This document shows positions 1 to 64,000 of a DNA stretch of 64,000 nucleotides, one piece after another. The translations under genes and the position numbers were made by a program. The notes below the pieces were generated by a model. The model did no database searches and had not been told where the DNA came from. It saw nothing but the letters and a program-made list of their open reading frames with translations. The stretch comes from an uncultured bacterium (GTDB lineage Bacteria > Bacillota > Clostridia > Lachnospirales > Lachnospiraceae), in NCBI GenBank assembly GCA_947647735.1, contig CANSLJ010000007.1:1-64000 (forward strand), written 5' to 3'. Numbering within the stretch: the first letter of the stretch is position 1; each line of letters begins with the position of its first letter.

Positions 1-2
1 TT

Positions 3-488
3 ACTGTCTGCAAAATGGCAAGGGAAATAAGTAATATGCCTATTATCATGTTGACGGCAAAGAGTGAAGAAAGTGATAAATTAAAGGGTTATGAATATGG
101 TGCAGATGATTACACAACAAAACCTTTCAGTCCTAAAGTCCTGTTGGCTAAAGTGAATGCCCTGCTCCGCCGCTCTTCCTCTGAACCGATAGATGCATTG
201 AGTATTGGAAAGATTTCTTTTATGCCGTCCTCACATAGAGTATTTTTGGATGGGCAGGAAATCAACCTTACCCACAAAGAATATGAACTTCTTTATTTTT
301 TTATGATGAATCCCGGACAGATTTTTACCCGTGAACAGCTGTTAAATAGAATATGGGGCTACGATTTTGAGGGGACTACCCGTACCGTAGATACCCATAT
401 CAAAACACTGCGGCAAAAGCTTGGAAGTGAGGGAAAGCATATTGTAACGCTTATCCGTTCCGGCTATAAACTGGAGGTGACAGTATGA
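3..488 (+). CDS. OmpR/PhoB-family response regulator, 5' end outside window
   Basis: Cytoplasmic response regulator that presumably controls the exporter promoter downstream. The reading frame is open from base 3, so the true start and the phospho-acceptor aspartate lie upstream of the window. Visible receiver remnants are MLTAK (the switch Thr/Ser region), the GADDY stretch and the conserved lysine in TKPF. A winged-helix output domain follows, with YELLYFF, FTREQLL and TRTVDTHIKTLRQKL, the usual OmpR-type recognition helix and wing. The stop overlaps the kinase start (ATGA), so the two are translationally coupled. The family call is secure; the signal is unknown. Confidence 0.93.
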   Translation, partial: TVCKMAREISNMPIIMLTAKSEESDKLKGYEYGADDYTTKPFSPKVLLAKVNALLRRSSSEPIDALSIGKISFMPSSHRVFLDGQEINLTHKEYELLYFFMMNPGQIFTREQLLNRIWGYDFEGTTRTVDTHIKTLRQKLGSEGKHIVTLIRSGYKLEVTV

Positions 489-1561
489 AAAACAGCGATA
501 ATCTGAGTATTCATTCAATGCGGAAGAAGATACTTTTAGTGTCTAAAGTTATAGGCGCTATCCTGGTTATCTCATATATACTTTCAACCAAATTACCGTT
601 TTCCCCCAATGTTTCACTTTCTATTTGGACAGTTTTTATGGTGCTGTTGATCTTTGCAGTTGATTTCCTGATGAGCTGCTTTATCTCAAAACCTGTTGCT
701 AAATTGGAACAGGCAGCAAAAAGAATGGCTGGTCTGGATTTTTCTTCGACCTGTGATATTATGACAAATGATGAATTTGGACGGCTTTCCGCAAATCTTA
801 ATGTCATGGCTGAAAATTTGCAAAAGGCTCTGATAAAGTTGGAGGCGGCAAATACGCAGCTTGAAAGAGATGTTGAGCAGGAACGCCTGCTGTTAGCAGA
901 GCGCAAAGAACTGGTAGATAGTCTATCCCATGAAATGAAAACGCCTTTAGGGGTTATCAGAGCCTATGCGGAGGGCTGTCAGGATGAAGATGATGAAATA
1001 AAAAAACAAAAGTATGCAGAAATAATCATATCGGAAACAGAACGGATGAATCATCTGATCAATGTTTTATTGGATTTATCTGCATTGGAAACCGGGGCAG
1101 TGCATCTTATCCCCGAACGTTTTGAATTTGTTGAATTTTTAGAAACAGTTGCCGGGCGGTTGCTGATCGACACGCCGGATGTTAATTTTGAACTGCAGTA
1201 TGAACTTCCTGATTATAAAGTTTATGTTTATACGGACAAGATCCGTATGGAGCAGGTCTTGAATAATCTTATTATCAATGCAAAAAAGAACGTAAAACCG
1301 GGAGGCGTTTTAAAACTATGTCTTTCAGATAAAGATGGATCATTATATTTTTCGGTATATAATCAGGGCGATAGGATTCCAAATGAAGAGCTGGAGAAGA
1401 TCTGGACAAAATTTTATCGGGATGATCGTTCAAAGTATAGCGGTTCCGGGTTGGGACTTGCGATCGTTGCACAAATTTTATCAATGCAGGAATTAAGCTA
1501 TGGCGTGAAAAATCTTGCGGATGGCGTTCAATTCTACTTTTCTATACCCACAGTTATATAA
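485..1561 (+). CDS. Sensor histidine kinase with HAMP domain
   Basis: Membrane histidine kinase, partner of the overlapping response regulator. Two hydrophobic segments lie near residues 18-35 and 46-66, with only a very short extracellular loop between them. A HAMP-like linker follows (about 67-120), then an H-box with His149 in DSLSHEMKTPL, an N-box around NNLIINAKKN and a G-box SGSGLGLAIV. The tiny external loop is typical of intramembrane-sensing kinases that work with ABC exporters in antimicrobial-peptide or envelope-stress responses. That role is inferred from architecture and from the adjacent exporter genes. Length 358 residues, normal for the class. Confidence 0.93.
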   Translation: MKNSDNLSIHSMRKKILLVSKVIGAILVISYILSTKLPFSPNVSLSIWTVFMVLLIFAVDFLMSCFISKPVAKLEQAAKRMAGLDFSSTCDIMTNDEFGRLSANLNVMAENLQKALIKLEAANTQLERDVEQERLLLAERKELVDSLSHEMKTPLGVIRAYAEGCQDEDDEIKKQKYAEIIISETERMNHLINVLLDLSALETGAVHLIPERFEFVEFLETVAGRLLIDTPDVNFELQYELPDYKVYVYTDKIRMEQVLNNLIINAKKNVKPGGVLKLCLSDKDGSLYFSVYNQGDRIPNEELEKIWTKFYRDDRSKYSGSGLGLAIVAQILSMQELSYGVKNLADGVQFYFSIPTVI

Positions 1562-1620
1562 GATACAATCTTCACTTTTGGTGGTTCTGTTTTCTGTAAA
1601 GAGAGCAGGATCATTTTTAT

Positions 1621-1674
1621 TTCACACCAACTTCACATCAATCTCACACTGATTTCACCTCATTTTTTTATATT
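1621..1674 (+). promoter_or_regulatory. Four 11-bp-spaced TTCACA-like boxes plus -10 element
   Basis: Hexamers TTCACA (1621), TTCACA (1632), CTCACA (1643) and TTCACC (1654) recur at exactly 11-bp intervals. A -10-like TATATT lies at 1669-1674 and no normal -35 is present. With transcription starting near 1681 the boxes fall at about -60 to -22, the arrangement known for PhoB/PhoP-type activators. I infer this is the binding site of the response regulator encoded just upstream, driving the microprotein-ABC operon. Confidence 0.7.
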
Positions 1675-1718
1675 CCTGATACCAAAGGGCAAAAACCCGG
1701 AAAAAAGGAGGAAGATTT

Positions 1719-1874
1719 ATGACATTATTAGGTTTGGAATGGTATTGGTGGCTCGTGATTGCGGTAATATTGGTGATCTCTATTCCTTTTAAGATCAAAT
1801 TTATGAAATGGTGGAACAAACGCCGGCAGGAAAAGAGAAACAGCAGGAAGGGAAAATGGGGGGATGATGAATGA
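1719..1874 (+). CDS. 51-residue membrane microprotein ahead of ABC transporter
   Basis: Small ORF starting at ATG 1719 behind a strong AAGGAGG-type site (about 1705-1712). It encodes a Trp-rich amphipathic start (EWYWW), one transmembrane helix (about residues 10-25: VIAVILVISIPF) and a very basic tail (KWWNKRRQEKRN) ending GDDE. Its stop overlaps the ATG of the ATPase gene (ATGA), so translation is coupled to the transporter. I do not recognise a named family. Position and topology suggest an accessory or regulatory subunit of the exporter, which is inference. The ribosome site, coupling and promoter support a real gene. Confidence 0.72.
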   Translation: MTLLGLEWYWWLVIAVILVISIPFKIKFMKWWNKRRQEKRNSRKGKWGDDE

Positions 1875-2719
1875 TTGAGGTTAAAGATCTGACTTTTTCT
1901 TACGGAAAGGATAAACAGGCCCTTCATGGCTTAAATTTTACGGTAGGAGATGGTGAAATTTTTGGATTTCTGGGGCCGAATGGTTCCGGCAAGTCAACGA
2001 CACAAAAAATCCTCACCGGAATTTTGAAAGGGCATGGCGGTAAGGTATCAGTGTTTGGGCAGGATATTGCTGCAGCACACACACAGGATTTTTTTCAGAA
2101 GATAGGTGTTTTATTTGAATTTCCCTATCTGTATGCAAACTTGAGCGCTATTGATAATCTCAGATATTTTTCCTCGTTTTATCCGGCAGGGCAGTTGCGG
2201 GATATAGAGGAAGTATTGGAAAAATTAGAGTTTAAATCCGACTTTCTTAGAAAACCGGTTTCTTCATACTCAAAAGGTATGCGGCAGCGTGTAAGTATGG
2301 CGAGGGCACTTGTGAGCAATCCCAAACTGTTATTTTTGGATGAGCCGACCAGCGGGCTTGACCCTTCCGGTGCGGTTTTATTTCGCAGGATCATAGAGGA
2401 AGAACGTGGGAAAGGTACTACAGTATTTTTAACCACACACAATATGATGGATGCTGACCTGTTATGTGATAGGGTGGCTTTTATCTCAAACGGAAATATT
2501 GCGGCATTAGACACGCCCCAAAAACTGAAAGAGAAAAACAGAGATCAGCGTGTTACGATCAGTTATCTGTATCAGGGTAAGAGGGAAGAAAAAACAATCG
2601 AAATCCCGGAATTGGAAGCAGGTATTCCCTTTTTACATGATGAGATCATCAGCATCCATTCAGAGGAACCGACTTTGGAGGATATGTTTATTCAATATAC
2701 GGGAAGGGGGCTGTCCTGA
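1871..2719 (+). CDS. ABC transporter ATP-binding protein
   Basis: ATPase of an ABC-2-type exporter, 282 residues. Walker A GPNGSGKST lies near residue 36, the signature reads YSKGMRQRV, and Walker B is LLFLDEPTSGLDPSG followed by the H-switch TTHNMMD. The C-terminal extension (DMFIQYTGRG) matches drug/bacteriocin exporter ATPases. It overlaps the microprotein upstream and abuts the first permease (stop TGA at 2717-2719, ATG at 2719), forming one operon under the repeat-containing promoter. The substrate is unknown. The ATPase plus two unequal permeases resembles fluoroquinolone-export-type and lantibiotic-immunity-type systems, but sequence alone does not decide. Confidence 0.95.
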   Translation: MIEVKDLTFSYGKDKQALHGLNFTVGDGEIFGFLGPNGSGKSTTQKILTGILKGHGGKVSVFGQDIAAAHTQDFFQKIGVLFEFPYLYANLSAIDNLRYFSSFYPAGQLRDIEEVLEKLEFKSDFLRKPVSSYSKGMRQRVSMARALVSNPKLLFLDEPTSGLDPSGAVLFRRIIEEERGKGTTVFLTTHNMMDADLLCDRVAFISNGNIAALDTPQKLKEKNRDQRVTISYLYQGKREEKTIEIPELEAGIPFLHDEIISIHSEEPTLEDMFIQYTGRGLS

Positions 2720-3714
2720 TGTGGAAAGATTTTTGTTCTCTGTTCAAAAAAGACTGTCAGATGATGATTGCCGGAAAATTTTTTCTGCTTGCACTTGGCT
2801 CTTTGCTCCTTTACACACTGTTTATTAACTTTGGGTATGTCAGGTTTATGAAAGCTGAATTGTATCATGTGTATCTGTATGATCCACAGGGTACACAGCA
2901 ACAAGTATCCGACCTGGTTTATCCTGTAACATCGCTGGAGGAATTAGATAAAATTCTTGTTGCGGATGCAACCGGTGTTGGGATAGATGTCAGTTCTGGC
3001 ACACCTGATATTATTCTTTATTATGGCAGTGAAAAAGTTGACAGGCATCGGGCTGATTATGCGTACTCGCTCTTGCACACGGATAGAGGATATGAAGCTA
3101 AAACAGTAGGAACAAATACGCCGGAATTGAAGCAGAGGAAGGAAATATCCTGTGAACTGCTGTTCATTGAGATTGTTGCTGTGGGATTTTTAGGGATTGC
3201 CTCGGTATTATTTAAGGAAAAGCAAATGGGGGTTATCCGTGTTCATGCAGTCCTTCCCTTAAAAAAGAGCTTGTTTATTCTGTCAAAAATAACGGTTTTT
3301 TTATTGTCAGATTTAGTATTTGCGTCATTGATGACCATATGCAATGTGGGATTTACCAGCGCAATTCATATTTTACCCGCTGTACTAGTACAGACCGCAA
3401 TTTTGTCCGTTATTATGGCATTGGCGGGGTTCGGATGTACGATGCTGCTGAATGATTTCAAGCAGTTTTCGCTTGCCTATCTGGTGATTGCTGTTTTTGC
3501 AGCAGCACCTGTATTTTTGGCGGCGAATACTTCTATAAAAATGGCATGGATAGGCTGGCATCCATTCTATCAAATTTATATGGCGTTGAAAAATGCTTAT
3601 TTTGGAATATCCGTCACAACTCCGGTTTATTATCTTTGTTCCGCCTGCGGGATCGTTGTCCTGTTTTTAATGATTCAACCTGCATTTCGCAGGGAAATGG
3701 GAAAGGAGGGGTGA
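2719..3714 (+). CDS. ABC-2-type transporter permease, subunit 1
   Basis: Integral membrane protein of 331 residues. One N-terminal membrane helix (about 15-40) is followed by a soluble external domain (to about 140) and then five or so C-terminal helices (ELLFIEIVAVGFLGIASVLF through LCSACGIVVLFLMI). This is the usual ABC-2 permease layout. It starts on the last base of the ATPase stop and ends two bases before the next permease. It likely pairs with that second permease as the membrane part of the exporter. Resemblance to fluoroquinolone-export permeases is a family-level impression only. Confidence 0.85.
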   Translation: MWKDFCSLFKKDCQMMIAGKFFLLALGSLLLYTLFINFGYVRFMKAELYHVYLYDPQGTQQQVSDLVYPVTSLEELDKILVADATGVGIDVSSGTPDIILYYGSEKVDRHRADYAYSLLHTDRGYEAKTVGTNTPELKQRKEISCELLFIEIVAVGFLGIASVLFKEKQMGVIRVHAVLPLKKSLFILSKITVFLLSDLVFASLMTICNVGFTSAIHILPAVLVQTAILSVIMALAGFGCTMLLNDFKQFSLAYLVIAVFAAAPVFLAANTSIKMAWIGWHPFYQIYMALKNAYFGISVTTPVYYLCSACGIVVLFLMIQPAFRREMGKEG

Positions 3715-3716
3715 TC

Positions 3717-4739
3717 ATGAGGGGATTGGTTTACCAGCTTAAAAGTATCCGGAAAGACAAATTCTGTATCATGTCTTTTCTCTTGCCGCTTATAGTTGCT
3801 TTTGTCCTAAATTTTGTTGGAACTATAGATTTATCCACACTGAGTGAATTTCATTTTGGAGTATTGCAGGATGATCTGTCGGAACAAACTGTTTTCTGGT
3901 TAGAACAGTATGGCTCTGTGACCGAATATAAAACGCGGGAGGAATTGACTGCCGCTGTCAATGAACCTTCTACAAACCTGATAGGTGTGGAAGCCGATGG
4001 TGATGGTATAAAAACAATACTTTCCGGTGATGAAATGGACTTGTGGCATCAAACGGCTAACACGCTTCCTGTATTGTACATGGATCGGGAAAAAACTGAT
4101 GAAATAAAGGTCACAGTTTTAGAGCGCCCCGATCTGATGGAAGGATTTCAAAATATATTTATTGCCGCAACGCTGATCGTCGCAATGTTTATGGGGTGTA
4201 CTTTTAATGCGATGAACATTATAGAAGAAAAGGAAAATGGTGTTGCGCTCGTTAATCAGATATTGCCTATGACATATAGCCGGTATATTGTTCAAAAAAT
4301 TTTTGTCGGCTTTGTCTGTGGAGGTTTATCTGCCGTCCTTACGGCCTGCATTGGTTTCCGGATGCCGCCCCGAAGTGCGATCCTCATGTTGATATTGATC
4401 ATTCTTTCGGCATTTGTAGCTGCATTGATAGGTTTATTTATTGGGAAATTTTCTGAAAGCCTTATGGTGGGAGTTGTTTATATCAAGATAGTATTGATAG
4501 TATTTATTGCCGTGCCGCTCCTGTCTTATTTGTTAGATGTAGACGGTTTGGCTTTGGCATTCTGTTATTTTATCCCGTCTAATGCAACCTTTGAGGGAAT
4601 TATGAGTTTGGCAGAAGGCACTGGGGAAATGATCATAAAAGATATATTTATTCTCATGGCGCATTGCCTTGTTTGGTTTCTGCTTTACCTGTTGATCATA
4701 GAATGCGGGATGGAACAAGCCGATAAAAAATCCGGTTAA
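3717..4739 (+). CDS. ABC-2-type transporter permease, subunit 2
   Basis: Membrane permease of 340 residues. The start at ATG 3717 is chosen because AAGGAGGGG (about 3702-3710) precedes it at ideal spacing; a longer reading frame from 3546 would run back through the preceding gene. Layout: an N-terminal helix (CIMSFLLPLIVAFVLNF), an external domain rich in acidic residues (about 45-150), then a helical C-terminal half containing an IIEEKENGV loop typical of ABC-2 permeases. It closes the exporter operon. No clear terminator is visible in the 100 bases after it. Confidence 0.85.
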   Translation: MRGLVYQLKSIRKDKFCIMSFLLPLIVAFVLNFVGTIDLSTLSEFHFGVLQDDLSEQTVFWLEQYGSVTEYKTREELTAAVNEPSTNLIGVEADGDGIKTILSGDEMDLWHQTANTLPVLYMDREKTDEIKVTVLERPDLMEGFQNIFIAATLIVAMFMGCTFNAMNIIEEKENGVALVNQILPMTYSRYIVQKIFVGFVCGGLSAVLTACIGFRMPPRSAILMLILIILSAFVAALIGLFIGKFSESLMVGVVYIKIVLIVFIAVPLLSYLLDVDGLALAFCYFIPSNATFEGIMSLAEGTGEMIIKDIFILMAHCLVWFLLYLLIIECGMEQADKKSG

Positions 4740-4836
4740 AAACAATTTAGCTCTTAAATCGATTTTATCGGGTGTTTACAGATAGAAACAACTGAGGAAG
4801 ATCGTATCAACTTTCGGTGGTATTTTAGCGGAAAGC

Positions 4837-4845
4837 TGATATAAT
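4837..4845 (+). promoter_or_regulatory. Extended -10 promoter TGATATAAT
   Basis: A perfect TATAAT (4840-4845) carries an upstream TG at the extended position (4837-4838). No convincing -35 is present, as is usual for extended -10 promoters. Transcription would begin near 4852 and lead into the acetyltransferase at 4967. The ATG at 4844 overlaps this -10, which argues against using it as a start codon. Confidence 0.55.
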
Positions 4846-4966
4846 GAAAGAGAAAATACCAGGTGGAGGTTATCCTGCTTATTATTGCTGGCGGGATCAT
4901 CTGCGGGGCTTGTTATGGTTGAATAGGGATACGGGACAGATCATCCCGGTCTGCGGAGAGGATAAA

Positions 4967-5473
4967 ATGGAATTCAGGTTAGCTGATATAGGTGATCTGG
5001 AAGAGTTGAAAGCTGTGTACAGGCAGATCATTGGGAATATGAATGACAATAATATTCCAATCTGGGATGATATTTATCCCTGTGAATTTTTTGAAAGTGA
5101 TATCAGAGATGGCCAGATGTATGTTTTGACTGATAAGGATGAGATCATATCAGCTTTTGTTTTATGTAATAGTAATGCAGGCGCAGAAAGTGTACAGTGG
5201 AACAGCAATTCGGAGAGGGCGATCTATCTGGACAGACTCGGCGTTAATGTCAAATATGGCAATAGAGGGATAGGGACTTTAATGCTTGAAAAAGCGAAGA
5301 ATATCGCAAGATCAAAAGGGTTTGATCGGTTGCGTTTATTTGTTGTTGATATCAATATACCCGCTGTGAAGCTTTATGAGAAAAATGGATTTATAAGGGC
5401 AGCGGGTATTTATGAGGAAGTGTTTGATGACGGATTCCTATTGCGTGAGTACGGGTATGAGATAGAAGTTTAG
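4967..5473 (+). CDS. GNAT-family N-acetyltransferase
   Basis: Predicted cytoplasmic acetyl-CoA-dependent acetyltransferase, 168 residues. The start is placed at ATG 4967 because the MEFRLADIGDLEELK beginning is the normal GNAT first strand and GGAGAGG precedes it; an upstream in-frame ATG at 4844 sits inside a promoter. The acetyl-CoA loop appears as VKYGNRGIGTLMLEKA, followed by the late strand/helix AVKLYEKNGF. The acceptor substrate is unknown. It stands apart from the exporter operon under its own promoter. Confidence 0.85.
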   Translation: MEFRLADIGDLEELKAVYRQIIGNMNDNNIPIWDDIYPCEFFESDIRDGQMYVLTDKDEIISAFVLCNSNAGAESVQWNSNSERAIYLDRLGVNVKYGNRGIGTLMLEKAKNIARSKGFDRLRLFVVDINIPAVKLYEKNGFIRAAGIYEEVFDDGFLLREYGYEIEV

Positions 5474-5588
5474 GACATACATCAGATCAGGATTGAACAG
5501 GCGAAGGCGGGGGGACAGAAGCACAGCGCCGGCAGAGCAGGCGCGGGCAAAGCGTTTTCAAGTCTGAAATCGGAGGATATGCCGGAAT

Positions 5589-6146
5589 ATGGAAAGGCAG
5601 ACAGGGTACAGAGGGATGATAGAATACAGAGTATTACAGGAACAGGAAATTGAGCGCGGGCTTTTTCATTCTTTTATACGTCGTCAGGTGGTGGATCAAT
5701 GCCTGCGTCGTGAGAATGACAGCTGGGTTGTCCGTTCTGATCCGTTTATTGACGACTGGTCGGAGGAAGATTATCAGATATTGATCGACTGCTTACGCAA
5801 TACGGTACACACAGGCGGGTTTGTTTATGGTGCTTTTTTGGACGATAAACTGAAGGGATTTGTGTCGGTGGAAAACGGATTTTTTGGAGGAGAAAACCGC
5901 TATTATGACTTGTCTGCGATTCATGTGTCGGAGGATATGCGCAGAGAGGGAATTGGAAAAGCATTGTTTTTTGCTGCCGCTGACTGGGCGGGGAAACAGG
6001 GGGCAAAGAAGCTGTATATTTCCGCCCATTCTGCCATCGAGAGCCAGGCGTTTTACTGCGCAATGGGATGTGTGGAGGCGCAGGAGTATCATCAGAAGCA
6101 TGTTGAGGCAGAGCCGTTTGACCGTCAGTTGGAATACGTTTTATGA
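5589..6146 (+). CDS. GNAT-family N-acetyltransferase
   Basis: Second acetyltransferase, 185 residues, with acetyl-CoA motif VSEDMRREGIGKALFFAA and a C-terminal AFYCAMGC segment. The family's usual N-terminus begins MIEYRVLQEQE, which is ATG 5616, nine codons inside this frame. Neither start has an ideal ribosome site: GGAGG lies 12 bases before 5589, and AGAGGG abuts 5616. The substrate is unknown. The stretch 5474-5588 between the two GNAT genes is G-rich and holds no gene I can support. Confidence 0.82.
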   Translation: MERQTGYRGMIEYRVLQEQEIERGLFHSFIRRQVVDQCLRRENDSWVVRSDPFIDDWSEEDYQILIDCLRNTVHTGGFVYGAFLDDKLKGFVSVENGFFGGENRYYDLSAIHVSEDMRREGIGKALFFAAADWAGKQGAKKLYISAHSAIESQAFYCAMGCVEAQEYHQKHVEAEPFDRQLEYVL

Positions 6147-6180
6147 TAGAAATTGAAGGTGAGGATTGATTTAAGAAGAG

Positions 6181-6224
6181 CAGGAAATCCCAGTTTGTAG
6201 AACAGGAAATCAGAATTTGTTTTT
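6181..6224. repeat. Short 22-bp tandem repeat, two copies
   Basis: Two imperfect 22-bp units (CAGGAAATC followed by a TTTGT core) start at 6181 and 6203, in the 107-base gap before the next gene. No function is evident. Confidence 0.35.
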
Positions 6225-6253
6225 AACAATGTATAAGACGGAGTAAAAATAAC

Positions 6254-6961
6254 ATGAGCATCGATTTAAATTTCTGGAAATATCAAAAAGACACATATCT
6301 GGACAATGCGGCTGTATATCAAAAAGCCTGCTGTGATAATGAGCAGGTCGAGGGTCTGGAAGCTTTGCCGATAGAGGATATTTTGAAAGAAACAGCTTCA
6401 GCTTTCCATGACTGGAATGGGCTTGATGTATTCAATTATGAGGAGAGAGAAGGGCAAGGTGCGTTTCAGATCTCAGCAACGCCGCAGACAGTACGTTTCG
6501 ATTGTTATTCGATGAAGCAGGCAGATATGAAACGCTTTTCGGCTGTTATGTCAAAGTTCGGGTGTCCGCTGTATGATCCGCAGCTTGGCGTGCGGTTTGA
6601 TAAAATAGCGGCTTTTTTGATAGATGGGGCAGGTGAATATAAAGCGCAGGCAGAGCGTGAATTGTCCCGGCTGTTCCCGCGCCTGGAAGTCACAACACGG
6701 GTGGTAAGCTGGGATGAATATGTACGGCTTTCAAAAGAGATAAACTGCATAGAATATAATGCCATGATCCATCGCGCAAAAAAACAGACGAAGGTGATCT
6801 CTTATATGAGGTTTGGCAGTGCCTGGACGAATCGTCCCTGCCAGTGTAAAACGGATCAGCTCGAGGACCAGGATAAGGCGCGGCAGATATTGGAAGAGCT
6901 GTTGTATAAATCGATGGAACGTGTTGCGAAGGATTTCCGGGAACGGACGTATTATGAGTGA
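6254..6961 (+). CDS. Conserved hypothetical protein (DUF3878-like size), function unknown
   Basis: Soluble 235-residue protein with no signal peptide or membrane helix. It starts MSIDLNFWKYQ and is rich in aromatic and acidic residues, with a helical C-terminus (ARQILEELLYKSMERVAKDFRE). I do not recognise the domain with confidence and see no catalytic motif; the DUF label in the call refers only to size and is not a family assignment. It opens a series of single small genes of immunity-protein character (7-9.7 kb), so an accessory or immunity role is possible but only by association. Confidence 0.6.
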   Translation: MSIDLNFWKYQKDTYLDNAAVYQKACCDNEQVEGLEALPIEDILKETASAFHDWNGLDVFNYEEREGQGAFQISATPQTVRFDCYSMKQADMKRFSAVMSKFGCPLYDPQLGVRFDKIAAFLIDGAGEYKAQAERELSRLFPRLEVTTRVVSWDEYVRLSKEINCIEYNAMIHRAKKQTKVISYMRFGSAWTNRPCQCKTDQLEDQDKARQILEELLYKSMERVAKDFRERTYYE

Positions 6962-7049
6962 TGTGAGGGGGTATAGCAGGTTAGGGGTAAAAGTGTTAAG
7001 AGTAAAGTTTTTCACTACTATTTATGTCTAAGCGAAACGAAAGGAATGG

Positions 7050-7610
7050 ATGATTAAAATGAAATACAGATGGGAGGTTACACCGGATATTTATATTGGA
7101 GATGATACATACAGGCGTTTTGTATTAGGTGTTTCCGGGAGTGATCCGCTTATCTGTTTTGGGGTTAATCCAAGTACTGCAAATAATGAATATGCGGATA
7201 AAACGTTACATATGGTTGAGCAGATAGCAAAGAGGAATGGTTTTGATGGATGGATTATGTTTAATGTTTGTCCATTTCGTGCTATTGATCCTAAATGCCT
7301 GCCCCGCATACAAAATGATGATCTACATAAAGAAAATCTAAGGTATATAGAAAAATGTTTGGAGAAAGAAAATCTGACGATATGGGCTGCCTGGGGAGAT
7401 CCGATAATGGAGCGTGAGTATCTCATTGATTATCTATATGATATTTATGGTATTGCAAACAGGTATTCCTGCAGGTTTATTGCTTTTGGAAAAGAAGTAG
7501 ATGGAAAAATAGTATCTACAACAAAACATCATAATCCGCGGCATCCTTCACGGCTCCCGATTTCGGCGAAATCAGAAAGTTTTGATATCGCTCATTACTG
7601 GAGAAAATAG
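7050..7610 (+). CDS. DUF1643 domain protein
   Basis: Soluble protein of 186 residues with the hallmarks of DUF1643: CFGVNPSTANNEYADKT near residue 35, the FNVCPFRAIDP segment, and WAAWGDPI later on. The family is widespread in bacteria and phages, often in accessory regions; its biochemical role is not established. The start at ATG 7050 is followed by an in-frame ATG at 7059, so the N-terminus could be three residues shorter. Stand-alone gene, no obvious operon partner. Confidence 0.78.
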   Translation: MIKMKYRWEVTPDIYIGDDTYRRFVLGVSGSDPLICFGVNPSTANNEYADKTLHMVEQIAKRNGFDGWIMFNVCPFRAIDPKCLPRIQNDDLHKENLRYIEKCLEKENLTIWAAWGDPIMEREYLIDYLYDIYGIANRYSCRFIAFGKEVDGKIVSTTKHHNPRHPSRLPISAKSESFDIAHYWRK

Positions 7611-7692
7611 AGGCAGATTTTTCTGTTTTGAAATATGATGTTGATGCCTTTTGATTGCGGTTTGATCGTAACTGTTATTGATGGAGGATATT

Positions 7693-8100
7693 ATGTGGAA
7701 ATGTCCGAAGTGCGGAAAAGAGTTTAAGAATACGAATCAAAGCCAGTATTGCGGTGAGAAACCGAAAACGATCGATGAGTATATTATGAATCAGGATGAG
7801 GAAAAACAGGCTGACCTGTTTTTGATAAGGCAGACACTGAGGCAGGCGCTGCCGGAGGCGGAGGAGCGTATTTCATGGAGCATGCCCACGTATTGGAAAG
7901 GGCACAATATTCTCCATTTTGCCGCTTCCAAAAAACATATCGGATTTTATCCCGGTCCGGAGGCTGTGGCGGCGTTCGGGGAGGGATTGAAAAAATACAG
8001 TGTGGATAAGGGGACTGTACGGATTCCCTATGGAATGGTCGATGCTGATCTGATCAGAAAGATTGCCTTATGGTGTCAGGATACGGGAAACCATGCATAG
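7693..8100 (+). CDS. DUF1801-family protein with N-terminal zinc ribbon
   Basis: Protein of 135 residues. The start is ATG 7693, five bases after GGAGG (7683-7687). Residues 1-25 hold a zinc-ribbon-like CPKCGKEF with a later NQSQYC cysteine. The rest is a DUF1801/YdhG-like fold (YIMNQDEEKQADLFLIRQTLRQALPEAEERISWSMPTYW, then HIGFYPGP). DUF1801 proteins are small cytoplasmic proteins of unknown mechanism, sometimes compared with iron-chaperone-like folds. The family call is good; a function is not assignable. Confidence 0.8.
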   Translation: MWKCPKCGKEFKNTNQSQYCGEKPKTIDEYIMNQDEEKQADLFLIRQTLRQALPEAEERISWSMPTYWKGHNILHFAASKKHIGFYPGPEAVAAFGEGLKKYSVDKGTVRIPYGMVDADLIRKIALWCQDTGNHA

Positions 8101-8118
8101 GCGGGAGCAGATAGATAT

Positions 8119-8397
8119 ATGAAAAAGAAATTGTTTTTTGGTATCCTTGTAATTGTTTTTCTGATCGGACTTTTGCTGTATTTTAAACCGATGGGCTTAG
8201 CCAGACTGGTGGAGGAAAGCCGGTATATTGTGATCTCATATCAGGAAGTCAGTGTAGAAAACGGGTTGCCTTATATTGACAGTAGGAATTATAATGAAAT
8301 AGCAGAAGATGAAAGCGGGAAGGATAGATTATGGGCATATTTGACAGATTTAGAAATAAAGATAAGGCAGCACCAAAGGAACAGGCATCAAATATAG
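8119..8397 (+). CDS. Small membrane-anchored protein, probably 3'-truncated
   Basis: 92-residue ORF with an N-terminal membrane anchor (LFFGILVIVFLIGLLLYF) and a short extracytoplasmic part (YIVISYQEVSVENG, YIDSRNYNEIAE). The last 22 codons overlap the next gene out of frame and become basic and low-complexity (RQHQRNRHQI). The gene looks as if its 3' end was lost when the following gene was joined to it. The start has a weak ribosome site (GGGAGCAG). Function unknown; possibly a decayed secreted or lipoprotein-like accessory protein. Confidence 0.5.
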   Translation: MKKKLFFGILVIVFLIGLLLYFKPMGLARLVEESRYIVISYQEVSVENGLPYIDSRNYNEIAEDESGKDRLWAYLTDLEIKIRQHQRNRHQI

Positions 8398-9044
8398 AAC
8401 AACAGAAGCAGGAGACGGCATCACAGGAGCAGGAGGTGAATACTGCCGGGTGGGATGCGATAACCGCTGCCTGCGAAAAGGTTTATCCGACACAGAAAAA
8501 CCCGAAGCATTATGGAACATTGATAGACTGGCAGTTTGGGGGAAATGATCCGTTGGAGGGGATAAGTATCTATGACGGCGGGGATTACTGGCATTTTGTC
8601 ACTTATGGTTTATCCGAATTATATGAGAAGGAGTCAGAGAATCAAGAGATCAGCGGTTACGGAATGGAATTTACATTTAAGCTGAAAAAAGATGATTATG
8701 AGGATGAAGAAGCGGAGATCAGGTGTATCTGTGGAATATTACAATCCATTGCAAGGATTACTTTTACACAGGGAGAGGTATTTCGTGCTTATGAGTATTT
8801 ATATACAGGGCAGACACAGGGGATAGATACAAAAATGCTGTCCAGCATAACAGGCTTTATAACGATTCCTGATAAAGAAATAAAGTCAGTTATCACGCCC
8901 AACGGGAAGGTTGACTTCGTGGAATTTATAGGTGCAACAGATGCGGAACTGACTGCGTTGAGAAATAAAGATATGACAGTTGTGGAATTATATGAAAAAA
9001 TAGGTTCTGACATAACGGATTACAGTCGGAAATCAGTTGTGTAG
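8331..9044 (+). CDS. Suppressor-of-fused (SUFU) domain protein
   Basis: 237-residue soluble protein. A short MGIFDRFRNK start is followed by a Gln/Glu-rich linker (to about 40) and a SUFU-like domain (about 45-235) with HYGTLIDWQFGGNDPLEGISIY, HFVTYGLSELYEK and GYGMEFTFKL. Bacterial SUFU proteins are predicted immunity proteins against polymorphic toxins; that is family knowledge, not shown here. The start lies within the preceding ORF, preceded by GGGAAGG at seven bases. The same MG(I/F)FDR beginning recurs on the unrelated proteins at 16215 and 19558. Confidence 0.85.
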   Translation: MGIFDRFRNKDKAAPKEQASNIEQQKQETASQEQEVNTAGWDAITAACEKVYPTQKNPKHYGTLIDWQFGGNDPLEGISIYDGGDYWHFVTYGLSELYEKESENQEISGYGMEFTFKLKKDDYEDEEAEIRCICGILQSIARITFTQGEVFRAYEYLYTGQTQGIDTKMLSSITGFITIPDKEIKSVITPNGKVDFVEFIGATDAELTALRNKDMTVVELYEKIGSDITDYSRKSVV

Positions 9045-9104
9045 ATCTGGGCGGGTTTGTGTTGTCCGGGGTAATAGATATTGATTTGTTGAGGAGATCG
9101 AGAT

Positions 9105-9707
9105 TTGCTGTACGATGAGATCATTCATGCGGTCGAAGCGGAAACTGTGATAGAACAGAAGGCGTTTGAGAATGAAAAGATCAGCGGCATGAATGCGGAA
9201 AAGGTAATGTTTGAGCATGTTCAGCTTATAAAGTGTCAGATGCCGGGAAATGATCTTAACGGCGGGGAGTTTATCGATGTCGTATTTGACGGGTGTGATC
9301 TGAGCAATTGTCATTTGAAGAACGCATATTTTAAGGATTGTAAATTTCTGAATTGTAAGCTGGACGGCTGTTCTTTTTGTTCGGCTTCTTTTAAAAGCAC
9401 CAAAATGGAGAACTGCAGCTCACTGTATTGCAATTATGTGTCAACGCTCTGGGAGAATACGCTGGCGGTTGACTGTAATATGGAGCAAAGCTTTTTTTCA
9501 GAGGTGATATTAAAAAAGCCGGTCTTTCACAATGTCAATTTTACCAGTGTGGATTTCTTTAAAACAAGGTTAAAGGGGATTGATCTTTCGGACTGTGTGA
9601 TCAGTAATATCATGGTTTCAGATACCTATGTGGAACTGGCGGGCGCAAAGGTCAGTATTTATCAGGCGGCGGAGCTTGCCAGATTATTGAAGGTTCAGAT
9701 CGTATGA
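9105..9707 (+). CDS. Pentapeptide-repeat protein, TTG start
   Basis: 200-residue protein whose middle (about 50-170) is built of degenerate A(D/N)LxX-type pentapeptides, for example CDLSNCHLKNAYFKDCKFLNCKLDGCSF. This predicts a right-handed quadrilateral beta-helix. The start is taken as TTG 9105 because GAGGAG (9091-9096) sits eight bases upstream and the next in-frame ATG would cut 28 residues. Unusually many cysteines line the helix. Some such proteins protect gyrase, but nothing here shows that. It overlaps the next ORF start by four bases. Confidence 0.82.
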   Translation: MLYDEIIHAVEAETVIEQKAFENEKISGMNAEKVMFEHVQLIKCQMPGNDLNGGEFIDVVFDGCDLSNCHLKNAYFKDCKFLNCKLDGCSFCSASFKSTKMENCSSLYCNYVSTLWENTLAVDCNMEQSFFSEVILKKPVFHNVNFTSVDFFKTRLKGIDLSDCVISNIMVSDTYVELAGAKVSIYQAAELARLLKVQIV

Positions 9708-9901
9708 CAAACAGGAAAGGGAGTGATTTTATGTTGATGAGTGCAGATAAGAAATGGGATTATTCACTTGGCATGATAAAAATAGATGGATTAGAGCCTA
9801 CTCCAGAAATGAAAAAATTAATCGAACAAGAGAAAAATGGTGAGATAACCATGGATGAAATAAAAGAAGCTCTTGATCGAAAATATAAAATGAAACGGTA
9901 A
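9704..9901 (+). CDS. VbhA-like antitoxin of Fic system
   Basis: 65-residue protein directly before the fic gene. It contains YSLGMIKIDGLEPTPEMKKLIEQ and GEITMDEIKEALDRKY, the pattern of antitoxin VbhA-type helical proteins, whose inhibitory helix blocks the ATP site of Fic. In canonical antitoxins the inhibitory motif ends in Glu-Gly; here the acidic residue is Asp (IDG). The start may be ATG 9704 (overlapping the pentapeptide gene) or the internal ATG at 9731, which follows AGGGAGTG and is more convincing. Its stop is nine bases before the Fic start. Confidence 0.75.
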   Translation: MTNRKGSDFMLMSADKKWDYSLGMIKIDGLEPTPEMKKLIEQEKNGEITMDEIKEALDRKYKMKR

Positions 9902-9910
9902 TATGAATTT

Positions 9911-10678
9911 ATGAGAGATCCTTATTTATATCCTGATTCAGAAGTATTAAAAAATTTAGCAGATATCTATGATATGGATAAACTGAAAGATATGGAGGCG
10001 GATTATTGTTCATATAGACTTTCGGAAGTTGTCATGGATGAGACTGAGCATCAATATGATTTTATAGATCTTTGTAATATGCATCATCATATTTTTCAAG
10101 ATATTTATGAATGGGCAGGCAGGCCGAGGGTTATTAATATTGAGAAAGCAGAAATCGTTTTAGGAGAACTTTCAGTTGAATATTCAGACTGCTTTGATAT
10201 TATAAAAGATGCGGAAAATGTGTTATCTGAGATGAGAGCATATAACTGGCGGGATTCATCTTTTGAAGATATAGTGGAAGCATTTAGTGATTATATGGCG
10301 AGACTATGGAAAGTCCATCCATACCGGGAAGGGAATACCAGAACCATAGTTACTTTTTGTTGTATGTTTATTGAGGCACAAGGGATCTATATTGAGAGTG
10401 ATCTATTTAAAGATAATGCGGCTTATATGCGTTCTGCACTTGTTGCAGCTAATGCAATATTTGATGATTTGGGAGATTTACGGAAACCGGAATATCTTTA
10501 TCGAATAGTGCAGGACGCATTGGAGCAGGGAGAAGAAATGAGAAAGCAGGTAGAGACCTGCATTCAGAAAGCCGGAATGCCGGTGGCTGATGTGAATATC
10601 CGAAAAATTGTATTTTGGAATAGAAAAGAACAGAGAGAACATTCTTTTAAAGAAGTTAGAGACTATTTAAGGCAGTAA
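9911..10678 (+). CDS. Fic/DOC-family protein (AMPylator-like)
   Basis: 255-residue Fic-domain protein. The Fic core covers about residues 20-190, with EWAGRPR upstream and the active-site loop HPYREGNTRT. The catalytic His, acidic residue, GN and first Arg are present. The second Arg of the canonical HxFx(D/E)GNGRxxR motif, which contacts the ATP gamma-phosphate, is Val here. The C-terminal 60 residues (from EQGEEMRKQVE) form an extra helical tail. Fic proteins usually transfer AMP to Ser/Thr/Tyr of a target; the altered motif may mean different nucleotide handling. Paired with the antitoxin upstream. Confidence 0.88.
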   Translation: MRDPYLYPDSEVLKNLADIYDMDKLKDMEADYCSYRLSEVVMDETEHQYDFIDLCNMHHHIFQDIYEWAGRPRVINIEKAEIVLGELSVEYSDCFDIIKDAENVLSEMRAYNWRDSSFEDIVEAFSDYMARLWKVHPYREGNTRTIVTFCCMFIEAQGIYIESDLFKDNAAYMRSALVAANAIFDDLGDLRKPEYLYRIVQDALEQGEEMRKQVETCIQKAGMPVADVNIRKIVFWNRKEQREHSFKEVRDYLRQ

Positions 10679-10740
10679 AATTGATTTAAATCAGATGTTT
10701 AGGCTGCTGGAAGGAAGGGTAAGGACAATAAAAGAGAAAA

Positions 10741-11673
10741 ATGGATAATTTTCTTGTTGTAACAAATAAACAGAAAGATCCGATGTATGCCTGTACAAAC
10801 CAGATCAGGAGTTATCTGGAGCGGCACGGGAAAATATGTAGGACCGAGACGGGGGATATCCCTGAGTTGAAGATTCCGGAGGGGACGGAGTGCGCGATCG
10901 TTTTGGGCGGTGACGGTACTCTTCTTCGGGCGGCGCGGACTGCGGCGGATGCGGGGGTTCCGTTGATCGGGGTGAACCTTGGGACGCTCGGATATCTGGC
11001 GGAGGTGGACAGCGCTTATCTGGAAGATGCGCTGGATCAGTTGATCCGGGATGACTTTACGCGGGAGAAGCGGATGATGCTTTCGGGCAGAGTGGTGCCG
11101 GCAGGGAAAGAGCAGGGAGCCGGAGCGATGCCGGTGGCGAAGGAAGAAGCGGAGAGCAGAGATGTGCCGGCAGAGGATGGGAAAGATTCGGAGATGCCGG
11201 CAGGGGAAGCAGAGAGGCAGGAAGACTGCGCCTTAAACGATATCGCGATCACCCGGCGTGGTTCTCTGCAGATCATCACATTCCATATCTATGTGAACGG
11301 GCAGCTTCTCTACACCTGCCATGCGGATGGCTTTTTAGTGGCGACGCCCACCGGTTCCACCGGTTATAATCTGTCTGCGGGAGGCCCTATTGTGGAGCCT
11401 CATGCCCGGCTGATCCTGCTCACGCCGATCTGTCCCCATACGATGCAATTTCGTACCATTGTGCTTTCTGCGGAGGATGAGGTGGTGATCGAGATCGGGG
11501 AGAACAAGAAGGGGACGGTGCAGGAGGTGGAAGCCTGTTTTGACGGCAGTGTGAAGATGGAGATGCACGCCGGTGACCGGATGGAGATAAAGAAAGCAGA
11601 GAAAGTTACGGAGATGTTGAAATTAAGTCAGGACAGCTTTGTGGAAGTACTACATAAAAAAATGGATGCATAA
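10741..11673 (+). CDS. nadK: NAD kinase, with internal repeat insertion
   Basis: Cytoplasmic ATP-NAD kinase making NADP, 310 residues. GGDGTLLRAA (residues 56-65), NLGTLGYLAEV and the TPTGSTGYNLSAGGPIV loop are all intact. Residues about 119-162, between RMMLSG and ALNDIAI, hold four degenerate 10-12-residue units beginning VPAG, MPVA, VPAE and MPAG. Ordinary bacterial NadK lacks this, which explains the extra length. The insertion falls at a surface turn before a conserved strand, so activity may be kept. It starts the nadK-argR-recN-spoIVB block. Identification is secure. Confidence 0.95.
   Translation: MDNFLVVTNKQKDPMYACTNQIRSYLERHGKICRTETGDIPELKIPEGTECAIVLGGDGTLLRAARTAADAGVPLIGVNLGTLGYLAEVDSAYLEDALDQLIRDDFTREKRMMLSGRVVPAGKEQGAGAMPVAKEEAESRDVPAEDGKDSEMPAGEAERQEDCALNDIAITRRGSLQIITFHIYVNGQLLYTCHADGFLVATPTGSTGYNLSAGGPIVEPHARLILLTPICPHTMQFRTIVLSAEDEVVIEIGENKKGTVQEVEACFDGSVKMEMHAGDRMEIKKAEKVTEMLKLSQDSFVEVLHKKMDA
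11095..11226 (+). repeat. In-frame minisatellite within nadK
   Basis: Four degenerate 30-36-bp units, each starting RTGCCGG, encode VPAGKEQGAGA, MPVAKEEAESRD, VPAEDGKDSE and MPAGEAERQED. The stretch is Ala/Gly/Glu/Lys-rich and presumably disordered. Confidence 0.65.
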
Positions 11674-11690
11674 GGAGAGGGTATTGGGAG

Positions 11691-12143
11691 ATGAAGAAGA
11701 ACCGTCACGCAAAAATTGTGGAACTGATTGAGAAGTATGATCTGGAGACTCAGGACGAACTGGCGGAGAAACTGAGGGAGGATGGGTATGATGTGACCCA
11801 GGCAACGGTATCGAGGGATATCCGGGAATTGAAGTTATCCAAGGTGCCGCTGGGGGACGGCAGACAGAAATATGTGCTGCTGCGGGAAGCTCACGGGGAA
11901 ATGAGCGATAAATATGCCCGTGTCCTGCGGGAAGGGATGAGCAGTATGGGGATGGCTCAGAGCCTTCTTGTTGTGAAGACTGTTCCCGGGATGGCGATGG
12001 CTGTCGCGGCGGCGCTGGATGCCATGCATATGAAGGAAATTGTGGGAACGATCGCAGGGGATGATACGATCATGCTGGCAGTGCGCTCTGCGGAGGATGC
12101 GGAGGTTGTCAGGGAGAAAATCGATTTTGTGCTGAAGAAATAA
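11691..12143 (+). CDS. argR: Arginine repressor ArgR
   Basis: 150-residue transcription factor with an N-terminal winged helix (KIVELIEKYDLETQDELAEKL; the VTQATVSRDIRELKLSKV recognition region) and a C-terminal hexamerisation/arginine-binding domain (VPGMAMAVAAALDAM, VGTIAGDDTIMLAVRS). It represses arginine biosynthesis in response to L-arginine. It lies 17 bases after nadK and 34 before recN, the standard Firmicutes arrangement. Confidence 0.96.
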   Translation: MKKNRHAKIVELIEKYDLETQDELAEKLREDGYDVTQATVSRDIRELKLSKVPLGDGRQKYVLLREAHGEMSDKYARVLREGMSSMGMAQSLLVVKTVPGMAMAVAAALDAMHMKEIVGTIAGDDTIMLAVRSAEDAEVVREKIDFVLKK

Positions 12144-12177
12144 AAATATCCTGCTCGGAGAGAGATAGGAGAAGCGT

Positions 12178-13857
12178 ATGTTAGTAAGTTTAAATGTAAA
12201 AAATCTGGCGCTCATTGATGCGGAAGAGATGGAATTCGGTGAAGGCCTTAATATCCTTACCGGTGAGACAGGTGCCGGGAAATCCATACTGATCGGTTCG
12301 GTGAATCTGGCTCTTGGCGAGAGGGCGGATAAAGATATCATCCGGACGGGGGCAGATCATGCCCTGATCGAATTATTGTTTCAGGAGGATTCCCCGCAGG
12401 TGAAAGATCTGATGGAGGAACTGGATCTTCCCTGGGAGGACGGTTCGGTGATGATCTCCAGAAAGATCCAGGCATCCCGAAGCGTTTTTCGTATTAACGG
12501 GGAGACGGTGACAGCAAAACAGGTAAAACAGCTTTCCGAGCTCCTTCTGGATATTCACGGACAGCATGAACACCAGTCGCTTTTGCATAAGAGGAAACAT
12601 CAGGAAATTCTGGATGAATATGCCGGGGATAAGCTGGCGGCGATCCTTCCTGTTTTGAAAGAAAGCTGGCAGAAGGTGTCCGGTCTGAAAAAGGAGCTGG
12701 AGGAAGCCGGGATGGATGAAGCACAGCGCCTCAGGGAACTTTCCCTTGCGGAGTTTGAGGTGCAGGAGATCGAGGATGCGCATATTCGGATCGGGGAGGA
12801 TGAAGAGCTGGAGAGCGTTTACCGGAAAATGACGCACAGTCGCAGGATCATGGAAAGCCTTGCCTTTGCCTGTCGTTTGACAGGTGCGGAAAGCGAGGAG
12901 GGCGCTGCGGATCTGATCGGACATGCCCTGCGAGAAATGACATCTGTGTCAGAATTGGATAAAGAACTCTCTTCCCTTACAGGGCAGCTTGATGAAATTG
13001 ACAATCTGCTGCATGATTTTAACAGGGATCTGGCAGACTATCAGGAGAGCCTTGATTTTGAGGAAGCGGATTTTGCGAGAGCAGAAGAACGGTTAAATAC
13101 GTTAAACCGTTTGAAAACAAAATACGGAAAAACGCTGGAGGAGGTTCTGGCTTATCAGGAGAAGCGGAATCGGGAGCTGCAGAGGCTGTCCGATTTTGAC
13201 GCTTATCAGGAAGAAATGAAAAAGCAGCTTGCGGAAGAGACGGGAAAGCTGGAAAAACTCTGTGAAAAAGCTTCCAAAGTGCGGAAACAGGCGGCAAAGG
13301 TGCTGGAAAAGGAACTGAAACAGGCGCTGCTGGATCTGAATTTTATGCATGTGGAGTTCAGCGTGGAAGTGATAAGCAACAGGGAGCATATCAGTGCAAA
13401 GGGCTGGGATGATGTGGAGTTTATGATCTCCACCAATCCCGGTGAGGCGGTGCGTCCTTTGTCTATGGTGGCAAGCGGCGGTGAGCTGTCCCGGATCATG
13501 CTGGGGTTGAAGACTGTGCTGGCGGATAAGGATGCCGTGGAGACACTGATATTTGACGAGATCGATGCAGGCATCAGCGGTAAGACGGCATGGAAAGTTT
13601 CGGAAAAGCTGGGAATGCTTTCCAGAGAACGTCAGGTGATCTGTATTACCCACCTGCCCCAGATCGCAGCAATGGCGGATATCCATTTTTACATTGAAAA
13701 AAAGGTGAAGAACGGCATTACAAAAACAGCGATTTCTCCGCTTAAAGAGAAAGAGAGGGTTTCAGAGATTGCCAGAATGCTGGGAGGAGAGGAGATTTCT
13801 CAGGCGGCGCTTCAAAATGCAGCGGAACTGATACAAATGGCAAAAAAATCCATATAA
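12178..13857 (+). CDS. recN: DNA repair protein RecN
   Basis: SMC-like ATPase of double-strand-break repair, 559 residues. Walker A GETGAGKS lies at residues 29-36, a long helical coiled-coil middle spans about 150-380, and the C-terminal half holds VASGGELSRIMLGLK (signature) and LIFDEIDAGISG (Walker B). Normal length for the family. Part of the argR-recN-spoIVB block. Confidence 0.97.
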   Translation: MLVSLNVKNLALIDAEEMEFGEGLNILTGETGAGKSILIGSVNLALGERADKDIIRTGADHALIELLFQEDSPQVKDLMEELDLPWEDGSVMISRKIQASRSVFRINGETVTAKQVKQLSELLLDIHGQHEHQSLLHKRKHQEILDEYAGDKLAAILPVLKESWQKVSGLKKELEEAGMDEAQRLRELSLAEFEVQEIEDAHIRIGEDEELESVYRKMTHSRRIMESLAFACRLTGAESEEGAADLIGHALREMTSVSELDKELSSLTGQLDEIDNLLHDFNRDLADYQESLDFEEADFARAEERLNTLNRLKTKYGKTLEEVLAYQEKRNRELQRLSDFDAYQEEMKKQLAEETGKLEKLCEKASKVRKQAAKVLEKELKQALLDLNFMHVEFSVEVISNREHISAKGWDDVEFMISTNPGEAVRPLSMVASGGELSRIMLGLKTVLADKDAVETLIFDEIDAGISGKTAWKVSEKLGMLSRERQVICITHLPQIAAMADIHFYIEKKVKNGITKTAISPLKEKERVSEIARMLGGEEISQAALQNAAELIQMAKKSI

Positions 13858-13870
13858 AACAAAAAATGAG

Positions 13871-13900
13871 TGAGTGAATTTTGATTACCTACGCATACTA
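13871..13900 (+). promoter_or_regulatory. Candidate sigma-F/sigma-G promoter for spoIVB
   Basis: CATACTA at 13894-13900 matches the forespore sigma-G -10 consensus exactly. TGAGTG at 13871-13876 lies 17 bases upstream and matches four of six positions of TGAATA. In Bacillus, spoIVB is expressed in the forespore from such promoters, so the position 32 bases before the gene fits. Confidence 0.6.
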
Positions 13901-13931
13901 AAAAGGACGTTGACATCGGAGGAAGAGAAGT

Positions 13932-15173
13932 ATGCGTAAGGTAATCAAAAATTTTTATAAAGGAATTATTGCATTTGTGCTTATGGGAGCTCTTGCCGGG
14001 GGATGGTATGCCTGCTATGATTCGACACCTTCTCAGGTGAGGCTGCTCACGGATAAAGAACAGCATATTGATTTTAAACTGCCTGCCAGCGCCAGTATCG
14101 AGACGGATCAGGGCAGGATGGTAGCCGGTCTGTACCGCCCTATAAAAATGGTGACCGGTGCGGCGGAAACCGCCTATCAGATGGATGTAAAATGGCTTGG
14201 CTTCATTCCGCTCAAAAGCGTGGAAATCCAGGTGGTGGGGGAGCGGGAAGTCTCTGCCGCCGGTTTTCCCATTGGAATATTCCTGAAAACAAAGGGCGTT
14301 ATGGTGGTGGGTGTCGGCAGCTTTAACGACATAAACGGGGCAGGCTTTGCGCCTGCAAAAAATCATCTGGAGGAGGGCGACTATATTGTAAGTTATAACG
14401 GTGTGGAGATCACCGGAAAAAAGCAGTTTATGAGCCTGCTCTCGGAAAATCAGGGAACGGAGGTTGTTCTCGGCATCGAGCGGGACGGTGTGTACTTAGA
14501 GGAGCGGGTGACCCCGGCAAAAAATCAGAATGGGGAGTATAAGATGGGCATCTGGATCAGGGATAATGCCCAGGGCGTGGGAACGCTTACTTTTGTGGAT
14601 GAGCAGGGAAATTTCGGTGCGCTTGGACATGGCATCACGGATGCCGATACAGGGGAGCTGATGGAGCTCGGGAGAGGTTCTCTTTACGGGACAAAGATCG
14701 TGGCTGTCCGCAAGGGGACGGACGGCGTGCCCGGGGAACTGACCGGTATGATAGAGTATGATGATGCCAATGTGATCGGGGAGATCACACAGAATACGCC
14801 TTATGGCATTTTCGGGCATCTTGATCTGGAAAAACTGGCGGCGAGCGGTATCGATCTTGAGATGCAGGAGATCGGTTTAAAGCAGGATATCCATCTGGGC
14901 GCCGCTACCATGATCTCTTCTATCAATGAGGAGATGAAGGAGTATGATATCGAGATCACGGCGATCCATATGGGGAGCGACGGCGGAAATAAAGGGCTGG
15001 AACTTTTGGTGACGGATGAGGAACTGCTGAATCTGACCGGCGGTATCGTGCAGGGTATGAGCGGGAGCCCGATCCTGCAGGATGGAAAGGTTGTGGGGGC
15101 TGTGACTCATGTGCTGGTGAACGCGCCGGAGAAGGGGTACGGGATATTTATTGAGGAGATGCTGCAAGGATAG
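13932..15173 (+). CDS. spoIVB: SpoIVB serine peptidase
   Basis: Forespore-secreted S55-family signalling peptidase that triggers pro-sigma-K processing. 413 residues: an N-terminal membrane/signal segment (GIIAFVLMGALAGGWYA), a PDZ domain (about 110-200, with GDYIVSYNGVEITG), and a peptidase domain containing LGHGITDADTG (the histidine) and GMSGSPILQDG (catalytic serine, about residues 377-379). Preceded by GGAGGAAGAG. Spore-forming Firmicutes normally have spo0A directly downstream; here a terminator and unrelated accessory genes follow. Confidence 0.96.
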   Translation: MRKVIKNFYKGIIAFVLMGALAGGWYACYDSTPSQVRLLTDKEQHIDFKLPASASIETDQGRMVAGLYRPIKMVTGAAETAYQMDVKWLGFIPLKSVEIQVVGEREVSAAGFPIGIFLKTKGVMVVGVGSFNDINGAGFAPAKNHLEEGDYIVSYNGVEITGKKQFMSLLSENQGTEVVLGIERDGVYLEERVTPAKNQNGEYKMGIWIRDNAQGVGTLTFVDEQGNFGALGHGITDADTGELMELGRGSLYGTKIVAVRKGTDGVPGELTGMIEYDDANVIGEITQNTPYGIFGHLDLEKLAASGIDLEMQEIGLKQDIHLGAATMISSINEEMKEYDIEITAIHMGSDGGNKGLELLVTDEELLNLTGGIVQGMSGSPILQDGKVVGAVTHVLVNAPEKGYGIFIEEMLQG

Positions 15174-15212
15174 AGGCGGGAGAACAGGGAAGTTTTTGGG
15201 TTTGAGAAAGAT

Positions 15213-15254
15213 GGCCGTATTATGAGAGGTATGACATAATACGGTTATTTTTAT
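15213..15254 (+). terminator. Rho-independent terminator after spoIVB
   Basis: A perfect 10-bp stem, CCGTATTATG (15215-15224) with CATAATACGG (15235-15244), and a 10-base loop are followed by TTATTTTTAT. It closes the nadK-spoIVB block. Confidence 0.85.
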
Positions 15255-15369
15255 GGTGCCGACAAGATCAAAAGCGGAAGAATTTCTGATAGAAGAGGAA
15301 AATGTAATCCGGAGACATAGGGAAATAACAGTCCTGTGGCTGCCGGATAGTTCTTTCTCAGGTAATAAC

Positions 15370-15399
15370 TTGTCATAGTCAGGTTTTCAGTGGTATGAT
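15370..15399 (+). promoter_or_regulatory. Sigma-A-like promoter opening the immunity-like cluster
   Basis: TTGTCA (15370-15375), an 18-base spacer and TATGAT (15394-15399) with an extended TGG just before it. It is the only good promoter in the 336-base gap after spoIVB, and it points into the run of genes from 15510. The rest of that gap (15255-15369 and 15400-15509) shows no gene. Confidence 0.65.
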
Positions 15400-15509
15400 G
15401 AGGTCATAAGGTAAAGCAGGTGACAGATTTTTGATGAGTCAATTTTATCAGATTGAGTAAAAGCTGAGACTGCCATTGGGTAAAGTTTGGGAAGGATTAA
15501 GATGGGTAA

Positions 15510-16193
15510 ATGAATACTAAGACAAATGTAATGGAGGTTCCAAAGGATTTTAAAATCATCGGCTATTACATAGTAGAAGTGATCGATATGCCGGAATGGC
15601 TGAGAGACCTGGGGGAGAGGATACTTTCGGTCAGTCTGGGAGAGGTACATCCCAGATTGGAGTGTTATTTTGTGAATGGATGGCGAAAGGGGGAGAAACA
15701 GGCGTATCAGAAAAGGCTGAAACTGAGTGATGAGCAGTATGCGGAATATGTGGAAACAGTCGGAAATTTATTTGATTCCGGAAAAATGGACATGAACGGT
15801 ATGTTTCTGCATTTGTCAGATGCACAGTATTTCCAGCAGAAGTTCTGCATGGAGATTCCCTGTCGGTTGGTGAGTATTTCCACGACGCCTGACTGGTTTG
15901 GCGTTTTATCGGAAGAATTGAAAGATGGTTATGGAAACAGCATTATAAATGGAGAGCTGGATTACAATACACTGATCGGTTATGACATTCTCGGGTGGGA
16001 GAGTAATTCGTGGGGAATTGATGGTTTTTTGTGGGATCATTTGCATAAAGAACTGCCGGAAGCAAGATTTAATGAGATCGGACTGCTCAAAAATGATTTT
16101 GCGGAAGTGACTGGCTTTGCCCGTCGGATTAAGGGAAAGGGTGAGCCGGTGGAATGGATTCCGTGCAGAGTCGGGGAAGTGTGTGGAGAATAG
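15510..16193 (+). CDS. Hypothetical protein, immunity-like
   Basis: 227-residue soluble protein, not recognised. It begins MNTKTNVMEVPKDF and contains aromatic/acidic stretches (MPEWLRDLGER, LEECYFVNGW-like, LGWESNSWGIDGFLWDHLHKELPEARFNEIGL). No signal, membrane or catalytic motif is visible. It is first in a one-directional series of proteins resembling polymorphic-toxin immunity families, behind a strong promoter. That neighbourhood suggests, but does not prove, an immunity function. Confidence 0.6.
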   Translation: MNTKTNVMEVPKDFKIIGYYIVEVIDMPEWLRDLGERILSVSLGEVHPRLECYFVNGWRKGEKQAYQKRLKLSDEQYAEYVETVGNLFDSGKMDMNGMFLHLSDAQYFQQKFCMEIPCRLVSISTTPDWFGVLSEELKDGYGNSIINGELDYNTLIGYDILGWESNSWGIDGFLWDHLHKELPEARFNEIGLLKNDFAEVTGFARRIKGKGEPVEWIPCRVGEVCGE

Positions 16194-16214
16194 AAACAGT
16201 GAAGGAGGTATATC

Positions 16215-17429
16215 ATGGGATTTTTTGACAGAAAGAAATCGGAAAAATCAGAGCAGGAACAAGCAGAACAGCAGGAAAGCCGACGGATGGAGAAGAAAGC
16301 GGACCAGCAGGAAAACCAGCGGATGGAGAAGAAGGCGGAACAGCAGGAGAAAACACAGGGGGAAGCCAATCAGACGAAACAGCAGTCTGAGATAAAAGAG
16401 TATATTAAAGGAGCTGGCGGCACGATCGTCACAAAATCCATCCTGAACGGCACTTCAAGATTAAAATGGCTGTTCAGGCAGGATGGCGGAATGGGAAACG
16501 GCTGGATCGCTTTTGGGGATAAAGATTCACAGGATTATGTGAACGATGCGAATAATATGACGGTCGTGGATTTTAACGTGCTGGCGAACATCGAGCCGAC
16601 TGTGGTGAATGTGTTTTATATGCCGATGGGGAGTGATCTGGAATTTCGGAGTGATAAGACCGGAAAATATTTTGTTGATACAAAGACAGGCAGGGAGATC
16701 CGGGAGCCGGTGAAGCATCCGGCACAGATCGCATTTGAGAAGAATCTGAAATTTTTAAATAAAAAGGATTATCCGTTGGAGTTCTTTCAGAGTTTATTTA
16801 CCAAAAGTGATAAGATGGATGTGTTTACAGCGGGGATGACGGATTTTCCGACCGGGGAAGTGGTGCTTGCTGATCCGCTGGCTTACCTTGGAAGCAGGTA
16901 TGAAACAGTTTTGGATAGAAAAATTCCGGCGGGGAGCTATCCTGTGGAACTGTCCATCTGCCGTTCAAAAATTGCGGGCCTGCGGATCGCGGCGGCACGG
17001 CTTGTGATCAGTGACAAGCCGGCTGTCCGGTATGAAACTGCCATGCCAAAGGGGAAAGGCATAGAAGATTTTGGAAAGCCGGGTGTTTTTACATTTTTCG
17101 GTGTGGATACGGGGCTTGCCTGTTTTGCGGATGCAAAAACTTCGGAGGAATACAGGATGTTTTTCGAGAACTGGCTGAGGGAAAATCCGGGAAAGAATAA
17201 ATATACGGATTATTTTGGGGCTCTCTTTCAGGAAAGTTTTAAGGCGCATCCCGAGGTACAGAACCCGGGCGGGAGCTTTCTGGAGTGGAAGATGCCGGAG
17301 ACCGGTCAAAGGATCGTTATGTTTGCAAGTGGTATGGGGGATGGTATATACAGCGGTTACTGGGGACTGGATGCGGACGGTGAAGCTGCCTGTCTGGTGA
17401 CGCCGTTTATGAATCCGGAGTATTTCTAA
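16215..17429 (+). CDS. DUF4241 domain protein with charged N-terminal extension
   Basis: 404 residues. MGFFDRKKSEK is followed by a Gln/Glu/Lys-rich repeat (MEKKADQQE / MEKKAEQQE, to about 60), likely coiled coil, then a unique middle and a C-terminal DUF4241 domain (from about 225: GEVVLADPLAYLGS, PAGSYPVELSICRS, FGVDTGLACFADAKT, GDGIYSGYWGLDADG). DUF4241 occurs in predicted immunity loci of Firmicutes; no enzymatic role is known. GAAGGAGG precedes the start. It shares its first six residues' pattern with the SUFU and DUF4261 proteins in this window. Confidence 0.82.
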   Translation: MGFFDRKKSEKSEQEQAEQQESRRMEKKADQQENQRMEKKAEQQEKTQGEANQTKQQSEIKEYIKGAGGTIVTKSILNGTSRLKWLFRQDGGMGNGWIAFGDKDSQDYVNDANNMTVVDFNVLANIEPTVVNVFYMPMGSDLEFRSDKTGKYFVDTKTGREIREPVKHPAQIAFEKNLKFLNKKDYPLEFFQSLFTKSDKMDVFTAGMTDFPTGEVVLADPLAYLGSRYETVLDRKIPAGSYPVELSICRSKIAGLRIAAARLVISDKPAVRYETAMPKGKGIEDFGKPGVFTFFGVDTGLACFADAKTSEEYRMFFENWLRENPGKNKYTDYFGALFQESFKAHPEVQNPGGSFLEWKMPETGQRIVMFASGMGDGIYSGYWGLDADGEAACLVTPFMNPEYF

Positions 17430-17484
17430 AATATAAACAGATATTATCGGGCAGTAAATAAGGAAGAAAAGGTTTATCAATAAT

Positions 17485-19032
17485 ATGGAATTCGAGAAAA
17501 TAAAAATAGACCTGATTCTGCTCAGCTGTGTCGTGCAGAGCCTGGGCAGGATGCCGGAAACGTTATATGATCTTCAAAAAGTAAAGAATTTATATTTGGG
17601 AGGAAAACCAATCAGGCTGATCGATCCATACAATGATTCGATTCCTGACCGGCTAGAGATCGTGGAGGGCGATTTCAGTGCAATTGGGAAGATGTCGAGG
17701 CTGAAAAAGCTGTTGATATCCGCCATGCCGATTGAAGATTTTTCTTTTTTAAGAACCTGTATCTCGCTGGAGGAACTGGAGATATCGGGATGTGGTGTGA
17801 TCGACTGCGCTATTTTGGCGGAGGTGACAAGCATAAAGAGACTCAGTCTGCACTATTGTGCCGGGCTGGAGCATATGGAAAAACTTCTGAAATTGTATCG
17901 GTTGAAAAGGCTTTCCTTAGAGGGCACTATGATCACGGATGCTGACTGTTTCAGGAACTGCTGGATTCCGGAAGTTTATCTGCCGGAGCATATTTTGAAG
18001 GAGAGACGGAGAGCGGAAAAGAAAGAAGAGCAGCGGAAGTCAGAGGAGAAGGGACAGCGGAAGAGGAAAGAAAAGGGAGAACAGCAGGGGACAACAGAAG
18101 AACAGCAGGAAGTTCAACATGGAACGGCAGTTTCTCGGAACAGGACAGAGGCACATCTTTGTGCGGGCGTGCCGTTCCGGGCAGCAGAGCGCAAAGCAGG
18201 TACATATTCATATACGCTGACAGAATCAAATTCGCCATTGTGGGAAGTCTACAGAGGTGCTTATGGGAATGTGAGCGAGTACATAGCGATCTTGATGGAT
18301 GAGCGGGAAAGGGCGCCGGAAACCTTTAAACTGCGCCGGCTGGAAACAGTTCCGAAAACAAATTATGAGATCGCCTTTGATAATCTTTTTGAGAATCTGT
18401 ACCATCAGATGAGTTTTTATCAGGCTTCCTGGCTTGTGCTTCCCTATCTGGCAAGGCTTATGGAAGGCTGGGAAAAAGAGGAAGATAAGGAGTGGCTGTT
18501 TCAGGGGATCATGGCAGCAGGAAGTTGTCTTGCCACAGATGTATTCGGGGATAGACCGGGAGAGGAGGATCTGTATGAGAGTTATCTGGATGTCGCCCGG
18601 GAAATACATGACATAGCTGTCAGATTTCTGGCGCAGAACATCGATTTTGTACTGGAAAAACCCATTGTCTGGAGGCGGGAATTTGCGATCGCTGTCATGG
18701 CGGTTCTGGGAGAGAAAAAGCTGGCTTATATGTTTTACCTGTCAGGGATGGAATCCTGTTATATCGTCTGTCCTGCCTGTGAAAACTGCGATGAGGAGAT
18801 CGAATTTGGTTATTTTGAGCCTTCCGAGCGGATCAAAGTCGCGAAAGCACCTTCTGAAAAGTGGGACGGGGAGAGCCTGAGAGATGTGAAGCTGTGGTTG
18901 TTTAATCTGTTTGACCTGCTGGAGGATGATGAGGGGAAGGAGAGGCTCTGCTATTATTTCGGGACTTATGAGTGCCCGGAGTGCGGAGAGGAAGTGCCGG
19001 TTTTGAAAGGAATGGAAGAATATTTTGGGTAG
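17485..19032 (+). CDS. LRR-like protein with C-terminal zinc-ribbon region
   Basis: 515-residue soluble protein in three parts. Residues about 10-165 are leucine-rich-repeat-like (LKKLLISAMPIEDFSFL, LEELEISGCGVIDC, IKRLSLHYCAGLEHM). A Lys/Glu/Gln low-complexity linker spans about 170-215. A helical domain (about 235-515) follows, with two CxxC pairs, CPACENCDE near residue 430 and CPECGEE near 500, likely binding zinc. I know no named family for the whole. The context of DUF4241, DUF4261 and SUKH genes suggests an immunity or accessory role. Confidence 0.7.
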   Translation: MEFEKIKIDLILLSCVVQSLGRMPETLYDLQKVKNLYLGGKPIRLIDPYNDSIPDRLEIVEGDFSAIGKMSRLKKLLISAMPIEDFSFLRTCISLEELEISGCGVIDCAILAEVTSIKRLSLHYCAGLEHMEKLLKLYRLKRLSLEGTMITDADCFRNCWIPEVYLPEHILKERRRAEKKEEQRKSEEKGQRKRKEKGEQQGTTEEQQEVQHGTAVSRNRTEAHLCAGVPFRAAERKAGTYSYTLTESNSPLWEVYRGAYGNVSEYIAILMDERERAPETFKLRRLETVPKTNYEIAFDNLFENLYHQMSFYQASWLVLPYLARLMEGWEKEEDKEWLFQGIMAAGSCLATDVFGDRPGEEDLYESYLDVAREIHDIAVRFLAQNIDFVLEKPIVWRREFAIAVMAVLGEKKLAYMFYLSGMESCYIVCPACENCDEEIEFGYFEPSERIKVAKAPSEKWDGESLRDVKLWLFNLFDLLEDDEGKERLCYYFGTYECPECGEEVPVLKGMEEYFG

Positions 19033-19543
19033 GCTGAGATCGATCATATTTATCGGAGGACTGATGCTTGCCATGCTGGCGGTGATCTCCGGGTATTTTT
19101 CTATAGAAACTCTCTCCGGGGCGGTTCCTGCGGAGGGTTACGAGGACAGAGGCATCTATACTTTTGTGCCCTATCAGGTGCTGCCGGTCTCGGTGAAAAA
19201 TACCGGGGCGAGCGGGCGGGACCGCCGCATGCATCCGACAAAGACCGTCTATATGGTTTATTACCGGGACACGAAAGGCGCCGGCTACCGCTGGGAGGAG
19301 CAGGCACTCAGCAGGACATCAGGGGAAAGAGCTGTGGAGGAAGGACAGACTGTGGAACGCCGGGTATTGGAGATCGTGGAAGATCATACTTATATCACTG
19401 TGGAGCCGGAGATGACAGCGGAAAGCTACAATGACGGCCTGCGGCGGAAGAGTCAGATGATTTTGGGAGCTTCAGGGGCGTATATCCTGTTTTATATTCT
19501 GGCGTGGTTTGTGGTGTGGAGCAGGAAAGATGGTATTGTTTAA
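19025..19543 (+). CDS. Two-TM membrane protein (DUF3592-like, tentative)
   Basis: 172 residues, predicted helices at about 6-25 and 148-166 flanking an extracytoplasmic beta-rich part (TVYMVYYRDTKGAGYRWEEQ). The start is taken as TTG 19025, overlapping the LRR gene stop by eight bases; it preserves the whole first membrane helix, which an ATG at 19064 would truncate. The topology of two helices around a small domain recalls DUF3592 proteins, but the match is weak. Function unknown. Confidence 0.6.
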   Translation: MGRLRSIIFIGGLMLAMLAVISGYFSIETLSGAVPAEGYEDRGIYTFVPYQVLPVSVKNTGASGRDRRMHPTKTVYMVYYRDTKGAGYRWEEQALSRTSGERAVEEGQTVERRVLEIVEDHTYITVEPEMTAESYNDGLRRKSQMILGASGAYILFYILAWFVVWSRKDGIV

Positions 19544-19557
19544 GAGGGGGAGAATAA

Positions 19558-20397
19558 ATGGGATTTTTTGATCGTTTTAAGAAAAAACAGCAGGAAAGTG
19601 TTTCCGGATCTGAAAGACGACAGGCACCGGAGGCAGATACTTTGTGTCTGCTGGTCATGGATCAGGTATTGCAGGATGTGTCTCAGGCAGGAAATCTTGT
19701 GGAGCAGGCTTTCGGCTTCGGAGTGCTGGAAAAAATGGATCAGAGTGATCCGCGTATGCTGCATATGGTGGTGAAACTGGAGGGCGTGGAATTCTGGTGT
19801 TCCTATATGCCTTTTCCGGTGCCGCAGGAGGAGATGAATCTTTCGGATGTGCCGGAATACAATTTTTTTAATGCCGAGGAGTATCAGGCATTTTGTGAAA
19901 ATAAGTCCTTCTGGATCATTGCGCAAAAGGGAGGCGGGCAGTCACTGGAGGAAAAACGTCATATCTGTCGTTTGTTTACAAGGCTGAATGCTGCGTTTAT
20001 GGAGCAGGAGGGCGCTGTGGGAGTTTATGTGAGCGCCTCAGAGCTCCTGATCAGTAAGCGGGTGTATTTACACTATGAAGCTATTCTGGAAAAAAATGCG
20101 GAAGATCCGATGTATTTTCCGGCACCTCTGTGGATCAGTATCCGCCATGGGAAAAAGGGCGATATTTCGATGATCGGAACCTGGGGACTGCGTCAGTTTG
20201 GATTTCTGGAACTCTGGTTCATGGATCCGAAGTCTGAGTGGGCACAGATTCATGAAAAACTGTATCTGATGTCGGTATTCGAGATTACCGGGAGGGAGCT
20301 GTATCAGAATATGGACACCATTGCTTTCACACCGGGGGATACGTCTGTGTTCAAAGAGCTTAACGGGGCATTGTTTATTGTCGGAGGGAATGTCTGA
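19558..20397 (+). CDS. DUF4261 domain protein
   Basis: 279-residue soluble protein. Begins MGFFDRFKKKQQ and a short disordered linker; the body (about 25-275) fits DUF4261, with hydrophobic LCLLVMDQVL, a central AVGVYVSASELLISKRVYLHY, a PLWISIRH strand, and C-terminal GFLELWFMDP. DUF4261 proteins are frequent in predicted immunity clusters. AGAGGGGGAG lies nine bases before the start. The family call is moderate; a function is not known. Confidence 0.72.
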   Translation: MGFFDRFKKKQQESVSGSERRQAPEADTLCLLVMDQVLQDVSQAGNLVEQAFGFGVLEKMDQSDPRMLHMVVKLEGVEFWCSYMPFPVPQEEMNLSDVPEYNFFNAEEYQAFCENKSFWIIAQKGGGQSLEEKRHICRLFTRLNAAFMEQEGAVGVYVSASELLISKRVYLHYEAILEKNAEDPMYFPAPLWISIRHGKKGDISMIGTWGLRQFGFLELWFMDPKSEWAQIHEKLYLMSVFEITGRELYQNMDTIAFTPGDTSVFKELNGALFIVGGNV

Positions 20398-20420
20398 GCG
20401 AGAGGGCAGTTCATAAAATA

Positions 20421-20445
20421 CTCCCTGTTTTTAGAGTACAGGGAG
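20421..20445. other. Stable hairpin between genes
   Basis: CTCCCTGT and ACAGGGAG form a perfect 8-bp stem with a 10-base loop. It is followed by A-rich, not T-rich, sequence on the + strand, so it is not a + strand terminator. Read on the - strand it is followed by TATTTTAT, but no - gene ends here. It could be a processing or stability element. Confidence 0.4.
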
Positions 20446-20474
20446 AAATAAATATATGCGGAAGGGACCTGTAA

Positions 20475-20810
20475 ATGACAGAGAGAAGAGAAGCGATAGC
20501 ATACTGCCTGACTTTGAAGGATTCCTATGAGGACTATCCTTTTCATGATCCGAACTGGTGTGTCATCAGACATAAAAACAGTAATAAGGTGTTTGCCTGG
20601 ATCTTTGACAGAAACGATCGTGTCTGGATCAATGTGAAGTGCGATCCCCAGTGGCGGGATTTCTGGCGGGAGACATTTTCTTCTGTGGTTCCTGCGTATC
20701 ATCTGAACAAGGAGCACTGGAATTCCATTATACTGGACGGAACTGTGCCTGAGGAGGATATCAAGCGGATGATCGCGGAAAGTTATGATCTGACGAAAAG
20801 GGGAAAGTGA
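20475..20810 (+). CDS. MmcQ/YjbR-family protein
   Basis: 111-residue small protein with the family's features: LTLKDSYEDYPFHDPNWCVIRH, the KVFAWIFDRNDRVWINVKCDPQ strand pair, and PAYHLNKEHWNSIILDGTVPEEDIKRMI. Members have a CyaY-like fold and are predicted to bind DNA; the cellular role is unclear. Complete length for the family. Confidence 0.85.
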   Translation: MTERREAIAYCLTLKDSYEDYPFHDPNWCVIRHKNSNKVFAWIFDRNDRVWINVKCDPQWRDFWRETFSSVVPAYHLNKEHWNSIILDGTVPEEDIKRMIAESYDLTKRGK

Positions 20811-20811
20811 C

Positions 20812-20997
20812 ATGTGTGTCATAGTGCAGGTATGCCGTAATCTGCCTGAGGAATCTGACCGAGAGATTGCCAATCTGCTTGCAGTAAAGGATCATTATCC
20901 CAAGTATGTGGTGACGCTCGATGAGTTTGCTTCGGGAAATGTCAACGGTGTGAAGATTATGTATCTGGCTGATTTTCTGTTAAAGAGCGAATACTGA
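20812..20997 (+). pseudogene. C-terminal remnant of an AAA/DUF4143 ATPase
   Basis: 61 codons matching the C-terminal end of AAA+ ATPases of the DUF4143 type: EIANLLAVKDHYPKYVVTLDEF, then a GV(K)xxxLADFLL ending. These ATPases are around 400 residues long, so the ATPase part (Walker A/B) is missing. The fragment begins right after the YjbR gene's stop with no proper ribosome site. I read it as the stump of a deleted gene and evidence of recombination at this point in the cluster. Confidence 0.7.
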
Positions 20998-21038
20998 CGG
21001 CGGCACTTCAGCTTGCTACAGAATGCATATAGAGTAAA

Positions 21039-21067
21039 AAGACAAATTGAAGTATAGAAAATATACT
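21039..21067 (+). promoter_or_regulatory. Possible promoter before SUKH gene
   Basis: AAGACA (21039-21044), a 17-base spacer and TATACT (21062-21067). Transcription would begin just before the AGAGGAGAGG ribosome site. The -35 is weak. Confidence 0.35.
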
Positions 21068-21089
21068 ATATAAAGAGGAGAGGAATGAA

Positions 21090-22547
21090 ATGGCAAAAAC
21101 AGCACAGCCCGCATGGGTAAAGCGCATTCATAAATTACTGGAACAGGCAAAAATAAAAGACAGCAGTCTGGAGCGGTTCGGTGCCAGAAGCCATCAATAC
21201 AAGCTGGCACAGCCTCTCAGTGAAGAGAAGCTCAAGAGATATGAGGAACAGAACGGCATTCAGCTTCCGGAGGAATACCGGGATTTTCTTCTGCTGGCAG
21301 GAAACGGCGGGGCCGGCCCTTATTACGGGCTCTATTCTCTGGACGTATCGGAAAAGGAGAGTCAAAATCCACGCACATACTGCGTACAGCAGGAGCCGGT
21401 CATCTATCCGAAGATGAGTGATGAAGACTGGGAACGGGCGGCTGATTCGGAGGGAAAACGGAAAGGGGAAGAAGTACATCCTTATGCCGGAGTCCTTCCC
21501 ATTGGCACCCAGGGCTGTACCCTGATGACCGGGATCATGCTGGGAGGTCCCTATCGGGGACAGGTGGTCTATTATGATGAGGATCTCTGCGGGAAACCGT
21601 TTTTTGTGCGGGAAAAAGGGTTTCTGGCATGGTATGAGCGCTGGCTCAGGGAAGTGATCGCGGGTTACAATGAGGAGGAAGCGGGATTCGGCCTGTATGT
21701 GGACGGAAAGCCCGGAGAGCTGATGGAGCTGTACCAACAGACCGATGATCCGGAGGAAAAGATTGAGATCATAGATAGTTTTTATAAGTTTGAGTCACTG
21801 CCGGGAAAACAGAAGACTTATTTTAAACAGGCATGCAGGCAGGAATCCAACATGGAAGTGCGGATGAAGCTGATCAAGATGCTGGCGCGCTTTCATGTGC
21901 CGGGGATGACGGAGGAGATTGAAAAGCTGTGGGAATACGGCGCTTATGGGGAGGCAGTTTCGATCATCACCTATGAGGGAGGATGGGAGGCCAAGGAAAA
22001 ATGGTATGAGCGGATCCTTGAAAAGATGCCTGAACTGAAAGGGACGGCTTTCCGGGATGCCTGCCATACGATCAGGACGGTGAAGGAGTGTCCGAATGTC
22101 CATGCAGGAAGATTGAAGGAGATGCTGGAGAGGGAAGATTTAGACAGAAATGATAGAATTGTGTTGTTTCAAAGTATCCGGGAACTGAAAGGTAAAGAGG
22201 AAGTGCTGGATTATTTTATAAAGTATCATAACGCGGAGGATGATGATCCCCTTATGCTGATCTATGCCGTCTGGGCGATGGAAGGCGCAGAGGATCAGCG
22301 CCTGAAGGAAATTTATGTGAGACTGCTGGACAAGTACAGGACCCATGAAAATGCAAAGTATGATTATAAGGGAAGCCAGATGGTCTTAAAAGGTGGATGC
22401 TGTATGGGAGCGAGCAGGCCGGAGGGACAGCTTGTGAGCAACCTGATGAGGCGGTTTGATCTGTTTGGGCTGGACTACCGGGGTGCGTGGAAACTGCTGA
22501 TGGACAGCGGGAGATGGAGGAAGTGGAAAGAGGAGAATGGGGTTTGA
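21090..22547 (+). CDS. SMI1/KNR4 (SUKH) family protein with HEAT-like tail
   Basis: 485 residues. The N-terminal SUKH domain (about 40-195) shows LPEEYRDFLLLAGNGGAGPYYGLYSLD, a later LPIGTQGCTLMTGIMLGG and GQVVYYDEDL. SUKH proteins are the largest group of predicted immunity proteins against contact-dependent and polymorphic toxins. The C-terminal half (about 210-485) is helical and HEAT-like and may serve in binding. A strong AGAGGAGAGG site precedes ATG 21090. The domain call is confident; the toxin it would answer is not present in the window. Confidence 0.85.
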   Translation: MAKTAQPAWVKRIHKLLEQAKIKDSSLERFGARSHQYKLAQPLSEEKLKRYEEQNGIQLPEEYRDFLLLAGNGGAGPYYGLYSLDVSEKESQNPRTYCVQQEPVIYPKMSDEDWERAADSEGKRKGEEVHPYAGVLPIGTQGCTLMTGIMLGGPYRGQVVYYDEDLCGKPFFVREKGFLAWYERWLREVIAGYNEEEAGFGLYVDGKPGELMELYQQTDDPEEKIEIIDSFYKFESLPGKQKTYFKQACRQESNMEVRMKLIKMLARFHVPGMTEEIEKLWEYGAYGEAVSIITYEGGWEAKEKWYERILEKMPELKGTAFRDACHTIRTVKECPNVHAGRLKEMLEREDLDRNDRIVLFQSIRELKGKEEVLDYFIKYHNAEDDDPLMLIYAVWAMEGAEDQRLKEIYVRLLDKYRTHENAKYDYKGSQMVLKGGCCMGASRPEGQLVSNLMRRFDLFGLDYRGAWKLLMDSGRWRKWKEENGV

Positions 22548-22622
22548 GCACCTGAGTTGTCGGAAAAGAGAAAGTCCGCAGTCTTTTCTGCTTACAGTTT
22601 ATTATGTGAGGGGATGTTTTAC

Positions 22623-23933
22623 ATGAACTTTCAGGACGAAATGAAAAAGATGTTTCTGCGTGTTACGGATGGAGGCGTGGAGCCGGCCGAGTGGGAACAG
22701 TGGTGGAATGAACATAAAAGCCAGCTGGAGGAGGCGCTGACCAGAGGAGACTTAAATCGGATCATGCCGGCGTTCTGGAGCAGCAGTTATTATAGCATGA
22801 CAAAAACCCAGAGCGGGGTCGCCTATTATTTTCATGCCCAGGGGCGTCCGGTGAAAACTTCCGATTATTATGAGAAAAAGGCGGAGGAGGAAGAGGCGCA
22901 GAGACAGCGGGAAGCGATGGAAAAGTTTCAGGAACGGACCGCGCCGGAAAGATTTCGATGGGAGAGGTATCTGGAAGAACATCCGGCAGGGGTGGTGGAG
23001 TTTGACTGGAAGCACCTTCTGGGAACGCCGCCCGGACAGAAAGCTGCGCTGGTCTTTTCCTATAAAAAAACGCGCACCGAAGAGCAGTGGAAGGAGACCC
23101 GGGAGGAGCTGCAGCTTCGACTAAAGGAAAATATGCAGGCAAAAATTGCGCGCCTTGCGAAGGCATACGGCATGAAAAAATCCGGGCCGAAGACTTTTGT
23201 GAAGGAGAAAAACGGACTGGTATGTGTTTTGAAGTTTATCGGGTATTTCCGGGGCGGCGGTTATGAGGCGATGCCTTATTATATCTGCCCGATTTATGCG
23301 CTTGATACGGGGATTTTGGGACTGCCCGGTCATATCAGTCAGGGAGAATATTTTCAGAGGATGCAGCGGGACTGGGGTGTGATCCAGTATGGCACGACTG
23401 CCGTGGATGCAGATGAGGTGGAAAAGATTAACCGGAAATTTGACGAGATCCTGACGTTTCTTGCGGACGGGATATTTCCGGAATGGCAGAAGATTGACTC
23501 GTTGGAGGCCTATTTTGCAAAGGAACGTCAGGATTATCTGAAGGCAACGGAAACCGGACCCGTGAATATCCGAACCGGCAGGCCTATGTGGGATCTGGAT
23601 GAGAGAGGACAAAAGCATCCCTGGCGGGCGGATGATTATCTGTTCGGGGTGTGGGGTCTGCTCTCGGGAAGAGAAGAAGAGGGGTATGGAAAGCTGGTGG
23701 AATGCGTAGAGTATGGCGCAGACTATATGGAAAGATGCCTGAAAGAGAGGCCCGATGCCTATAATGACCTCAGGGATCCGATGGCGGTTCTTTACTATAA
23801 TGCGGGACTTTTTGCACAGACACGGCAGATCGCGGACCGGAAGGAACGCAGAGCGGAGATTTTGAAAGTTTATGAGGATGTGTGCGGGTTTATGCGGTAT
23901 TATCATGGATTGGCGAAGCGCACCGGGCGGTAA
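22623..23933 (+). CDS. Hypothetical protein, end of immunity-like cluster
   Basis: 436 residues from ATG 22623, preceded by GAGGGG at nine bases; a TTG start at 22557 would add 22 poorly conserved-looking residues. It is soluble, with an N-terminal helical part (QDEMKKMFLRVTDGGVEPAEWEQWW), a Glu/Gln/Arg-rich coiled stretch (about 85-115) and a C-terminal helical region (YGKLVECVEYGADYMERCLKERPDAY). I recognise no named domain. It is last in the one-directional run. Confidence 0.6.
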   Translation: MNFQDEMKKMFLRVTDGGVEPAEWEQWWNEHKSQLEEALTRGDLNRIMPAFWSSSYYSMTKTQSGVAYYFHAQGRPVKTSDYYEKKAEEEEAQRQREAMEKFQERTAPERFRWERYLEEHPAGVVEFDWKHLLGTPPGQKAALVFSYKKTRTEEQWKETREELQLRLKENMQAKIARLAKAYGMKKSGPKTFVKEKNGLVCVLKFIGYFRGGGYEAMPYYICPIYALDTGILGLPGHISQGEYFQRMQRDWGVIQYGTTAVDADEVEKINRKFDEILTFLADGIFPEWQKIDSLEAYFAKERQDYLKATETGPVNIRTGRPMWDLDERGQKHPWRADDYLFGVWGLLSGREEEGYGKLVECVEYGADYMERCLKERPDAYNDLRDPMAVLYYNAGLFAQTRQIADRKERRAEILKVYEDVCGFMRYYHGLAKRTGR

Positions 23934-24030
23934 GGCTTTCTGAAAGATGAATGAAGTTTTTAAGATACTTTAGTGGGGGTGGCAATAATAAGCTGATGAA
24001 ATTTTCTGCTAAAGAGGGAAATTAGGAAAA

Positions 24031-24086
24031 TCTTAAGAAAATCACAGGAATTTCATTGAGATTTTCAGCCAGGACGCAGGTATACT
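24031..24086 (+). promoter_or_regulatory. Putative autoregulated promoter of the VanRS-like pair
   Basis: TATACT (24081-24086) is the likely -10. Upstream, short TC(A/T)-type boxes occur near 24031, 24042, 24053 and 24064-65, roughly every 11 bases. That suggests tandem response-regulator sites, as known for VanR-controlled promoters, though matches between boxes are loose. Confidence 0.45.
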
Positions 24087-24125
24087 GAACAGGATTAGCA
24101 GCAATCTCTGAGAAAGGAATGCTTT

Positions 24126-24827
24126 ATGTCTGAAAAAATTTTAGTTGTCGATGATGAAGAGGATATCGCTGATCTGCTGGAGGTCTATCTGCGGAATGAA
24201 AACTATATCGTATATAAATGTTATACTGCAAAGGAGGCGTTTTCCTGCATCGAGCAGGAGGAAATGGATCTTGCCATTCTCGACATCATGCTGCCGGATA
24301 TGGATGGTTTTTCTATCTGCCGGAGGATCCGGGAAAAATATACTTATCCGATCATCATGCTGACAGCAAAAGATGAGGAGATGGATAAGATCATGGGCCT
24401 TACCCTGGGGGCGGATGACTATGTGACAAAGCCTTTCCGGCCGCTGGAGGTGACAGCCAGGGTAAAGGCACAGCTTCGGCGGTATAAAAAGTATTCCGGG
24501 GGAGGAATGGAAGAGGAGCAGGGGGAGATACTCTGCTATAGAAAGCTGAAGCTCAATACAAAGACCTATGAGTGTATGCTGGAAGGGGAGGATATTTCCC
24601 TGACGCCTACGGAATTTTCTATTCTGCGGATTCTGCTGGAAAATCAGGGGACGGTGGTAAAGCTGGAGGATCTGTTCCATGCGGTATGGAAGGATGAGTA
24701 TTACAGCAAAAACAGCAGCACCATCACAGTGCATATCCGCCATCTGCGGGAAAAATTGAGGGACATCGGGGAAAAGCCCCAATATATCAAGACAATATGG
24801 GGCGTGGGCTATAAGCTTGGAGGATGA
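24126..24827 (+). CDS. VanR-like OmpR-family response regulator
   Basis: 233 residues. Receiver with acceptor Asp53 in LAILDIMLPDMDG, MLTAKDEE and Lys102 in YVTKPFRPLEV; winged-helix output with SLTPTEFSILRILLENQG and TITVHIRHLREKL. The overall wording, including VVDDEEDIADLLEVYL and LGADDYVTKPFRPLE, is strikingly close to VanR of glycopeptide-resistance clusters. The partner kinase follows immediately. No van ligase, dehydrogenase or dipeptidase genes lie nearby, so the regulon is unknown. Confidence 0.93.
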   Translation: MSEKILVVDDEEDIADLLEVYLRNENYIVYKCYTAKEAFSCIEQEEMDLAILDIMLPDMDGFSICRRIREKYTYPIIMLTAKDEEMDKIMGLTLGADDYVTKPFRPLEVTARVKAQLRRYKKYSGGGMEEEQGEILCYRKLKLNTKTYECMLEGEDISLTPTEFSILRILLENQGTVVKLEDLFHAVWKDEYYSKNSSTITVHIRHLREKLRDIGEKPQYIKTIWGVGYKLGG

Positions 24828-24831
24828 GATT

Positions 24832-25899
24832 TTGAAGCTTGGAAAAGAAAAAACGCTGCGATGCAGGCTGTTTATTGTTCTTTTTTTCTATATTCTGGCC
24901 GGCTATTTTTTTATGATGGGAATGCAGTATGCATTTCCTTTTTTTCAAAATCCGGTGACGGAATATCTGTACTGGAGGCTGGACGTTATCTATTTTCTTT
25001 ATCTTGTGATCGGGATGCCCTGCATTTTTTACCATTTCTGGAAAAAGCCGTGGCGTTATCTGGAGGAAGTGATCAGGGCAGCGCAGACTGTAAATGATGA
25101 AAATGAAACGCCGGTCGCACTATCGGAGCCTCTGCATGAAGTGGAAAAGCAGATGAACGGGATCAAGATGTCCATGCTGATGAGCAGGCAGGCGGCGAAG
25201 GAGGCGGAGGATAAGAAAAATGAGCTGGTCATGTATCTGGCGCATGATATCCGCACGCCGTTGACGACAGTGATCGGTTATTTAAGCCTGCTGGAGGAAG
25301 CACCGGATATGCCGGAGGCCCAGAGAGCGAAATATGTGGGGACAGCGCTGAAAAAGGCGGAGCGGCTGGAGACGCTGATCAATGAAATGTTTGAGATTAC
25401 GAGATATCACACAAACAGGATAAGATTGGATAAAAGGCCTGTTGATCTGCATGCTCTGTTATCTCAGGTCATCGATGATTTTTATCCCGCGCTGACAAAA
25501 AAGGGAAACACGATCAACATGTCCGTAGAGACCCTTGAGAGTGAGGGATTGACGGTGGCAGGGGATGCCGAAAAGCTGGCAAGGGTTTTTCATAATCTGT
25601 TGAAAAATGCGGTATCTTACAGTGATGCTGGTACGGAGATCAGGATTTTGGCGGAAAAAAGAAATCGGCATGTTGTAATCCTGTTTGAAAACCATGGGCC
25701 GGAAATCCCGAAAGAAGAGCTGGAGATGGTGTTTGAAAAGTTCCATCGTCTGAGTGAGTCTAGAACATCGGATACGGGTGGCACTGGGCTGGGATTGTCC
25801 ATTGCGCGGGAGATCGTCCGCCTGCACGGCGGGGAGATCACGGCGGAGAGCAGCGGGGGGATGGTCAGGTTTAGGGTTGTGCTGCCGTGTGAAGGTTAG
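24832..25899 (+). CDS. VanS-like sensor histidine kinase, TTG start
   Basis: 355 residues from TTG 24832, which lies eight bases after GGAGG (24819-24823) at the end of the regulator gene. Two membrane helices (about 10-35 and 50-68), a short HAMP-like linker, then the kinase core: His138 in VMYLAHDIRTPLTTVIGYLSLL, N-box NLLKNAVSYSDAG, and G-box TGGTGLGLSIAREI. The core closely resembles VanS (compare GYLSLLEEAPDMP and FEITRY). The sensing loop is short and does not resemble a known glycopeptide sensor. Coupled to the preceding gene. Confidence 0.92.
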   Translation: MKLGKEKTLRCRLFIVLFFYILAGYFFMMGMQYAFPFFQNPVTEYLYWRLDVIYFLYLVIGMPCIFYHFWKKPWRYLEEVIRAAQTVNDENETPVALSEPLHEVEKQMNGIKMSMLMSRQAAKEAEDKKNELVMYLAHDIRTPLTTVIGYLSLLEEAPDMPEAQRAKYVGTALKKAERLETLINEMFEITRYHTNRIRLDKRPVDLHALLSQVIDDFYPALTKKGNTINMSVETLESEGLTVAGDAEKLARVFHNLLKNAVSYSDAGTEIRILAEKRNRHVVILFENHGPEIPKEELEMVFEKFHRLSESRTSDTGGTGLGLSIAREIVRLHGGEITAESSGGMVRFRVVLPCEG

Positions 25900-25933
25900 C
25901 TGGATCATCTGGTGCAGCTGGAAAGATTATTAG

Positions 25934-26745
25934 TTAGATGACACAGCTAATGGCAGGGTTTAGATCCCGCCAGTTCGGGATAAACCCCATGGCTTTTTCA
26001 ACAGTTGAAATAGAAATTGTATTTAGTTGTTGAGCCAGATATTTCATCTGTGCATCCAAAGCTTCGTAAAACAGGCATTTCTGAAAATGGAGAGTACTTT
26101 TAATATGCTGTTTAATTCATCTGGTTTCAGGTTGAAAAAACGTTCGATATCATTCTGATCCTGCTGTTTTAAATTTGCATAAAAAATACTGATTGTTCCC
26201 AGAGTCAGGGTGTTTACTAATACCCATAATGGGACGTATCCGTATTCAAGCATATAATGGGAAATCATGGGATTATTTTTTGATAGTTGTCTGGCAATTT
26301 CTCTTTGAAGGCCGGCAATAAGGTCAGAAACATCTCCTATTTTTTGAGCAGGTGTTTTTCGCTCACCAGAGTGAACAGAAATCTCGAAATTAGATACTTT
26401 CAGGTAATTGTCATGTCCATATTTTCGAGAAAAATTGTGGGCCAGTACACTTTTAATATTATTTTCGATTTCCAATATATAGCGTATAAAAAGATTTCTT
26501 AATTCTCTGTCGAACAGGTAAAGAGCGTAGATTTCCTCAAATTTTGTACCGGTCAGGTACTGTTCATCTGGGCCGGTGTAATCAGCATCAAGAAATAACC
26601 ATTTATATCCATTGAAAAGATTATAATAATTTTCCGCTTCAATGATTTTCCGTGTACAGGCATCATTTGAGATCAGTAATCCACGCGATATTTGTTTGTG
26701 GAGTTGATCAGAGGTGGTAGTAAAGACTTTAGATGTGCCAGGCAT
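25934..26745 (-). pseudogene. Abi (AbiD/AbiF, Abi_2) abortive-infection gene, broken at HEPN motif
   Basis: Reads MPGTSKVFTTTSDQLHKQI onward with clear Abi_2 features: YALYLFDRELRNLFIRYILEIENNIKSVLAHNFS and YVPLWVLVNTLTLGTISIFYANL. The frame should end in the HEPN RNase motif (RN, then His) but instead reads FRNACFTKLWMHR and stops at 26044. A different frame from 26071 to 25934 continues as an Abi-type C-terminus (FYEALDAQMKYLAQQL, AMGFIPNWRDLN). A deletion plus frameshift at about 26070 thus removed the catalytic histidine. Intact relatives sense phage and cleave RNA. A good site (GAGGT) precedes the start. Probably inactive. Confidence 0.78.
25956..25987. other. Hairpin in the 3' remnant of the Abi gene
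   Basis: GGGTTTA-GA-TCCCG pairs with CGGGA-TAAACCC (12 pairs, 2-base bulge, 6-base loop), and TTTTT lies seven bases further at 25994-25998. It could end transcription of the VanS-like gene, but it also lies within former Abi coding sequence. The T-run distance is long for a terminator. Confidence 0.4.
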
Positions 26746-26877
26746 TGAATTTTACCTCGTGTAATAGAAAACCCCGGGCCCGTAGGTCACCGGAGTATGA
26801 TCAGCGTTATTGTATGCAGATGTTTTATTTTTAATGAAGATACTGTAGCATGTTTTTTGAATTGGGTCAATAGTTTA

Positions 26878-26905
26878 TTGAAATTTTTGAAGGGAATTTT
26901 ATACT
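26878..26905 (+). promoter_or_regulatory. Promoter of hairpin-controlled ABC operon
   Basis: TTGAAA (26878-26883), a 16-base spacer and TATACT (26900-26905). This predicts a leader of about 125 bases before the ATPase start. Confidence 0.6.
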
Positions 26906-26973
26906 TTTATTTGATAATGTTCCGAAAAAATAGGAATTTCTTAGGAAGATTCCAGTATAAATTTAGAGATTGG

Positions 26974-27016
26974 AATGCCTCTGTTCGGTACAATAGTTAC
27001 TGAACAGAGGCATTTT
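26974..27016 (+). promoter_or_regulatory. 17-bp leader hairpin with U-tract (attenuator candidate)
   Basis: Bases 26974-26990 pair with 26998-27014 (17 pairs, one G-T wobble, 7-base loop), and the stem runs into TTTT. The structure ends 22 bases before the ATPase ATG (27038). As a terminator inside the leader it would stop transcription before the exporter unless read-through is induced. A smaller hairpin (about 26935-26955, GGAAT/ATTCC) lies just upstream. Confidence 0.65.
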
Positions 27017-27037
27017 ATAATAGAAGGAGTGATGAGC

Positions 27038-27916
27038 ATGGAACTGAAAATTGACCATTTAAACAAACAGTTCAAAGACAAAAGGGCTGTTCATAATGTC
27101 AGCCTCTCGCTGACAGAGGGCGTCTGGGGACTGCTGGGCGCCAACGGCGCAGGAAAGACTACACTGATGCGTATGATTGCAGATATTTTGACACCCGACA
27201 GCGGAACGATCAGTTATAACGGAACGAATATCCGGAAAATGGGAGGTGCTTACCGGAATCTGTTCGGATTTCTGCCGCAGGATTTCGGGTATTCCCGTGA
27301 TTTTACGGTAAAGGATTATCTGGAATATGTGGCGGCGCTGAAGGACGTTCCGGCGGGGGAAACGGGGAAGAAGATTGACTATCTTCTGGATGTCCTGACG
27401 CTTTCTGATGTGAAAAGGAAAAAGATTGCAAAGCTGTCCGGCGGTATGAAGCGGCGGGTGGGAATCGCCCAGGCGATGCTGAACGATCCGAAGATATTAG
27501 TGATGGATGAGCCCACAGCAGGACTTGATCCCGGTGAGAGAGTGCGTTTCCGCAACTTTATTTCCGAGTTCTCCCATGACAGGATCGTGCTGATCTCCAC
27601 CCATATCGTTTCTGATATTGAGTATATCGCGGCGAGAAATATCATTATGAAAGCAGGGGAAGTTGTGGATGTGGGAACAACAGATGAACTTGTGCGGAAG
27701 ATTGAGAGGACGGTGTGGAACTGCACTGTGCCGGAGAAAGATTTGATTCGATGTGAGGAGAAACTGAGAATGATCAATCAACGCAGTGAAGATAACAGGA
27801 GAGTGTCGATCCGGTATTTGTCTGAGACGCCGGAATTGGAGGGTTCGGTTCCGGCAGAGCCGCGTCTGGAGGACTTGTATCTGTGGTATTTTCCGCAGGG
27901 TAATACGGAACTGTAA
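27038..27916 (+). CDS. ABC transporter ATP-binding protein
   Basis: 292-residue ATPase. The start at ATG 27038 sits eight bases after AGAAGGAG; an earlier in-frame start would fall inside the leader hairpin. Walker A GANGAGKT (about residue 35), signature LSGGMKRRVG, Walker B LVMDEPTAGLDPG, H-switch STHIVSD. The C-terminal part (about 220-292) is regulatory, with ELEGSVPAEPRLEDLYLWYF. Together with the following permease it forms an ABC-2 exporter of unknown substrate. Confidence 0.93.
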   Translation: MELKIDHLNKQFKDKRAVHNVSLSLTEGVWGLLGANGAGKTTLMRMIADILTPDSGTISYNGTNIRKMGGAYRNLFGFLPQDFGYSRDFTVKDYLEYVAALKDVPAGETGKKIDYLLDVLTLSDVKRKKIAKLSGGMKRRVGIAQAMLNDPKILVMDEPTAGLDPGERVRFRNFISEFSHDRIVLISTHIVSDIEYIAARNIIMKAGEVVDVGTTDELVRKIERTVWNCTVPEKDLIRCEEKLRMINQRSEDNRRVSIRYLSETPELEGSVPAEPRLEDLYLWYFPQGNTEL

Positions 27917-27971
27917 ACAGCAGATAAGCGGTCAGTATCTGCGGAACTGGAATAGGAGGTTATATAATAAA

Positions 27972-29210
27972 ATGCGTTTATTTTGTTTAGAATGGAAAAG
28001 AATGATAAAGTCACGCCGCACCTTTGTACTGCTTGTGGTCGCGCTGCTGATGTCTGTGGTGATGGCGTTTCTGCCGGTGAGTTTTGAATCGATCAACCGG
28101 TCGGAGGAAAACGGCAGTGTCACAGAGTTGAACGGTTTATCAGCAATCTGGTTTAAAAAAGGTTGTTATCAGAAGACGGCGGGCGAGATCACTCCGCAGA
28201 AAATGGCGGATGTCCTGCGGACATATCAGTATTATGTAGGGGAATACGGTTCTGTGGATGATATCCCGCTGGATATTTATATAGAAAAGGTTATGGCCCT
28301 CAGGCCTGTGATCAAAGGGCTGTCTGAGATTTATGCAGATCCTAAAACCGGTATTGGCACAGATCTGATGGAGATCGATCCGGATGAGGTGGAGCAGCAT
28401 TTTTATGAGCAGTGTGCATCTCATCTGGAGGATGTGATGGATCTTGAGCAAAAAGAACACCCAGCAGCGGGACAGTATGCTGTGAAAAAATATGCGGGGG
28501 CAGATCGGCCTTTCCGTCTGTATTCCGGTATCAGCAGGGATGCCTTTGACTATACTACCTTGTATATTTTATTGTTGGCAGTCCTCTGCACAGCGATTGC
28601 AGCGCCGGTTTTTGCGAATGAATATCAGAACGGCAGTGATGCCATACTGCGGTGTACCAAATACGGGCGTACCAGACTGGCTGTTACAAGGATCCTGACA
28701 GTATGCAGTATTTTTATTGTGGTTTTCCTGACAGGAATGGCAGTTCATCTCTCAATCCTGAACGCCGCCTTTGGCAGGGAATGCCTGGATACTTCCTTTC
28801 AGATGCTGTTTTCCATTATCAATCTGCCGGATATGAATCTGAGACAGCTTCAGATTGTTCTCGTATCAGCAGGGCTTCTTTCCATGCTGTCAGGCACCGG
28901 CTGTACGCTTTTTCTATCGGCAAAGTGCAAAGAGCCTTTGACAGTGCTGCTGGTCTCTATGGTGATATTATTTCTGCCGATATTTGCCTGCAGCGCATTG
29001 GGAGGTTCCTCGTGGATCTCGACGATCCTGCCGTCATCAGGGATCGGCCTGCAGAACAATTTTCTGTATCAGCTCTGTAATTTCAATTTTCTGCATCTTG
29101 GAGGGCAGAGTTTCTGGACGCCGTATGTGATTTTAGTATCGGCGGCAGTGGAAATGCCGGTGTTTCTGGTTCTGGCGGTTATATCTTACTGCAGGCATCA
29201 GACAGTATAA
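27972..29210 (+). CDS. ABC-2-type permease with large external domain
   Basis: 412 residues from ATG 27972, with AGGAGG (27954-27959) upstream; longer frames would run through the ATPase gene. An N-terminal helix (FVLLVVALLMSVVMAFLP) precedes an external helical domain (about 40-195). Six or so C-terminal helices follow, with the loop FANEYQNGSDAILRCTKYGRTRL typical of ABC-2 permeases. It closes the two-gene operon. A hairpin-led operon with a lone permease is common among antibiotic-responsive exporters, but the substrate is unknown. Confidence 0.85.
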   Translation: MRLFCLEWKRMIKSRRTFVLLVVALLMSVVMAFLPVSFESINRSEENGSVTELNGLSAIWFKKGCYQKTAGEITPQKMADVLRTYQYYVGEYGSVDDIPLDIYIEKVMALRPVIKGLSEIYADPKTGIGTDLMEIDPDEVEQHFYEQCASHLEDVMDLEQKEHPAAGQYAVKKYAGADRPFRLYSGISRDAFDYTTLYILLLAVLCTAIAAPVFANEYQNGSDAILRCTKYGRTRLAVTRILTVCSIFIVVFLTGMAVHLSILNAAFGRECLDTSFQMLFSIINLPDMNLRQLQIVLVSAGLLSMLSGTGCTLFLSAKCKEPLTVLLVSMVILFLPIFACSALGGSSWISTILPSSGIGLQNNFLYQLCNFNFLHLGGQSFWTPYVILVSAAVEMPVFLVLAVISYCRHQTV

Positions 29211-29226
29211 ACGAGGCAGTTGATCG

Positions 29227-29709
29227 TTATATGTCCAGTTTCATATAGATGGAAGTATCCATGGGGCTGTCATTGTAACTTTCAATCTCATAAAAGCCGT
29301 ATTTCCGGTATATGTAAAGTGCGCTCTCCAAAAAGGGGAGCGTATCTAACAGCATATGGGAATAGCCGATCGCTCTTGCATCTGCCAGAATTTTTTGGAT
29401 GAGTTGGTCCCCGATATGCATTCCTCTGAACGCTGGTTTTACATAAAGGCGTTTCATCTCACAATTTTGCTCATCAATCTTCCTCAGCCCGATACAGCCA
29501 GCCGGTTCTCCATCACAGTATGCCAGATACAGACGGCCGTCCGGCTCACCGTATTTCGATTCCAGATGTTTTATTTCCTCATCATAGTGCTGGATGTCGA
29601 GATATTTTTGAAAGGAACTGTCACCAGAAATCAGCATATTTGTGTATTCGGAGAAGAGGGCGGCTGTTTCCTGAGGATGGGCATAGGCGGGGATTATTTT
29701 AATGTTCAT
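29227..29709 (-). CDS. GNAT-family N-acetyltransferase
   Basis: 160 residues on the minus strand. Acetyl-CoA loop VKPAFRGMHIGDQLIQKI, preceded by CEMKRLYV and followed by the typical ALYIYRKYGFYEIESYNDSP ending. Such GNATs act on small molecules or proteins; the substrate is not deducible. A GGAGA-type site precedes the start. It converges with the ABC operon ending 16 bases away; no terminator is obvious between them. Confidence 0.87.
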   Translation of the reverse strand: MNIKIIPAYAHPQETAALFSEYTNMLISGDSSFQKYLDIQHYDEEIKHLESKYGEPDGRLYLAYCDGEPAGCIGLRKIDEQNCEMKRLYVKPAFRGMHIGDQLIQKILADARAIGYSHMLLDTLPFLESALYIYRKYGFYEIESYNDSPMDTSIYMKLDI

Positions 29710-29766
29710 GAAGATTTCTCCGTGGTATTATATTTCTTTATGGTTTTCAGGATCAGAAATTGTAAA

Positions 29767-30177
29767 TTATCCTGTATAGGCATCATCTGCGTGATTGGTA
29801 AAATCCTGTTTTGCAAGCCATAGCCGTTCTTCCTCCGTCTCCGGGATATCAATCCGCTCAATTTTGAAAATGACCGGTCTTGTGCCGTCATTGCAGCAGG
29901 CGATCATCATGCGGTCGTCATTCGTCCATTTATGCATGATAGACCCGCCCTGCAGGGCAGTGTAGACATATCTGCTGATGGCATCCCAGGCCTCTCCGCA
30001 GAATTTTCCATTCATCAGGTGATAAAAGTCGTCGCATTCGGCGGTCCTTTTTAACAGGAAGGTATCGCCGGCCTTGAAGCAGGGACATGGCCCTGACTTT
30101 GGATCGGCAAGATATTTTTCCTGATAATCGGTGAAGACCTTTGTTTCCAGTACAGTTATTTTGCATTCGTGCTGCAT
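29767..30177 (-). CDS. TIGR04076-family protein
   Basis: 136 residues with the family pattern: CKITVLETKVFTDYQEKYL, GPCPCFKAGDTFLL, KFCGEAWDAISRYVYTALQGG and CCNDGTRPVIFKIERI. Two cysteine-rich spots (GPCPC and ACC) may bind metal or act in redox. The family is common in anaerobic Firmicutes; its function is unknown. AAGGAG precedes ATG on the minus strand. It lies 57 bases upstream of the GNAT gene in the same direction. Confidence 0.8.
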   Translation of the reverse strand: MQHECKITVLETKVFTDYQEKYLADPKSGPCPCFKAGDTFLLKRTAECDDFYHLMNGKFCGEAWDAISRYVYTALQGGSIMHKWTNDDRMMIACCNDGTRPVIFKIERIDIPETEEERLWLAKQDFTNHADDAYTG

Positions 30178-30273
30178 AAATGATTTCTCCTTTTAAGATA
30201 TATTTATTTTACTGTTCAATAAAGCGGAATTTTGAGAACATTGTACTTTATAGTCAGGGAGCAGGAATTTGGA

Positions 30274-30810
30274 TCAGGAATGCTCTTTTACATATTGTAA
30301 AAACTCGGGCGTTTTTGACCAGTATTTTATGCCCCAGTTTTCAAAATTCCACTTATCCATGTACTCGTTACATTCAAAATCAATATAATATATTTCTTCA
30401 TTCTGTACAACAAAATTCGTCGGGAAATAATCGATATTCATATGCGCCGCGTATAGCAGATTGCACATGTGTTTTATCTGGTCAAGATAGGCAGGAATCA
30501 TCTTATCCTGCAACACCAATTCATAAATGGTATCACCGTCTATAAATTCTTTCAAAATCCGCTCGTTTTCTATATCAACATCGATCATGGCAGGAATCTT
30601 TATGCCTGTTTTTTTCAGCCGGTTATAATCGTTTATTTCTGCCTCGATCTTATTTCCAAACTGGTAATAATCGCAGGGTTCATGGTGGATCTGCTTCAAT
30701 ACATATTTTTTTGTTCTGTCATCAGCCAGATAGGAATATCCGCCTTTTCCTTTTCCCAGAAGTTTCAGTATTTTATATTCTTTTCCATTTACGGTCATTT
30801 TTTCAGGCAT
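30274..30810 (-). CDS. Protein-kinase-like (ABC1/Kdo-type) small phosphotransferase
   Basis: 178 residues with a minimal kinase fold: glycine-rich LGKGKGGYSYLA (about 18-29), VLKQI lysine, a catalytic-loop-like HMNIDYFPTNFVV and the metal-binding YYIDFECNEY (a DFG equivalent). It is shorter than Ser/Thr kinases and may act on a small molecule or be a stripped-down regulator. No membrane helix. A weak ribosome site and the neighbouring upstream region (30811-30984) hold no other gene. Confidence 0.72.
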   Translation of the reverse strand: MPEKMTVNGKEYKILKLLGKGKGGYSYLADDRTKKYVLKQIHHEPCDYYQFGNKIEAEINDYNRLKKTGIKIPAMIDVDIENERILKEFIDGDTIYELVLQDKMIPAYLDQIKHMCNLLYAAHMNIDYFPTNFVVQNEEIYYIDFECNEYMDKWNFENWGIKYWSKTPEFLQYVKEHS

Positions 30811-30984
30811 TGTTGATTTCAGCGTTCCCTTTCCTAATTTCGATCAGCATAAAGACGCCCGCGGAGTGTGTGGCTGCTGCTTCTATATGATTATAGTTTA
30901 TTTTCTGAGGGAATACAATTTCGAAATTTAGGTAATGGGTTATAGTCCGCTCAGAGAGAAAAATTTGTGAAAAAAATAAATTTA

Positions 30985-31013
30985 TTGACATAAAATTTAT
31001 ATTTATTTATACT
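30985..31013 (+). promoter_or_regulatory. Near-consensus promoter with flanking AT palindromes
   Basis: TTGACA (30985-30990), 17 bases and TATACT (31008-31013). The -35 is bracketed by ATAAATTTAT (about 30976-30985) and ATAAAATTTAT (30990-31000), both palindromic, suggesting an operator. The leader runs to ATG 31118. Confidence 0.75.
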
Positions 31014-31117
31014 ATAAAAAACAAGGAAAGTAAGGATATAAAACAAAAGATAACACAAGAGAAAGGAAATCGTAACACAGAACAAGAAACAGGAAAAATG
31101 AAAAGGAGAGTGTAAAA

Positions 31118-32167
31118 ATGTATCATCTAAGATTAAAAGGCAGCCATTATGAAATGGGCGTAAAGCGCGGGAAGATATTTAACAGGAGCAGGATATCCTT
31201 TCCGCTGAAGTTGGATGATTTCCAGCTGGAGCACGGCAGGCGGAGTGAGGAGATATTGAGGAAGTTTTTCCCCGAGGTCTGTGAGGAGATAAGAGGCGTC
31301 AGCGATACGATAGGAGCTGATTATCTATATTTTGCATCCTGGATGTTATGCATGGGATGCTGTATGTATAATCTGGAGCAGAATATTCCTGTGGAGATCC
31401 GTGGATGCACCGCTTTTGCCTATGAAAAGGAGGGCAGGGTGATATACGGCAGGAATAATGACCTGCCGCCTTATCTGCGGAAAGGATGTAAAAGTGAGAT
31501 CTATACACCCGATGTCGGCAACAGATTCAACATTACCACGTCTTCTTTTATCAATGGGGAGGAGGGAGTAAATGAACACGGGCTTGCCGCCGCCATGACT
31601 TTTGTGATGACAGACTTAAAAAAGATTCAGGCGGGACTTAACTCCTGTTTTATCGTGCGGTATCTGCTGGAAAAAGCAAAAAATACAAAACAGGCAATAT
31701 CGCTCCTCTATGAGCTTCCTGTGGCTTCCAACTGCAATATCCTGTTGGCGGACCGGAGCGGAGAGATGGCGGTTATGGAGTGTACGCCCGCTGTAAAAAG
31801 AATCCGGGAGGCAGAATGTTTTAAGGAAGGCAGGATCGTATGCACGGTCAACAGCTTTACGTCGGACGAAATGAACCAATATGATGATGCCCACGGCGAT
31901 GATTATGATTCTTACAAGCGGTACGAGACGGTGCTTAACGGTTTTTCAAAGCATATAGGGGACGACTGTATCGAAACGACAAAGCAGCTTCTGAAAGGGG
32001 ACTATGGCTTTATCTGCCAGTATGATAACGAGCCTGATTTTGAGACTGTCTGGAGCAGTATATTTGATCTGAAATCCCTGATGGTTTACCGCGCGGAGGG
32101 AGATCCGCGGAAGGTGAAGTTTGTGGAGGATAGCAGGTTGAGAGACAAAACACTGACTACCGGATGA
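31118..32167 (+). CDS. C45-family acyltransferase/hydrolase (AAT-like)
   Basis: 349 residues, similar to acyl-CoA:6-aminopenicillanate acyltransferases and choloylglycine-type Ntn hydrolases. The expected nucleophile is Cys97 in IRGCTAFAY, with GRNNDLP following and the EEGVNEHGLAAAMTF and NCNILLADRSGEMAVME segments. In this family the Cys is freed by autocatalytic cleavage. Here the protein would have to cut after Gly96; no signal peptide is present, so it is cytoplasmic. The substrate could be an acylated amino acid or beta-lactam-like molecule. AAAAGGAGAG precedes the start and the promoter is unusually strong. Confidence 0.85.
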   Translation: MYHLRLKGSHYEMGVKRGKIFNRSRISFPLKLDDFQLEHGRRSEEILRKFFPEVCEEIRGVSDTIGADYLYFASWMLCMGCCMYNLEQNIPVEIRGCTAFAYEKEGRVIYGRNNDLPPYLRKGCKSEIYTPDVGNRFNITTSSFINGEEGVNEHGLAAAMTFVMTDLKKIQAGLNSCFIVRYLLEKAKNTKQAISLLYELPVASNCNILLADRSGEMAVMECTPAVKRIREAECFKEGRIVCTVNSFTSDEMNQYDDAHGDDYDSYKRYETVLNGFSKHIGDDCIETTKQLLKGDYGFICQYDNEPDFETVWSSIFDLKSLMVYRAEGDPRKVKFVEDSRLRDKTLTTG

Positions 32168-32176
32168 ACCGGTGGT

Positions 32177-32632
32177 TTACCCCCTGTAAATATACATCCT
32201 GCTCTGCCTGTCTTCCCCGTCCTCCTGCACCATGCAGAGAAACTCCCACCCGTAACGCTCATAAAAAGAGGTATGATCCGTTACAAGATATAAAACCGGA
32301 ATCCCGCTTGCCTTCATATCGGCACACACAGAATGAAGCAGGGCGCCGGCGATACCGTTGCAGCGCCGGTCTTTTTCTGTGTAGACCGCACATACATTAG
32401 GCGTAAGGTCTTTTCTGTTGTGAAAATCATTTTCGATAACACCAAGCCCGCCGATGATACGCTCCCCTTCCATTGCCACATACCATGCGGGGACAGCAGT
32501 TTTTCCGGCAAGGCATTCTTCCATACTTTGCCGGTATGCTTCCAGAGGAATCCCCCATTTTTCATGGAACCACAGAGCGGCATATTCTTTTAATTCAGGT
32601 TTGTCTGCTAAACGTATTATTTTGTAATCCAT
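32177..32632 (-). CDS. GNAT-family N-acetyltransferase
   Basis: 151 residues from ATG 32632 (minus strand), chosen because GAGG lies nine bases upstream and MDYKIIRLADKPELKEYA is the usual first strand. Acetyl-CoA loop: TEKDRRCNGIAGALLHSVCADM; C-terminus: SFYERYGWEFLCMV. It probably shares a transcript with the gene at 33630-32698. Substrate unknown. It converges with the C45 gene, nine bases apart. Confidence 0.85.
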   Translation of the reverse strand: MDYKIIRLADKPELKEYAALWFHEKWGIPLEAYRQSMEECLAGKTAVPAWYVAMEGERIIGGLGVIENDFHNRKDLTPNVCAVYTEKDRRCNGIAGALLHSVCADMKASGIPVLYLVTDHTSFYERYGWEFLCMVQEDGEDRQSRMYIYRG

Positions 32633-32697
32633 TTCAGTAATCCTCAACGATCGATATAACAGTCTCTTATCTGATCTCTTGCTTATGACAGGTGGAT

Positions 32698-33630
32698 TTA
32701 CGATGGGAACCACCTGACAAAAAGCCTGTTATCGGAATCTATAAAAACAGCATTTGATCTCATAAAGGAGAAATATCTTGTCAGAAGATATTTCCCTTCG
32801 TAAGACAACTGAACAGTTTCATAATCTTTCAGATTGCCCCCATCAAAAGAAGCCATCTGGAAAGTTCCATGTTTATCATAGCCTCCGTCAAACAGTATTT
32901 TTTTACTGTCAGAGGTGATCAGAAAGCCGGATGAACCGGAAATTTCAGGCGTGTAAACTGTTTCTTCATGCAGGTCTGTTTTTACAAGATCAAAGGCATC
33001 ATAGTAGTAATACCACAGGCTATCATGGTCGTCAAGATTCATCGCATAGCAGTCATAGATATCCCGGGAAGCTTCCCAAAGGATCTCGCCATTGCCGGTC
33101 CAGACGATCAATCCGCAGTGTCCTACGGGTTTGTCCCAACCATAATTCCCGAATATACCTTCGTCGAAATAGCTGGTGATAATATTCCCGTCTTTGGTTA
33201 CGATACAATCCTCGATACCGTCACCGAGACAGAATTCCTTTATGCGATTACCCTGTAGGTCAACGATCACAGCATTCATTTCCGGACCGCCTGCCACATG
33301 ATAATGGCATCTGGCACCCAGAAGCAGAATATTGTCTTTGATCGGCTGGATCATATGAAAATTCATTTTGTGAAAGCCCAGATCGACCAGCCTGTGCCCG
33401 ATTATCATTCCTTCGTACCAGTCAACATCCATAATGATGGCGGAGTAGTGGCTGTCTGCTTTCGTATCAACAAACATCCCGTTGATCCTTTCAGGAATAT
33501 GAGAACTTAAAAGAATATAAAGTTTTTCGTCATATCCGATCTTCACACAGACCAGAGAATCGATTGACTGGTTGTAGGATTTCAGCAGTTCTTTGAATGC
33601 GATTGGATGATTTAAAATAATTTCTTTCAT
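32698..33630 (-). CDS. Beta-propeller-like hypothetical protein
   Basis: 310-residue soluble protein. Repeated beta-strand blades with Gly/Asp turns (DNILLLGARCH, GNIITSYFDEGIFGNYGWD, GLIVWTGNGEILWEA, KKILFDGGYD) suggest a six- or seven-bladed propeller. No signal peptide, catalytic motif or named family is recognised. An AGGTG site precedes the start. Likely cotranscribed with the GNAT downstream. Confidence 0.65.
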   Translation of the reverse strand: MKEIILNHPIAFKELLKSYNQSIDSLVCVKIGYDEKLYILLSSHIPERINGMFVDTKADSHYSAIIMDVDWYEGMIIGHRLVDLGFHKMNFHMIQPIKDNILLLGARCHYHVAGGPEMNAVIVDLQGNRIKEFCLGDGIEDCIVTKDGNIITSYFDEGIFGNYGWDKPVGHCGLIVWTGNGEILWEASRDIYDCYAMNLDDHDSLWYYYYDAFDLVKTDLHEETVYTPEISGSSGFLITSDSKKILFDGGYDKHGTFQMASFDGGNLKDYETVQLSYEGKYLLTRYFSFMRSNAVFIDSDNRLFVRWFPS

Positions 33631-34545
33631 TTTAGCACCTGTGTTTGTTTATTTATAAAAATTTTACGTAACATGCAGATCACAAAAAAGTAAGGCGATC
33701 TCCTTTTTGTTCATTTTGTGATTCAGAACATGGCAGTCAGATCGCTTATCTCACCCAGAATTTCTTTTTCGACGTGGGATGAAGCGTAGTAACTTTATAG
33801 TCGGCTGCCCCAAGTTTTTTCGCTGTCCACACTACGCATTTGATTTTGTAAAAGAACAGATAGTTTCCCCGAAAATTATACCATATTTTCCCTGCTTTAC
33901 TATTGATATTTTGCCAGGGCATTCTTTTTATACGCAAGAGGGATTAAAGAGGTAAGATCCCCTGTAAGGACAGCAGTTCATTATCTTTTTTGGTTTCCTG
34001 TAAAAGAAAGAAAATCCGTTCTTGAATTCGTATATGATAGAATTTCTGAATTTGTTATCCAACTTCGGGATAAAATACTAGCCACTGGATGAATTCATAT
34101 TCATGAATCGATGTAAGAGTCTTTTTTCAACAGTGTAAACAGGATCTTACTCTGAAACAATGCCGTAAGCATCATAAAAGCATCCGCCAGAGGAACAAAT
34201 AAGAAGGATGGAACCATAACACGAGTATAGCGGTTTTGAGTTTTTCTGCATCTTCGTATACTGACGGCAAGCCGGATCATGCAATAGAGCGCACCGCAGT
34301 TAAAAAACAGGTATATTCCCAGATTGACGGCGTGGCATGCGACATACTCTCTGATTGTTTCCTATTCAAATCTTGGATTCTGAAAAGGAATTTCCGGCAT
34401 ATCGTGTACTAAAAGCTTCATTTGTGGTTTTTCCTCATTCTATTTCGTACAAGAAAAGTTGTTTTTTAAAGCCATGATGCCATATTTCATCGTCGGTTAC
34501 TATGATGTGGAGAAAAAAGGGTGGAGAAAATGTGTATAAAAGTGG
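33631..34545. other. Gene-poor, degraded stretch
   Basis: About 0.9 kb without a convincing intact gene. A 63-codon minus-strand frame (33746-33937; ending SKKKFWVR) lacks a ribosome site and may be a fragment. A clear membrane-protein pseudogene lies at 34101-34421. The rest (33938-34100, 34422-34545) shows nothing I can name. Confidence 0.5.
34101..34421 (-). pseudogene. Small two-TM membrane protein gene with in-frame TAG
   Basis: From ATG 34421 (minus strand, GAGG upstream) the frame reads MKLLVHDMPEIPFQNPRFE and then meets TAG at 34364-34362. It continues in the same frame for 86 more codons to TGA 34101. That part (ETIREYVACHAVNLGIYLFFN, then AFMMLTALF) has two hydrophobic segments and a basic loop (RRCRKTQNR). 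A Q or E codon was probably at the TAG site. Family unknown. Confidence 0.6.
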
Positions 34546-34574
34546 TTGCACAGAAGGGGAATCTGGTGGATAAT
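34546..34574 (+). promoter_or_regulatory. Promoter of Uma2 gene
   Basis: TTGCAC (34546-34551), a 17-base spacer and GATAAT (34569-34574), 29 bases before the first ATG of the gene. Confidence 0.6.
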
Positions 34575-34602
34575 AGTATAAAAGGTGGTATAGTAATATA
34601 TA

Positions 34603-35163
34603 ATGCTATTTAAGAAAGCGGGTGATTTCATGGAAGCATTAAAGCAGGATGAGATGTATACAATTAATGATATATATGCGTTGCCTGACGGAGAGCGTGC
34701 TGAACTGATCGATGGAAAAATTTATTATATGTCTCCACCGAGTACAAAGCATCAGATACTTGTTTCGGAACTGCATTATCAGATCAAGGATTATATTAAA
34801 CATAATCAAGGTGAGTGTAGTGTATTTCCGGCTCCGTTTGCAGTGTTCCTGAATGAAAATAATGAAAACTATGTGGAACCGGACATATCAGTTATCTGTG
34901 ATAAAAATAAGATTACGGAGAAAGGCTGCAATGGGGCTCCTGACTGGGTGATTGAGATTGTTTCACCAGGCAGCAGGTCTATGGACTATTTTACAAAGCT
35001 TTTTAAGTACAGAACCGCAGGCGTCAGAGAATATTGGATCGTAGATCCTGTAAAAGGACTGGTGATGGTATACAGGTTTGAAAAGGAAATGATGGAACAG
35101 TATTCTTTTGATGAAGAGATAGCGGTTGGAATTTATGAAGGGTTTACAATAAAGATAGAGTAA
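34603..35163 (+). CDS. Uma2-family (DUF820) endonuclease-like protein
   Basis: 186 residues with the PD-(D/E)XK-like Uma2 pattern: MYTINDIYALPDGERAELIDGKIYYM, VEPDISVICDKNKI, GAPDWVIEIVSPGSRSMDY and FKYRTAGVREYWIVDP. The acidic and EIVS/K-type active-site residues are present. Many Uma2 copies exist in some bacteria; cellular roles are unclear. The start could be ATG 34603 or 34630 (MEALKQDEMY), the latter matching relatives better. Confidence 0.88.
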   Translation: MLFKKAGDFMEALKQDEMYTINDIYALPDGERAELIDGKIYYMSPPSTKHQILVSELHYQIKDYIKHNQGECSVFPAPFAVFLNENNENYVEPDISVICDKNKITEKGCNGAPDWVIEIVSPGSRSMDYFTKLFKYRTAGVREYWIVDPVKGLVMVYRFEKEMMEQYSFDEEIAVGIYEGFTIKIE

Positions 35164-35191
35164 CGGGAAATCCGTATTATCAGAAAAAGAG

Positions 35192-35219
35192 AAGGTTGCC
35201 TGAAAGGGTAACCTTTTTC
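35192..35219 (+). terminator. Terminator after Uma2 gene
   Basis: A 9-bp stem with one G-T wobble (35192-35200 with 35207-35215), a short loop and TTTTT. It lies 29 bases after the stop. Confidence 0.8.
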
Positions 35220-35345
35220 TGTAGAAAAATAACAGAGATTAATATCGAAAAGAGCTTGATAAAACCAAAATATTGTGTCGTAACGTAGCTATAATGCAAG
35301 GAAGAATGCACATGCACAACAGTTGTCATATTTTGTGATAGAATT

Positions 35346-35392
35346 GTTAGAGTAAAACTCTAACTGAAATACAGGTAAATTATATGTATAAT
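35346..35392 (+). promoter_or_regulatory. Promoter with adjacent operator-like inverted repeat
   Basis: GTTAGAG-TAAAA-CTCTAAC (35346-35364) is a perfect 7-bp inverted repeat. It abuts CTGAAA (35364-35369), 17 bases before TATAAT (35387-35392). The downstream HTH protein might bind here. Confidence 0.5.
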
Positions 35393-35442
35393 CAAATTGG
35401 ATCAGGTAATAGTTCATATTATGATGGATAAGGAGCATTGAA

Positions 35443-36150
35443 ATGGAAAAGCGGATAAAAGTTTATACTGTAGATGGAAAGAACATGCAATTTGATTCAT
35501 ATTCTTTTGAAAAAATGTTTGTAGCACGAAGAAAAGAAGAACAAAAGTCAGTGTTAGAAATGGAAACAGAACTTGCAGAAGAATTAAGTGTTTCAAGTAA
35601 TGCTATTCATAACTGGAGATTTGGAGAGAGTGGTCCATCAGATATTGAAAGAGTAAAAGAGCTTGCTGCTTTATTTAAAATTAATGATTACACACTTTTA
35701 TTAAAGGAAAGGAGAGAATTGAAAAATATGCAAATTACAGAAAGGCAAAAAAATTCATTGAAACGTATTTATGATGTGGTAATTGAATATTTGGATATAT
35801 TTTGTCGAACAAATGGATTTAATGATTTATGGTATAAGTTACATGATCAAGGAGTGAAGGCAAGTGAAATAGAGAATATGTTATATGATATTGCGGAAGA
35901 TGAAGTACATAAAGTAAGGTTAGTTCTTGAAAAAGAATATATAGAACTTTATAAACTTGATATATATTCCGATTTAGAAGAGTATGTGTATAATATACTT
36001 AATAATACATATAATGAAAAGTTAGGCTATGCATATAGATTTGAAGCAGGTGTTGAAAATGTAGATGGAACTAGAGATACAGTTACTACTGGGGAAGATT
36101 ATACGATTGCGATTAAGAAGATAAATGAATTATTGGAACCATATATGTAA
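35443..36150 (+). CDS. XRE-like HTH protein, AT-rich gene
   Basis: 235 residues. An HTH appears around residues 35-75 (MEKMF-like helix, ELSVSSNAIHNWRFGESGPSDIERVKELAALFKI). The C-terminal part (about 90-235) is helical, charged and unrecognised (YDVVIEYLDIFCRTNGFNDLWYK, DIYSDLEEYVYNIL). AAGGAG precedes the start. The gene is visibly AT-richer and less G-biased than its neighbours, consistent with recent acquisition. Its role may be self-regulation plus an effector activity; function unknown. Confidence 0.65.
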   Translation: MEKRIKVYTVDGKNMQFDSYSFEKMFVARRKEEQKSVLEMETELAEELSVSSNAIHNWRFGESGPSDIERVKELAALFKINDYTLLLKERRELKNMQITERQKNSLKRIYDVVIEYLDIFCRTNGFNDLWYKLHDQGVKASEIENMLYDIAEDEVHKVRLVLEKEYIELYKLDIYSDLEEYVYNILNNTYNEKLGYAYRFEAGVENVDGTRDTVTTGEDYTIAIKKINELLEPYM

Positions 36151-36222
36151 ATGGAAGACAGGCTGTAATTAACCTCTGGGAACTGTTCGGAGATGCTTTT
36201 GTGTTATAATAATGGATAATAT

Positions 36223-37083
36223 TCACTGCCATTTCTTCCGATAATCCCTCGGGCTCACCCCTTCCACCTGCTTAAAGGTCCTGGAAAAATAATACAGAGG
36301 TGTGATCCCGCAGGCTTCCCCGATTGCCTCCATGGACATTCTGGAAAAGCGCAGCAGTTCTTTGGCATGGGAGATGCGGATCTGCAGCAGGTAATCATTG
36401 ATCGTCATGCCGTATGCGCCCCTGAAAAGGCGCGTTAAGTAGTACTTGTTGATATAAAATTTCTCGGACAACATATCCAGCGTGATCTTTTCTGACAGGT
36501 GATCTCTCAGATATTCCCGTATTTCCATAAGGGACTGACGCCTTCCGGTTTCCGCGCGGGACTCGGGGTGCCAGCTTTCCGCCATCACAAGGCAGCACAG
36601 GGCGGCTAACTGTTCATTGATCTTCATATCTTTGATATGGTCATCGGAAGATGCCAGCCTGTACAGCTTATCCCACAGTTCATTAAATTCCTTTATATGA
36701 TGCGGATGGAAGATAACCTGTCCGCCCCGCTCCACATATTTCTGATAGATTCCCGGAGCAGTGGGACCGTAAAAATGTACCCATCGGATCGTCCAGAGAT
36801 CATCGGAGCTTTTATGATAATACTTATTTTTACAGTTGACAAGGGCACAGTCCCCCTCGGAGAGGGTATATTGTTCCCCCAGATAGGAGAGCGTGCCGCT
36901 GCCGGACAGTACCATGATAAAAAGGTAGGAGGACAGGTCGGGATGGGAGCTGACATGAGGGCGTCTGGCATGAACCTGTCCGATCTCCTGCAGGTACAGC
37001 AGGGTTTCCCGGGCAAACTCCGAGGGGGTGTAGAGAATCCGGTTGGAACTGACGTACTCGCCGTGGTAGCTGGAATTTTTCAT
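36223..37083 (-). CDS. AraC-family transcriptional regulator
   Basis: 286 residues: an N-terminal cupin-like sensor (about 40-110, SSYLFIMVLSGSGTLSYLGEQYTLSEGD) and two C-terminal HTH motifs (ITLDMLSEKFYINKYYLTRLFRGAYG; MEAIGEACGITPLYYFSRTFKQVEGVSPRDYRKKW). It is divergent from gmd, with a shared 275-base control region, so it may regulate the GDP-fucose genes; that link is inferred. AGGAGAAC precedes the start. Ligand unknown. Confidence 0.92.
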   Translation of the reverse strand: MKNSSYHGEYVSSNRILYTPSEFARETLLYLQEIGQVHARRPHVSSHPDLSSYLFIMVLSGSGTLSYLGEQYTLSEGDCALVNCKNKYYHKSSDDLWTIRWVHFYGPTAPGIYQKYVERGGQVIFHPHHIKEFNELWDKLYRLASSDDHIKDMKINEQLAALCCLVMAESWHPESRAETGRRQSLMEIREYLRDHLSEKITLDMLSEKFYINKYYLTRLFRGAYGMTINDYLLQIRISHAKELLRFSRMSMEAIGEACGITPLYYFSRTFKQVEGVSPRDYRKKWQ

Positions 37084-37229
37084 GGTATGTTCTCCTTATG
37101 CTCATTGTATCATTTCCGCAGTGCGCACGTTCACGGGCTTCGCCCTATCAAACCGTAATCTGCCAAGTTCGTCTGTAGGCAGTCGATTTGCCATCTTTCG
37201 CTTTGGCACTGCTCATTGCCAACGTGTAT

Positions 37230-37258
37230 ATCATATCCAAAAAGTCAATATAATGCAA
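37230..37258 (-). promoter_or_regulatory. Promoter of the AraC gene
   Basis: On the minus strand TTGCAT (37258-37253), a 17-base spacer and TATGAT (37235-37230), about 150 bases before the start. For gmd only a weak + strand -10 (TATAAT, 37277-37282) is seen, compatible with activator dependence. Confidence 0.5.
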
Positions 37259-37358
37259 ATTCATAGCAATAAATTCTATAATATTCCAGAGAATAAAGCA
37301 GTATAGTGTTTCAAGACAATGCAAATGATCTGAAAGAAAAAAGAATGGAGAGACAGAC

Positions 37359-38450
37359 ATGGGAAAAAAAGCTTTGATCACAGGCGTAACAGGGCAGGAT
37401 GGTTCTTATCTTGCAGAGTTTTTACTGGATAAAGGATATGAGGTATATGGTATGATACGGCGTTCCTCTGTGGACTATCGGGAACGGATCGCGCATCTGG
37501 AGGGAGCGGAACATTTTCATCTGCGATACGGGGATCTGGGAGATTCCATGAGCCTTGTAAAGCTGGTCGGGGAGATCAGGCCCGATGAGATCTATAATCT
37601 GGCGGCGCAGAGCCATGTGCAGGTATCCTTTGATGTGCCGGAGTATACGGCGGATGTGGCGGCAGTGGGAGTGCTCAGGGTGCTGGAGGCGGTGCGCATC
37701 TGCGGACTGGAAAAAACCTGCAGGATCTATCAGGCGTCTACCTCGGAGCTGTACGGAAAGGTGGAGGAGGCACCCCAGCGGGAAAGCACTCCGTTTCACC
37801 CCTATTCCCCCTATGCGGTGGCGAAGCAGTACGGCTTCTGGATCGTCAGGGAATACCGGGATGCCTATGATATGTTCTGTTGTTCGGGCATTTTATTCAA
37901 TCACGAGTCGGAACGCCGGGGAGAAACCTTTGTCACAAGAAAGATCACCCTTGCCGCTGCCCGCATTGCGCAGGGGAAACAGGAAAAGCTGTATCTGGGA
38001 AATCTTTCCTCGCTGAGGGACTGGGGTTACGCAAAGGATTATGTGGAGTGTATGTGGCTGATCTTACAGCAGGAAAAACCGGAGGATTTCGTGATCGCCA
38101 CAGGGGTGCAGCATTCCGTCCGGGAGTTTGCGGCGCTGGCGTTCCACTATGCGGGGATAGAGCTGTGCTGGCAGGGTGAGGGACTGGAAGAAAAAGGCAT
38201 CGATAAAAAGACCGGCAGGGTGCTGGTGGAAGTATCATCGGATTTCTATCGTCCCACAGATGTGGTAAATCTCTGGGGAGATCCCACGAAAGCGAGGACA
38301 CAGCTCGGCTGGAATCCGACGAAGACAAGTTTTGAAGAACTGGTGGAACGCATGGTGAAACATGATATGGAAAAAGCGGCTGTGGAGCGTGCGGAGGAGC
38401 ATATCAGGATGAATCTGGCAGAGTATCTGGAAAAAGGTGTTGTGAAGTAG
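37359..38450 (+). CDS. gmd: GDP-mannose 4,6-dehydratase
   Basis: 363 residues. Converts GDP-D-mannose to GDP-4-keto-6-deoxymannose, first step to GDP-L-fucose. Extended SDR with NADP-binding [12 protein letters not shown] (residues 9-20), catalytic TSELYG (T128-E130) and Tyr152-x3-Lys156 in [17 protein letters not shown] and the substrate-binding C-terminus are also typical. Start of the gmd-fcl-manC-manA operon; nine bases separate it from fcl. Confidence 0.96.
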
Positions 38451-38459
38451 GAGGCGGAT

Positions 38460-39401
38460 ATGGAAAAAGATGCAAAAATATACGTGGCGGGACATAAGGG
38501 AATGGTAGGTTCCGCCATTGTCAGAGAACTGAAAAAACAGGGATATGGCAATATAGTAACAAGAGGACATAAAGAGCTGGATCTCTGCCGGCAGAAGGAC
38601 GTGGAGGATTTTTTTGCGCGGGAAAAACCGGAGTATGTTTTTCTGGTGGCGGCAAAAGTGGGAGGCATTATCGCGAATCAGGAAGCGCCCGCCGACTTTA
38701 TGTGGGAGAATATGATGCTGGAGATGAATGTGATCCGCGCCGCATGGCTGAACGGGTGTAAAAAGCTCGAATTTCTCGGTTCCTCCTGTATCTACCCGCG
38801 GATGGCGCCTCAGCCCATGCCGGAGAGCTGTCTTCTCACTTCGGCGCTGGAGGAAACCAACGAGGCCTATGCGCTGGCGAAGATATCGGGGCTGAAATAC
38901 TGTGAATATTTAAACAGACAGTACGGGACGGATTATATTTCCGTGATGCCGACTAATCTGTACGGGCCGGGGGATAATTATCATCCTACTCATTCCCATG
39001 TGCTGCCGGCGTTGATACGGCGCTTTCATGAGGCGAAGGAAAGGGGAGAAAAAACGGTTGTCTGCTGGGGGGACGGTTCCCCGCTGCGGGAGTTCCTCTA
39101 TGTGGATGATCTGGCACAGCTGTGCGTCTTTCTGATGGATCATTACAGCGGAGATGAGACTGTGAACGCAGGGACAGGGAAGGAGATCAGCATCAGGAAA
39201 CTGACGGATCTTGTGGCGGAGGTGATCGGGTATCAGGGGAATATCCTCTGGGATACATCGAAGCCGAACGGAACGCCGAGAAAGCTTCTGGATGTCAGCA
39301 AGGCAGGGAAGCTGGGGTGGCATTACAGGACAGAACTGAAAGAGGGTATCCGGCTCAGTTATGAGGATTTTCTGCATAATCCGATACGTGCAGAACGATG
39401 A
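38460..39401 (+). CDS. fcl: GDP-L-fucose synthase
   Basis: 313 residues. 3,5-epimerase/4-reductase making GDP-L-fucose. SDR motif [10 protein letters not shown] (residues 11-20), [18 protein letters not shown] with the catalytic Ser/Cys, and Tyr137-x3-Lys141 in [17 protein letters not shown] and [11 protein letters not shown] are conserved. GGAGGCGG precedes the start. Second gene of the operon. Confidence 0.95.
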
Positions 39402-39465
39402 GATTGAACTGATATATATATTATACTTTAAGTGATAAAATAAAGAGAATTGATGGAGAAGTAAA

Positions 39466-40776
39466 ATGAACATTATCTTACTATCAGGCGGTTCCGGAAA
39501 GCGGCTCTGGCCTCTTTCAAACGATATCCGCTCCAAACAGTTTATCAAGATATTCCGGAAAGAGGACGGCACATATGAATCCATGGTGCAGCGCATCTAC
39601 CGCCAGATCAGGGAGGTGGATGCGGAGGCAAAGATCACCATTGCGACAAGCAGGGCACAGATATCCGCCATCCACAATCAGCTCGGGGAACAGGCGGCGA
39701 TATCCGCGGAACCCTGCAGGAGAGATACCTTTCCGGCGATGGCGCTGGCGGCAGCCCATCTGCGGGATGTACAGGGGGGCGATCCGGAGGAGAGTGTGGT
39801 GGTATGTCCTGTGGATCCTTATGTGGAAAGAGATTATTTTGAGGCATTGAGGGAATTGGCTTTACAGGCGGATAGGAGGGAGGCAAATCTGGTCCTTTTG
39901 GGAATCGCGCCGACTTATCCGAGCGAAAAATATGGCTATATTCTGCCTGAAGATGACAGGCGGATCACTTCCGTGAAAACCTTTCGGGAAAAACCGACGG
40001 AGGAGAGAGCGGAGGAATATATCAGGCAGGGCGCACTGTGGAACGGCGGCGTTTTTGCCTGCAGGCTGGGGTATCTTCTGGAAAAAGCCCATGAGCTGAC
40101 AGATTTTACAGACTACCAGGATCTGTATGAAAAGTATGATACGCTGACAAAGATTTCCTTTGATTATGCCGTGGTGGAAAAAGAGCCCAGTATCCGGGTG
40201 ATGCGTTTTGCCGGACAGTGGAAGGACCTCGGTACATGGAATACCCTGACGGAGGCGATGGAAGAGTCGATTGTGGGGCAGGGCGTCATGAATGAGACCT
40301 GCCGGGGCGTCCATATCATCAACGAGATGGATGTGCCGGTACTTGCCATGGGGCTGCAGGATGTGGTGATCTCCGCCTCGCCGGAGGGAATCCTTGTATC
40401 AGACAAACAGCAGAGTTCCTATATGAAACCTTTTGTGGACAAAATGGACTCTCAGGTCAGGTTTGCGGAGAAAAGCTGGGGCAGTTATAAGGTTATCGAT
40501 GTGGAAAAGGGCAGTATGACGATCAAGGTGACACTGAACGCGGGACACTCCATGAATTACCATGCGCATAAATACAGGGATGAGGTCTGGACCGTGGTTT
40601 CCGGGAGTGGGAGAACCATTGTGGACGGTATGGAGCAGAAGGTGAAGGCAGGGGATGTTGTCACGATGAGCGCAGGATGCAGACATACGGTGGTCGCGGA
40701 GACAGAGCTGAAACTGATCGAGGTGCAGATCGGGGAGGGGATTTCTGTGTTGGATAAGAGAAAGTTTGAATTATAG
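39466..40776 (+). CDS. manC: Mannose-1-phosphate guanylyltransferase
   Basis: 436 residues. Makes GDP-mannose from mannose-1-phosphate and GTP. Nucleotidyltransferase motif GGSGKRLWPLS (residues 8-18), FREKPTEERAEEYI (the FVEKP equivalent), WNGGVFACRLGYLLE. The C-terminal cupin (from about 330: KVTLNAGHSMNYHAHKYRDEVWTVVSG) is present but short, so a separate isomerase follows. It lies 64 bases after fcl in AT-rich DNA that could hold an extra promoter. Confidence 0.93.
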   Translation: MNIILLSGGSGKRLWPLSNDIRSKQFIKIFRKEDGTYESMVQRIYRQIREVDAEAKITIATSRAQISAIHNQLGEQAAISAEPCRRDTFPAMALAAAHLRDVQGGDPEESVVVCPVDPYVERDYFEALRELALQADRREANLVLLGIAPTYPSEKYGYILPEDDRRITSVKTFREKPTEERAEEYIRQGALWNGGVFACRLGYLLEKAHELTDFTDYQDLYEKYDTLTKISFDYAVVEKEPSIRVMRFAGQWKDLGTWNTLTEAMEESIVGQGVMNETCRGVHIINEMDVPVLAMGLQDVVISASPEGILVSDKQQSSYMKPFVDKMDSQVRFAEKSWGSYKVIDVEKGSMTIKVTLNAGHSMNYHAHKYRDEVWTVVSGSGRTIVDGMEQKVKAGDVVTMSAGCRHTVVAETELKLIEVQIGEGISVLDKRKFEL

Positions 40777-40808
40777 GCAGCGGGACGCCTGGATGGCAAA
40801 TAGAAGGA

Positions 40809-41831
40809 ATGGTGGTGAGTTGGAAGATGGGGAGGAATGAACCGTTTATATGTAAACCGGTGGGGAAGGATTATCTTTGGGGCGGGAGGAGGCTGCGGGA
40901 TGATCTGGAGAAGGAAGAGGGATTTTCGAGGCTGGCGGAGAGCTGGGAGTGTTCTACCCATCCGGACGGGCTGTCCAGTGTGGCTTGCGGGGAGTTTGCG
41001 GGGATGGAACTGAGGGAGGTTTTGAGGGCTCATCCGGAGTATCTGGGGAGTCATGTGCAGGAGAGGAGAGAGGCGGAGGGAAGAGCGGGACAGCTTCCGA
41101 TTCTTGTAAAGTTTATCGATGCCAAGCAGGATCTGTCTGTGCAGGTGCATCCTTCGGATGCGTTTGCGGGAAAATATGAGAACGGGCAGCAGGGAAAGAC
41201 GGAGCTGTGGTATGTGATGGAGGCTGCGGAGGATGCCCATGTGATCTACGGGCTTCGGCGCTGTGCGGATAAGGAGACATTGAAGGAAGCCGCCGGGACG
41301 GGGAATCTGGAAAAGTATCTGCAGAAGATACCGGTGAAAAAGAACCAGGTATTTTTTGTGGATGCAGGGACAATACATGCTGTGGGGGCGGGCTGTCTGA
41401 TCGCGGAGATTCAGGAAAATTCCAATCTGACGTACCGGCTGTATGATTATGAACGGATAGATAAAAACGGAAAAAAGAGGGAACTTCATATAGAAAAAGC
41501 GCTGGATGCGGCGGATCTGACAGTGGGAAAAGAGCCCCGGCAGCCTATGCGGGTGCTGAACTATACGCCGGGATGTGCCCGGGAGCTGCTGGGCAGATGC
41601 ATGCATTTTGCGGTGTACCGCATGCTTGTCAATACGGAGAGAAGGCAGATCGTCACCTACAGGGCGGATGAGTTGAGCTTCAGGGTTCTGCTCTGCATCG
41701 ACGGATGCGGCGTTTTGACTTTTGGGGATACCATACTGGAGGTTTATAAAGGAGACTGCATTTTTGTGCCGGCGGATTCGGCGGAAATTCGCATCCACGG
41801 GAAGATGGAGTTTCTGGATGTGAGGTGCTGA
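40809..41831 (+). CDS. manA: Mannose-6-phosphate isomerase, class I
   Basis: 340 residues. Interconverts fructose-6-P and mannose-6-P, feeding the pathway above. Type I isomerase with zinc-site region QVHPSDAFAG, KTELWYVMEA, and VDAGTIHAVGAGCLIAEIQENSNLTYRLYDY. The start could be ATG 40809, GTG 40815 or ATG 40827; GTG 40815 has the best spacing from AAGGA. The phosphomannomutase that links its product to ManC is not in the window. Confidence 0.9.
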   Translation: MVVSWKMGRNEPFICKPVGKDYLWGGRRLRDDLEKEEGFSRLAESWECSTHPDGLSSVACGEFAGMELREVLRAHPEYLGSHVQERREAEGRAGQLPILVKFIDAKQDLSVQVHPSDAFAGKYENGQQGKTELWYVMEAAEDAHVIYGLRRCADKETLKEAAGTGNLEKYLQKIPVKKNQVFFVDAGTIHAVGAGCLIAEIQENSNLTYRLYDYERIDKNGKKRELHIEKALDAADLTVGKEPRQPMRVLNYTPGCARELLGRCMHFAVYRMLVNTERRQIVTYRADELSFRVLLCIDGCGVLTFGDTILEVYKGDCIFVPADSAEIRIHGKMEFLDVRC

Positions 41832-41877
41832 GGGATTTGCGGATGATGAAATATGTGTTTTAATTCGATCGACCACG

Positions 41878-41886
41878 TGTTATAAT
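41878..41886 (+). promoter_or_regulatory. Extended -10 promoter before HD gene
   Basis: TGTTATAAT: perfect TATAAT at 41881-41886 with TG one base upstream (41878-41879). The -35 region is weak (TTTTAA). The HD gene starts at 41919. Confidence 0.55.
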
Positions 41887-41918
41887 ACCCATAATGAGCA
41901 GAAAAGGAAGCGGACAAA

Positions 41919-42437
41919 ATGCATTATAAAGGAAACAGGGACAGGGAAAAATTCTGGGAGACTTTTATTTTACTCAGAGAGAATCCTTCCATTCAGGAAC
42001 TGAAAAAGTATCCGAATCATATGATATCCAATCTTTATGACCACAGTTCTAGGGTGGCGCTGTGCGCCTATGATCTTTCCCGCAGGCTTCATATGGATAT
42101 AGACGGCAGATCCCTGGCGATAGGCGCTATGCTGCATGATTATTATCTGTATAAGGCATGGCACAATGAGTCCATCGGGACAAAGGAGCACTGGCTCGGA
42201 CATCCCGTTACAGCGCTGAAAAATGCGGAAAAAGAATTTCAACTGTCAGATTTGGAAAAGAATATCATCACAAGCCATATGTGGCCTCTGACTTTTTTGC
42301 ATTTCCCGAGATCCAGGGAGGCGGTTCTGGTCTGTTTTGCAGATAAGATATGTGCCTTTGGCGAAGGTGTTTTAAAGAGGAATTATGTGAGGATGCAGAG
42401 AAACACGAAGGGCGGCGGGAAGAGCGCACAGAGGTGA
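41919..42437 (+). CDS. HD-domain phosphohydrolase
   Basis: 172 residues. Metal-binding HD pattern: YDHSSRVALCAYDLS (first His), GAMLHDYYLYK (HD pair), TSHMWPLTFLHFP and CFADKICA (last Asp). Similar to small HD hydrolases acting on nucleotides or phosphates; substrate unknown. AAGCGGAC lies upstream; the GNAT gene follows six bases after the stop, so they likely share a transcript. Confidence 0.85.
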   Translation: MHYKGNRDREKFWETFILLRENPSIQELKKYPNHMISNLYDHSSRVALCAYDLSRRLHMDIDGRSLAIGAMLHDYYLYKAWHNESIGTKEHWLGHPVTALKNAEKEFQLSDLEKNIITSHMWPLTFLHFPRSREAVLVCFADKICAFGEGVLKRNYVRMQRNTKGGGKSAQR

Positions 42438-42443
42438 TCGAAG

Positions 42444-42989
42444 ATGAAATATGTAAAAAATATAGTGTTAAAGAACGATAAGAAGTGTCTGATCAGAAAC
42501 GCTGTCGGTGATGATGCACAGGAAGTCTTAAATATTTTTCTTCTGACTCACGAGCAGACAGATTTTTTATCATCATACAGAGATGAAGCAACCTTTGATG
42601 CGGCATTTGAAAAGCAGTTTTTGACCGACAAGGAGAGCGCGGATAGAGAAGTTTATCTTTGTGCTGTTGTGGATGGACGCATTGTTGGAACCGCCGGTGT
42701 GGATGGTAAAGGGGAAAATAAGGTCAGGCATCGCGCAGAGTTTGGGATTGGGATCGATAAGGACTTTTGGGGTATTGGAATAGGTCGGGCGCTAACCGCA
42801 GCTTGTATAGAGTGTGCAAAAGATGCCGGATATTCTCAACTGGAATTGGAGGTCGTGAGCGACAACAGCAGTGCGATCGCGCTATATAAAAGTATGGGGG
42901 TTGTTGAATTTGGACGTAATCCAAGAGGTTTTATTTCACGCTTCCTGGGTTGGCAGGAACTGGTTTCAATGAGATTAGAATTAAACTGA
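42444..42989 (+). CDS. GNAT-family N-acetyltransferase
   Basis: 181 residues. LKNDKKCLIRNAVGDDAQEVLNIFLLTHEQTDFL is the usual start; acetyl-CoA loop IDKDFWGIGIGRALTAACIECAKDAG; NSSAIALYKSMGVVEFG ending. Closest in layout to RimJ/RimI-like enzymes. GAGGTGATCG precedes the start. A terminator follows. Confidence 0.88.
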   Translation: MKYVKNIVLKNDKKCLIRNAVGDDAQEVLNIFLLTHEQTDFLSSYRDEATFDAAFEKQFLTDKESADREVYLCAVVDGRIVGTAGVDGKGENKVRHRAEFGIGIDKDFWGIGIGRALTAACIECAKDAGYSQLELEVVSDNSSAIALYKSMGVVEFGRNPRGFISRFLGWQELVSMRLELN

Positions 42990-42999
42990 AAACATGCGG

Positions 43000-43037
43000 G
43001 AGGCTATCTGATCAAACGGATAGCCTCTTATCAATTT
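43000..43037 (+). terminator. Terminator after GNAT gene
   Basis: A perfect 9-bp stem, GAGGCTATC (43000-43008) with GATAGCCTC (43019-43027), and a 10-base loop, followed by a modest T-rich stretch. Confidence 0.7.
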
Positions 43038-43127
43038 CCAATAAATTTCAAAAAAATTGAAAAAACTGTAAGATTTGTTATCTGCAAAACGAAGTATAAG
43101 GTGAAGGGACAGGAAAACAACATATGA

Positions 43128-43172
43128 CGGTCCCGGACGGCGCCGCGGCCGGGCGCCACACGTAAGCTTACG
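43128..43172. other. GC-rich palindromic island before the sigma operon
   Basis: About 35 bases (43128-43162) are nearly 90% G+C in otherwise AT-rich DNA and contain GGCGCC twice, able to pair around a GC loop. A perfect 12-bp palindrome CGTAAGCTTACG (43161-43172) follows directly. It sits in the leader region of the first ECF sigma gene. Origin and function unknown. Confidence 0.5.
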
Positions 43173-43241
43173 GTTATCATAAACTCGATATGCAGATACC
43201 AATAGCAATGTGAAGGAATGTCTGCAGAAAAGAGGAGCAGC

Positions 43242-43757
43242 ATGAAAGTAAACGAAAATAATTTTATAAGCCTGATCAGAAAGGGCAGGGAAGAGGGCAT
43301 TTTATATGTGATTGAGACTTACAGCGGACTGCTGCATGCCATCTTCCGGAAGCGCTTGTTTATGGCGCCGGATCGTATCGAAGAGTGTATGAATGATATT
43401 TTCCTGGGTATCTGGAGAAACATAGACAGCTTTGATGAGAGCAGAGGAAGCTTTGAGGGCTGGGCGGCAGGGATAGCCCGGCTGGAGGCTGTCAATATTC
43501 TTGGCAGAATACTGGAAGAATCAGAAAAGGACATATCCGCCGCAGAACTGGCGGAGATTCAACTTTCCGGAGAGAAAGAAGAGATTTTCCGGAATTTGAA
43601 CAAGGAGGATCAGGAACGGTTCCGGCGTATCTTTTTAAAGGAAGCAGAGTCCGGGAATGCGGGAGATGCCCGGGGTATCAGAGATAACATGTATGTGAGG
43701 ATTTTCCGGAAAAAGAGGAAAAGCCGCAGAAAAAAGAAAGAAGGGATAAAGGCATGA
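43242..43757 (+). CDS. ECF-type sigma factor, first copy (diverged region 4)
   Basis: 171 residues from ATG 43242, with AGAGGAG just upstream; a start at 43218 has no usable spacing. Sigma region 2: IETYSGLLHAIFRKRLFMAPDRIEECMNDIFLGIW (the promoter-melting helices). Compared with its copy at 44858 it lacks about 15 residues in the linker and one residue in the region-4 helix-turn-helix (ARGIRDNMYVRI against ALGISRNNVYVRI). DNA -35 recognition may therefore be altered. Its stop overlaps the anti-sigma gene (ATGA). Confidence 0.85.
   Translation: MKVNENNFISLIRKGREEGILYVIETYSGLLHAIFRKRLFMAPDRIEECMNDIFLGIWRNIDSFDESRGSFEGWAAGIARLEAVNILGRILEESEKDISAAELAEIQLSGEKEEIFRNLNKEDQERFRRIFLKEAESGNAGDARGIRDNMYVRIFRKKRKSRRKKKEGIKA
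43395..43471 (+). repeat. 77-bp block identical to 45011-45087
   Basis: Copy 1 of an exact 77-base identity between the two sigma genes, inside a longer highly similar tract (about 43255-43490). It marks the unit as a recent duplication or gene conversion. Confidence 0.8.
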
Positions 43758-44812
43758 GTATGGACAGGGAAGCTTATAAACTGGCAAACAGCATAAAAGC
43801 AGGGCCTGATGCAGAAGATCACCTGACAGAAGAGGCGCAGACCGCTGATCTTGCAGCGATAGAGCGATATAAAGACGCAGTCCTTCTGGAGATCAGAAGA
43901 GAAAAGCGGGCGAAAAAGAATGCATACCGTAAAACCCTTGCCGCCGCCTGTCTGGTGCTTGTTCTGACGGGTACGGTGCTCTTCGGGGATGAAGTGTATG
44001 CCGGTGTCAGGCGGATCGGTTTGAGTATCGGCAGCGCGCTCGGTATGTCTTTCGACCTTGCGGATTACAGTGAAGTGATAAATACTTCTGTGACGGACAA
44101 AGGTTATGTGATCACAATGCAGGAGGCGTTGGTTACAGAGGAGAAACTGCTGGTCAGCTATACGTTGGAGAGAAAGGACGGCAGGGTTCTGGAAGATAAG
44201 CTGTTTCCTTTTGGGAATCTGTATATCAATGGGGAGATCATTCCTGCCGCAATGGCGAGCGATGTATGGTTTTTGGACGAAGAGCATAAAAAAGCGGGCG
44301 GTTATCTGGAATTTTATCTCTTTAAAAAAGGAGACGGTATATCCATAGAGGAGAAAAATGCGTACGAGATAGAGATCGATCATCTGGGGATGGAAGGAGC
44401 AGTGAAAGGAAACTGGACGTTCCTGTTTCAGGCGGATGGAAAGGATCTGACGGCGGATACAAAGCGAACGCCGATCGACATGGAATTTGTGCTGCCGGAT
44501 GGAACCGCGGTGACGCTTACAGAGTTTACATCCAACAGCTTTGAGCAGAGGATCTATTATAATATTTCGGCACCGACACTGTATTCTCTGGAAGTCAGGG
44601 CTGTGGACGCGCAGGGAAATGAAACCGGATTTGCGACGCGGACGCAGGACAGGGAAGGCGGATATATGATGAACCGTTTTGGAAATCGTCTGCGGGAAGG
44701 TGCGGGAACGGTGACAATGACAGTCTATGCGCGGGAAGATCTGAGAGAGGATAGAGAGGGCCCGGGAGAATTCTACGGACAGATCGATGGTAGTTTTACG
44801 ATAGAATTTTAA
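43754..44812 (+). CDS. Membrane anti-sigma factor (DUF4179-like), first copy
   Basis: 352 residues: a cytoplasmic N-terminus (about 1-55; MSMDREAYKLANSIKAG, charged helix ending RREKRAKKN) expected to hold the sigma factor, one membrane helix (TLAAACLVLVLTGTVLF), and an extracellular part (about 80-352) resembling DUF4179 (LSIGSALGMSFDLADYSEVINTSVTDKGYVITMQEALVTEEKLLVSYTLE). Coupled to the sigma gene by ATGA overlap. Confidence 0.82.
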   Translation: MSMDREAYKLANSIKAGPDAEDHLTEEAQTADLAAIERYKDAVLLEIRREKRAKKNAYRKTLAAACLVLVLTGTVLFGDEVYAGVRRIGLSIGSALGMSFDLADYSEVINTSVTDKGYVITMQEALVTEEKLLVSYTLERKDGRVLEDKLFPFGNLYINGEIIPAAMASDVWFLDEEHKKAGGYLEFYLFKKGDGISIEEKNAYEIEIDHLGMEGAVKGNWTFLFQADGKDLTADTKRTPIDMEFVLPDGTAVTLTEFTSNSFEQRIYYNISAPTLYSLEVRAVDAQGNETGFATRTQDREGGYMMNRFGNRLREGAGTVTMTVYAREDLREDREGPGEFYGQIDGSFTIEF

Positions 44813-44857
44813 CGGACAGAGTTTGCGGCTGTAACTATGCGGGAAAAGAGGAATGAG

Positions 44858-45415
44858 ATGAAAGCGAATGAAGATAATTTCGTAAGCCTGATCAGAAAAG
44901 GCAGGGAAGAGGGCATTTTATATGTGATTGAGACCTACAGCGGGCTGCTGCATGCCATTGTCAGAAAGCGCCTGTTTATGGCGCCGGACCGGATCGAAGA
45001 GTGTATGAACGATATTTTCCTGGGTATCTGGAGAAACATAGACAGCTTTGATGAGAGCAGAGGAAGCTTTGAGGGCTGGGCGGCAGGTGTCGCAAGGCTG
45101 GAGGCCATAGATACCCTTAGAAAAATACAGAGAGAGCAGCGGATCCAGACGGTCTCCATGGAGGATATGGAGATTCCGCAGGAGGGATCTTCCGTTTCGG
45201 AACTGGCGGAGGCGGAGCTTTCGGAGGAGACGAAGGAGATCCTAGGCTGTCTGAGTGACAAGGATCAGGAACTGTTCCGGCGCGTCTTTCTGGAGGAGGA
45301 AGAGCCGGAGAGCGCGGGTGCAGCGCTGGGCATCAGCAGAAACAATGTGTATGTGCGGATCTTCCGGGGAAAAGAGAAGATCAGAAAAAAATGGAAAGAA
45401 AGGAAGAGGGCATGA
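44858..45415 (+). CDS. ECF-type sigma factor, second copy
   Basis: 185 residues from ATG 44858, six bases after GAGG. Region 2 is nearly identical to the first copy; the linker is longer (QREQRIQTVSMEDMEIPQEG) and the region-4 helix-turn-helix is complete (SAGAALGISRNNVYVRIFRGKEKIRK). It looks like the functional reference copy. The stop overlaps its anti-sigma gene (ATGA). Extracytoplasmic signal unknown. Confidence 0.9.
   Translation: MKANEDNFVSLIRKGREEGILYVIETYSGLLHAIVRKRLFMAPDRIEECMNDIFLGIWRNIDSFDESRGSFEGWAAGVARLEAIDTLRKIQREQRIQTVSMEDMEIPQEGSSVSELAEAELSEETKEILGCLSDKDQELFRRVFLEEEEPESAGAALGISRNNVYVRIFRGKEKIRKKWKERKRA
45011..45087 (+). repeat. 77-bp block identical to 43395-43471
   Basis: Copy 2 of the exact identity described for 43395-43471; the offset between copies is 1616 bases, the length of one sigma/anti-sigma unit. 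Confidence 0.8.
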
Positions 45416-46461
45416 GTATGAACAGGGAAGCTTATGAACTGGCAAACAGAATACCGACAAAGCCGGATATGGACCGTGACCGCCTGAGCGAATGCCCCGG
45501 TGAAGTGGAGATGAGAAAATATAAAAATATGGTATTGCAGGAGATCAGAAAAGAAAAACAGCAGAAAAAGAACAGCTTTCGCGGCGTCTCAGTGGCTGCC
45601 TGCGCTGCACTGGTACTGCTGGCGGGGACGGTAATGTTCGGCGACGAAGTGCATGCTATGATAAAACAGATCAGCTGGAGCATCGGAGGCGCGCTTGGGA
45701 TATCCTCTGATCTGGCGCAGTATAGAGAGATCGTGAACACTTCCGTTGCGGATCATGGTTATGTGATCACCCTGCAGGAAGCGGTTGCCTCCGAGGATAA
45801 GCTGATCATCAACTATACATTGCAGCGGGAGGACGGTGCGCCGATGGAGGGAATGCCGACAGCGGACGGAACTTTGTATGTCAATGGAAAGAATGTGACA
45901 GACGGCGTCGGCGGCAGTGCGGAATATCTGGATGAGGAACAGACGATCGTGGGCGTAGTCAATGATTATTATGTGGAGAACGTGGATTTCTCCGGGGAAA
46001 ATAATTTTGAGATCGCATTTGAGAGAATCGGGGTAACGGACAGCGTGAAAGGAAAATGGAATTTTGCCTTTACAGCGGACGGAGCGGAATTGATCGCGGA
46101 CACAAAGAGGATTGCCATAGAAAAGACATTTACATTGCCGGACGGCACGGAGGTGACCATCGAAGAGCTGACAATGAACGAGCTGGAACAGAGGATATCC
46201 TACACGTTCTCCTCGCAGACCGAGCATATTTTGAGGGTGGAGGCCGTGGATTCCACAGGAAAGCAGGTGGAGTTCGGGGTGCGGACGCAGGATAAGAAAG
46301 GCGGCCATATGCAGAATGAGGAGATCATAGATGACGGCAGGCTGGATGAGAATGCGGAGAGCGTGACCATGACGCTCTATGCGGTGGAGATGCCGAAAGA
46401 GAGCGGAAGGATGAGCGATGATTATGTGCAGATCGGGGAGAGTTTTGAGGTGAAGTTGTGA
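45412..46461 (+). CDS. Membrane anti-sigma factor (DUF4179-like), second copy
   Basis: 349 residues from ATG 45412, which overlaps the sigma stop exactly as in the first unit. Same plan: cytoplasmic MSMNREAYELANRI start, membrane helix (VAACAALVLLAGTVMF), external DUF4179-like part (LGISSDLAQYREIVNTSVADHGYVITLQEAVASEDKLIINYTLQ). The external halves differ more than the cytoplasmic ends, so the two units may sense different things. Confidence 0.83.
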   Translation: MSMNREAYELANRIPTKPDMDRDRLSECPGEVEMRKYKNMVLQEIRKEKQQKKNSFRGVSVAACAALVLLAGTVMFGDEVHAMIKQISWSIGGALGISSDLAQYREIVNTSVADHGYVITLQEAVASEDKLIINYTLQREDGAPMEGMPTADGTLYVNGKNVTDGVGGSAEYLDEEQTIVGVVNDYYVENVDFSGENNFEIAFERIGVTDSVKGKWNFAFTADGAELIADTKRIAIEKTFTLPDGTEVTIEELTMNELEQRISYTFSSQTEHILRVEAVDSTGKQVEFGVRTQDKKGGHMQNEEIIDDGRLDENAESVTMTLYAVEMPKESGRMSDDYVQIGESFEVKL

Positions 46462-46621
46462 GGTGAAATCTATATGATAATAGAATAAAATTTGTATAAA
46501 ATAGCACTGTCAGGCGGGAGAGGGTGATGGTAAAGGTTTTGGGACGGACTCTACGATCCGTAGGTTGCCGGGATGGAAGCCGGGATATAAAATGGATCTA
46601 TGATATCAGAAAGAGAGGTAC

Positions 46622-47209
46622 ATGAAGATGGGATACGTGACAGGAGAGACGATAAAGGAATTAAGGGAAAGAAGAAAACTCACGCAGAAGGAACTCTCTG
46701 AAAAGATCGGTGTGAGCGATAAGGCCGTTTCAAAATGGGAGACAGGAAAAGGGCTTCCGGATATAGGGATCATTGAAGAACTGGCGGGGGCGCTGGGAGT
46801 ATCGATTGCAGAACTGCTGACAGGAGATCTGAGGGAAAACGGGAATCGGTCAGCTAATATGCGGAAGATGTGTTTTTATGTCTGTCCGGTCTGTGGGAAT
46901 GTCATTACATCCGTGGGAAATGGTTCTTTTTCATGTTGCGGTATCATGCTGCCAGAGATTGAGGCTGAAAGGGCTGAGGAAGATCATGGCATCCATATTG
47001 AAACAGTGGATAATGAGTATTCTGTGACGGTTGGGCATCCCATGGAGAAAGGACACTATATTTCCTTTATTGTCTATGTGACATCAGATACGTTGGATCT
47101 GGTGAAGCTGTATCCGGAACAGGGCATATCTGTGAGGTTTAGGAAGAAAGGGCATGGCATTGTCTATGCGTACTGCAACAGGCATGGAATGTTCAAAACG
47201 ATGGTATGA
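46622..47209 (+). CDS. XRE regulator fused to desulfoferrodoxin-like domain
   Basis: 195 residues. Residues 8-66 are an XRE HTH (IKELRERRKLTQKELSEKIGVSDKAVSKWETG). Residues 84-193 form a two-part desulfoferrodoxin: a desulforedoxin-like knuckle with C88, C91, C105 and C106 (spacing CX2CX13CC), then a superoxide-reductase iron site with His122, His139 (HPM), His145 (HYI), Cys185 and His188 (YCNRHG). All five expected iron ligands are kept; the catalytic Lys next to the first His is Asp. I infer an iron-based redox or superoxide sensor controlling transcription. Own ribosome site AGAGAGG. Confidence 0.88.
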   Translation: MKMGYVTGETIKELRERRKLTQKELSEKIGVSDKAVSKWETGKGLPDIGIIEELAGALGVSIAELLTGDLRENGNRSANMRKMCFYVCPVCGNVITSVGNGSFSCCGIMLPEIEAERAEEDHGIHIETVDNEYSVTVGHPMEKGHYISFIVYVTSDTLDLVKLYPEQGISVRFRKKGHGIVYAYCNRHGMFKTMV

Positions 47210-47289
47210 GCCGTCAGGATTTACGGGAAAGGGAGGCAGAAGCGGATATGCAGTAATATCAGAATAAAAGCGGAATATATTACATGAAC

Positions 47290-47317
47290 AGCATCTCTTC
47301 GGAGGTGCTTTTCTTTT
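47290..47317 (+). terminator. Terminator with UUCG loop
   Basis: AGCATCTC (47290-47297), TTCG loop, GAGGTGCT (47302-47309; one G-T pair), then TTTCTTTTC. It ends the HTH-desulfoferrodoxin transcript. Confidence 0.82.
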
Positions 47318-47336
47318 CATTTTTTAGGAGGAGTGT

Positions 47337-47387
47337 ATGAAACCTGATTTTCCAAGATATATGATGGAAATGGAGGCGCAGGTGTGA
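47337..47387 (+). other. 16-codon ORF with strong ribosome site
   Basis: ATG 47337 follows a perfect AGGAGG (47326-47331), but the frame MKPDFPRYMMEMEAQV stops after 16 codons. It is probably the stump of a lost gene; a leader peptide for ogt downstream is less likely. The surrounding 47388-47465 holds nothing else. Confidence 0.3.
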
Positions 47388-47465
47388 TAAAATTTTAGCG
47401 GAGTCAATATATACATGCTCTGTAAAGGGTTGCTTTATTTATAAAAAGAAGAAAGAGGAAGAAAA

Positions 47466-47999
47466 ATGTATTATCAGATGGCATATCGATCCCCCATAGG
47501 AAACATGAATGTTGTCTGTGATGAGAAGCAGGAAAACATCATCGGGCTGTGGATAGAGGGACAGAAATATTTTCAGAGCACCTTATCCGAGGAACCGGCT
47601 TTGGGAGAAAACATTGTGGTACTTCAAAAGGCGAAGGATTGGCTGGACGCTTATTTTGCGGGGAAAAAGCCGGAGATATCGGCGCTTTCGTTGAAGCCTG
47701 CGGGAAGTGACTTCCGCCAGAGTGTCTGGAAGATACTCTGTGAGATTCCCTATGGCAGTGTGGTGGCTTACGGGGAGATCGCGAAGCAGATGGCGCTCAA
47801 ACTGGGCAGGGAGACCATGTCGTCTCAGGCCGTGGGTGGTGCCGTTGCCCATAATCCGATTTCCGTGATCATTCCCTGCCACCGGGTGGTGGGCACGAAC
47901 GGGAGCCTTACCGGATATGCCGGGGGGATAGACAAGAAAATAAAACTGTTGGAGCACGAGGGAGTAGATACCGCTGGATTTACGAGTCCGCGGAGCTGA
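47466..47999 (+). CDS. ogt: Methylated-DNA--protein-cysteine methyltransferase
   Basis: 177 residues. Removes alkyl groups from O6-alkylguanine by suicide transfer to Cys138 in VIIPCHRVV. Recognition helix FRQSVWKILCEIPYGSVVAYGEIA and C-terminal YAGGIDKKIKLLEHEG are typical. Preceded by AAAGAGGAAG. Single gene. Confidence 0.95.
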   Translation: MYYQMAYRSPIGNMNVVCDEKQENIIGLWIEGQKYFQSTLSEEPALGENIVVLQKAKDWLDAYFAGKKPEISALSLKPAGSDFRQSVWKILCEIPYGSVVAYGEIAKQMALKLGRETMSSQAVGGAVAHNPISVIIPCHRVVGTNGSLTGYAGGIDKKIKLLEHEGVDTAGFTSPRS

Positions 48000-48051
48000 T
48001 CCTGCAATATGGGCGAAGCTTACTATTTATGATGCAGGGTAAAGAAAAGTA

Positions 48052-48939
48052 ATGAAATATCATTCTTTGAACAATTATTTACAGGATATCTTTGGAGAGA
48101 AGGTATATAAAATAGCGTTGGACGGCGGTTTTACCTGCCCGAACAGGGACGGCACATTGGATACAAGGGGATGCATCTTCTGTTCCGGGGCAGGTTCCGG
48201 GGAATTTGCCGGGAATGTGGAGGATTCGATCACCGTTCAGATTGAAAAAGGAAAAGAGCGGCTAACGGAAAAGGTAAAAAACGGAAAGTATATCGCTTAT
48301 TTTCAGGCATTTACAAATACATATGCTCCTGTCCAAAGACTCAGGGAACTTTATGAGGAGGCGGTAGCCCATCCGGATATCGTCGCGCTGTCCATCGCTA
48401 CAAGGCCGGATTGTCTTTCCGGGGAGGTTGTTTCGCTGCTGGAGGAGATAAATTTGAGGAAGCCTGTGTGGGTGGAACTGGGACTTCAGACGATCCACGA
48501 AAGGACAGTAGAGTATATCCGCAGAGGGTATCCGTTGCCGGTCTTTGATGAGGCGGTGGAAAAGCTGAAGAAGATCGGGGTACAGGTGATCGTCCATGTG
48601 ATCCTCGGGCTTCCCGGGGAGACGAAGGAAGAGATGAAAGAGACCGTATCCTATGTGGGGAAAAGCGGTGCGGACGGAATCAAGTTGCAGCTTCTGCATG
48701 TTATGAAAGGAACGGATCTGGAGAAGGATTACTATGCGGGAAAATGCCGGGTGATGGAGATGGAAGAGTATGTGGAGCTGGTGGCGGACTGCATCGCACT
48801 GTTGCCGGAGGATATGGTCATTCACCGCATGACGGGGGATGGGGATAAAAAGATACTGACTGCGCCGAAATGGAGCACGGATAAGAAGAGAGTGCTGAAC
48901 GCGCTGCATAAAGCGATTGCGGAAAAGGAGAGAGGATGA
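48052..48939 (+). CDS. TIGR01212-family radical SAM protein (YhcC-like)
   Basis: 295 residues. The iron-sulfur cluster cysteines are C29, C41 and C44 in FTCPNRDGTLDTRGCIFC, the spacing of this radical SAM group, followed by AYFQAFTNTYAPV and the HVILGLPGE strand. Its reaction is not established; some relatives act on tRNA. The stop overlaps the dus start, which fits a tRNA link. Confidence 0.88.
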   Translation: MKYHSLNNYLQDIFGEKVYKIALDGGFTCPNRDGTLDTRGCIFCSGAGSGEFAGNVEDSITVQIEKGKERLTEKVKNGKYIAYFQAFTNTYAPVQRLRELYEEAVAHPDIVALSIATRPDCLSGEVVSLLEEINLRKPVWVELGLQTIHERTVEYIRRGYPLPVFDEAVEKLKKIGVQVIVHVILGLPGETKEEMKETVSYVGKSGADGIKLQLLHVMKGTDLEKDYYAGKCRVMEMEEYVELVADCIALLPEDMVIHRMTGDGDKKILTAPKWSTDKKRVLNALHKAIAEKERG

Positions 48940-49892
48940 TGCAGTTTTATCTGGCACCGATGGAGGAAGTGACAGGGTATGTGTACCGGAATGTTTACCA
49001 TGCGCTGTTTGGCGATATGGATAAATATGTCACGCCCTTCATTACGCCCACACAGAAGAGGAAATTAAAAACCAGAGATCAGAAGGAAGTGGCGCCGGAG
49101 CATAATCGCGGCATGCATGTTGTGCCGCAGATTATGACGAACAACGCGGAGCAGTTTGTGGATACCTGCAATATGCTGGCAGGGCTCGGCTATGGGGAAG
49201 TAAATCTGAATCTGGGATGCCCCTCCGCGACGGTTGTGAAAAAGGGAAGAGGCAGCGGATTTCTGGAAGATCCGGGGAAACTGGATAGGTTTTTTGAAGA
49301 TGTCTTTCAGGAACTGGATCAGGAGCGGAGCACGCTGAGAGTGTCTGTCAAAACGAGGATAGGGCTGGAGTATCCGGAAGAATTTGAGGATATTTTGAAA
49401 GCGTATAACAGGTATCCTCTCAGTGAGGTGATCATACATCCGAGGTTGCAGAAGGATTATTATAAAAACACGCCCGATCTGGAGGCGTTTTCTGATGCTC
49501 TTGAAAAGAGCGTGCACCCGGTCTGCTATAATGGGGATATTTTTACAAGGACGCAGTATGAGGCGTTTGTAAAAAGATTTCCGAAGGTGGAAAGGATCAT
49601 GCTGGGGCGCGGCGTTGTGGCAAATCCGGGACTGGTCAGAGAAATCAAAACGGGGAAGCCTATTTCAGGAGAAGAACTGCGGGCGTATCATGATAACTTA
49701 TATGAAAGCTATCGGGAAGTGCTGGGCAGTGAGAAAGATGCGCTGTTTAAGATGAAAGAGGTGTGGTCCTATCTCGGAGACAGGTTTGCGGATGCCGATA
49801 AATATCTGAAGAAGATACGGAAGGCGGACCGGAGGGAGGAGTATAGTTCGGCGGTGAATGCCGTGTTCGACTGTTGCGGGATGAAATTTTGA
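48936..49892 (+). CDS. tRNA-dihydrouridine synthase
   Basis: 318-residue FMN-dependent Dus enzyme reducing uridine in tRNA. MQFYLAPMEEVTGYVYRN start, LNLGCPSATVVKKGRGSGFLEDPGKL with the catalytic Cys, VSVKTRIGLE, and VIIHPRLQKDYY. It overlaps the radical SAM gene by four bases (operon). Confidence 0.93.
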   Translation: MMQFYLAPMEEVTGYVYRNVYHALFGDMDKYVTPFITPTQKRKLKTRDQKEVAPEHNRGMHVVPQIMTNNAEQFVDTCNMLAGLGYGEVNLNLGCPSATVVKKGRGSGFLEDPGKLDRFFEDVFQELDQERSTLRVSVKTRIGLEYPEEFEDILKAYNRYPLSEVIIHPRLQKDYYKNTPDLEAFSDALEKSVHPVCYNGDIFTRTQYEAFVKRFPKVERIMLGRGVVANPGLVREIKTGKPISGEELRAYHDNLYESYREVLGSEKDALFKMKEVWSYLGDRFADADKYLKKIRKADRREEYSSAVNAVFDCCGMKF

Positions 49893-50028
49893 TTAAGAGA
49901 GTTGTCCCTGAATTTTTATGCTGAAATGATTGTCTGATAGAGATGGGTTGGCAGATATTGGGAGGAAATGGCAAACCTGCACGGATATGGACGGGAAAGC
50001 GATAAGACTGTATGGGAAAGGAAAAGAA

Positions 50029-50442
50029 ATGGAAGTGAAGAGTGGTAAAAAACATAGAGATGGAAATCGTGCCATCATCGTGGCGGCTGCCGTGATTGTA
50101 TTGCTGCTTTTGTATGGCTGGAAGCTTCCGGTCATCCTGAAACTGGAAAGCCTGAACCTGCCGGCGGGATATGAGACGATATATCCGTCAAAAGTCCATA
50201 TCTCGGATGTGTACTGGCTTCATATCAAAGGGGAGAAGGTCATCAGGTGCGACTGGGATTATGAAAAGGTAGAAGAGTATGTGAGAGCCAATAACAGTCC
50301 GTCAAAGCTGAAAAATATCAAAATCCTTCCCTACGGCGGCATGAGCGATATCGCGATATATGACGCGGCGTTCGATGAAACGTTCTGGCAGCAGGCGGAC
50401 AGGGACTGCTATGTGACGATAAGCTATCTGAAAAAAATATAG
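50029..50442 (+). CDS. Single-pass membrane protein, unknown
   Basis: 137 residues from ATG 50029 (AAGGAAAAG upstream); a TTG start at 49930 would add 33 residues. One membrane helix (AIIVAAAVIVLLLLYGW) and an external domain (about 35-137; YPSKVHISDVYWLHIKGEKVIRCDWDYEKVEEYV, ending CYVTISYLKKI). Not a recognised family. The 130 bases before it hold nothing else. Confidence 0.6.
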   Translation: MEVKSGKKHRDGNRAIIVAAAVIVLLLLYGWKLPVILKLESLNLPAGYETIYPSKVHISDVYWLHIKGEKVIRCDWDYEKVEEYVRANNSPSKLKNIKILPYGGMSDIAIYDAAFDETFWQQADRDCYVTISYLKKI

Positions 50443-50547
50443 AAATTTGGCAAAGCCTGCCTGTGTGTCGGCGGGTGAGATGTGACTGTAAGCTGTTTGA
50501 AAAAGATTATAGAAAGGCTGTGTTTTTGTCAGCACAGGGAATACAAG

Positions 50548-51258
50548 ATGAAAAGATCCAATATACGGTGGAAAGCCTTGAAAGCGGCGTTTCCGCACAC
50601 AATACCTATTTTTGCGGGCTTCTGTTTTCTGGGGATGACTTATGGAATTTATATGCATGTATCGGGATTTTCCTTTGTGTATCCGCTGATCATGAGCATG
50701 ATCATTTTCGGCGGTTCACTGGAGTTTCTGGCGGTCTCCATGTTGCTTGGCAGGTTTGCGCCGGTGCAGACGCTGATCATGGTGCTGATGGTTCAGGCAA
50801 GGCATCTGTTTTACGGAATAGCCATGCTGGACAGATTTAAGGGGATGGGATGGAAAAAATTTTATCTGATATTCGGGATGTGTGACGAGACATTTTCCAT
50901 CAACTGTTCCGTGGAGATACCGGAGGATGTGGATAAGGGTTGGTTCATGTTTTTTGTGACGCTGCTGGATCAGATTTACTGGGTTTCGGGGGCGGCGCTT
51001 GGCGGTATTTTAGGCTCCTTTATCACGTTTAACACGGATGGGCTGGATTTTGTGATGACGGCGATGTTTGTGGTGATCTTTCTGGAACAATGGCTGAAGG
51101 AGAAAAAGCACTATACCGCCTATATCGGGCTGGCGGCATCTGTTCTCTGTCTGTGGGTTTTCGGGGCGGATTCCTTTATGGTGCCCGCTATGGTGTGTAT
51201 CGTCGCGGGGCTGACCTTTATGAGAAAACCGATCGAGAGAGCGGGAGGGCTGCTGTAA
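50548..51258 (+). CDS. azlC: Branched-chain amino acid exporter, AzlC subunit
   Basis: 236 residues from ATG 50548. Seven to eight membrane helices with the AzlC signatures TIPIFAGFCFLGMTYGIYMH, GGSLEFLAVSMLLG, QARHLFYGIAMLDRF. Exports branched-chain amino acids (or analogues) with AzlD, which follows. A GTG start at 50482 would add an unlikely basic, Cys-rich extension. Confidence 0.92.
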   Translation: MKRSNIRWKALKAAFPHTIPIFAGFCFLGMTYGIYMHVSGFSFVYPLIMSMIIFGGSLEFLAVSMLLGRFAPVQTLIMVLMVQARHLFYGIAMLDRFKGMGWKKFYLIFGMCDETFSINCSVEIPEDVDKGWFMFFVTLLDQIYWVSGAALGGILGSFITFNTDGLDFVMTAMFVVIFLEQWLKEKKHYTAYIGLAASVLCLWVFGADSFMVPAMVCIVAGLTFMRKPIERAGGLL

Positions 51259-51337
51259 AAAGTGATTTCATGCGATCGAAGGGCACTGTTTTAGTTTTGC
51301 CTTTGCATAAGTGAAGTGAAAGGATGGAGTGATTCAT

Positions 51338-51670
51338 ATGGTTATGACTTTGGAACAACAGATCATCACGATCGGCATCTGTGTGCTGGGCACCATGCTG
51401 ACGAGGTTTCTGCCTTTTCTTGTTTTTTCTTCCAGAAAACCGACGCCGAAGTATATCCGGTATCTTGGGGACGCGCTGCCCTCCGCGATTTTTGGAATGC
51501 TGGTGGTGTACTGTCTGAAAAATGTGGAGATAACCGGGGGAAACCACGGACTGCCGGAGCTTATTTCAATCTGTCTTGTGGTGGGGCTTCATCTGTGGAA
51601 AAGACAGATGCTGCTCTCCATAGCGGGTGGGACGATTTGTTATATGTTGTTGGTACAATTAGTGTTCTAA
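51338..51670 (+). CDS. azlD: Branched-chain amino acid exporter, AzlD subunit
   Basis: 110 residues from ATG 51338 behind GGATGGAG. Three or four helices with [15 protein letters not shown] and [15 protein letters not shown], the AzlD pattern. Second subunit of the exporter; 79 bases separate it from azlC. Confidence 0.9.
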
Positions 51671-51676
51671 GTGCAG

Positions 51677-51712
51677 GGGGAATATTCAAAAAAAGCCGGA
51701 ATATTCCCCTTT
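51677..51712 (+). terminator. Probable terminator after azlD
   Basis: GGGGAATATTC (51677-51687) pairs perfectly with GAATATTCCCC (51699-51709); the T-run is only three long. It lies six bases after the azlD stop. The gap 51713-51931 contains no supported gene. Confidence 0.6.
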
Positions 51713-51885
51713 GCAACGTCAAAGTTGACAGAAGGAAACCACAGATTGGTGGCGTTCGGGGTGTGCTTTTTGTATGATGAAAACCAGAAACGGCGTACCG
51801 GTAAGCAGTTTTGGAAATCATGATAACGGATAACTGTCTAGAGAAAAATGCGGCAGATTCTGGATGGGACTTTCTGAGGGAAAGG

Positions 51886-51916
51886 CAGTATCAGATACTG
51901 TGCGGACGGATATCCG
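51886..51916. promoter_or_regulatory. Two palindromes ahead of HTH regulator
   Basis: CAGTATC-A-GATACTG (51886-51900) is a perfect 7-bp inverted repeat and CGGATATCCG (51907-51916) a perfect 10-bp palindrome, 16-45 bases before the start codon. They are candidate operators for self-regulation. Confidence 0.45.
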
Positions 51917-51931
51917 GGAAGAGGAGCAGAA

Positions 51932-52846
51932 ATGACATTAGGACAGAAACTCAAAACACTATTAAAAGAAAAAAACATGACGCAGGAGGAGCTGGCGGAG
52001 CAGCTCGACGTATCAAGACAGGCAGTGGGAAAATGGGTGAATGACAAAGGCATTCCTGAAGTGGGAAAACTGATCCAGATCAGCAATCTGTTCGGGGTAT
52101 CTCTCGACTACCTGTTAAAAGAGGAAGAGCGGGAGAGTGCCTCCGGGGAGAACGGTTACTATGTCAGCGGGGAGATGCTGGAAGGGTATCTGGCATACAA
52201 GAAGCAGAACAGAAAAAGGATCGTGGGAGGCATCAGTCTGATCATGCTGGCAAATATCTTCAGTGATATAGGCAGTGTGGGCTTCCGCGGCATGATGGAG
52301 GCCATATACTGGATCGTGACACTGGCAGGGCTTGCTCTGCTGGTGTGGCAGTGTTTTCAGACAAAAAAATATCAGGAGATCAAAAATGAGAGGCTGATCT
52401 TTGACAACAAGGTTTATGATGCCTTTAAGGAGCGGCGCGAAGGGGAGCGGAAGAAGGCCGCCATTTTGATGATCGCCGGCATTGCGCTTCTGATCGTGGG
52501 CTCAGATATCATATCGTTTCTGACAGGGAGCACAGGACCGCAGGCATATGATGTTTCGGCGGATATTGCCGAATGGATCGTGGATACGGCGGGGCTTGCC
52601 TTTATCCTGTGGGCGGCAATGTCCTCCATGGCGGAGAGCGTGATCGTGAAAAACACGGAAGGCATGGCGGGAAAAGGCACAAGGGGATTCCGCTGGATCT
52701 ATTGGGCTGTTCCGGTTACGGCACTGGCGGTACTGGTGGGATTTGTTTCCAATATATGGAGCCCGATGGCACCTGTCATCGTTCTGCTCTGCGCGCTGCT
52801 TGTGACGGTGTGTAAGCTGCTTCTGGAGAAGCGGGAGGACAGGTGA
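51932..52846 (+). CDS. XRE HTH regulator with membrane domain
   Basis: 304 residues. HTH at 1-60 (LGQKLKTLLKEKNMTQEELAEQLDVSRQAVGKWVNDKG); then five or six membrane segments (RIVGGISLIMLANIF, IYWIVTLAGLALLVW, AAILMIAGIALLIVG and later). Membrane-anchored HTH proteins of this type are common in Firmicutes; how they signal is unclear. GAAGAGGAG precedes the start. The lipoprotein gene follows four bases after its stop. Confidence 0.82.
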   Translation: MTLGQKLKTLLKEKNMTQEELAEQLDVSRQAVGKWVNDKGIPEVGKLIQISNLFGVSLDYLLKEEERESASGENGYYVSGEMLEGYLAYKKQNRKRIVGGISLIMLANIFSDIGSVGFRGMMEAIYWIVTLAGLALLVWQCFQTKKYQEIKNERLIFDNKVYDAFKERREGERKKAAILMIAGIALLIVGSDIISFLTGSTGPQAYDVSADIAEWIVDTAGLAFILWAAMSSMAESVIVKNTEGMAGKGTRGFRWIYWAVPVTALAVLVGFVSNIWSPMAPVIVLLCALLVTVCKLLLEKREDR

Positions 52847-52849
52847 GAA

Positions 52850-53812
52850 ATGAAAAAAATATCACTTATTTTATTGCTTGCATTTAGTGCAGCAGGAATA
52901 TATGGCTGTAGTCAAAAAGAGTATTTCAGTAACGTTGAAGAAAAAAAACAATTTATTGAAATCATGACAGCTTCCGATGAGATGATTGGTATAATTGATA
53001 ATAATAAAGAGATAGAAAGGTTCGTAAAACAACTGGATATTGAATCCTGGAGTTATATGGAACAGCTGCCTGAAGATAGAGACTTGGTATATAGCTATAT
53101 ATCATATGAGGTAATTGATGAACCTCTGTTTTTACAGGATAAAACACAGTCAGTTAATTTGAGTACCATAGAATTATATATTTCCGGTAAAGGTGAATAT
53201 ATTATACGAAATTGTGTTCAAGGAGTAGAAACAATAGCTGGTATATCAGAAAAGGCGGGACGGTTTCTTAATGCGCCGGAAGACTTAGATTTAAATAAGC
53301 ACATGACAGCGAAGGACATACTGGATGGGTGGGGACTCGATTTTTATGTGTCGGACAGTGACATTGAAAAAGCAGATGATATGGAGAGTGCCCGATATTA
53401 TGAAGGAAAAACATCATTTACGGAAGAGGAACTGCTCAAGACTTCTAAAGAGCAGAAGATACAGTTTTATGGAGCAGACAAAAACACGCTGCTGAATGAA
53501 ACAGACGTTATTTCTGAAATAGCGCAATATCTAAATGGGCTGGCTCTGGATCAGTGGGAATATGTAGATGATGCACCAGATCCTGGAGAAGTTGAATGCC
53601 AAATTGTTAGATTTATGTTATCAAGGGATAGTAATAAAAAAGAGTTAAAAGAAGTATATACCCAGATACTCTATAAAAGCGATGATAATTATTATATTGA
53701 GGAAATAATTTCAGGTGAATATAGTGATCGGGGAGAATTTAAAACACATTATCAGGTGTCAGAGGATATAGCAGAATATATTTTATCATATTTAGAATCA
53801 TCCATAGAATAG
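52850..53812 (+). CDS. Secreted lipoprotein, unknown function
   Basis: 320 residues. Signal peptide with lipobox-like IYGC (Cys about 20): ISLILLLAFSAAGIYGCSQK. The mature part is acidic and has two similar halves, each around a WxYxxxxP motif (QLDIESWSYMEQLPED; GLALDQWEYVDDAPDP), suggesting an internal duplication. Preceded by AGGTGAGAA four bases downstream of the HTH gene, so possibly regulated with it. AT-richer than neighbours. Confidence 0.7.
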   Translation: MKKISLILLLAFSAAGIYGCSQKEYFSNVEEKKQFIEIMTASDEMIGIIDNNKEIERFVKQLDIESWSYMEQLPEDRDLVYSYISYEVIDEPLFLQDKTQSVNLSTIELYISGKGEYIIRNCVQGVETIAGISEKAGRFLNAPEDLDLNKHMTAKDILDGWGLDFYVSDSDIEKADDMESARYYEGKTSFTEEELLKTSKEQKIQFYGADKNTLLNETDVISEIAQYLNGLALDQWEYVDDAPDPGEVECQIVRFMLSRDSNKKELKEVYTQILYKSDDNYYIEEIISGEYSDRGEFKTHYQVSEDIAEYILSYLESSIE

Positions 53813-53919
53813 GTAAAATATATGGAATACATTGTGCCTTTTCTGTTTTCGCCCTGTTTTGTCAGGGAAACGGGTGAGAAATGGAAAAGATAGCGAGAAG
53901 AAAGGAACGGGTAATCGAT

Positions 53920-54483
53920 ATGAAAAAATACGGAAAAATTTTAATGATATGTTCTATTATAGCCTGTGTGCTGACAGGATGCGGCTTTTCGGATGAGGAC
54001 GGTTACGATGGTAAGAACCGGAACCAGATGGCGAAGCTGGAAATCTACGAGGCGGAAAGCGGAGTTCTGTTGAAAACCATAGAAGATGAGGAAATCCTGC
54101 ATCAGTATAATCAGGTGCTTTCCGGTTCTGAGGATAGAGTTTACAGCAGCTGGGAAGAGGAATACGAGGATGAGTACGAAGAGTATGAGGCATACGAAGC
54201 ATATGAAGAGAAGACAAAAGAACTAAAAGAAACCGCGGAGGCAGCGGGAGAGTCCGTAGAGATCATTGCCTACAAAGATCCGGCGGCGAGGTTCGGAAGT
54301 AAGGAACTGGAGAAAAACCATACGATCACGCTGTATCGTGACAGTAATATTGCGAAGATGACTGTGGCAGAGGAAAGTATAAAAAATATATCCTTGCCGG
54401 AGGAGTTTGTGACATTCTATTTTGAGATGCTCGAGGAGGAGATGAGATTTTATGAGGGGCTGGCCGCATCGGAGGGGGAGTGA
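53920..54483 (+). CDS. Small acidic lipoprotein
   Basis: 187 residues from ATG 53920, giving a normal lipoprotein signal ending LTGC (ILMICSIIACVLTGC). A start at 53881 (GGGTGAG site) would add 13 basic residues. The mature part has a Glu/Tyr-rich stretch (EEEYEDEYEEYEAYEAYEEK, about residues 78-97) and no named domain. Function unknown; probably shares regulation with the lipoprotein upstream. Confidence 0.65.
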   Translation: MKKYGKILMICSIIACVLTGCGFSDEDGYDGKNRNQMAKLEIYEAESGVLLKTIEDEEILHQYNQVLSGSEDRVYSSWEEEYEDEYEEYEAYEAYEEKTKELKETAEAAGESVEIIAYKDPAARFGSKELEKNHTITLYRDSNIAKMTVAEESIKNISLPEEFVTFYFEMLEEEMRFYEGLAASEGE

Positions 54484-54693
54484 AATATGATTATTCACTT
54501 TATAAGGAAAGATAGATAAAATTTTGCGGAATGCCGGAGAATTTTCTGAGAATAGGAGATAAAATGACAGAATATGGAAAATCCGGCGATGCCTCAGGCT
54601 TGAAGGAAAGAGGGGTAGGAAATATACTAAGTTGTATGAAAATATCAAAATTATGATATCTTAAAAAATCTGGTATAAAAAGGGGAATTTTAT

Positions 54694-55287
54694 ATGGAAC
54701 AGCTTCATGTACCGGTTACAAGAGATTCGGAGAAAATGCACAAGATCATTGATGAACTGATGAAGCAGGATAAGGAATTTCAGATCATGATAACGGTTTC
54801 TTCATCTGAAAAAAGCGGAGCGGCAGGGGAGAAGGATGTGGAAGTGAAATGGAGCGGAGAAAGTCAACTGCAGGCGGCGTCCATCCCTGCGGGGAGAGAG
54901 GCAGTGGCGGTGATGGCGGAACCTGCGCCCTCCTACGATCTGGAGACGGATGTGACGGACATGATCCATGAGATAGGTGTTCCCGCTCATATCAAAGGAT
55001 ACCAGTATCTGCGGGAGGCGATCATGATGTCGGTACGTGACATGGAGATGTTAAACTCCATCACCAAACTCCTCTATCCCTCCATCGCAAACAAATACCA
55101 GACCACCCCCAGCAGAGTGGAACGCGCCATCCGCCACGCCATCGAAGTAGCCTGGAGCCGTGGCCGAATGGAAACCTTGGACGCCCTTTTCGGCTACACC
55201 ATAAACACCGGCAAAGGGAAACCCACAAACTCGGAATTTATTGCTTTGATCACAGATAAACTGCGCTTAAAATATCGGGAAGCTTAG
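54694..55287 (+). CDS. Spo0A C-terminal DNA-binding domain protein, no receiver
   Basis: 197 residues. Residues about 90-197 are a nearly standard Spo0A effector domain ([22 protein letters not shown], then [21 protein letters not shown] with the recognition helix, and [12 protein letters not shown]). The N-terminal 85 residues ([25 protein letters not shown], then a flexible part) are not a receiver: the phosphorylation Asp is absent. It would bind 0A-box-like DNA without the phosphorelay, possibly competing with true Spo0A. From about 55065 codon use switches to C-rich, unlike the start of the gene. GGGG site precedes the start. Confidence 0.88.
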
Positions 55288-55376
55288 ACAACAACATCTG
55301 GAAAGTAAAATTTAATCTAAAAAACTTTAAGTTGTAGCTCCCAAAATATACTGCAAATGTATTGCACCATAACGTA

Positions 55377-55513
55377 GCCGCCAGAATGAAATATATCCTG
55401 CGAAGACTGTAAAAAAGCGCCGGCATTTGGCGAGGTATTTTCGAGCCTAGTGTCCGCTGCGCTTTTTTCCAAGCGAGAGCGTGTCTGAGCAGGATATATT
55501 TCATTCTGGCGGC
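55377..55513. repeat. Nested palindromic element (25-bp arms)
   Basis: GCCGCCAGAATGAAATATAT plus CCTGC (55377-55401) has its perfect 25-bp inverse at 55489-55513. Inside, AAAAAAGCGC (55411-55420) pairs with GCGCTTTTTT (55459-55468). The 137-bp element can fold into a long double hairpin and lies between the Spo0A-like gene and glgA. No flanking target duplication is obvious. It could be a small non-autonomous mobile palindrome or structured RNA. The rest of the 55288-55638 gap shows no gene. Confidence 0.75.
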
Positions 55514-55577
55514 GGCCTCTTATCAAAACCCCTGCCACAACTTAAAAAAAGGTCTTCCTTTACCCGAAACCTTGATG

Positions 55578-55583
55578 TATAAT
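55578..55583 (+). promoter_or_regulatory. -10 element of glgA promoter
   Basis: A perfect TATAAT at 55578-55583, 55 bases before the GGAGG of glgA. The -35 (TTCCTT, 17 bases upstream) is poor. Confidence 0.4.
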
Positions 55584-55638
55584 ACAGTTGTGAGATTGAT
55601 TTTACCTGACAAGAGACGGGGTAGGCAAACGGAGGTTA

Positions 55639-57090
55639 ATGATGAAAAACATACTTTTTATTGCATCAGAGGGAGTTCCCTTTATTAAAACAGGAGGATT
55701 GGCTGATGTGGTAGGTTCTTTGCCGAAATGCATCGACAAGGAATACTACGATGTGCGGGTTATGATTCCGAAATATTCCTGCATGTCAGATAAGATGAAG
55801 GAGAAATTAAGCTATAAAGCGCATTTCTATATGGATTTCCACTGGAAAGATGAATATGTGGGGATTCTGGAATCCGAAGTGGACGGTGTGAAATATTATT
55901 TTATCGATAATGAAGGATATTTCACAGGTGTAAAGCCCTATACGGATAATGCTTTATTTGAGATTGAAAAATATGCCTATTTCAGTAAGGCATGCCTTTC
56001 CGCACTGCCCGTGATCGGTTTCCGGCCTGACCTGATCCACTGCCATGACTGGCAGACAGGGCTTGTGCCTGTTTATCTGCATGAGCGTTTTCAGGGGAAC
56101 GAGTTCTTCCGCGGTATCAAGACGGTTATGACGATCCACAACCTGAAATTCCAGGGTAAATGGAATGTAAAAGATGTACAGGATATCACAGGACTGCCGG
56201 ACTATTACTTTACGCCGGATAAACTGGAGGCTTATAAAGATGCCAATCTGTTGAAGGGCGGCCTTGTGTTTGCGGACGCCATCACAACAGTGAGCGATAC
56301 TTATGCGGAGGAGATCAAGACCGAGTTCTACGGTGAGAATCTGGAGGGACTGCTTCGAGCAAGGAGCGGCGACCTGCGGGGTATCGTGAACGGTATCGAT
56401 TACGATGATTTCAATCCGGAGACAGATAAACATCTGGAATATCCGTATAACGCGATGAACTACCGGAAAGAAAAAGTGAAAAATAAACGTGCCCTGCAGA
56501 AAGAACTGGGACTGGAAGTAAATGACAAGATCATGATGATCGGTATCGTGTCAAGGCTCACAGACCAGAAGGGCTTTGACCTGATCGCTCATGTGATGGA
56601 TGAACTCTGTCAGGATGCGGTTCAGATCGTGGCGCTGGGAACCGGTGAAGAACGGTATGAGAACATGTTCCGCCATTTTGACTGGAAGTATAGCAATAAG
56701 GTATCGGCGAATATCTATTACTCTGATGCGCTGTCCCATAAGATCTACGGCGCATGCGACGCGTTCCTGATGCCGTCGCTGTTTGAGCCCTGCGGACTGT
56801 CCCAGCTCATGAGCCTGCGTTACGGCACACTGCCCATCGTCAGGGAGACAGGCGGACTGAAGGATACGGTGGAACCTTACAACGAGTATGAGAGCAGGGG
56901 CACAGGATTCAGCTTTGTGAACTATAATGCCCATGAGATGATGGCTACCGTGCGTTATGCGGAGCGGATCTACTATGATAAAAAGCGTGAGTGGAATAAG
57001 ATGGTGGACCGGGCTATGGCGGCAGACTTTTCATGGCATGTTTCGGCAACGAAATATCAGGAGATGTATGACTGGCTGATCGGCTATTAA
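55639..57090 (+). CDS. glgA: Glycogen synthase (ADP-glucose type, GT5)
   Basis: 483 residues. Transfers glucose from ADP-glucose to growing glycogen. GT-B fold with N-terminal KTGGLADVVGSLPK (residues about 15-28), HDWQTGLVPVYL, the VNGIDYDDFNP linker and EPCGLSQLMSLRYGTLPIVRETGGLKDTV near the C-terminus. GGAGG precedes ATG 55639, with a second ATG next to it. No other glycogen gene is in the window. Confidence 0.96.
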   Translation: MMKNILFIASEGVPFIKTGGLADVVGSLPKCIDKEYYDVRVMIPKYSCMSDKMKEKLSYKAHFYMDFHWKDEYVGILESEVDGVKYYFIDNEGYFTGVKPYTDNALFEIEKYAYFSKACLSALPVIGFRPDLIHCHDWQTGLVPVYLHERFQGNEFFRGIKTVMTIHNLKFQGKWNVKDVQDITGLPDYYFTPDKLEAYKDANLLKGGLVFADAITTVSDTYAEEIKTEFYGENLEGLLRARSGDLRGIVNGIDYDDFNPETDKHLEYPYNAMNYRKEKVKNKRALQKELGLEVNDKIMMIGIVSRLTDQKGFDLIAHVMDELCQDAVQIVALGTGEERYENMFRHFDWKYSNKVSANIYYSDALSHKIYGACDAFLMPSLFEPCGLSQLMSLRYGTLPIVRETGGLKDTVEPYNEYESRGTGFSFVNYNAHEMMATVRYAERIYYDKKREWNKMVDRAMAADFSWHVSATKYQEMYDWLIGY

Positions 57091-57165
57091 GTATGGAATA
57101 AACTCGATATGTGCAGAATAGGATGTACAGTGTACAGAGGACTCTGTATATAAGAGAGGCATAAG

Positions 57166-58797
57166 ATGGCAAAAAAGAAAGACAATTTTGTGATGCAGGC
57201 GGGGATTCTGGCGGCTGCCGGGATTATCGTCCGCATCATTGGTCTTTTGTATAATACACCAATGGTTGCCATCATCGGTGATGAGGGGTTCGGATATTAT
57301 GACAGCGCCTATGCGGCATACAGCATTGTACTGCTCATATCGTCCTACAGCATCCCGTCGGCGGTGTCCAAGGTTATTGCACAAAAGCTGGCTTTAAGAG
57401 AATATCGCAATGCGCACAGGATCTTCCGTTGTGCGTTTATTTATGTGCTGGTAGTCGGTGGTATTGCCAGCTTATTTGTGTTTTTCGGAGCAGGGCTTCT
57501 GGTGGAGATGGAGAGTGCGGTCCTGCCGCTCAGGGTGCTGGCTCCGACGATCTTTCTGAGCGGTATTCTGGGTGTGTTCCGGGGATATTTCCAGGCGCAC
57601 AAGACCATGGCGCAGACCTCCATCTCCCAGATCCTGGAGCAGCTTGCCAACGCCGGTGTCAGCATCGGTATGGCGTATGTGATGGTGAAGGCGGCAGCCG
57701 GGAAGGATATGTCAACAAAGGCGTCCTACGGCGCGGCGGGCGGCACCATCGGCACGGGCGCGGGGGTGCTGGTGGGCCTTCTGTTTATGCTGTGGATGTA
57801 CGCCCTGAACCGGAAGATGATCATGCGGCAGGTGGAGCGGGACTATCATCAGGAGGAGGATTCCTACGGGGAGATCTTTCGGACGATCCTGCTGGTGGTG
57901 ACGCCCTTTATTTTGAGTACTGGTATCTATAATGTCAATAATTTTCTGGATAAGACCATCTATCAGAAGCTGATGATGACGGTGATGGACTTAAAAGAGT
58001 CCGTGGTGGCGACAGACTTAAGCGCTATCGCCAAGGGGACAAAGATATCCAATATCCCGATCGCACTGGCATCCGCCATGGCGACTGCGCTGATACCGGG
58101 TATTTCCAGTGACTTTGTGAAAGGGGACAAAAGAGGCGTAAAGAAAAAGGTGGCGAAGTCCGTGAAGGTGACGATGCTGGTCTCCATTCCTGCGGCGGTG
58201 GGTATCGGGGTGCTGGCAAAACCTATCATGCAGGTGATCTTTAACCAGCCGGAGTCCCTCGATATCTCTTCGGCGCTGCTTACCGTAACTTCTCTCAGTA
58301 TCATCTTCTATGGTTTGTCCACGCTGACACAGGCGGTGCTGCAGTCCATCGGTAAGATGATCACGCCCATCGTCCATGCGGCAGTGGCACTGGCGATCCA
58401 TGCGGCGGTGATGTCGGTGATGCTTCTGTATCTGGACCAGGAATACCGTATGTATTACTATGTGATAGCGACAGTGCTGTATTCGGTGATCGTCAGCATT
58501 TTGAACGGGTATTCCCTGAAAAAGTATCTGAGATATAAGCAGGAAAAAGATAAGACTTTCCTGCGCCCTGTCTTTGCGTCGGTGATCATGGGGGCGGTGG
58601 CGTTCGGGGTATACCACGGTATCTATTATCTTGTTCCGATAAATATTTTGGCGCTGGGCATTGCGGTTGTTATAGCGGTGCTGGTGTATTTTGTACTGAT
58701 CATTGTGATCCGTGCCGTGACGGAGGAGGAGCTGCGGAGTATGCCGAAGGGACATCTGCTGGTGAAGATGGGGCGTAAGATGCGGCTTTTGAAGTGA
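57166..58797 (+). CDS. SpoVB-like polysaccharide/lipid flippase (MOP superfamily)
   Basis: 543 residues, about 14 membrane helices. Starts FVMQAGILAAAGIIVRIIGLLYNTPM, then GFGYYDSAYAAYSIVLLISSYSIPSAVSK, the pattern of SpoVB/MurJ-type flippases; later QPESLDISSALLTVTSLSIIFYGLSTLTQAVLQSIGK. Likely moves lipid-linked sugars for wall or cortex. Only three bases separate it from the histidine kinase gene, so both are probably cotranscribed. Confidence 0.92.
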   Translation: MAKKKDNFVMQAGILAAAGIIVRIIGLLYNTPMVAIIGDEGFGYYDSAYAAYSIVLLISSYSIPSAVSKVIAQKLALREYRNAHRIFRCAFIYVLVVGGIASLFVFFGAGLLVEMESAVLPLRVLAPTIFLSGILGVFRGYFQAHKTMAQTSISQILEQLANAGVSIGMAYVMVKAAAGKDMSTKASYGAAGGTIGTGAGVLVGLLFMLWMYALNRKMIMRQVERDYHQEEDSYGEIFRTILLVVTPFILSTGIYNVNNFLDKTIYQKLMMTVMDLKESVVATDLSAIAKGTKISNIPIALASAMATALIPGISSDFVKGDKRGVKKKVAKSVKVTMLVSIPAAVGIGVLAKPIMQVIFNQPESLDISSALLTVTSLSIIFYGLSTLTQAVLQSIGKMITPIVHAAVALAIHAAVMSVMLLYLDQEYRMYYYVIATVLYSVIVSILNGYSLKKYLRYKQEKDKTFLRPVFASVIMGAVAFGVYHGIYYLVPINILALGIAVVIAVLVYFVLIIVIRAVTEEELRSMPKGHLLVKMGRKMRLLK

Positions 58798-58800
58798 GAT

Positions 58801-60102
58801 ATGATCTATGTCGCAGACAATATTTTAAATTATCTGATCTATCTGTTTATCTGCCATTTCGGTTTCAGGCTGAGCCCGAGAAAAAACAGACTGTTTCCCG
58901 GCGCATCTATCCTGATCATGCTGCTTGCCGGCATGTTTAACTGGTATTTTGATACAAATTCCCCGCTTGTCTATATCTTCTGGAGTGTACTCGCCATCAG
59001 TCTGTTTTTTGAGGAAAGCCTGCTCCATCTTGTCATATTGAGTGCCGGCCTTATGTATTTTACGGGGATCATCGACAGCTTTAGTGTAACACTGATACAG
59101 GTTCTGCTGATAGGCGGAGGGATTTCCGGTACGGATATCACATGGTGGATGGAGCCTGCCTATCTTCTTTCGTTTCTCGTATATCTTCTGGTATATTTTC
59201 AGCTATTGAAAAAGAATGATGTTTATCTGTGTGATATAGAACTTAAATATAAGCTTGCGATTTTGATACAGGGCAGCATTTTTGAGATGTTTTATAATTA
59301 TGTATTTGTCTTTTTTAACGAGAATAGTTCGCGGTATGGCTGGAATGCCTATATCACTTTTTTGATCAGTATTGCAGGCGTGATCTATTCTGTTTTTCTG
59401 ACGCTCAGCCTTGCTATAAAAAATATACTGTCAAGGAGGCAGAACAGAGAGCTGCGATCCTTTATGCAGATGCAGAGACAGCAGTATGATTACCAGTTAC
59501 GGCAGTCAGAGGCGATACGGCGTTTCAGGCATGATCTGGTAAACCATATCGGCGTTCTCAGGGAGTTGGTCAGTCAGAAAAGAACCGACGATGCCAGAGA
59601 TTACATAGATACCATATGGGATATGAACAAAGATTTCGATTTAAAGATCCACACAGGAGATAGTTTTTTGGATGTTATCATGAATTATTATTTTTATCTT
59701 GCCGAGAAGGAGCATGTAAAGTTTGCTGTATCAGGAAAGCTGACTGAAAAACTGCCCATGGAGATGGTTGATCTGACAACTCTTATGGGAAATGTTTTGC
59801 AGAATGCCATGGAGGCTGCCACAAAAACACCTGCGCCTGAGATCACGGTCGCGCTTGTGGAACATAAAAATGAGACTTTTATCACAGTCAGCAACAGTGT
59901 TATGGAAAAGATAAATACAAAAAAGGGCTTCCTTATGACTTCAAAAAGGGATAAAGCAGACCATGGTTTTGGGTTGAAAAATATTGCAGTAGCAGTTGAA
60001 AAATATCACGGCGAATATGACATGGATTTTGTGTCAAAAGACGGGAAATCGATGTTTCGGATCAGTATTGCGGTTCCGAGGGGGAGCAGGGTATGCGGAT
60101 AG
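58801..60102 (+). CDS. GHKL-type sensor histidine kinase (AgrC-like)
   Basis: 433 residues. Six or so N-terminal helices (to about 210), a coiled linker (RRQNRELRSFMQMQRQQYDYQL), His244 in RRFRHDLVNHIGVL, and a GHKL ATPase with NVLQNAMEAATK and HGFGLKNIAVAVEKYHG. Such kinases usually sense autoinducing peptides. No agrB or agrD gene is next to it. It overlaps the regulator by 10 bases. Confidence 0.92.
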   Translation: MIYVADNILNYLIYLFICHFGFRLSPRKNRLFPGASILIMLLAGMFNWYFDTNSPLVYIFWSVLAISLFFEESLLHLVILSAGLMYFTGIIDSFSVTLIQVLLIGGGISGTDITWWMEPAYLLSFLVYLLVYFQLLKKNDVYLCDIELKYKLAILIQGSIFEMFYNYVFVFFNENSSRYGWNAYITFLISIAGVIYSVFLTLSLAIKNILSRRQNRELRSFMQMQRQQYDYQLRQSEAIRRFRHDLVNHIGVLRELVSQKRTDDARDYIDTIWDMNKDFDLKIHTGDSFLDVIMNYYFYLAEKEHVKFAVSGKLTEKLPMEMVDLTTLMGNVLQNAMEAATKTPAPEITVALVEHKNETFITVSNSVMEKINTKKGFLMTSKRDKADHGFGLKNIAVAVEKYHGEYDMDFVSKDGKSMFRISIAVPRGSRVCG

Positions 60103-60797
60103 GTATTGTCGAAGATGAAGCAGTATGGAGAGATAAGATCCAGTCTGATATTGAAAGATACTGCAGGGAGCATCATATTCCGTGCAATATATGTGCCTGC
60201 GGCAGCGGGAAGGATTTTATGGAAAATCCGGATGTGGACCTGTTGTTTTTGGATATTGAACTGGCGGAAGGTGAAGATGGTTTTGAAATAGCCGAAAAAC
60301 TGACGGCTTCCGGTAGCCAGTGCAAAATATGTTTTTTGACGTCGCATACGGAACTGGCAAGAATGGGCTACAGGGTAAATGCTTTCCGGTATATCGATAA
60401 AAGGCATATGGAAGAGATAGACGAAGCGATGGATTGTTTTCTGAAAACAAAGATTCAGGACAGGTTTATCTACTGTAAGGACGCTTTCGGCGCTTGCTTA
60501 AAGATCAATCTGAAAGAACTGCTTCTTATTGAGACAAGCGGGAGAAAATTGAAGTTTCTGATGCAGGACGGCTCGGAGCATCTTTGCGAAGGGCGGATGG
60601 CTGAGACAGCAGAGAACCTGTCGCAGTTTGGGTTTTATCAGATACAGCGGTCCTATATCGTTAATTTGAAATATGTCAAAGAGGCGGACAGCCGCGAGGT
60701 TACGCTTTGTAATGGAATGAAGGCGGCGATCGGGAGAGCGCACAGTAAGGAATTTAAGAAGTTGTTCTTCAGATGGCGGATGCGGTTTGGGGATTGA
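60093..60797 (+). CDS. LytTR-family response regulator (AgrA-like)
   Basis: 234 residues. Receiver with Asp54 in DLLFLDIELAEGEDGFEIA; C-terminal LytTR domain (about 125-225) with LLLIETSGRKLKFLMQDG and GFYQIQRSYIVNLKYVKEA. Partner of the overlapping kinase. Targets unknown; LytTR sites are not evident here. Confidence 0.92.
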   Translation: MRIGIVEDEAVWRDKIQSDIERYCREHHIPCNICACGSGKDFMENPDVDLLFLDIELAEGEDGFEIAEKLTASGSQCKICFLTSHTELARMGYRVNAFRYIDKRHMEEIDEAMDCFLKTKIQDRFIYCKDAFGACLKINLKELLLIETSGRKLKFLMQDGSEHLCEGRMAETAENLSQFGFYQIQRSYIVNLKYVKEADSREVTLCNGMKAAIGRAHSKEFKKLFFRWRMRFGD

Positions 60798-60810
60798 ATA
60801 GTGTGGTTTC

Positions 60811-60840
60811 TGCTATAACTTTATCTATAGCATTTATTTT
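60811..60840 (+). terminator. Weak terminator after LytTR gene
   Basis: TGCTATA (60811-60817) pairs with TATAGCA (60826-60832), 8-base loop, then TTTATTTTA. Confidence 0.55.
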
Positions 60841-60872
60841 AGATCAGGACAGTGATAAGGAGGAGAGCAGTA

Positions 60873-61910
60873 ATGGTAAATGAACTGATTTCAGGTATCC
60901 CGGAATTCATGTGGGATAATATTTTTACAGTGATAAATACGCTGATCTGTGGATTAATAGTTGCCTTTTTTACTTCAACATTTTTGAAGAAAAAGGAGGA
61001 ACGTACCCGCATTGCCGGAGTGATATTGGAGAAGCGAATCAATAGTGAACAGGATGTGCTGCATTTTTTAGAACGGGAATTTTTTAAAGAAGAGATAAAT
61101 ATTGAAAACAGCAGTAAATATGATGTTGCGTTTTCGGAGCTGCTTGAGACGTATGGATTGCCCGATCCCCACGAGGGACACATTCAATATGCCCGTATTT
61201 TTATCTCTTTCGAGAAGTTCGCATCCTTTTTTCACGCTTTTGAAGATAAGATTACAACCCACAAATTATGGCTTGATACAAAGGTAAGAACACATCTTGT
61301 CTTTATGCAGTTATATTTCAGCACTTTTAATACGATTCCGCTGATGGTAAAGCGTATTCGGCTTCCAGAGGGTAAAGAATTGTCTGACGAAGAATTTGAA
61401 AAGGTATGTGACAGAGTGCTTTATATACTTGGTATCAGTTGTGATGGGGAAATAAATGAGTTTATGTCAGAATTAGATGAGCTCATAGTTGACTCCGTTT
61501 ATAAGCTTGAATTAAAACGTCCTAAAAGAAGCATGATGCGGAAAAATATGTATAACGTGGATATGAAGAAATGCATGAAAAGAGTCATGCGTAAAACAAT
61601 TGTTGGAACGGCGCAGAAGAATATTTTTCAGCTTGTTATGGATACGGTGTATCGAGTAAAAGGGATCAATCTGTCTGAAATGACAAATGAAGAATATGAT
61701 GATTTTCTCAAATCCTCCGATCCGAAAATGTATCAGGAAATACAGGAGGAAATGCAGGAGTTTCATAAAAATTTAGAGAAGCTGGCTGAAGAGAATGGCG
61801 TAAAAATTGTGCATCGAAAAGATCTTGAAAAGTATTCCGGGGAGTATGGAATTTCCTTAAAAGACCTTTTTGAAGGGAAAGAAATAAAGAAAACAGATGA
61901 GTTAATATAA
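60873..61910 (+). CDS. Single-pass membrane protein with large cytoplasmic part
   Basis: 345 residues from ATG 60873 behind AAGGAGGAG; an in-frame ATG at 60852 has no site. One membrane helix near the N-terminus (IFTVINTLICGLIVAFFTSTF) then a charged, mostly helical cytoplasmic region (about 36-345) with EEIQEEMQEFHKNLEKLAEENG-like coiled coil near the end. No recognised domain. Stand-alone transcript between the LytTR gene and sdpR. Confidence 0.65.
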   Translation: MVNELISGIPEFMWDNIFTVINTLICGLIVAFFTSTFLKKKEERTRIAGVILEKRINSEQDVLHFLEREFFKEEINIENSSKYDVAFSELLETYGLPDPHEGHIQYARIFISFEKFASFFHAFEDKITTHKLWLDTKVRTHLVFMQLYFSTFNTIPLMVKRIRLPEGKELSDEEFEKVCDRVLYILGISCDGEINEFMSELDELIVDSVYKLELKRPKRSMMRKNMYNVDMKKCMKRVMRKTIVGTAQKNIFQLVMDTVYRVKGINLSEMTNEEYDDFLKSSDPKMYQEIQEEMQEFHKNLEKLAEENGVKIVHRKDLEKYSGEYGISLKDLFEGKEIKKTDELI

Positions 61911-61922
61911 ATCAGTGTTTCT

Positions 61923-61942
61923 ATTTAAAAAATATTTTAAAT
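61923..61942. promoter_or_regulatory. Upstream operator of sdpR-sdpI
   Basis: ATTTAAAA-AATA-TTTTAAAT: a perfect 8-bp inverted repeat five bases before the -35. A near-copy lies at 61979-61998. Confidence 0.7.
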
Positions 61943-61947
61943 ATCTG

Positions 61948-61976
61948 TTGACAATCTGTGTTATATTTCATAGAAT
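61948..61976 (+). promoter_or_regulatory. Promoter of sdpR-sdpI
   Basis: TTGACA (61948-61953), 17 bases, TAGAAT (61971-61976). Near-consensus, between two operator palindromes, 41 bases before the TTG start. Confidence 0.82.
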
Positions 61977-61978
61977 CT

Positions 61979-61998
61979 ATTTAAAGAAAATTTTAAAT
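61979..61998. promoter_or_regulatory. Downstream operator of sdpR-sdpI
   Basis: ATTTAAAG-AAAA-TTTTAAAT: seven of eight arm positions pair, 18 of 20 bases match the upstream operator. It covers the transcription start region. Centre-to-centre distance 56 bases. Confidence 0.7.
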
Positions 61999-62016
61999 AC
62001 CATTGGAGGCGGCATA

Positions 62017-62286
62017 TTGGCACTGCATGAGATACTGGCGGCATTGGCGGATGAAAATCGAAGAAAAATCCTGCAGAAGTTGAAGGCGGGGAAGATCAGT
62101 TCCGGTGATCTGGCTGATGCTCTGCATATGACGCCCCAGGCGTTATCATATCATCTGTCAAAATTGAAAAGGGCTGATCTGATCTATGAGACAAAGTTTA
62201 AAAATTTTATTTATTATGAATTAAATCTGTCCGTACTTGATGAAGCTGTTATGTGGATTAATGAACTGAGGGAAAATCAAGAGTGA
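62017..62286 (+). CDS. sdpR: SdpR-like ArsR-family autorepressor, TTG start
   Basis: 89 residues from TTG 62017, seven bases after GGAGG (62005-62009). Earlier in-frame starts would lie upstream of or inside the promoter. Winged helix: LHEILAALADENRRKILQKLKAGKISSGDLADALHMTPQALSYHLSKLKRADLIYETKFKNFIYYELN. No metal-binding cysteines, as in SdpR. In Bacillus, SdpR represses sdpRI until SdpI, bound to the SDP toxin, sequesters it at the membrane. sdpI follows, supporting the assignment. Confidence 0.88.
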   Translation: MALHEILAALADENRRKILQKLKAGKISSGDLADALHMTPQALSYHLSKLKRADLIYETKFKNFIYYELNLSVLDEAVMWINELRENQE

Positions 62287-62346
62287 AAAGACCTGCCATT
62301 GATTTCACAATACATCTATGTTTTGAAAGGGGGAGGGGACAAAACA

Positions 62347-63006
62347 ATGAAAACAAAGAAAATGATATACTTTATTCTGATGTATCTTCCGCTGGCAGTG
62401 TCGGTCATCGCGATGCAGTTTCTTCCGGACAAAATTCCCGCACACTATGGGTTTGATGGTCAGGCTGACCGCTGGGGGAGTAAATATGAGGCACTGCTGT
62501 ATCCCGTTATAACGATTCTGATGGGATGCTTTTTACTTGGAATGGCAAAGCTGGCAGCGAAGCAGGAGGAGCATGGGGAGAACAATAGAAATGTGATCAT
62601 TGTCACAGGTATTTTTGTATTGCTGTTGTTTAATGCCCTGAACGCTTATTTCCTCTATACGGGCTTTCACAGGGTGGAAGATTTATCGTCGGTTCCAATC
62701 GAAATCTATCAGCTTGTTTTTGGCTTGCTCGGCGTGCTGATGATCGTTGTGGGGAATATTATGCCCAAGTTGCGCATGAATTCTGTCGCGGGCCTGCGGA
62801 CGCGCTGGAGCATGAAAAACGAGGTGACATGGAAAAAGAGCCAGAGGATAGGAGGAATTTCGTTTATTGCCGGCGGGATTGCTATGATAGGAGCCTGCAT
62901 TGTGCTGAAAGGTACTTCCTGTCTGCCGGCTGTTTTGGGGATATGGGGGATTCTGCTTGTTGTGGATGTTTTGTGCACTTACAGGATTGCGAAAAGGAAT
63001 GGGTGA
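62347..63006 (+). CDS. sdpI: SdpI-like immunity/signal membrane protein
   Basis: 219 residues from ATG 62347 behind GGGGGAGGGG. Six membrane helices with DUF1648-type start (LPDKIPAHYGFDGQADRWGSKYEALLYPV) and SdpI motif LRMNSVAGLRTRWSMKNEVTWKKSQRIGG. In Bacillus SdpI confers immunity to the SDP killing peptide and signals to SdpR. No sdpABC toxin genes are in the window, so this copy may defend against foreign peptides. Confidence 0.92.
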   Translation: MKTKKMIYFILMYLPLAVSVIAMQFLPDKIPAHYGFDGQADRWGSKYEALLYPVITILMGCFLLGMAKLAAKQEEHGENNRNVIIVTGIFVLLLFNALNAYFLYTGFHRVEDLSSVPIEIYQLVFGLLGVLMIVVGNIMPKLRMNSVAGLRTRWSMKNEVTWKKSQRIGGISFIAGGIAMIGACIVLKGTSCLPAVLGIWGILLVVDVLCTYRIAKRNG

Positions 63007-63107
63007 GATGGATGTCTTAAGATAGAGATGGCCGATCCCAAAAGATTAAGTGAGTGCTGCATTTGAAAGGAACAGGAATTATAGGAATATTCAGGAGGTT
63101 TGGAAAC

Positions 63108-63938
63108 ATGAAAACTGCTGCAAAATACCAGAATAAGACGCCGGAAGAGATCATTCGTCAATATAGAAAGAGCCTTCGCTTGAATCAGGGGCTGCTCATC
63201 CTGCTTCTGTTATTGTATGTCGCTGACAGTATCCGGGGAAGCTGGCAAGGTGATATTAGCCTGATGGGTGCACTGTTCAGGCTGGTGCTTCTCATTGTGA
63301 TCACTTTTCCCATCAACGTCCTGATGTCCCGTGATCTGATATCCCTGAATCTGATCCTGAACCAGAACTGCGCTCCTGTGACCTATTTTCAGGTGATGTG
63401 TATGCTGGAGAAAATGTATAGGCGGAAACGAAATGTCCGGGCTGTTCAGATGAATGAGGCTTCCGGCCTTATGTGGTCGGGGCAGTTTTCCGAGGCTCTT
63501 GCTCTGGCGGAATCTTTACGAAAGTTTAAATTTAGTGTCCCTTATCAGCTTTCTCTTCTGAACATTCGTTTTAACTGTTACAAAAAGCTGGAGAACCTGG
63601 AAGGGGCGATGGAGGTCAGGCGGGAGGCGGAGGCTCTTGTCTCCTCTTTTACAAAGACATCACAGCAGAAAGCAGGACAGACGCTGTTAAATATTATGGC
63701 GGGAAGTCTGGCTTTATGGCAGAGGGATTATGAGGCTTTCCTTCGCACTGAGAAGGAACTCAGTGCCGGTTACACGGCAAAAATTCAAAAGGTGCTTTCT
63801 GCTATGCATCTTGCGGAGGCGGATGTTGCCCGGGGAGAGATGGAGAGTGCCAGAATGCGTCTGGAATATGTGATCCGGGAGGGCGGGACTTTGTACGTTG
63901 TGGAGGAGGCGCGCTGTATGCTGATGAAGCTGGGGTAA
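63108..63938 (+). CDS. Membrane protein with TPR-like tail
   Basis: 276 residues from ATG 63108, nine bases after GGAGG; a start at 63054 lacks a good site. Two helices near 25-45 and 55-78, then TPR-like helical pairs (MNEASGLMWSGQFSEALALAESL, YKKLENLEGAMEVRREAEALV, LAEADVARGEMESARMRLEYVI). Likely a protein-interaction scaffold at the membrane. Function unknown. The last 62 bases of the window hold no gene start I can support. Confidence 0.7.
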   Translation: MKTAAKYQNKTPEEIIRQYRKSLRLNQGLLILLLLLYVADSIRGSWQGDISLMGALFRLVLLIVITFPINVLMSRDLISLNLILNQNCAPVTYFQVMCMLEKMYRRKRNVRAVQMNEASGLMWSGQFSEALALAESLRKFKFSVPYQLSLLNIRFNCYKKLENLEGAMEVRREAEALVSSFTKTSQQKAGQTLLNIMAGSLALWQRDYEAFLRTEKELSAGYTAKIQKVLSAMHLAEADVARGEMESARMRLEYVIREGGTLYVVEEARCMLMKLG

Positions 63939-64000
63939 AAGGAGCAGAAGGAAAGGATACAAACAATAGAGTATGGTTATAATAAATGGCGTGTTGCCGA

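Follow-up and report, generated by a model that had tools for sequence, protein, structure and literature searches.

The spo0A gene in the window (the whole stretch of 64,000 nucleotides that was analysed) encodes an orthologue of the sporulation master regulator from which the receiver domain has been lost. It is this loss that is unusual, and it is seen also in relatives in which spoIVB and spo0A adjoin (L116 and L123). The sequence comparisons show receiver loss, a single origin on the tree, orthology in place and purifying selection, and likewise retained sporulation markers and a retained spoIIG and spoIIE promoter layout, with fewer 0A boxes ahead of spo0A. The original prediction held that spo0A was missing; when it was searched for, it was located in the same window and on the same strand, 39,520 bp downstream of spoIVB and ahead of glgA. 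The features of the region are as follows.

10741..13857, + strand: nadK, argR and recN (starts 10741, 11691 and 12178), ORFs named by reading, in an order that matches relatives
13932..15173, + strand: spoIVB, the ancestral upstream neighbour of spo0A (TIGR02860, 339 bits, cut-off 305; Peptidase_S55)
15510..23933, + strand: accessory stretch behind spoIVB, eight ORFs (ORF list, Pfam), varying between species of the genus
24126..54483, no strand given: remainder of the spoIVB-spo0A gap, ORFs named by reading except AbiD
54600..54628, + strand: putative sigmaA-like promoter TTGAAG-17-TATACT upstream of spo0A, from by-eye alignment of nine genus members
54694..55287, + strand: receiver-less spo0A, 197 aa (PF08769, 1.5e-46), with glgA next
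54694..54804, + strand: stub, residues 1-37, what is left of a receiver's first beta-alpha-beta unit, lacking the region of the phosphorylation site
54805..54933, + strand: variable linker, residues 38-80 (pooled pN/pS 0.32; AlphaFold pLDDT below 50 at residues 37-77)
54952..55263, + strand: Spo0A_C DNA-binding domain (Pfam, residues 87-190)
55639..57090, + strand: glgA, the ancestral downstream neighbour of spo0A and its neighbour in relatives too

The receiver-less protein and its stub

Pfam finds Spo0A_C alone in the 197-residue protein, and no receiver. The match to TIGR02875 scores 207 bits (cut-off 200), with only positions 127-259 of the 262 in the model aligned. Because the protein passes this NCBIfam Spo0A equivalog cut-off, surveys of spo0A presence would record it as if it were a normal Spo0A. 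It is not filed here as a response regulator, since it has no N-terminal receiver with the phosphorylated aspartate. The DNA-binding domain matches 1fc3 and 1lq1 by sequence (1.3e-49 and 4.4e-48) and by fold. The AlphaFold model has a mean pLDDT of 68.9 and is weak outside this domain.

A full Spo0A elsewhere was considered and rejected: among the matches listed for the nine genomes of the genus, none spans both domains (the window's genome being 86.6% complete). A second gene, encoding Spo0A_C only, is found elsewhere in the window's genome (C13). Spo0A_C-only paralogues are common in the Lachnospiraceae and resemble the protein described here in having the DNA-binding domain alone, but they are of about 125 aa, have no stub, lie off the spo0A locus and are often found among polysaccharide-type genes.

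A 38-residue profile of 42 stubs aligns with the start of the receiver without gaps, with an hhalign score of 46.3 (E 1.2e-8), whereas 30 column shuffles scored at most 14.7; by this comparison, the stub is receiver-derived. The 42 receiver-less sequences, which were used also for the 0A-box counts below, have start codons chosen by search expression and include near-copies (35 remain once seven are dropped); they exclude G050, in which a stop interrupts the spo0A frame. The receiver profile was built from 40 of 54 receiver-bearing sequences, picked by a DDN-type start. These 54 omit L149 (cut by the contig end), L183 (partial receiver), and L153, L184 and L185, in which a receiver is present and was missed by the search expression.

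Pooled pN/pS is 0.038 for the stub and 0.025 for residues 81-197, the DNA-binding part, ratios indicating that both are under strong purifying selection. In 18 sequences the stub residues E2, D11, L22, Q30, I31, I33 and T34 are invariant. A stub so strongly conserved, with so low a ratio, must have a job. Its conservation would fit a receiver acting in trans, with a stand-alone receiver or another regulator binding the stub and so giving signal control. Against this, the stand-alone receivers that were read, from four genomes of the genus (L109, L096, L103 and L101), are all the same CheY-like gene behind a flagellar-type gene, that of L109 having CheY as its best PDB match, and no dedicated Spo0A-like receiver is among the matches listed. 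We regard such control in trans as improbable.

Distribution and origin of the receiver-less gene

The receiver is absent in all nine genomes of the genus, where the best TIGR02875 match begins at model position 117-141 of 262. ORFs read in ten further genera have the same architecture, these counts being taken from the matches listed, with G159 (contig end), G129, G074 and G134 unclassified. Faulty assembly or a frameshift error confined to a single genome was rejected as a cause, since the same architecture is found in many independent genomes, under purifying selection. In a tree of glgA, all 42 receiver-less rows form one clade with support of 100/99, and none of 500 shuffles was as low. 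These rows include the glgA of G050 and the identical pair L072/L121, and exclude L283 (glgA not found) and L110/L111 (contigs of G006/G004). In the tree of the DNA-binding domain, the receiver-less rows require two changes and not one.

The order nadK-argR-recN-spoIVB-spo0A-glgA is retained with the receiver-less gene in L116 and L123, where spoIVB is adjacent, in L111 and L114, where other sequence intervenes, and in L115, whose contig starts at argR. The receiver-less gene thus lies in the ancestral block of some relatives, and is therefore an orthologue, altered in place. A hidden receiver in L116 and L123 was considered, and the space is too short for one: the distance from the spoIVB match to the DNA-binding domain is 294 bp and 283 bp respectively, compared to 561-1034 bp in 29 of 33 comparison loci.

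Phage homologues of Spo0A that have no receiver are described in the available part of PMC10294663, and a phage-borne truncated Spo0A could in principle have replaced the host gene. The two are alike in having the DNA-binding domain without a receiver; the phage form (PMC10294663) is an accessory phage gene, whereas in the clade it is the chromosomal spo0A itself that is receiver-less, and this carries a stub derived from a receiver. Our literature search found receiver-less Spo0A known from phages, and no report of it as a chromosomal master gene. The position at the host locus argues against a phage origin, as does the stub, which derives from a receiver and lies outside all 35 viral matches. 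In a short and poorly resolved tree, the median path from the DNA-binding domain is 0.46 to host Spo0A (12 rows) and 2.15 to viral sequences. Replacement by a phage gene is thus extremely unlikely. Two ORFs on viral contigs, L304 and L305, are 292 and 311 aa long and may therefore hold a receiver.

The interval between spoIVB and spo0A

As originally predicted, spo0A is not directly behind spoIVB: nadK, argR, recN and spoIVB follow in order, and then about 8.4 kb of same-strand accessory genes. In order, the eight ORFs encode an unknown protein, a single protein with DUF4241 and Imm33 (Pfam 1.5e-50 and 9.3e-13), a weak LRR protein, two unknown proteins (the first of these, the fourth ORF, being membrane-like by eye), YjbR (1.2e-29), SMI1_KNR4/SUKH (5.1e-11) and a further unknown protein. 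The DUF4241 and SUKH calls were therefore correct, and there is indeed an LRR match, but at 5.1e-05 it is below the cut-off. The protein that had been called DUF4261 (279 aa) has no match in Pfam or NCBIfam, and the supposed decayed ATPase stump (67 aa, ORF 20794-20997) matches no ATPase, just DUF7228 at 0.0029, also below the cut-off.

The strong promoter proposed behind spoIVB has a candidate in TTGTCA-18-TATGAT at 15370-15399; promoter-like sites here do not exceed chance, with two found compared to 1.3 +/- 1.2 in shuffles. The proposed spoIVB terminator fared similarly: none passed the terminator scan, although an inverted repeat is visible by eye near 15214-15253, with a loop that exceeds the limit of the scan. 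Rfam and tRNA scans over the window found nothing.

Imm33 and SMI1_KNR4/SUKH are the immunity-type domains of the stretch at 15-24 kb, its other genes having no such match. PADLOC gave no match for six of the accessory-stretch genes; it assigned AbiD to 26044-26745, and PDC-S04 and PDC-S72 to a Fic protein at 9911-10678. The suggested comparison of regions downstream of spoIVB was run, and their content differs within the genus: DUF4241 and YjbR genes also follow spoIVB in G001, G005 and G008, with an LRR gene in G001 and G008, and none of the three is found there in G002, G004, G006 (8.3 kb seen) or G007. G003 was left out, as its contig stops 1.9 kb past spoIVB.

Beyond the accessory stretch, the gap contains two-component and ABC genes, an AbiD-like gene, gmd-fcl-manC-manA, sigma/anti-sigma-like pairs, and ogt, radical SAM, dus and azlCD genes. 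The segments gmd-fcl-manC-manA and ogt, radical SAM, dus, azlCD, xre are common to relatives. Among the loci L135-L189 (55 loci, 53 of them receiver-bearing, and five too short for this count), 17 of 50 have no spoIVB in the 5 kb upstream of spo0A, and the same holds for 19 of 26 receiver-less loci (nine too short). A split block is therefore common here.

It had been proposed that a hot spot for orphan immunity genes broke up the block; displacement of spo0A might then be all that is unusual. Accessory and partly immunity-like genes (DUF4241/Imm33 and SUKH) do intervene, and they vary in relatives. As an explanation the proposal is not supported, because the separation is 39.5 kb and not 8.4 kb and includes segments common to relatives, and because spo0A is present but altered, even where it adjoins spoIVB; as a full account it is very unlikely, and is refuted by the receiver-less gene that adjoins spoIVB in L116 and L123. 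The accessory stretch is real but ordinary, and does not explain the change in Spo0A.

Sporulation genes, promoters and the proposed control of Spo0A

SpoIVA is found in 9/9 genomes of the genus, in 11/11 further receiver-less genera (including G050, with its interrupted gene), in 16/16 receiver-bearing genera and in 1/16 without Spo0A, and is full length in all receiver-less genomes tested. It occurs without a detected Spo0A in G055 (partial) and G023 (80% complete). SigG, the SpoIIE phosphatase, SpoIIAA, SASP and SpoIIGA are each present in all nine genus genomes, where spoIIAA is followed by ORFs sized like spoIIAB and sigF. SigG, SpoIIE and SpoIIAA fall below curated cut-offs in the genus, as they do in the family relatives compared; SpoIIE is without its N-terminal membrane part, and each genome of the genus has a single SASP match. 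Judged by gene content alone, from few markers mostly in one genus and promoters in two genera, the genomes of the clade look like those of spore formers.

An unusual long-spacer promoter layout, xxGACA-21/22 bp-TATANT, is found upstream of spoIIG and of spoIIE in 9/10 receiver-less genomes each (dinucleotide-shuffle rate 0.0015 per locus), the exceptions being G004 for spoIIG and G002 for spoIIE. In relatives, the 21-bp spacing is seen in 5/8 for spoIIG and 4/7 for spoIIE, one of these seven (G023) having no detected Spo0A_C. An 0A-type box precedes spoIIE in 9/9 genus genomes, exact only in G000 and G004 and one letter off TGTCGAA in the other seven; upstream of spoIIG there is no exact box in the nine, and one-mismatch boxes are scattered.

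Ahead of spo0A itself, exact TGTCGAA is found within 250 bp in 6/42 receiver-less sequences (still six in the 35 without near-copies), compared to 37/54 receiver-bearing ones. Boxes with at most one mismatch are found in 28/42 and 53/54 (shuffles 0.47 and 0.48), and autoregulation may therefore have weakened without disappearing. The window's spo0A has no such box within 250 bp upstream and no convincing sigmaH-type promoter; the sigmaA-like site scores 9.5 in the promoter scan, tied with another site. Its only immediate neighbour from the block is glgA. Compared to Spo0A of Bacillus and Clostridia, the clade's gene is the same in position, DNA-binding domain and long-spacer spoIIG and spoIIE promoters; it differs in having no receiver, hence no aspartate phosphorylation, and fewer exact 0A boxes ahead of itself.

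It could be argued that sporulation has been lost and that the DNA-binding half now serves other genes (surface polysaccharide, stationary phase), the sporulation genes being relics. The shortened SpoIIE, the single SASP match and the frequent location of the second Spo0A_C-only gene among polysaccharide-type genes would fit this. So would a predictor that, in the accessible part of PMC12536801, calls every one of the 24 MAGs of Lachnospirales in a single data set non-sporulating, Acetatifactor among them; three Acetatifactor-named records (L120, L122 and L126) lie inside the receiver-less clade. However, full-length SpoIVA in all 11 receiver-less genera beyond the window's, its absence from 15/16 Spo0A-negative genera and the kept long-spacer layout argue against loss, and relic genes would be expected to decay in a clade this deep. 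We consider loss of sporulation unlikely.

We think it probable, instead, that a phosphorylation-independent Spo0A still drives early sporulation, controlled by its amount or by a partner that the stub binds. By this reading, spo0A lost most of its receiver in place in the ancestor shared by a large clade of Lachnospiraceae; the protein was left with its DNA-binding domain, joined by a flexible linker to a conserved stub that corresponds to the first beta-alpha-beta unit. Kinases could then no longer phosphorylate the usual aspartate. With the domain that masks the DNA-binding half gone, 0A boxes would be expected to be bound without phosphorylation, and spoIIG and spoIIE still to be activated; activity would be set by the quantity made, or by whatever binds the stub. 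That the protein binds DNA and is constitutively active, that its amount or a partner controls it, and that the cells form spores are all inferred. In B. subtilis, the sad67 change is located in the receiver. The available text of PMC4689505 describes sad67 as a constitutively active spo0A allele, and it is similar in that Spo0A is expected to act without phosphorylation; sad67 is a laboratory allele, whereas the receiver-less Spo0A is a natural state fixed across the clade. The isolated DNA-binding domain of Spo0A binds its targets without phosphorylation, as given in the part of PMC3485338 available.

Passages of PMC3533761 describe the phosphorylation of Spo0A as the switch by which bacilli and clostridia enter sporulation. 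On balance, it appears that a spore-forming gut lineage has uncoupled sporulation from Spo0A phosphorylation, and that a receiver-less Spo0A starts it under different control. A natural clade appears to keep the sporulation pathway yet drop the phosphorylation switch, and alternative triggers of sporulation become a testable question, with the organisms and the gene at hand.

The interval between spoIVB and spo0A

The original prediction held that spo0A is missing after spoIVB, and that an island of immunity-like genes has taken its place. The relevant features of the window are:

10741-15173: unbroken nadK-argR-recN-spoIVB block (reading of open frames; spoIVB by Pfam and NCBIfam)
15510-23933: eight accessory open frames, all on one strand
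26044-26745, minus strand: AbiD-like abortive-infection gene (PADLOC, 6.1e-48), inside the spoIVB-spo0A interval
54580-54600: GCGATG-like element directly before the spo0A -35, largely conserved in nine genus members; a candidate operator
54694-55287, strand of spoIVB: receiver-less spo0A, followed by glgA

There is indeed no spo0A among the open frames directly after spoIVB, where the accessory genes lie. It is not missing, however: a gene with the Spo0A DNA-binding domain (Spo0A_C, PF08769) is found in the same window, 39,520 bp downstream of spoIVB. Of the names proposed for the accessory genes, Pfam supports DUF4241 (fused to Imm33) and SUKH, and adds YjbR, but the LRR match is below cut-off, DUF4261 was not found, and the supposed ATPase stump has no ATPase match. 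Within the genus, similar genes follow spoIVB in G001, G005 and G008, in a different order from that of the window, but not in G002, G004, G006 (8.3 kb visible) or G007; the contig of G003 stops too soon to tell. This accessory region is ordinary in kind, and some of its genes are immunity-like.

The ancestral order in relatives is nadK-argR-recN-spoIVB-spo0A-glgA, as in G017 (locus L079, with two additional genes between argR and recN). With loci that were too short left out (5 and 9, respectively), spoIVB is found no more than 5 kb upstream of spo0A in 33/50 of the mostly receiver-bearing comparison loci (L135-L189) and in 7/26 receiver-less loci. The two genes are thus often apart, and their separation is not what is most unusual here.

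Loss of the receiver domain

The window Spo0A has 197 residues, to which Pfam assigns Spo0A_C alone (residues 87-190); only the last half of the NCBIfam Spo0A model is matched, with 207 bits, narrowly above the cut-off of 200. In all nine genus genomes the best NCBIfam match begins between model positions 117 and 141 (of 262); among the matches listed no row spans both domains. From a scan of named genome contigs the best 80 loci were taken. Twenty-five of these (L110-L134, including two contigs belonging to G006 and G004) are matched from their first residue onwards and lack a receiver; the other 55 have a later match start, and 53 of them carry a receiver. The remaining two are L149, cut by its contig, and L183 (3583-4197, in a Roseburia-named MAG), a 204-residue Spo0A whose receiver is partial and degenerate (Response_reg 0.0063, below cut-off). 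The glgA tree places L183 apart from the receiver-less clade, and it represents a second, independent partial loss.

In a sample of one genome per genus, Spo0A_C is present in 98 of 140 family genomes. Many of the genomes analysed were assembled from metagenomes; that of the window has a completeness of 86.6%. The eleven spo0A frames that were read all have the stub and no receiver (G000, G011, G038, G045, G071, G093, G094, G105, G112, G117, G147). In G050 (L285) a stop interrupts the spo0A frame, either a recent loss or an assembly error, with SpoIVA and the block from nadK to glgA intact. One family genome, G092, has nine Spo0A_C matches, mostly short open frames among the matches listed.

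The stub (residues 1-37) is conserved throughout the clade. When a 38-residue profile of 42 stubs is aligned to a profile of 40 Spo0A receivers, it covers the opening 38 residues of the latter with no gap (hhalign score 46.3, E 1.2e-8; maximum of 14.7 in 30 column shuffles), which at the level of sequence identifies the stub as the start of the lost receiver domain. Pooled pN/pS in seven close genus members is 0.038 for the stub, 0.32 for the linker and 0.025 for the DNA-binding domain. AlphaFold predicts the DNA-binding domain with confidence, similar to 1fc3 and 1lq1, together with a single stub helix and a disordered linker.

The ancestral order is also found with the receiver-less gene. 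In L116 and L123 spoIVB is adjacent to spo0A, and the distance from the spoIVB match to the DNA-binding domain is 294 and 283 bp, compared to 561-1034 bp in 29 of 33 comparison loci; thus the receiver was removed in place. L111 and L114 keep the order with other sequence intervening between spoIVB and spo0A (an AAA_14/DUF4143 gene in L111, the G004 contig), and the order is also kept in L115, whose contig starts at argR. On a glgA tree of 86 rows, all 42 receiver-less rows form one clade (support 100/99, one change; 0/500 shuffles reach so few), whose sister group includes Lacrimispora celerecrescens and Hungatella. Phages carry truncated, receiver-less Spo0A, according to passages of PMC10294663. 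The stub is covered by 0/35 viral Spo0A matches. A tree of the DNA-binding domain, short and with poor resolution, puts it closer to host genes than to viral ones; on this tree the receiver-less rows require two changes. Two viral-collection contigs, L304 and L305, carry long Spo0A frames (292 and 311 residues), that of L304 having what looks like a receiver start, unlike the truncated phage forms; these are either full Spo0A on phage or host DNA.

A second Spo0A_C-only gene, of about 125 residues and without the stub, lies at 6459-6836 of L298 (contig C13 of the window's genome), and further copies at L073, L288-L297 and L299-L303. It occurs in 12/12 receiver-less genera examined (including G050), yet in 7/9 genomes of the window's genus. 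Its neighbours, largely named by reading, are mostly of glycosyltransferase, GDP-fucose and chain-length type, and 13 copies cluster as one group on the domain tree; the gene is possibly a regulator dedicated to polysaccharide.

Sporulation genes and presumed Spo0A target promoters

Full-length SpoIVA is present in 9/9 genus genomes, 11/11 other receiver-less genera (including G050) and 16/16 receiver-bearing genera; of the Spo0A-less genera only 1/16 has SpoIVA, as a partial match. Seven genomes of a 31-genome set have no Spo0A_C, one of which, G023 (80% complete), has SpoIVA. SigG, the SpoIIE phosphatase, SpoIIAA, alpha/beta SASP and SpoIIGA are each found in 9/9 genus genomes, as are frames of spoIIAB and sigF size after spoIIAA; SigG, SpoIIE and SpoIIAA score below curated cut-offs, as they do in family relatives searched together. 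The genus SpoIIE frames are just 394-461 residues, without the N-terminal membrane part, which is also absent in G011 and receiver-bearing G016; upstream in the spoIIE loci (L203-L211, L213) are genes read as yabP-, yabQ- and divIC-like.

In B. subtilis, spacers of 21-22 bp mark Spo0A-activated sigmaA promoters; a literature search found no passage stating this rule. In the genus, the -35/-10 spacer is unusually long, 21 bp at spoIIG and 22 bp at spoIIE, each in 8/9 genomes. Together with G011, long spacers occur in 9/10 at both promoters, against 0.0015 per locus in dinucleotide shuffles; the ordinary spacing of 16-18 bp turns up once at spoIIG and never at spoIIE. Other relatives have the 21-bp spacer in 5/8 (spoIIG) and 4/7 (spoIIE). 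At spoIIE, the eight genomes with the long spacer have a TGTCG(A/G)A box as well, 33 bp upstream of the -35; G002 has the box but not the spacing. Before spoIIG, the nine genus genomes have no exact 0A box, only scattered one-mismatch boxes, and G011 has two exact boxes.

Within 250 bp before spo0A itself, exact TGTCGAA is present in 37/54 receiver-bearing but only 6/42 receiver-less loci (6/35 without near-copies; shuffles 0.03 in both sets; Fisher 1e-7, a p-value that overstates the evidence because rows are related), and in 4/5 sister-group loci. With one mismatch the counts are 53/54 and 28/42 (shuffles about 0.48 and 0.47). Weaker autofeedback fits a Spo0A that dephosphorylation can no longer switch off.

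Probable activity of the receiver-less Spo0A

A predictor described in part of PMC12536801 places Acetatifactor among non-sporulating bacteria, and the clade contains three Acetatifactor-named records. Some human gut Lachnospiraceae have lost spo0A with other sporulation genes still there, as stated in an excerpt of PMC11170972. Passages from open-licence papers dealing with Lachnospiraceae, with the loss of sporulation and with the set of sporulation genes contain no mention of a receiver-less chromosomal spo0A.

On its own, the DNA-binding domain of Spo0A binds true targets unphosphorylated, the receiver's inhibitory contacts being absent (a section of PMC3485338), and sad67 is a constitutively active Spo0A allele (a section of PMC4689505); thus a receiver-less Spo0A would be active. 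Three observations count against the reading of an active Spo0A in spore formers: the scattered spoIIG boxes, the one-mismatch box counts, and SpoIVA in G023. It is most likely that the natural receiver-less Spo0A is an active regulator, one presumed to bind DNA in hosts presumed to sporulate, and that its activity would be governed in one of three ways: by the amount of Spo0A, by a partner of the stub, or by a second signal downstream.
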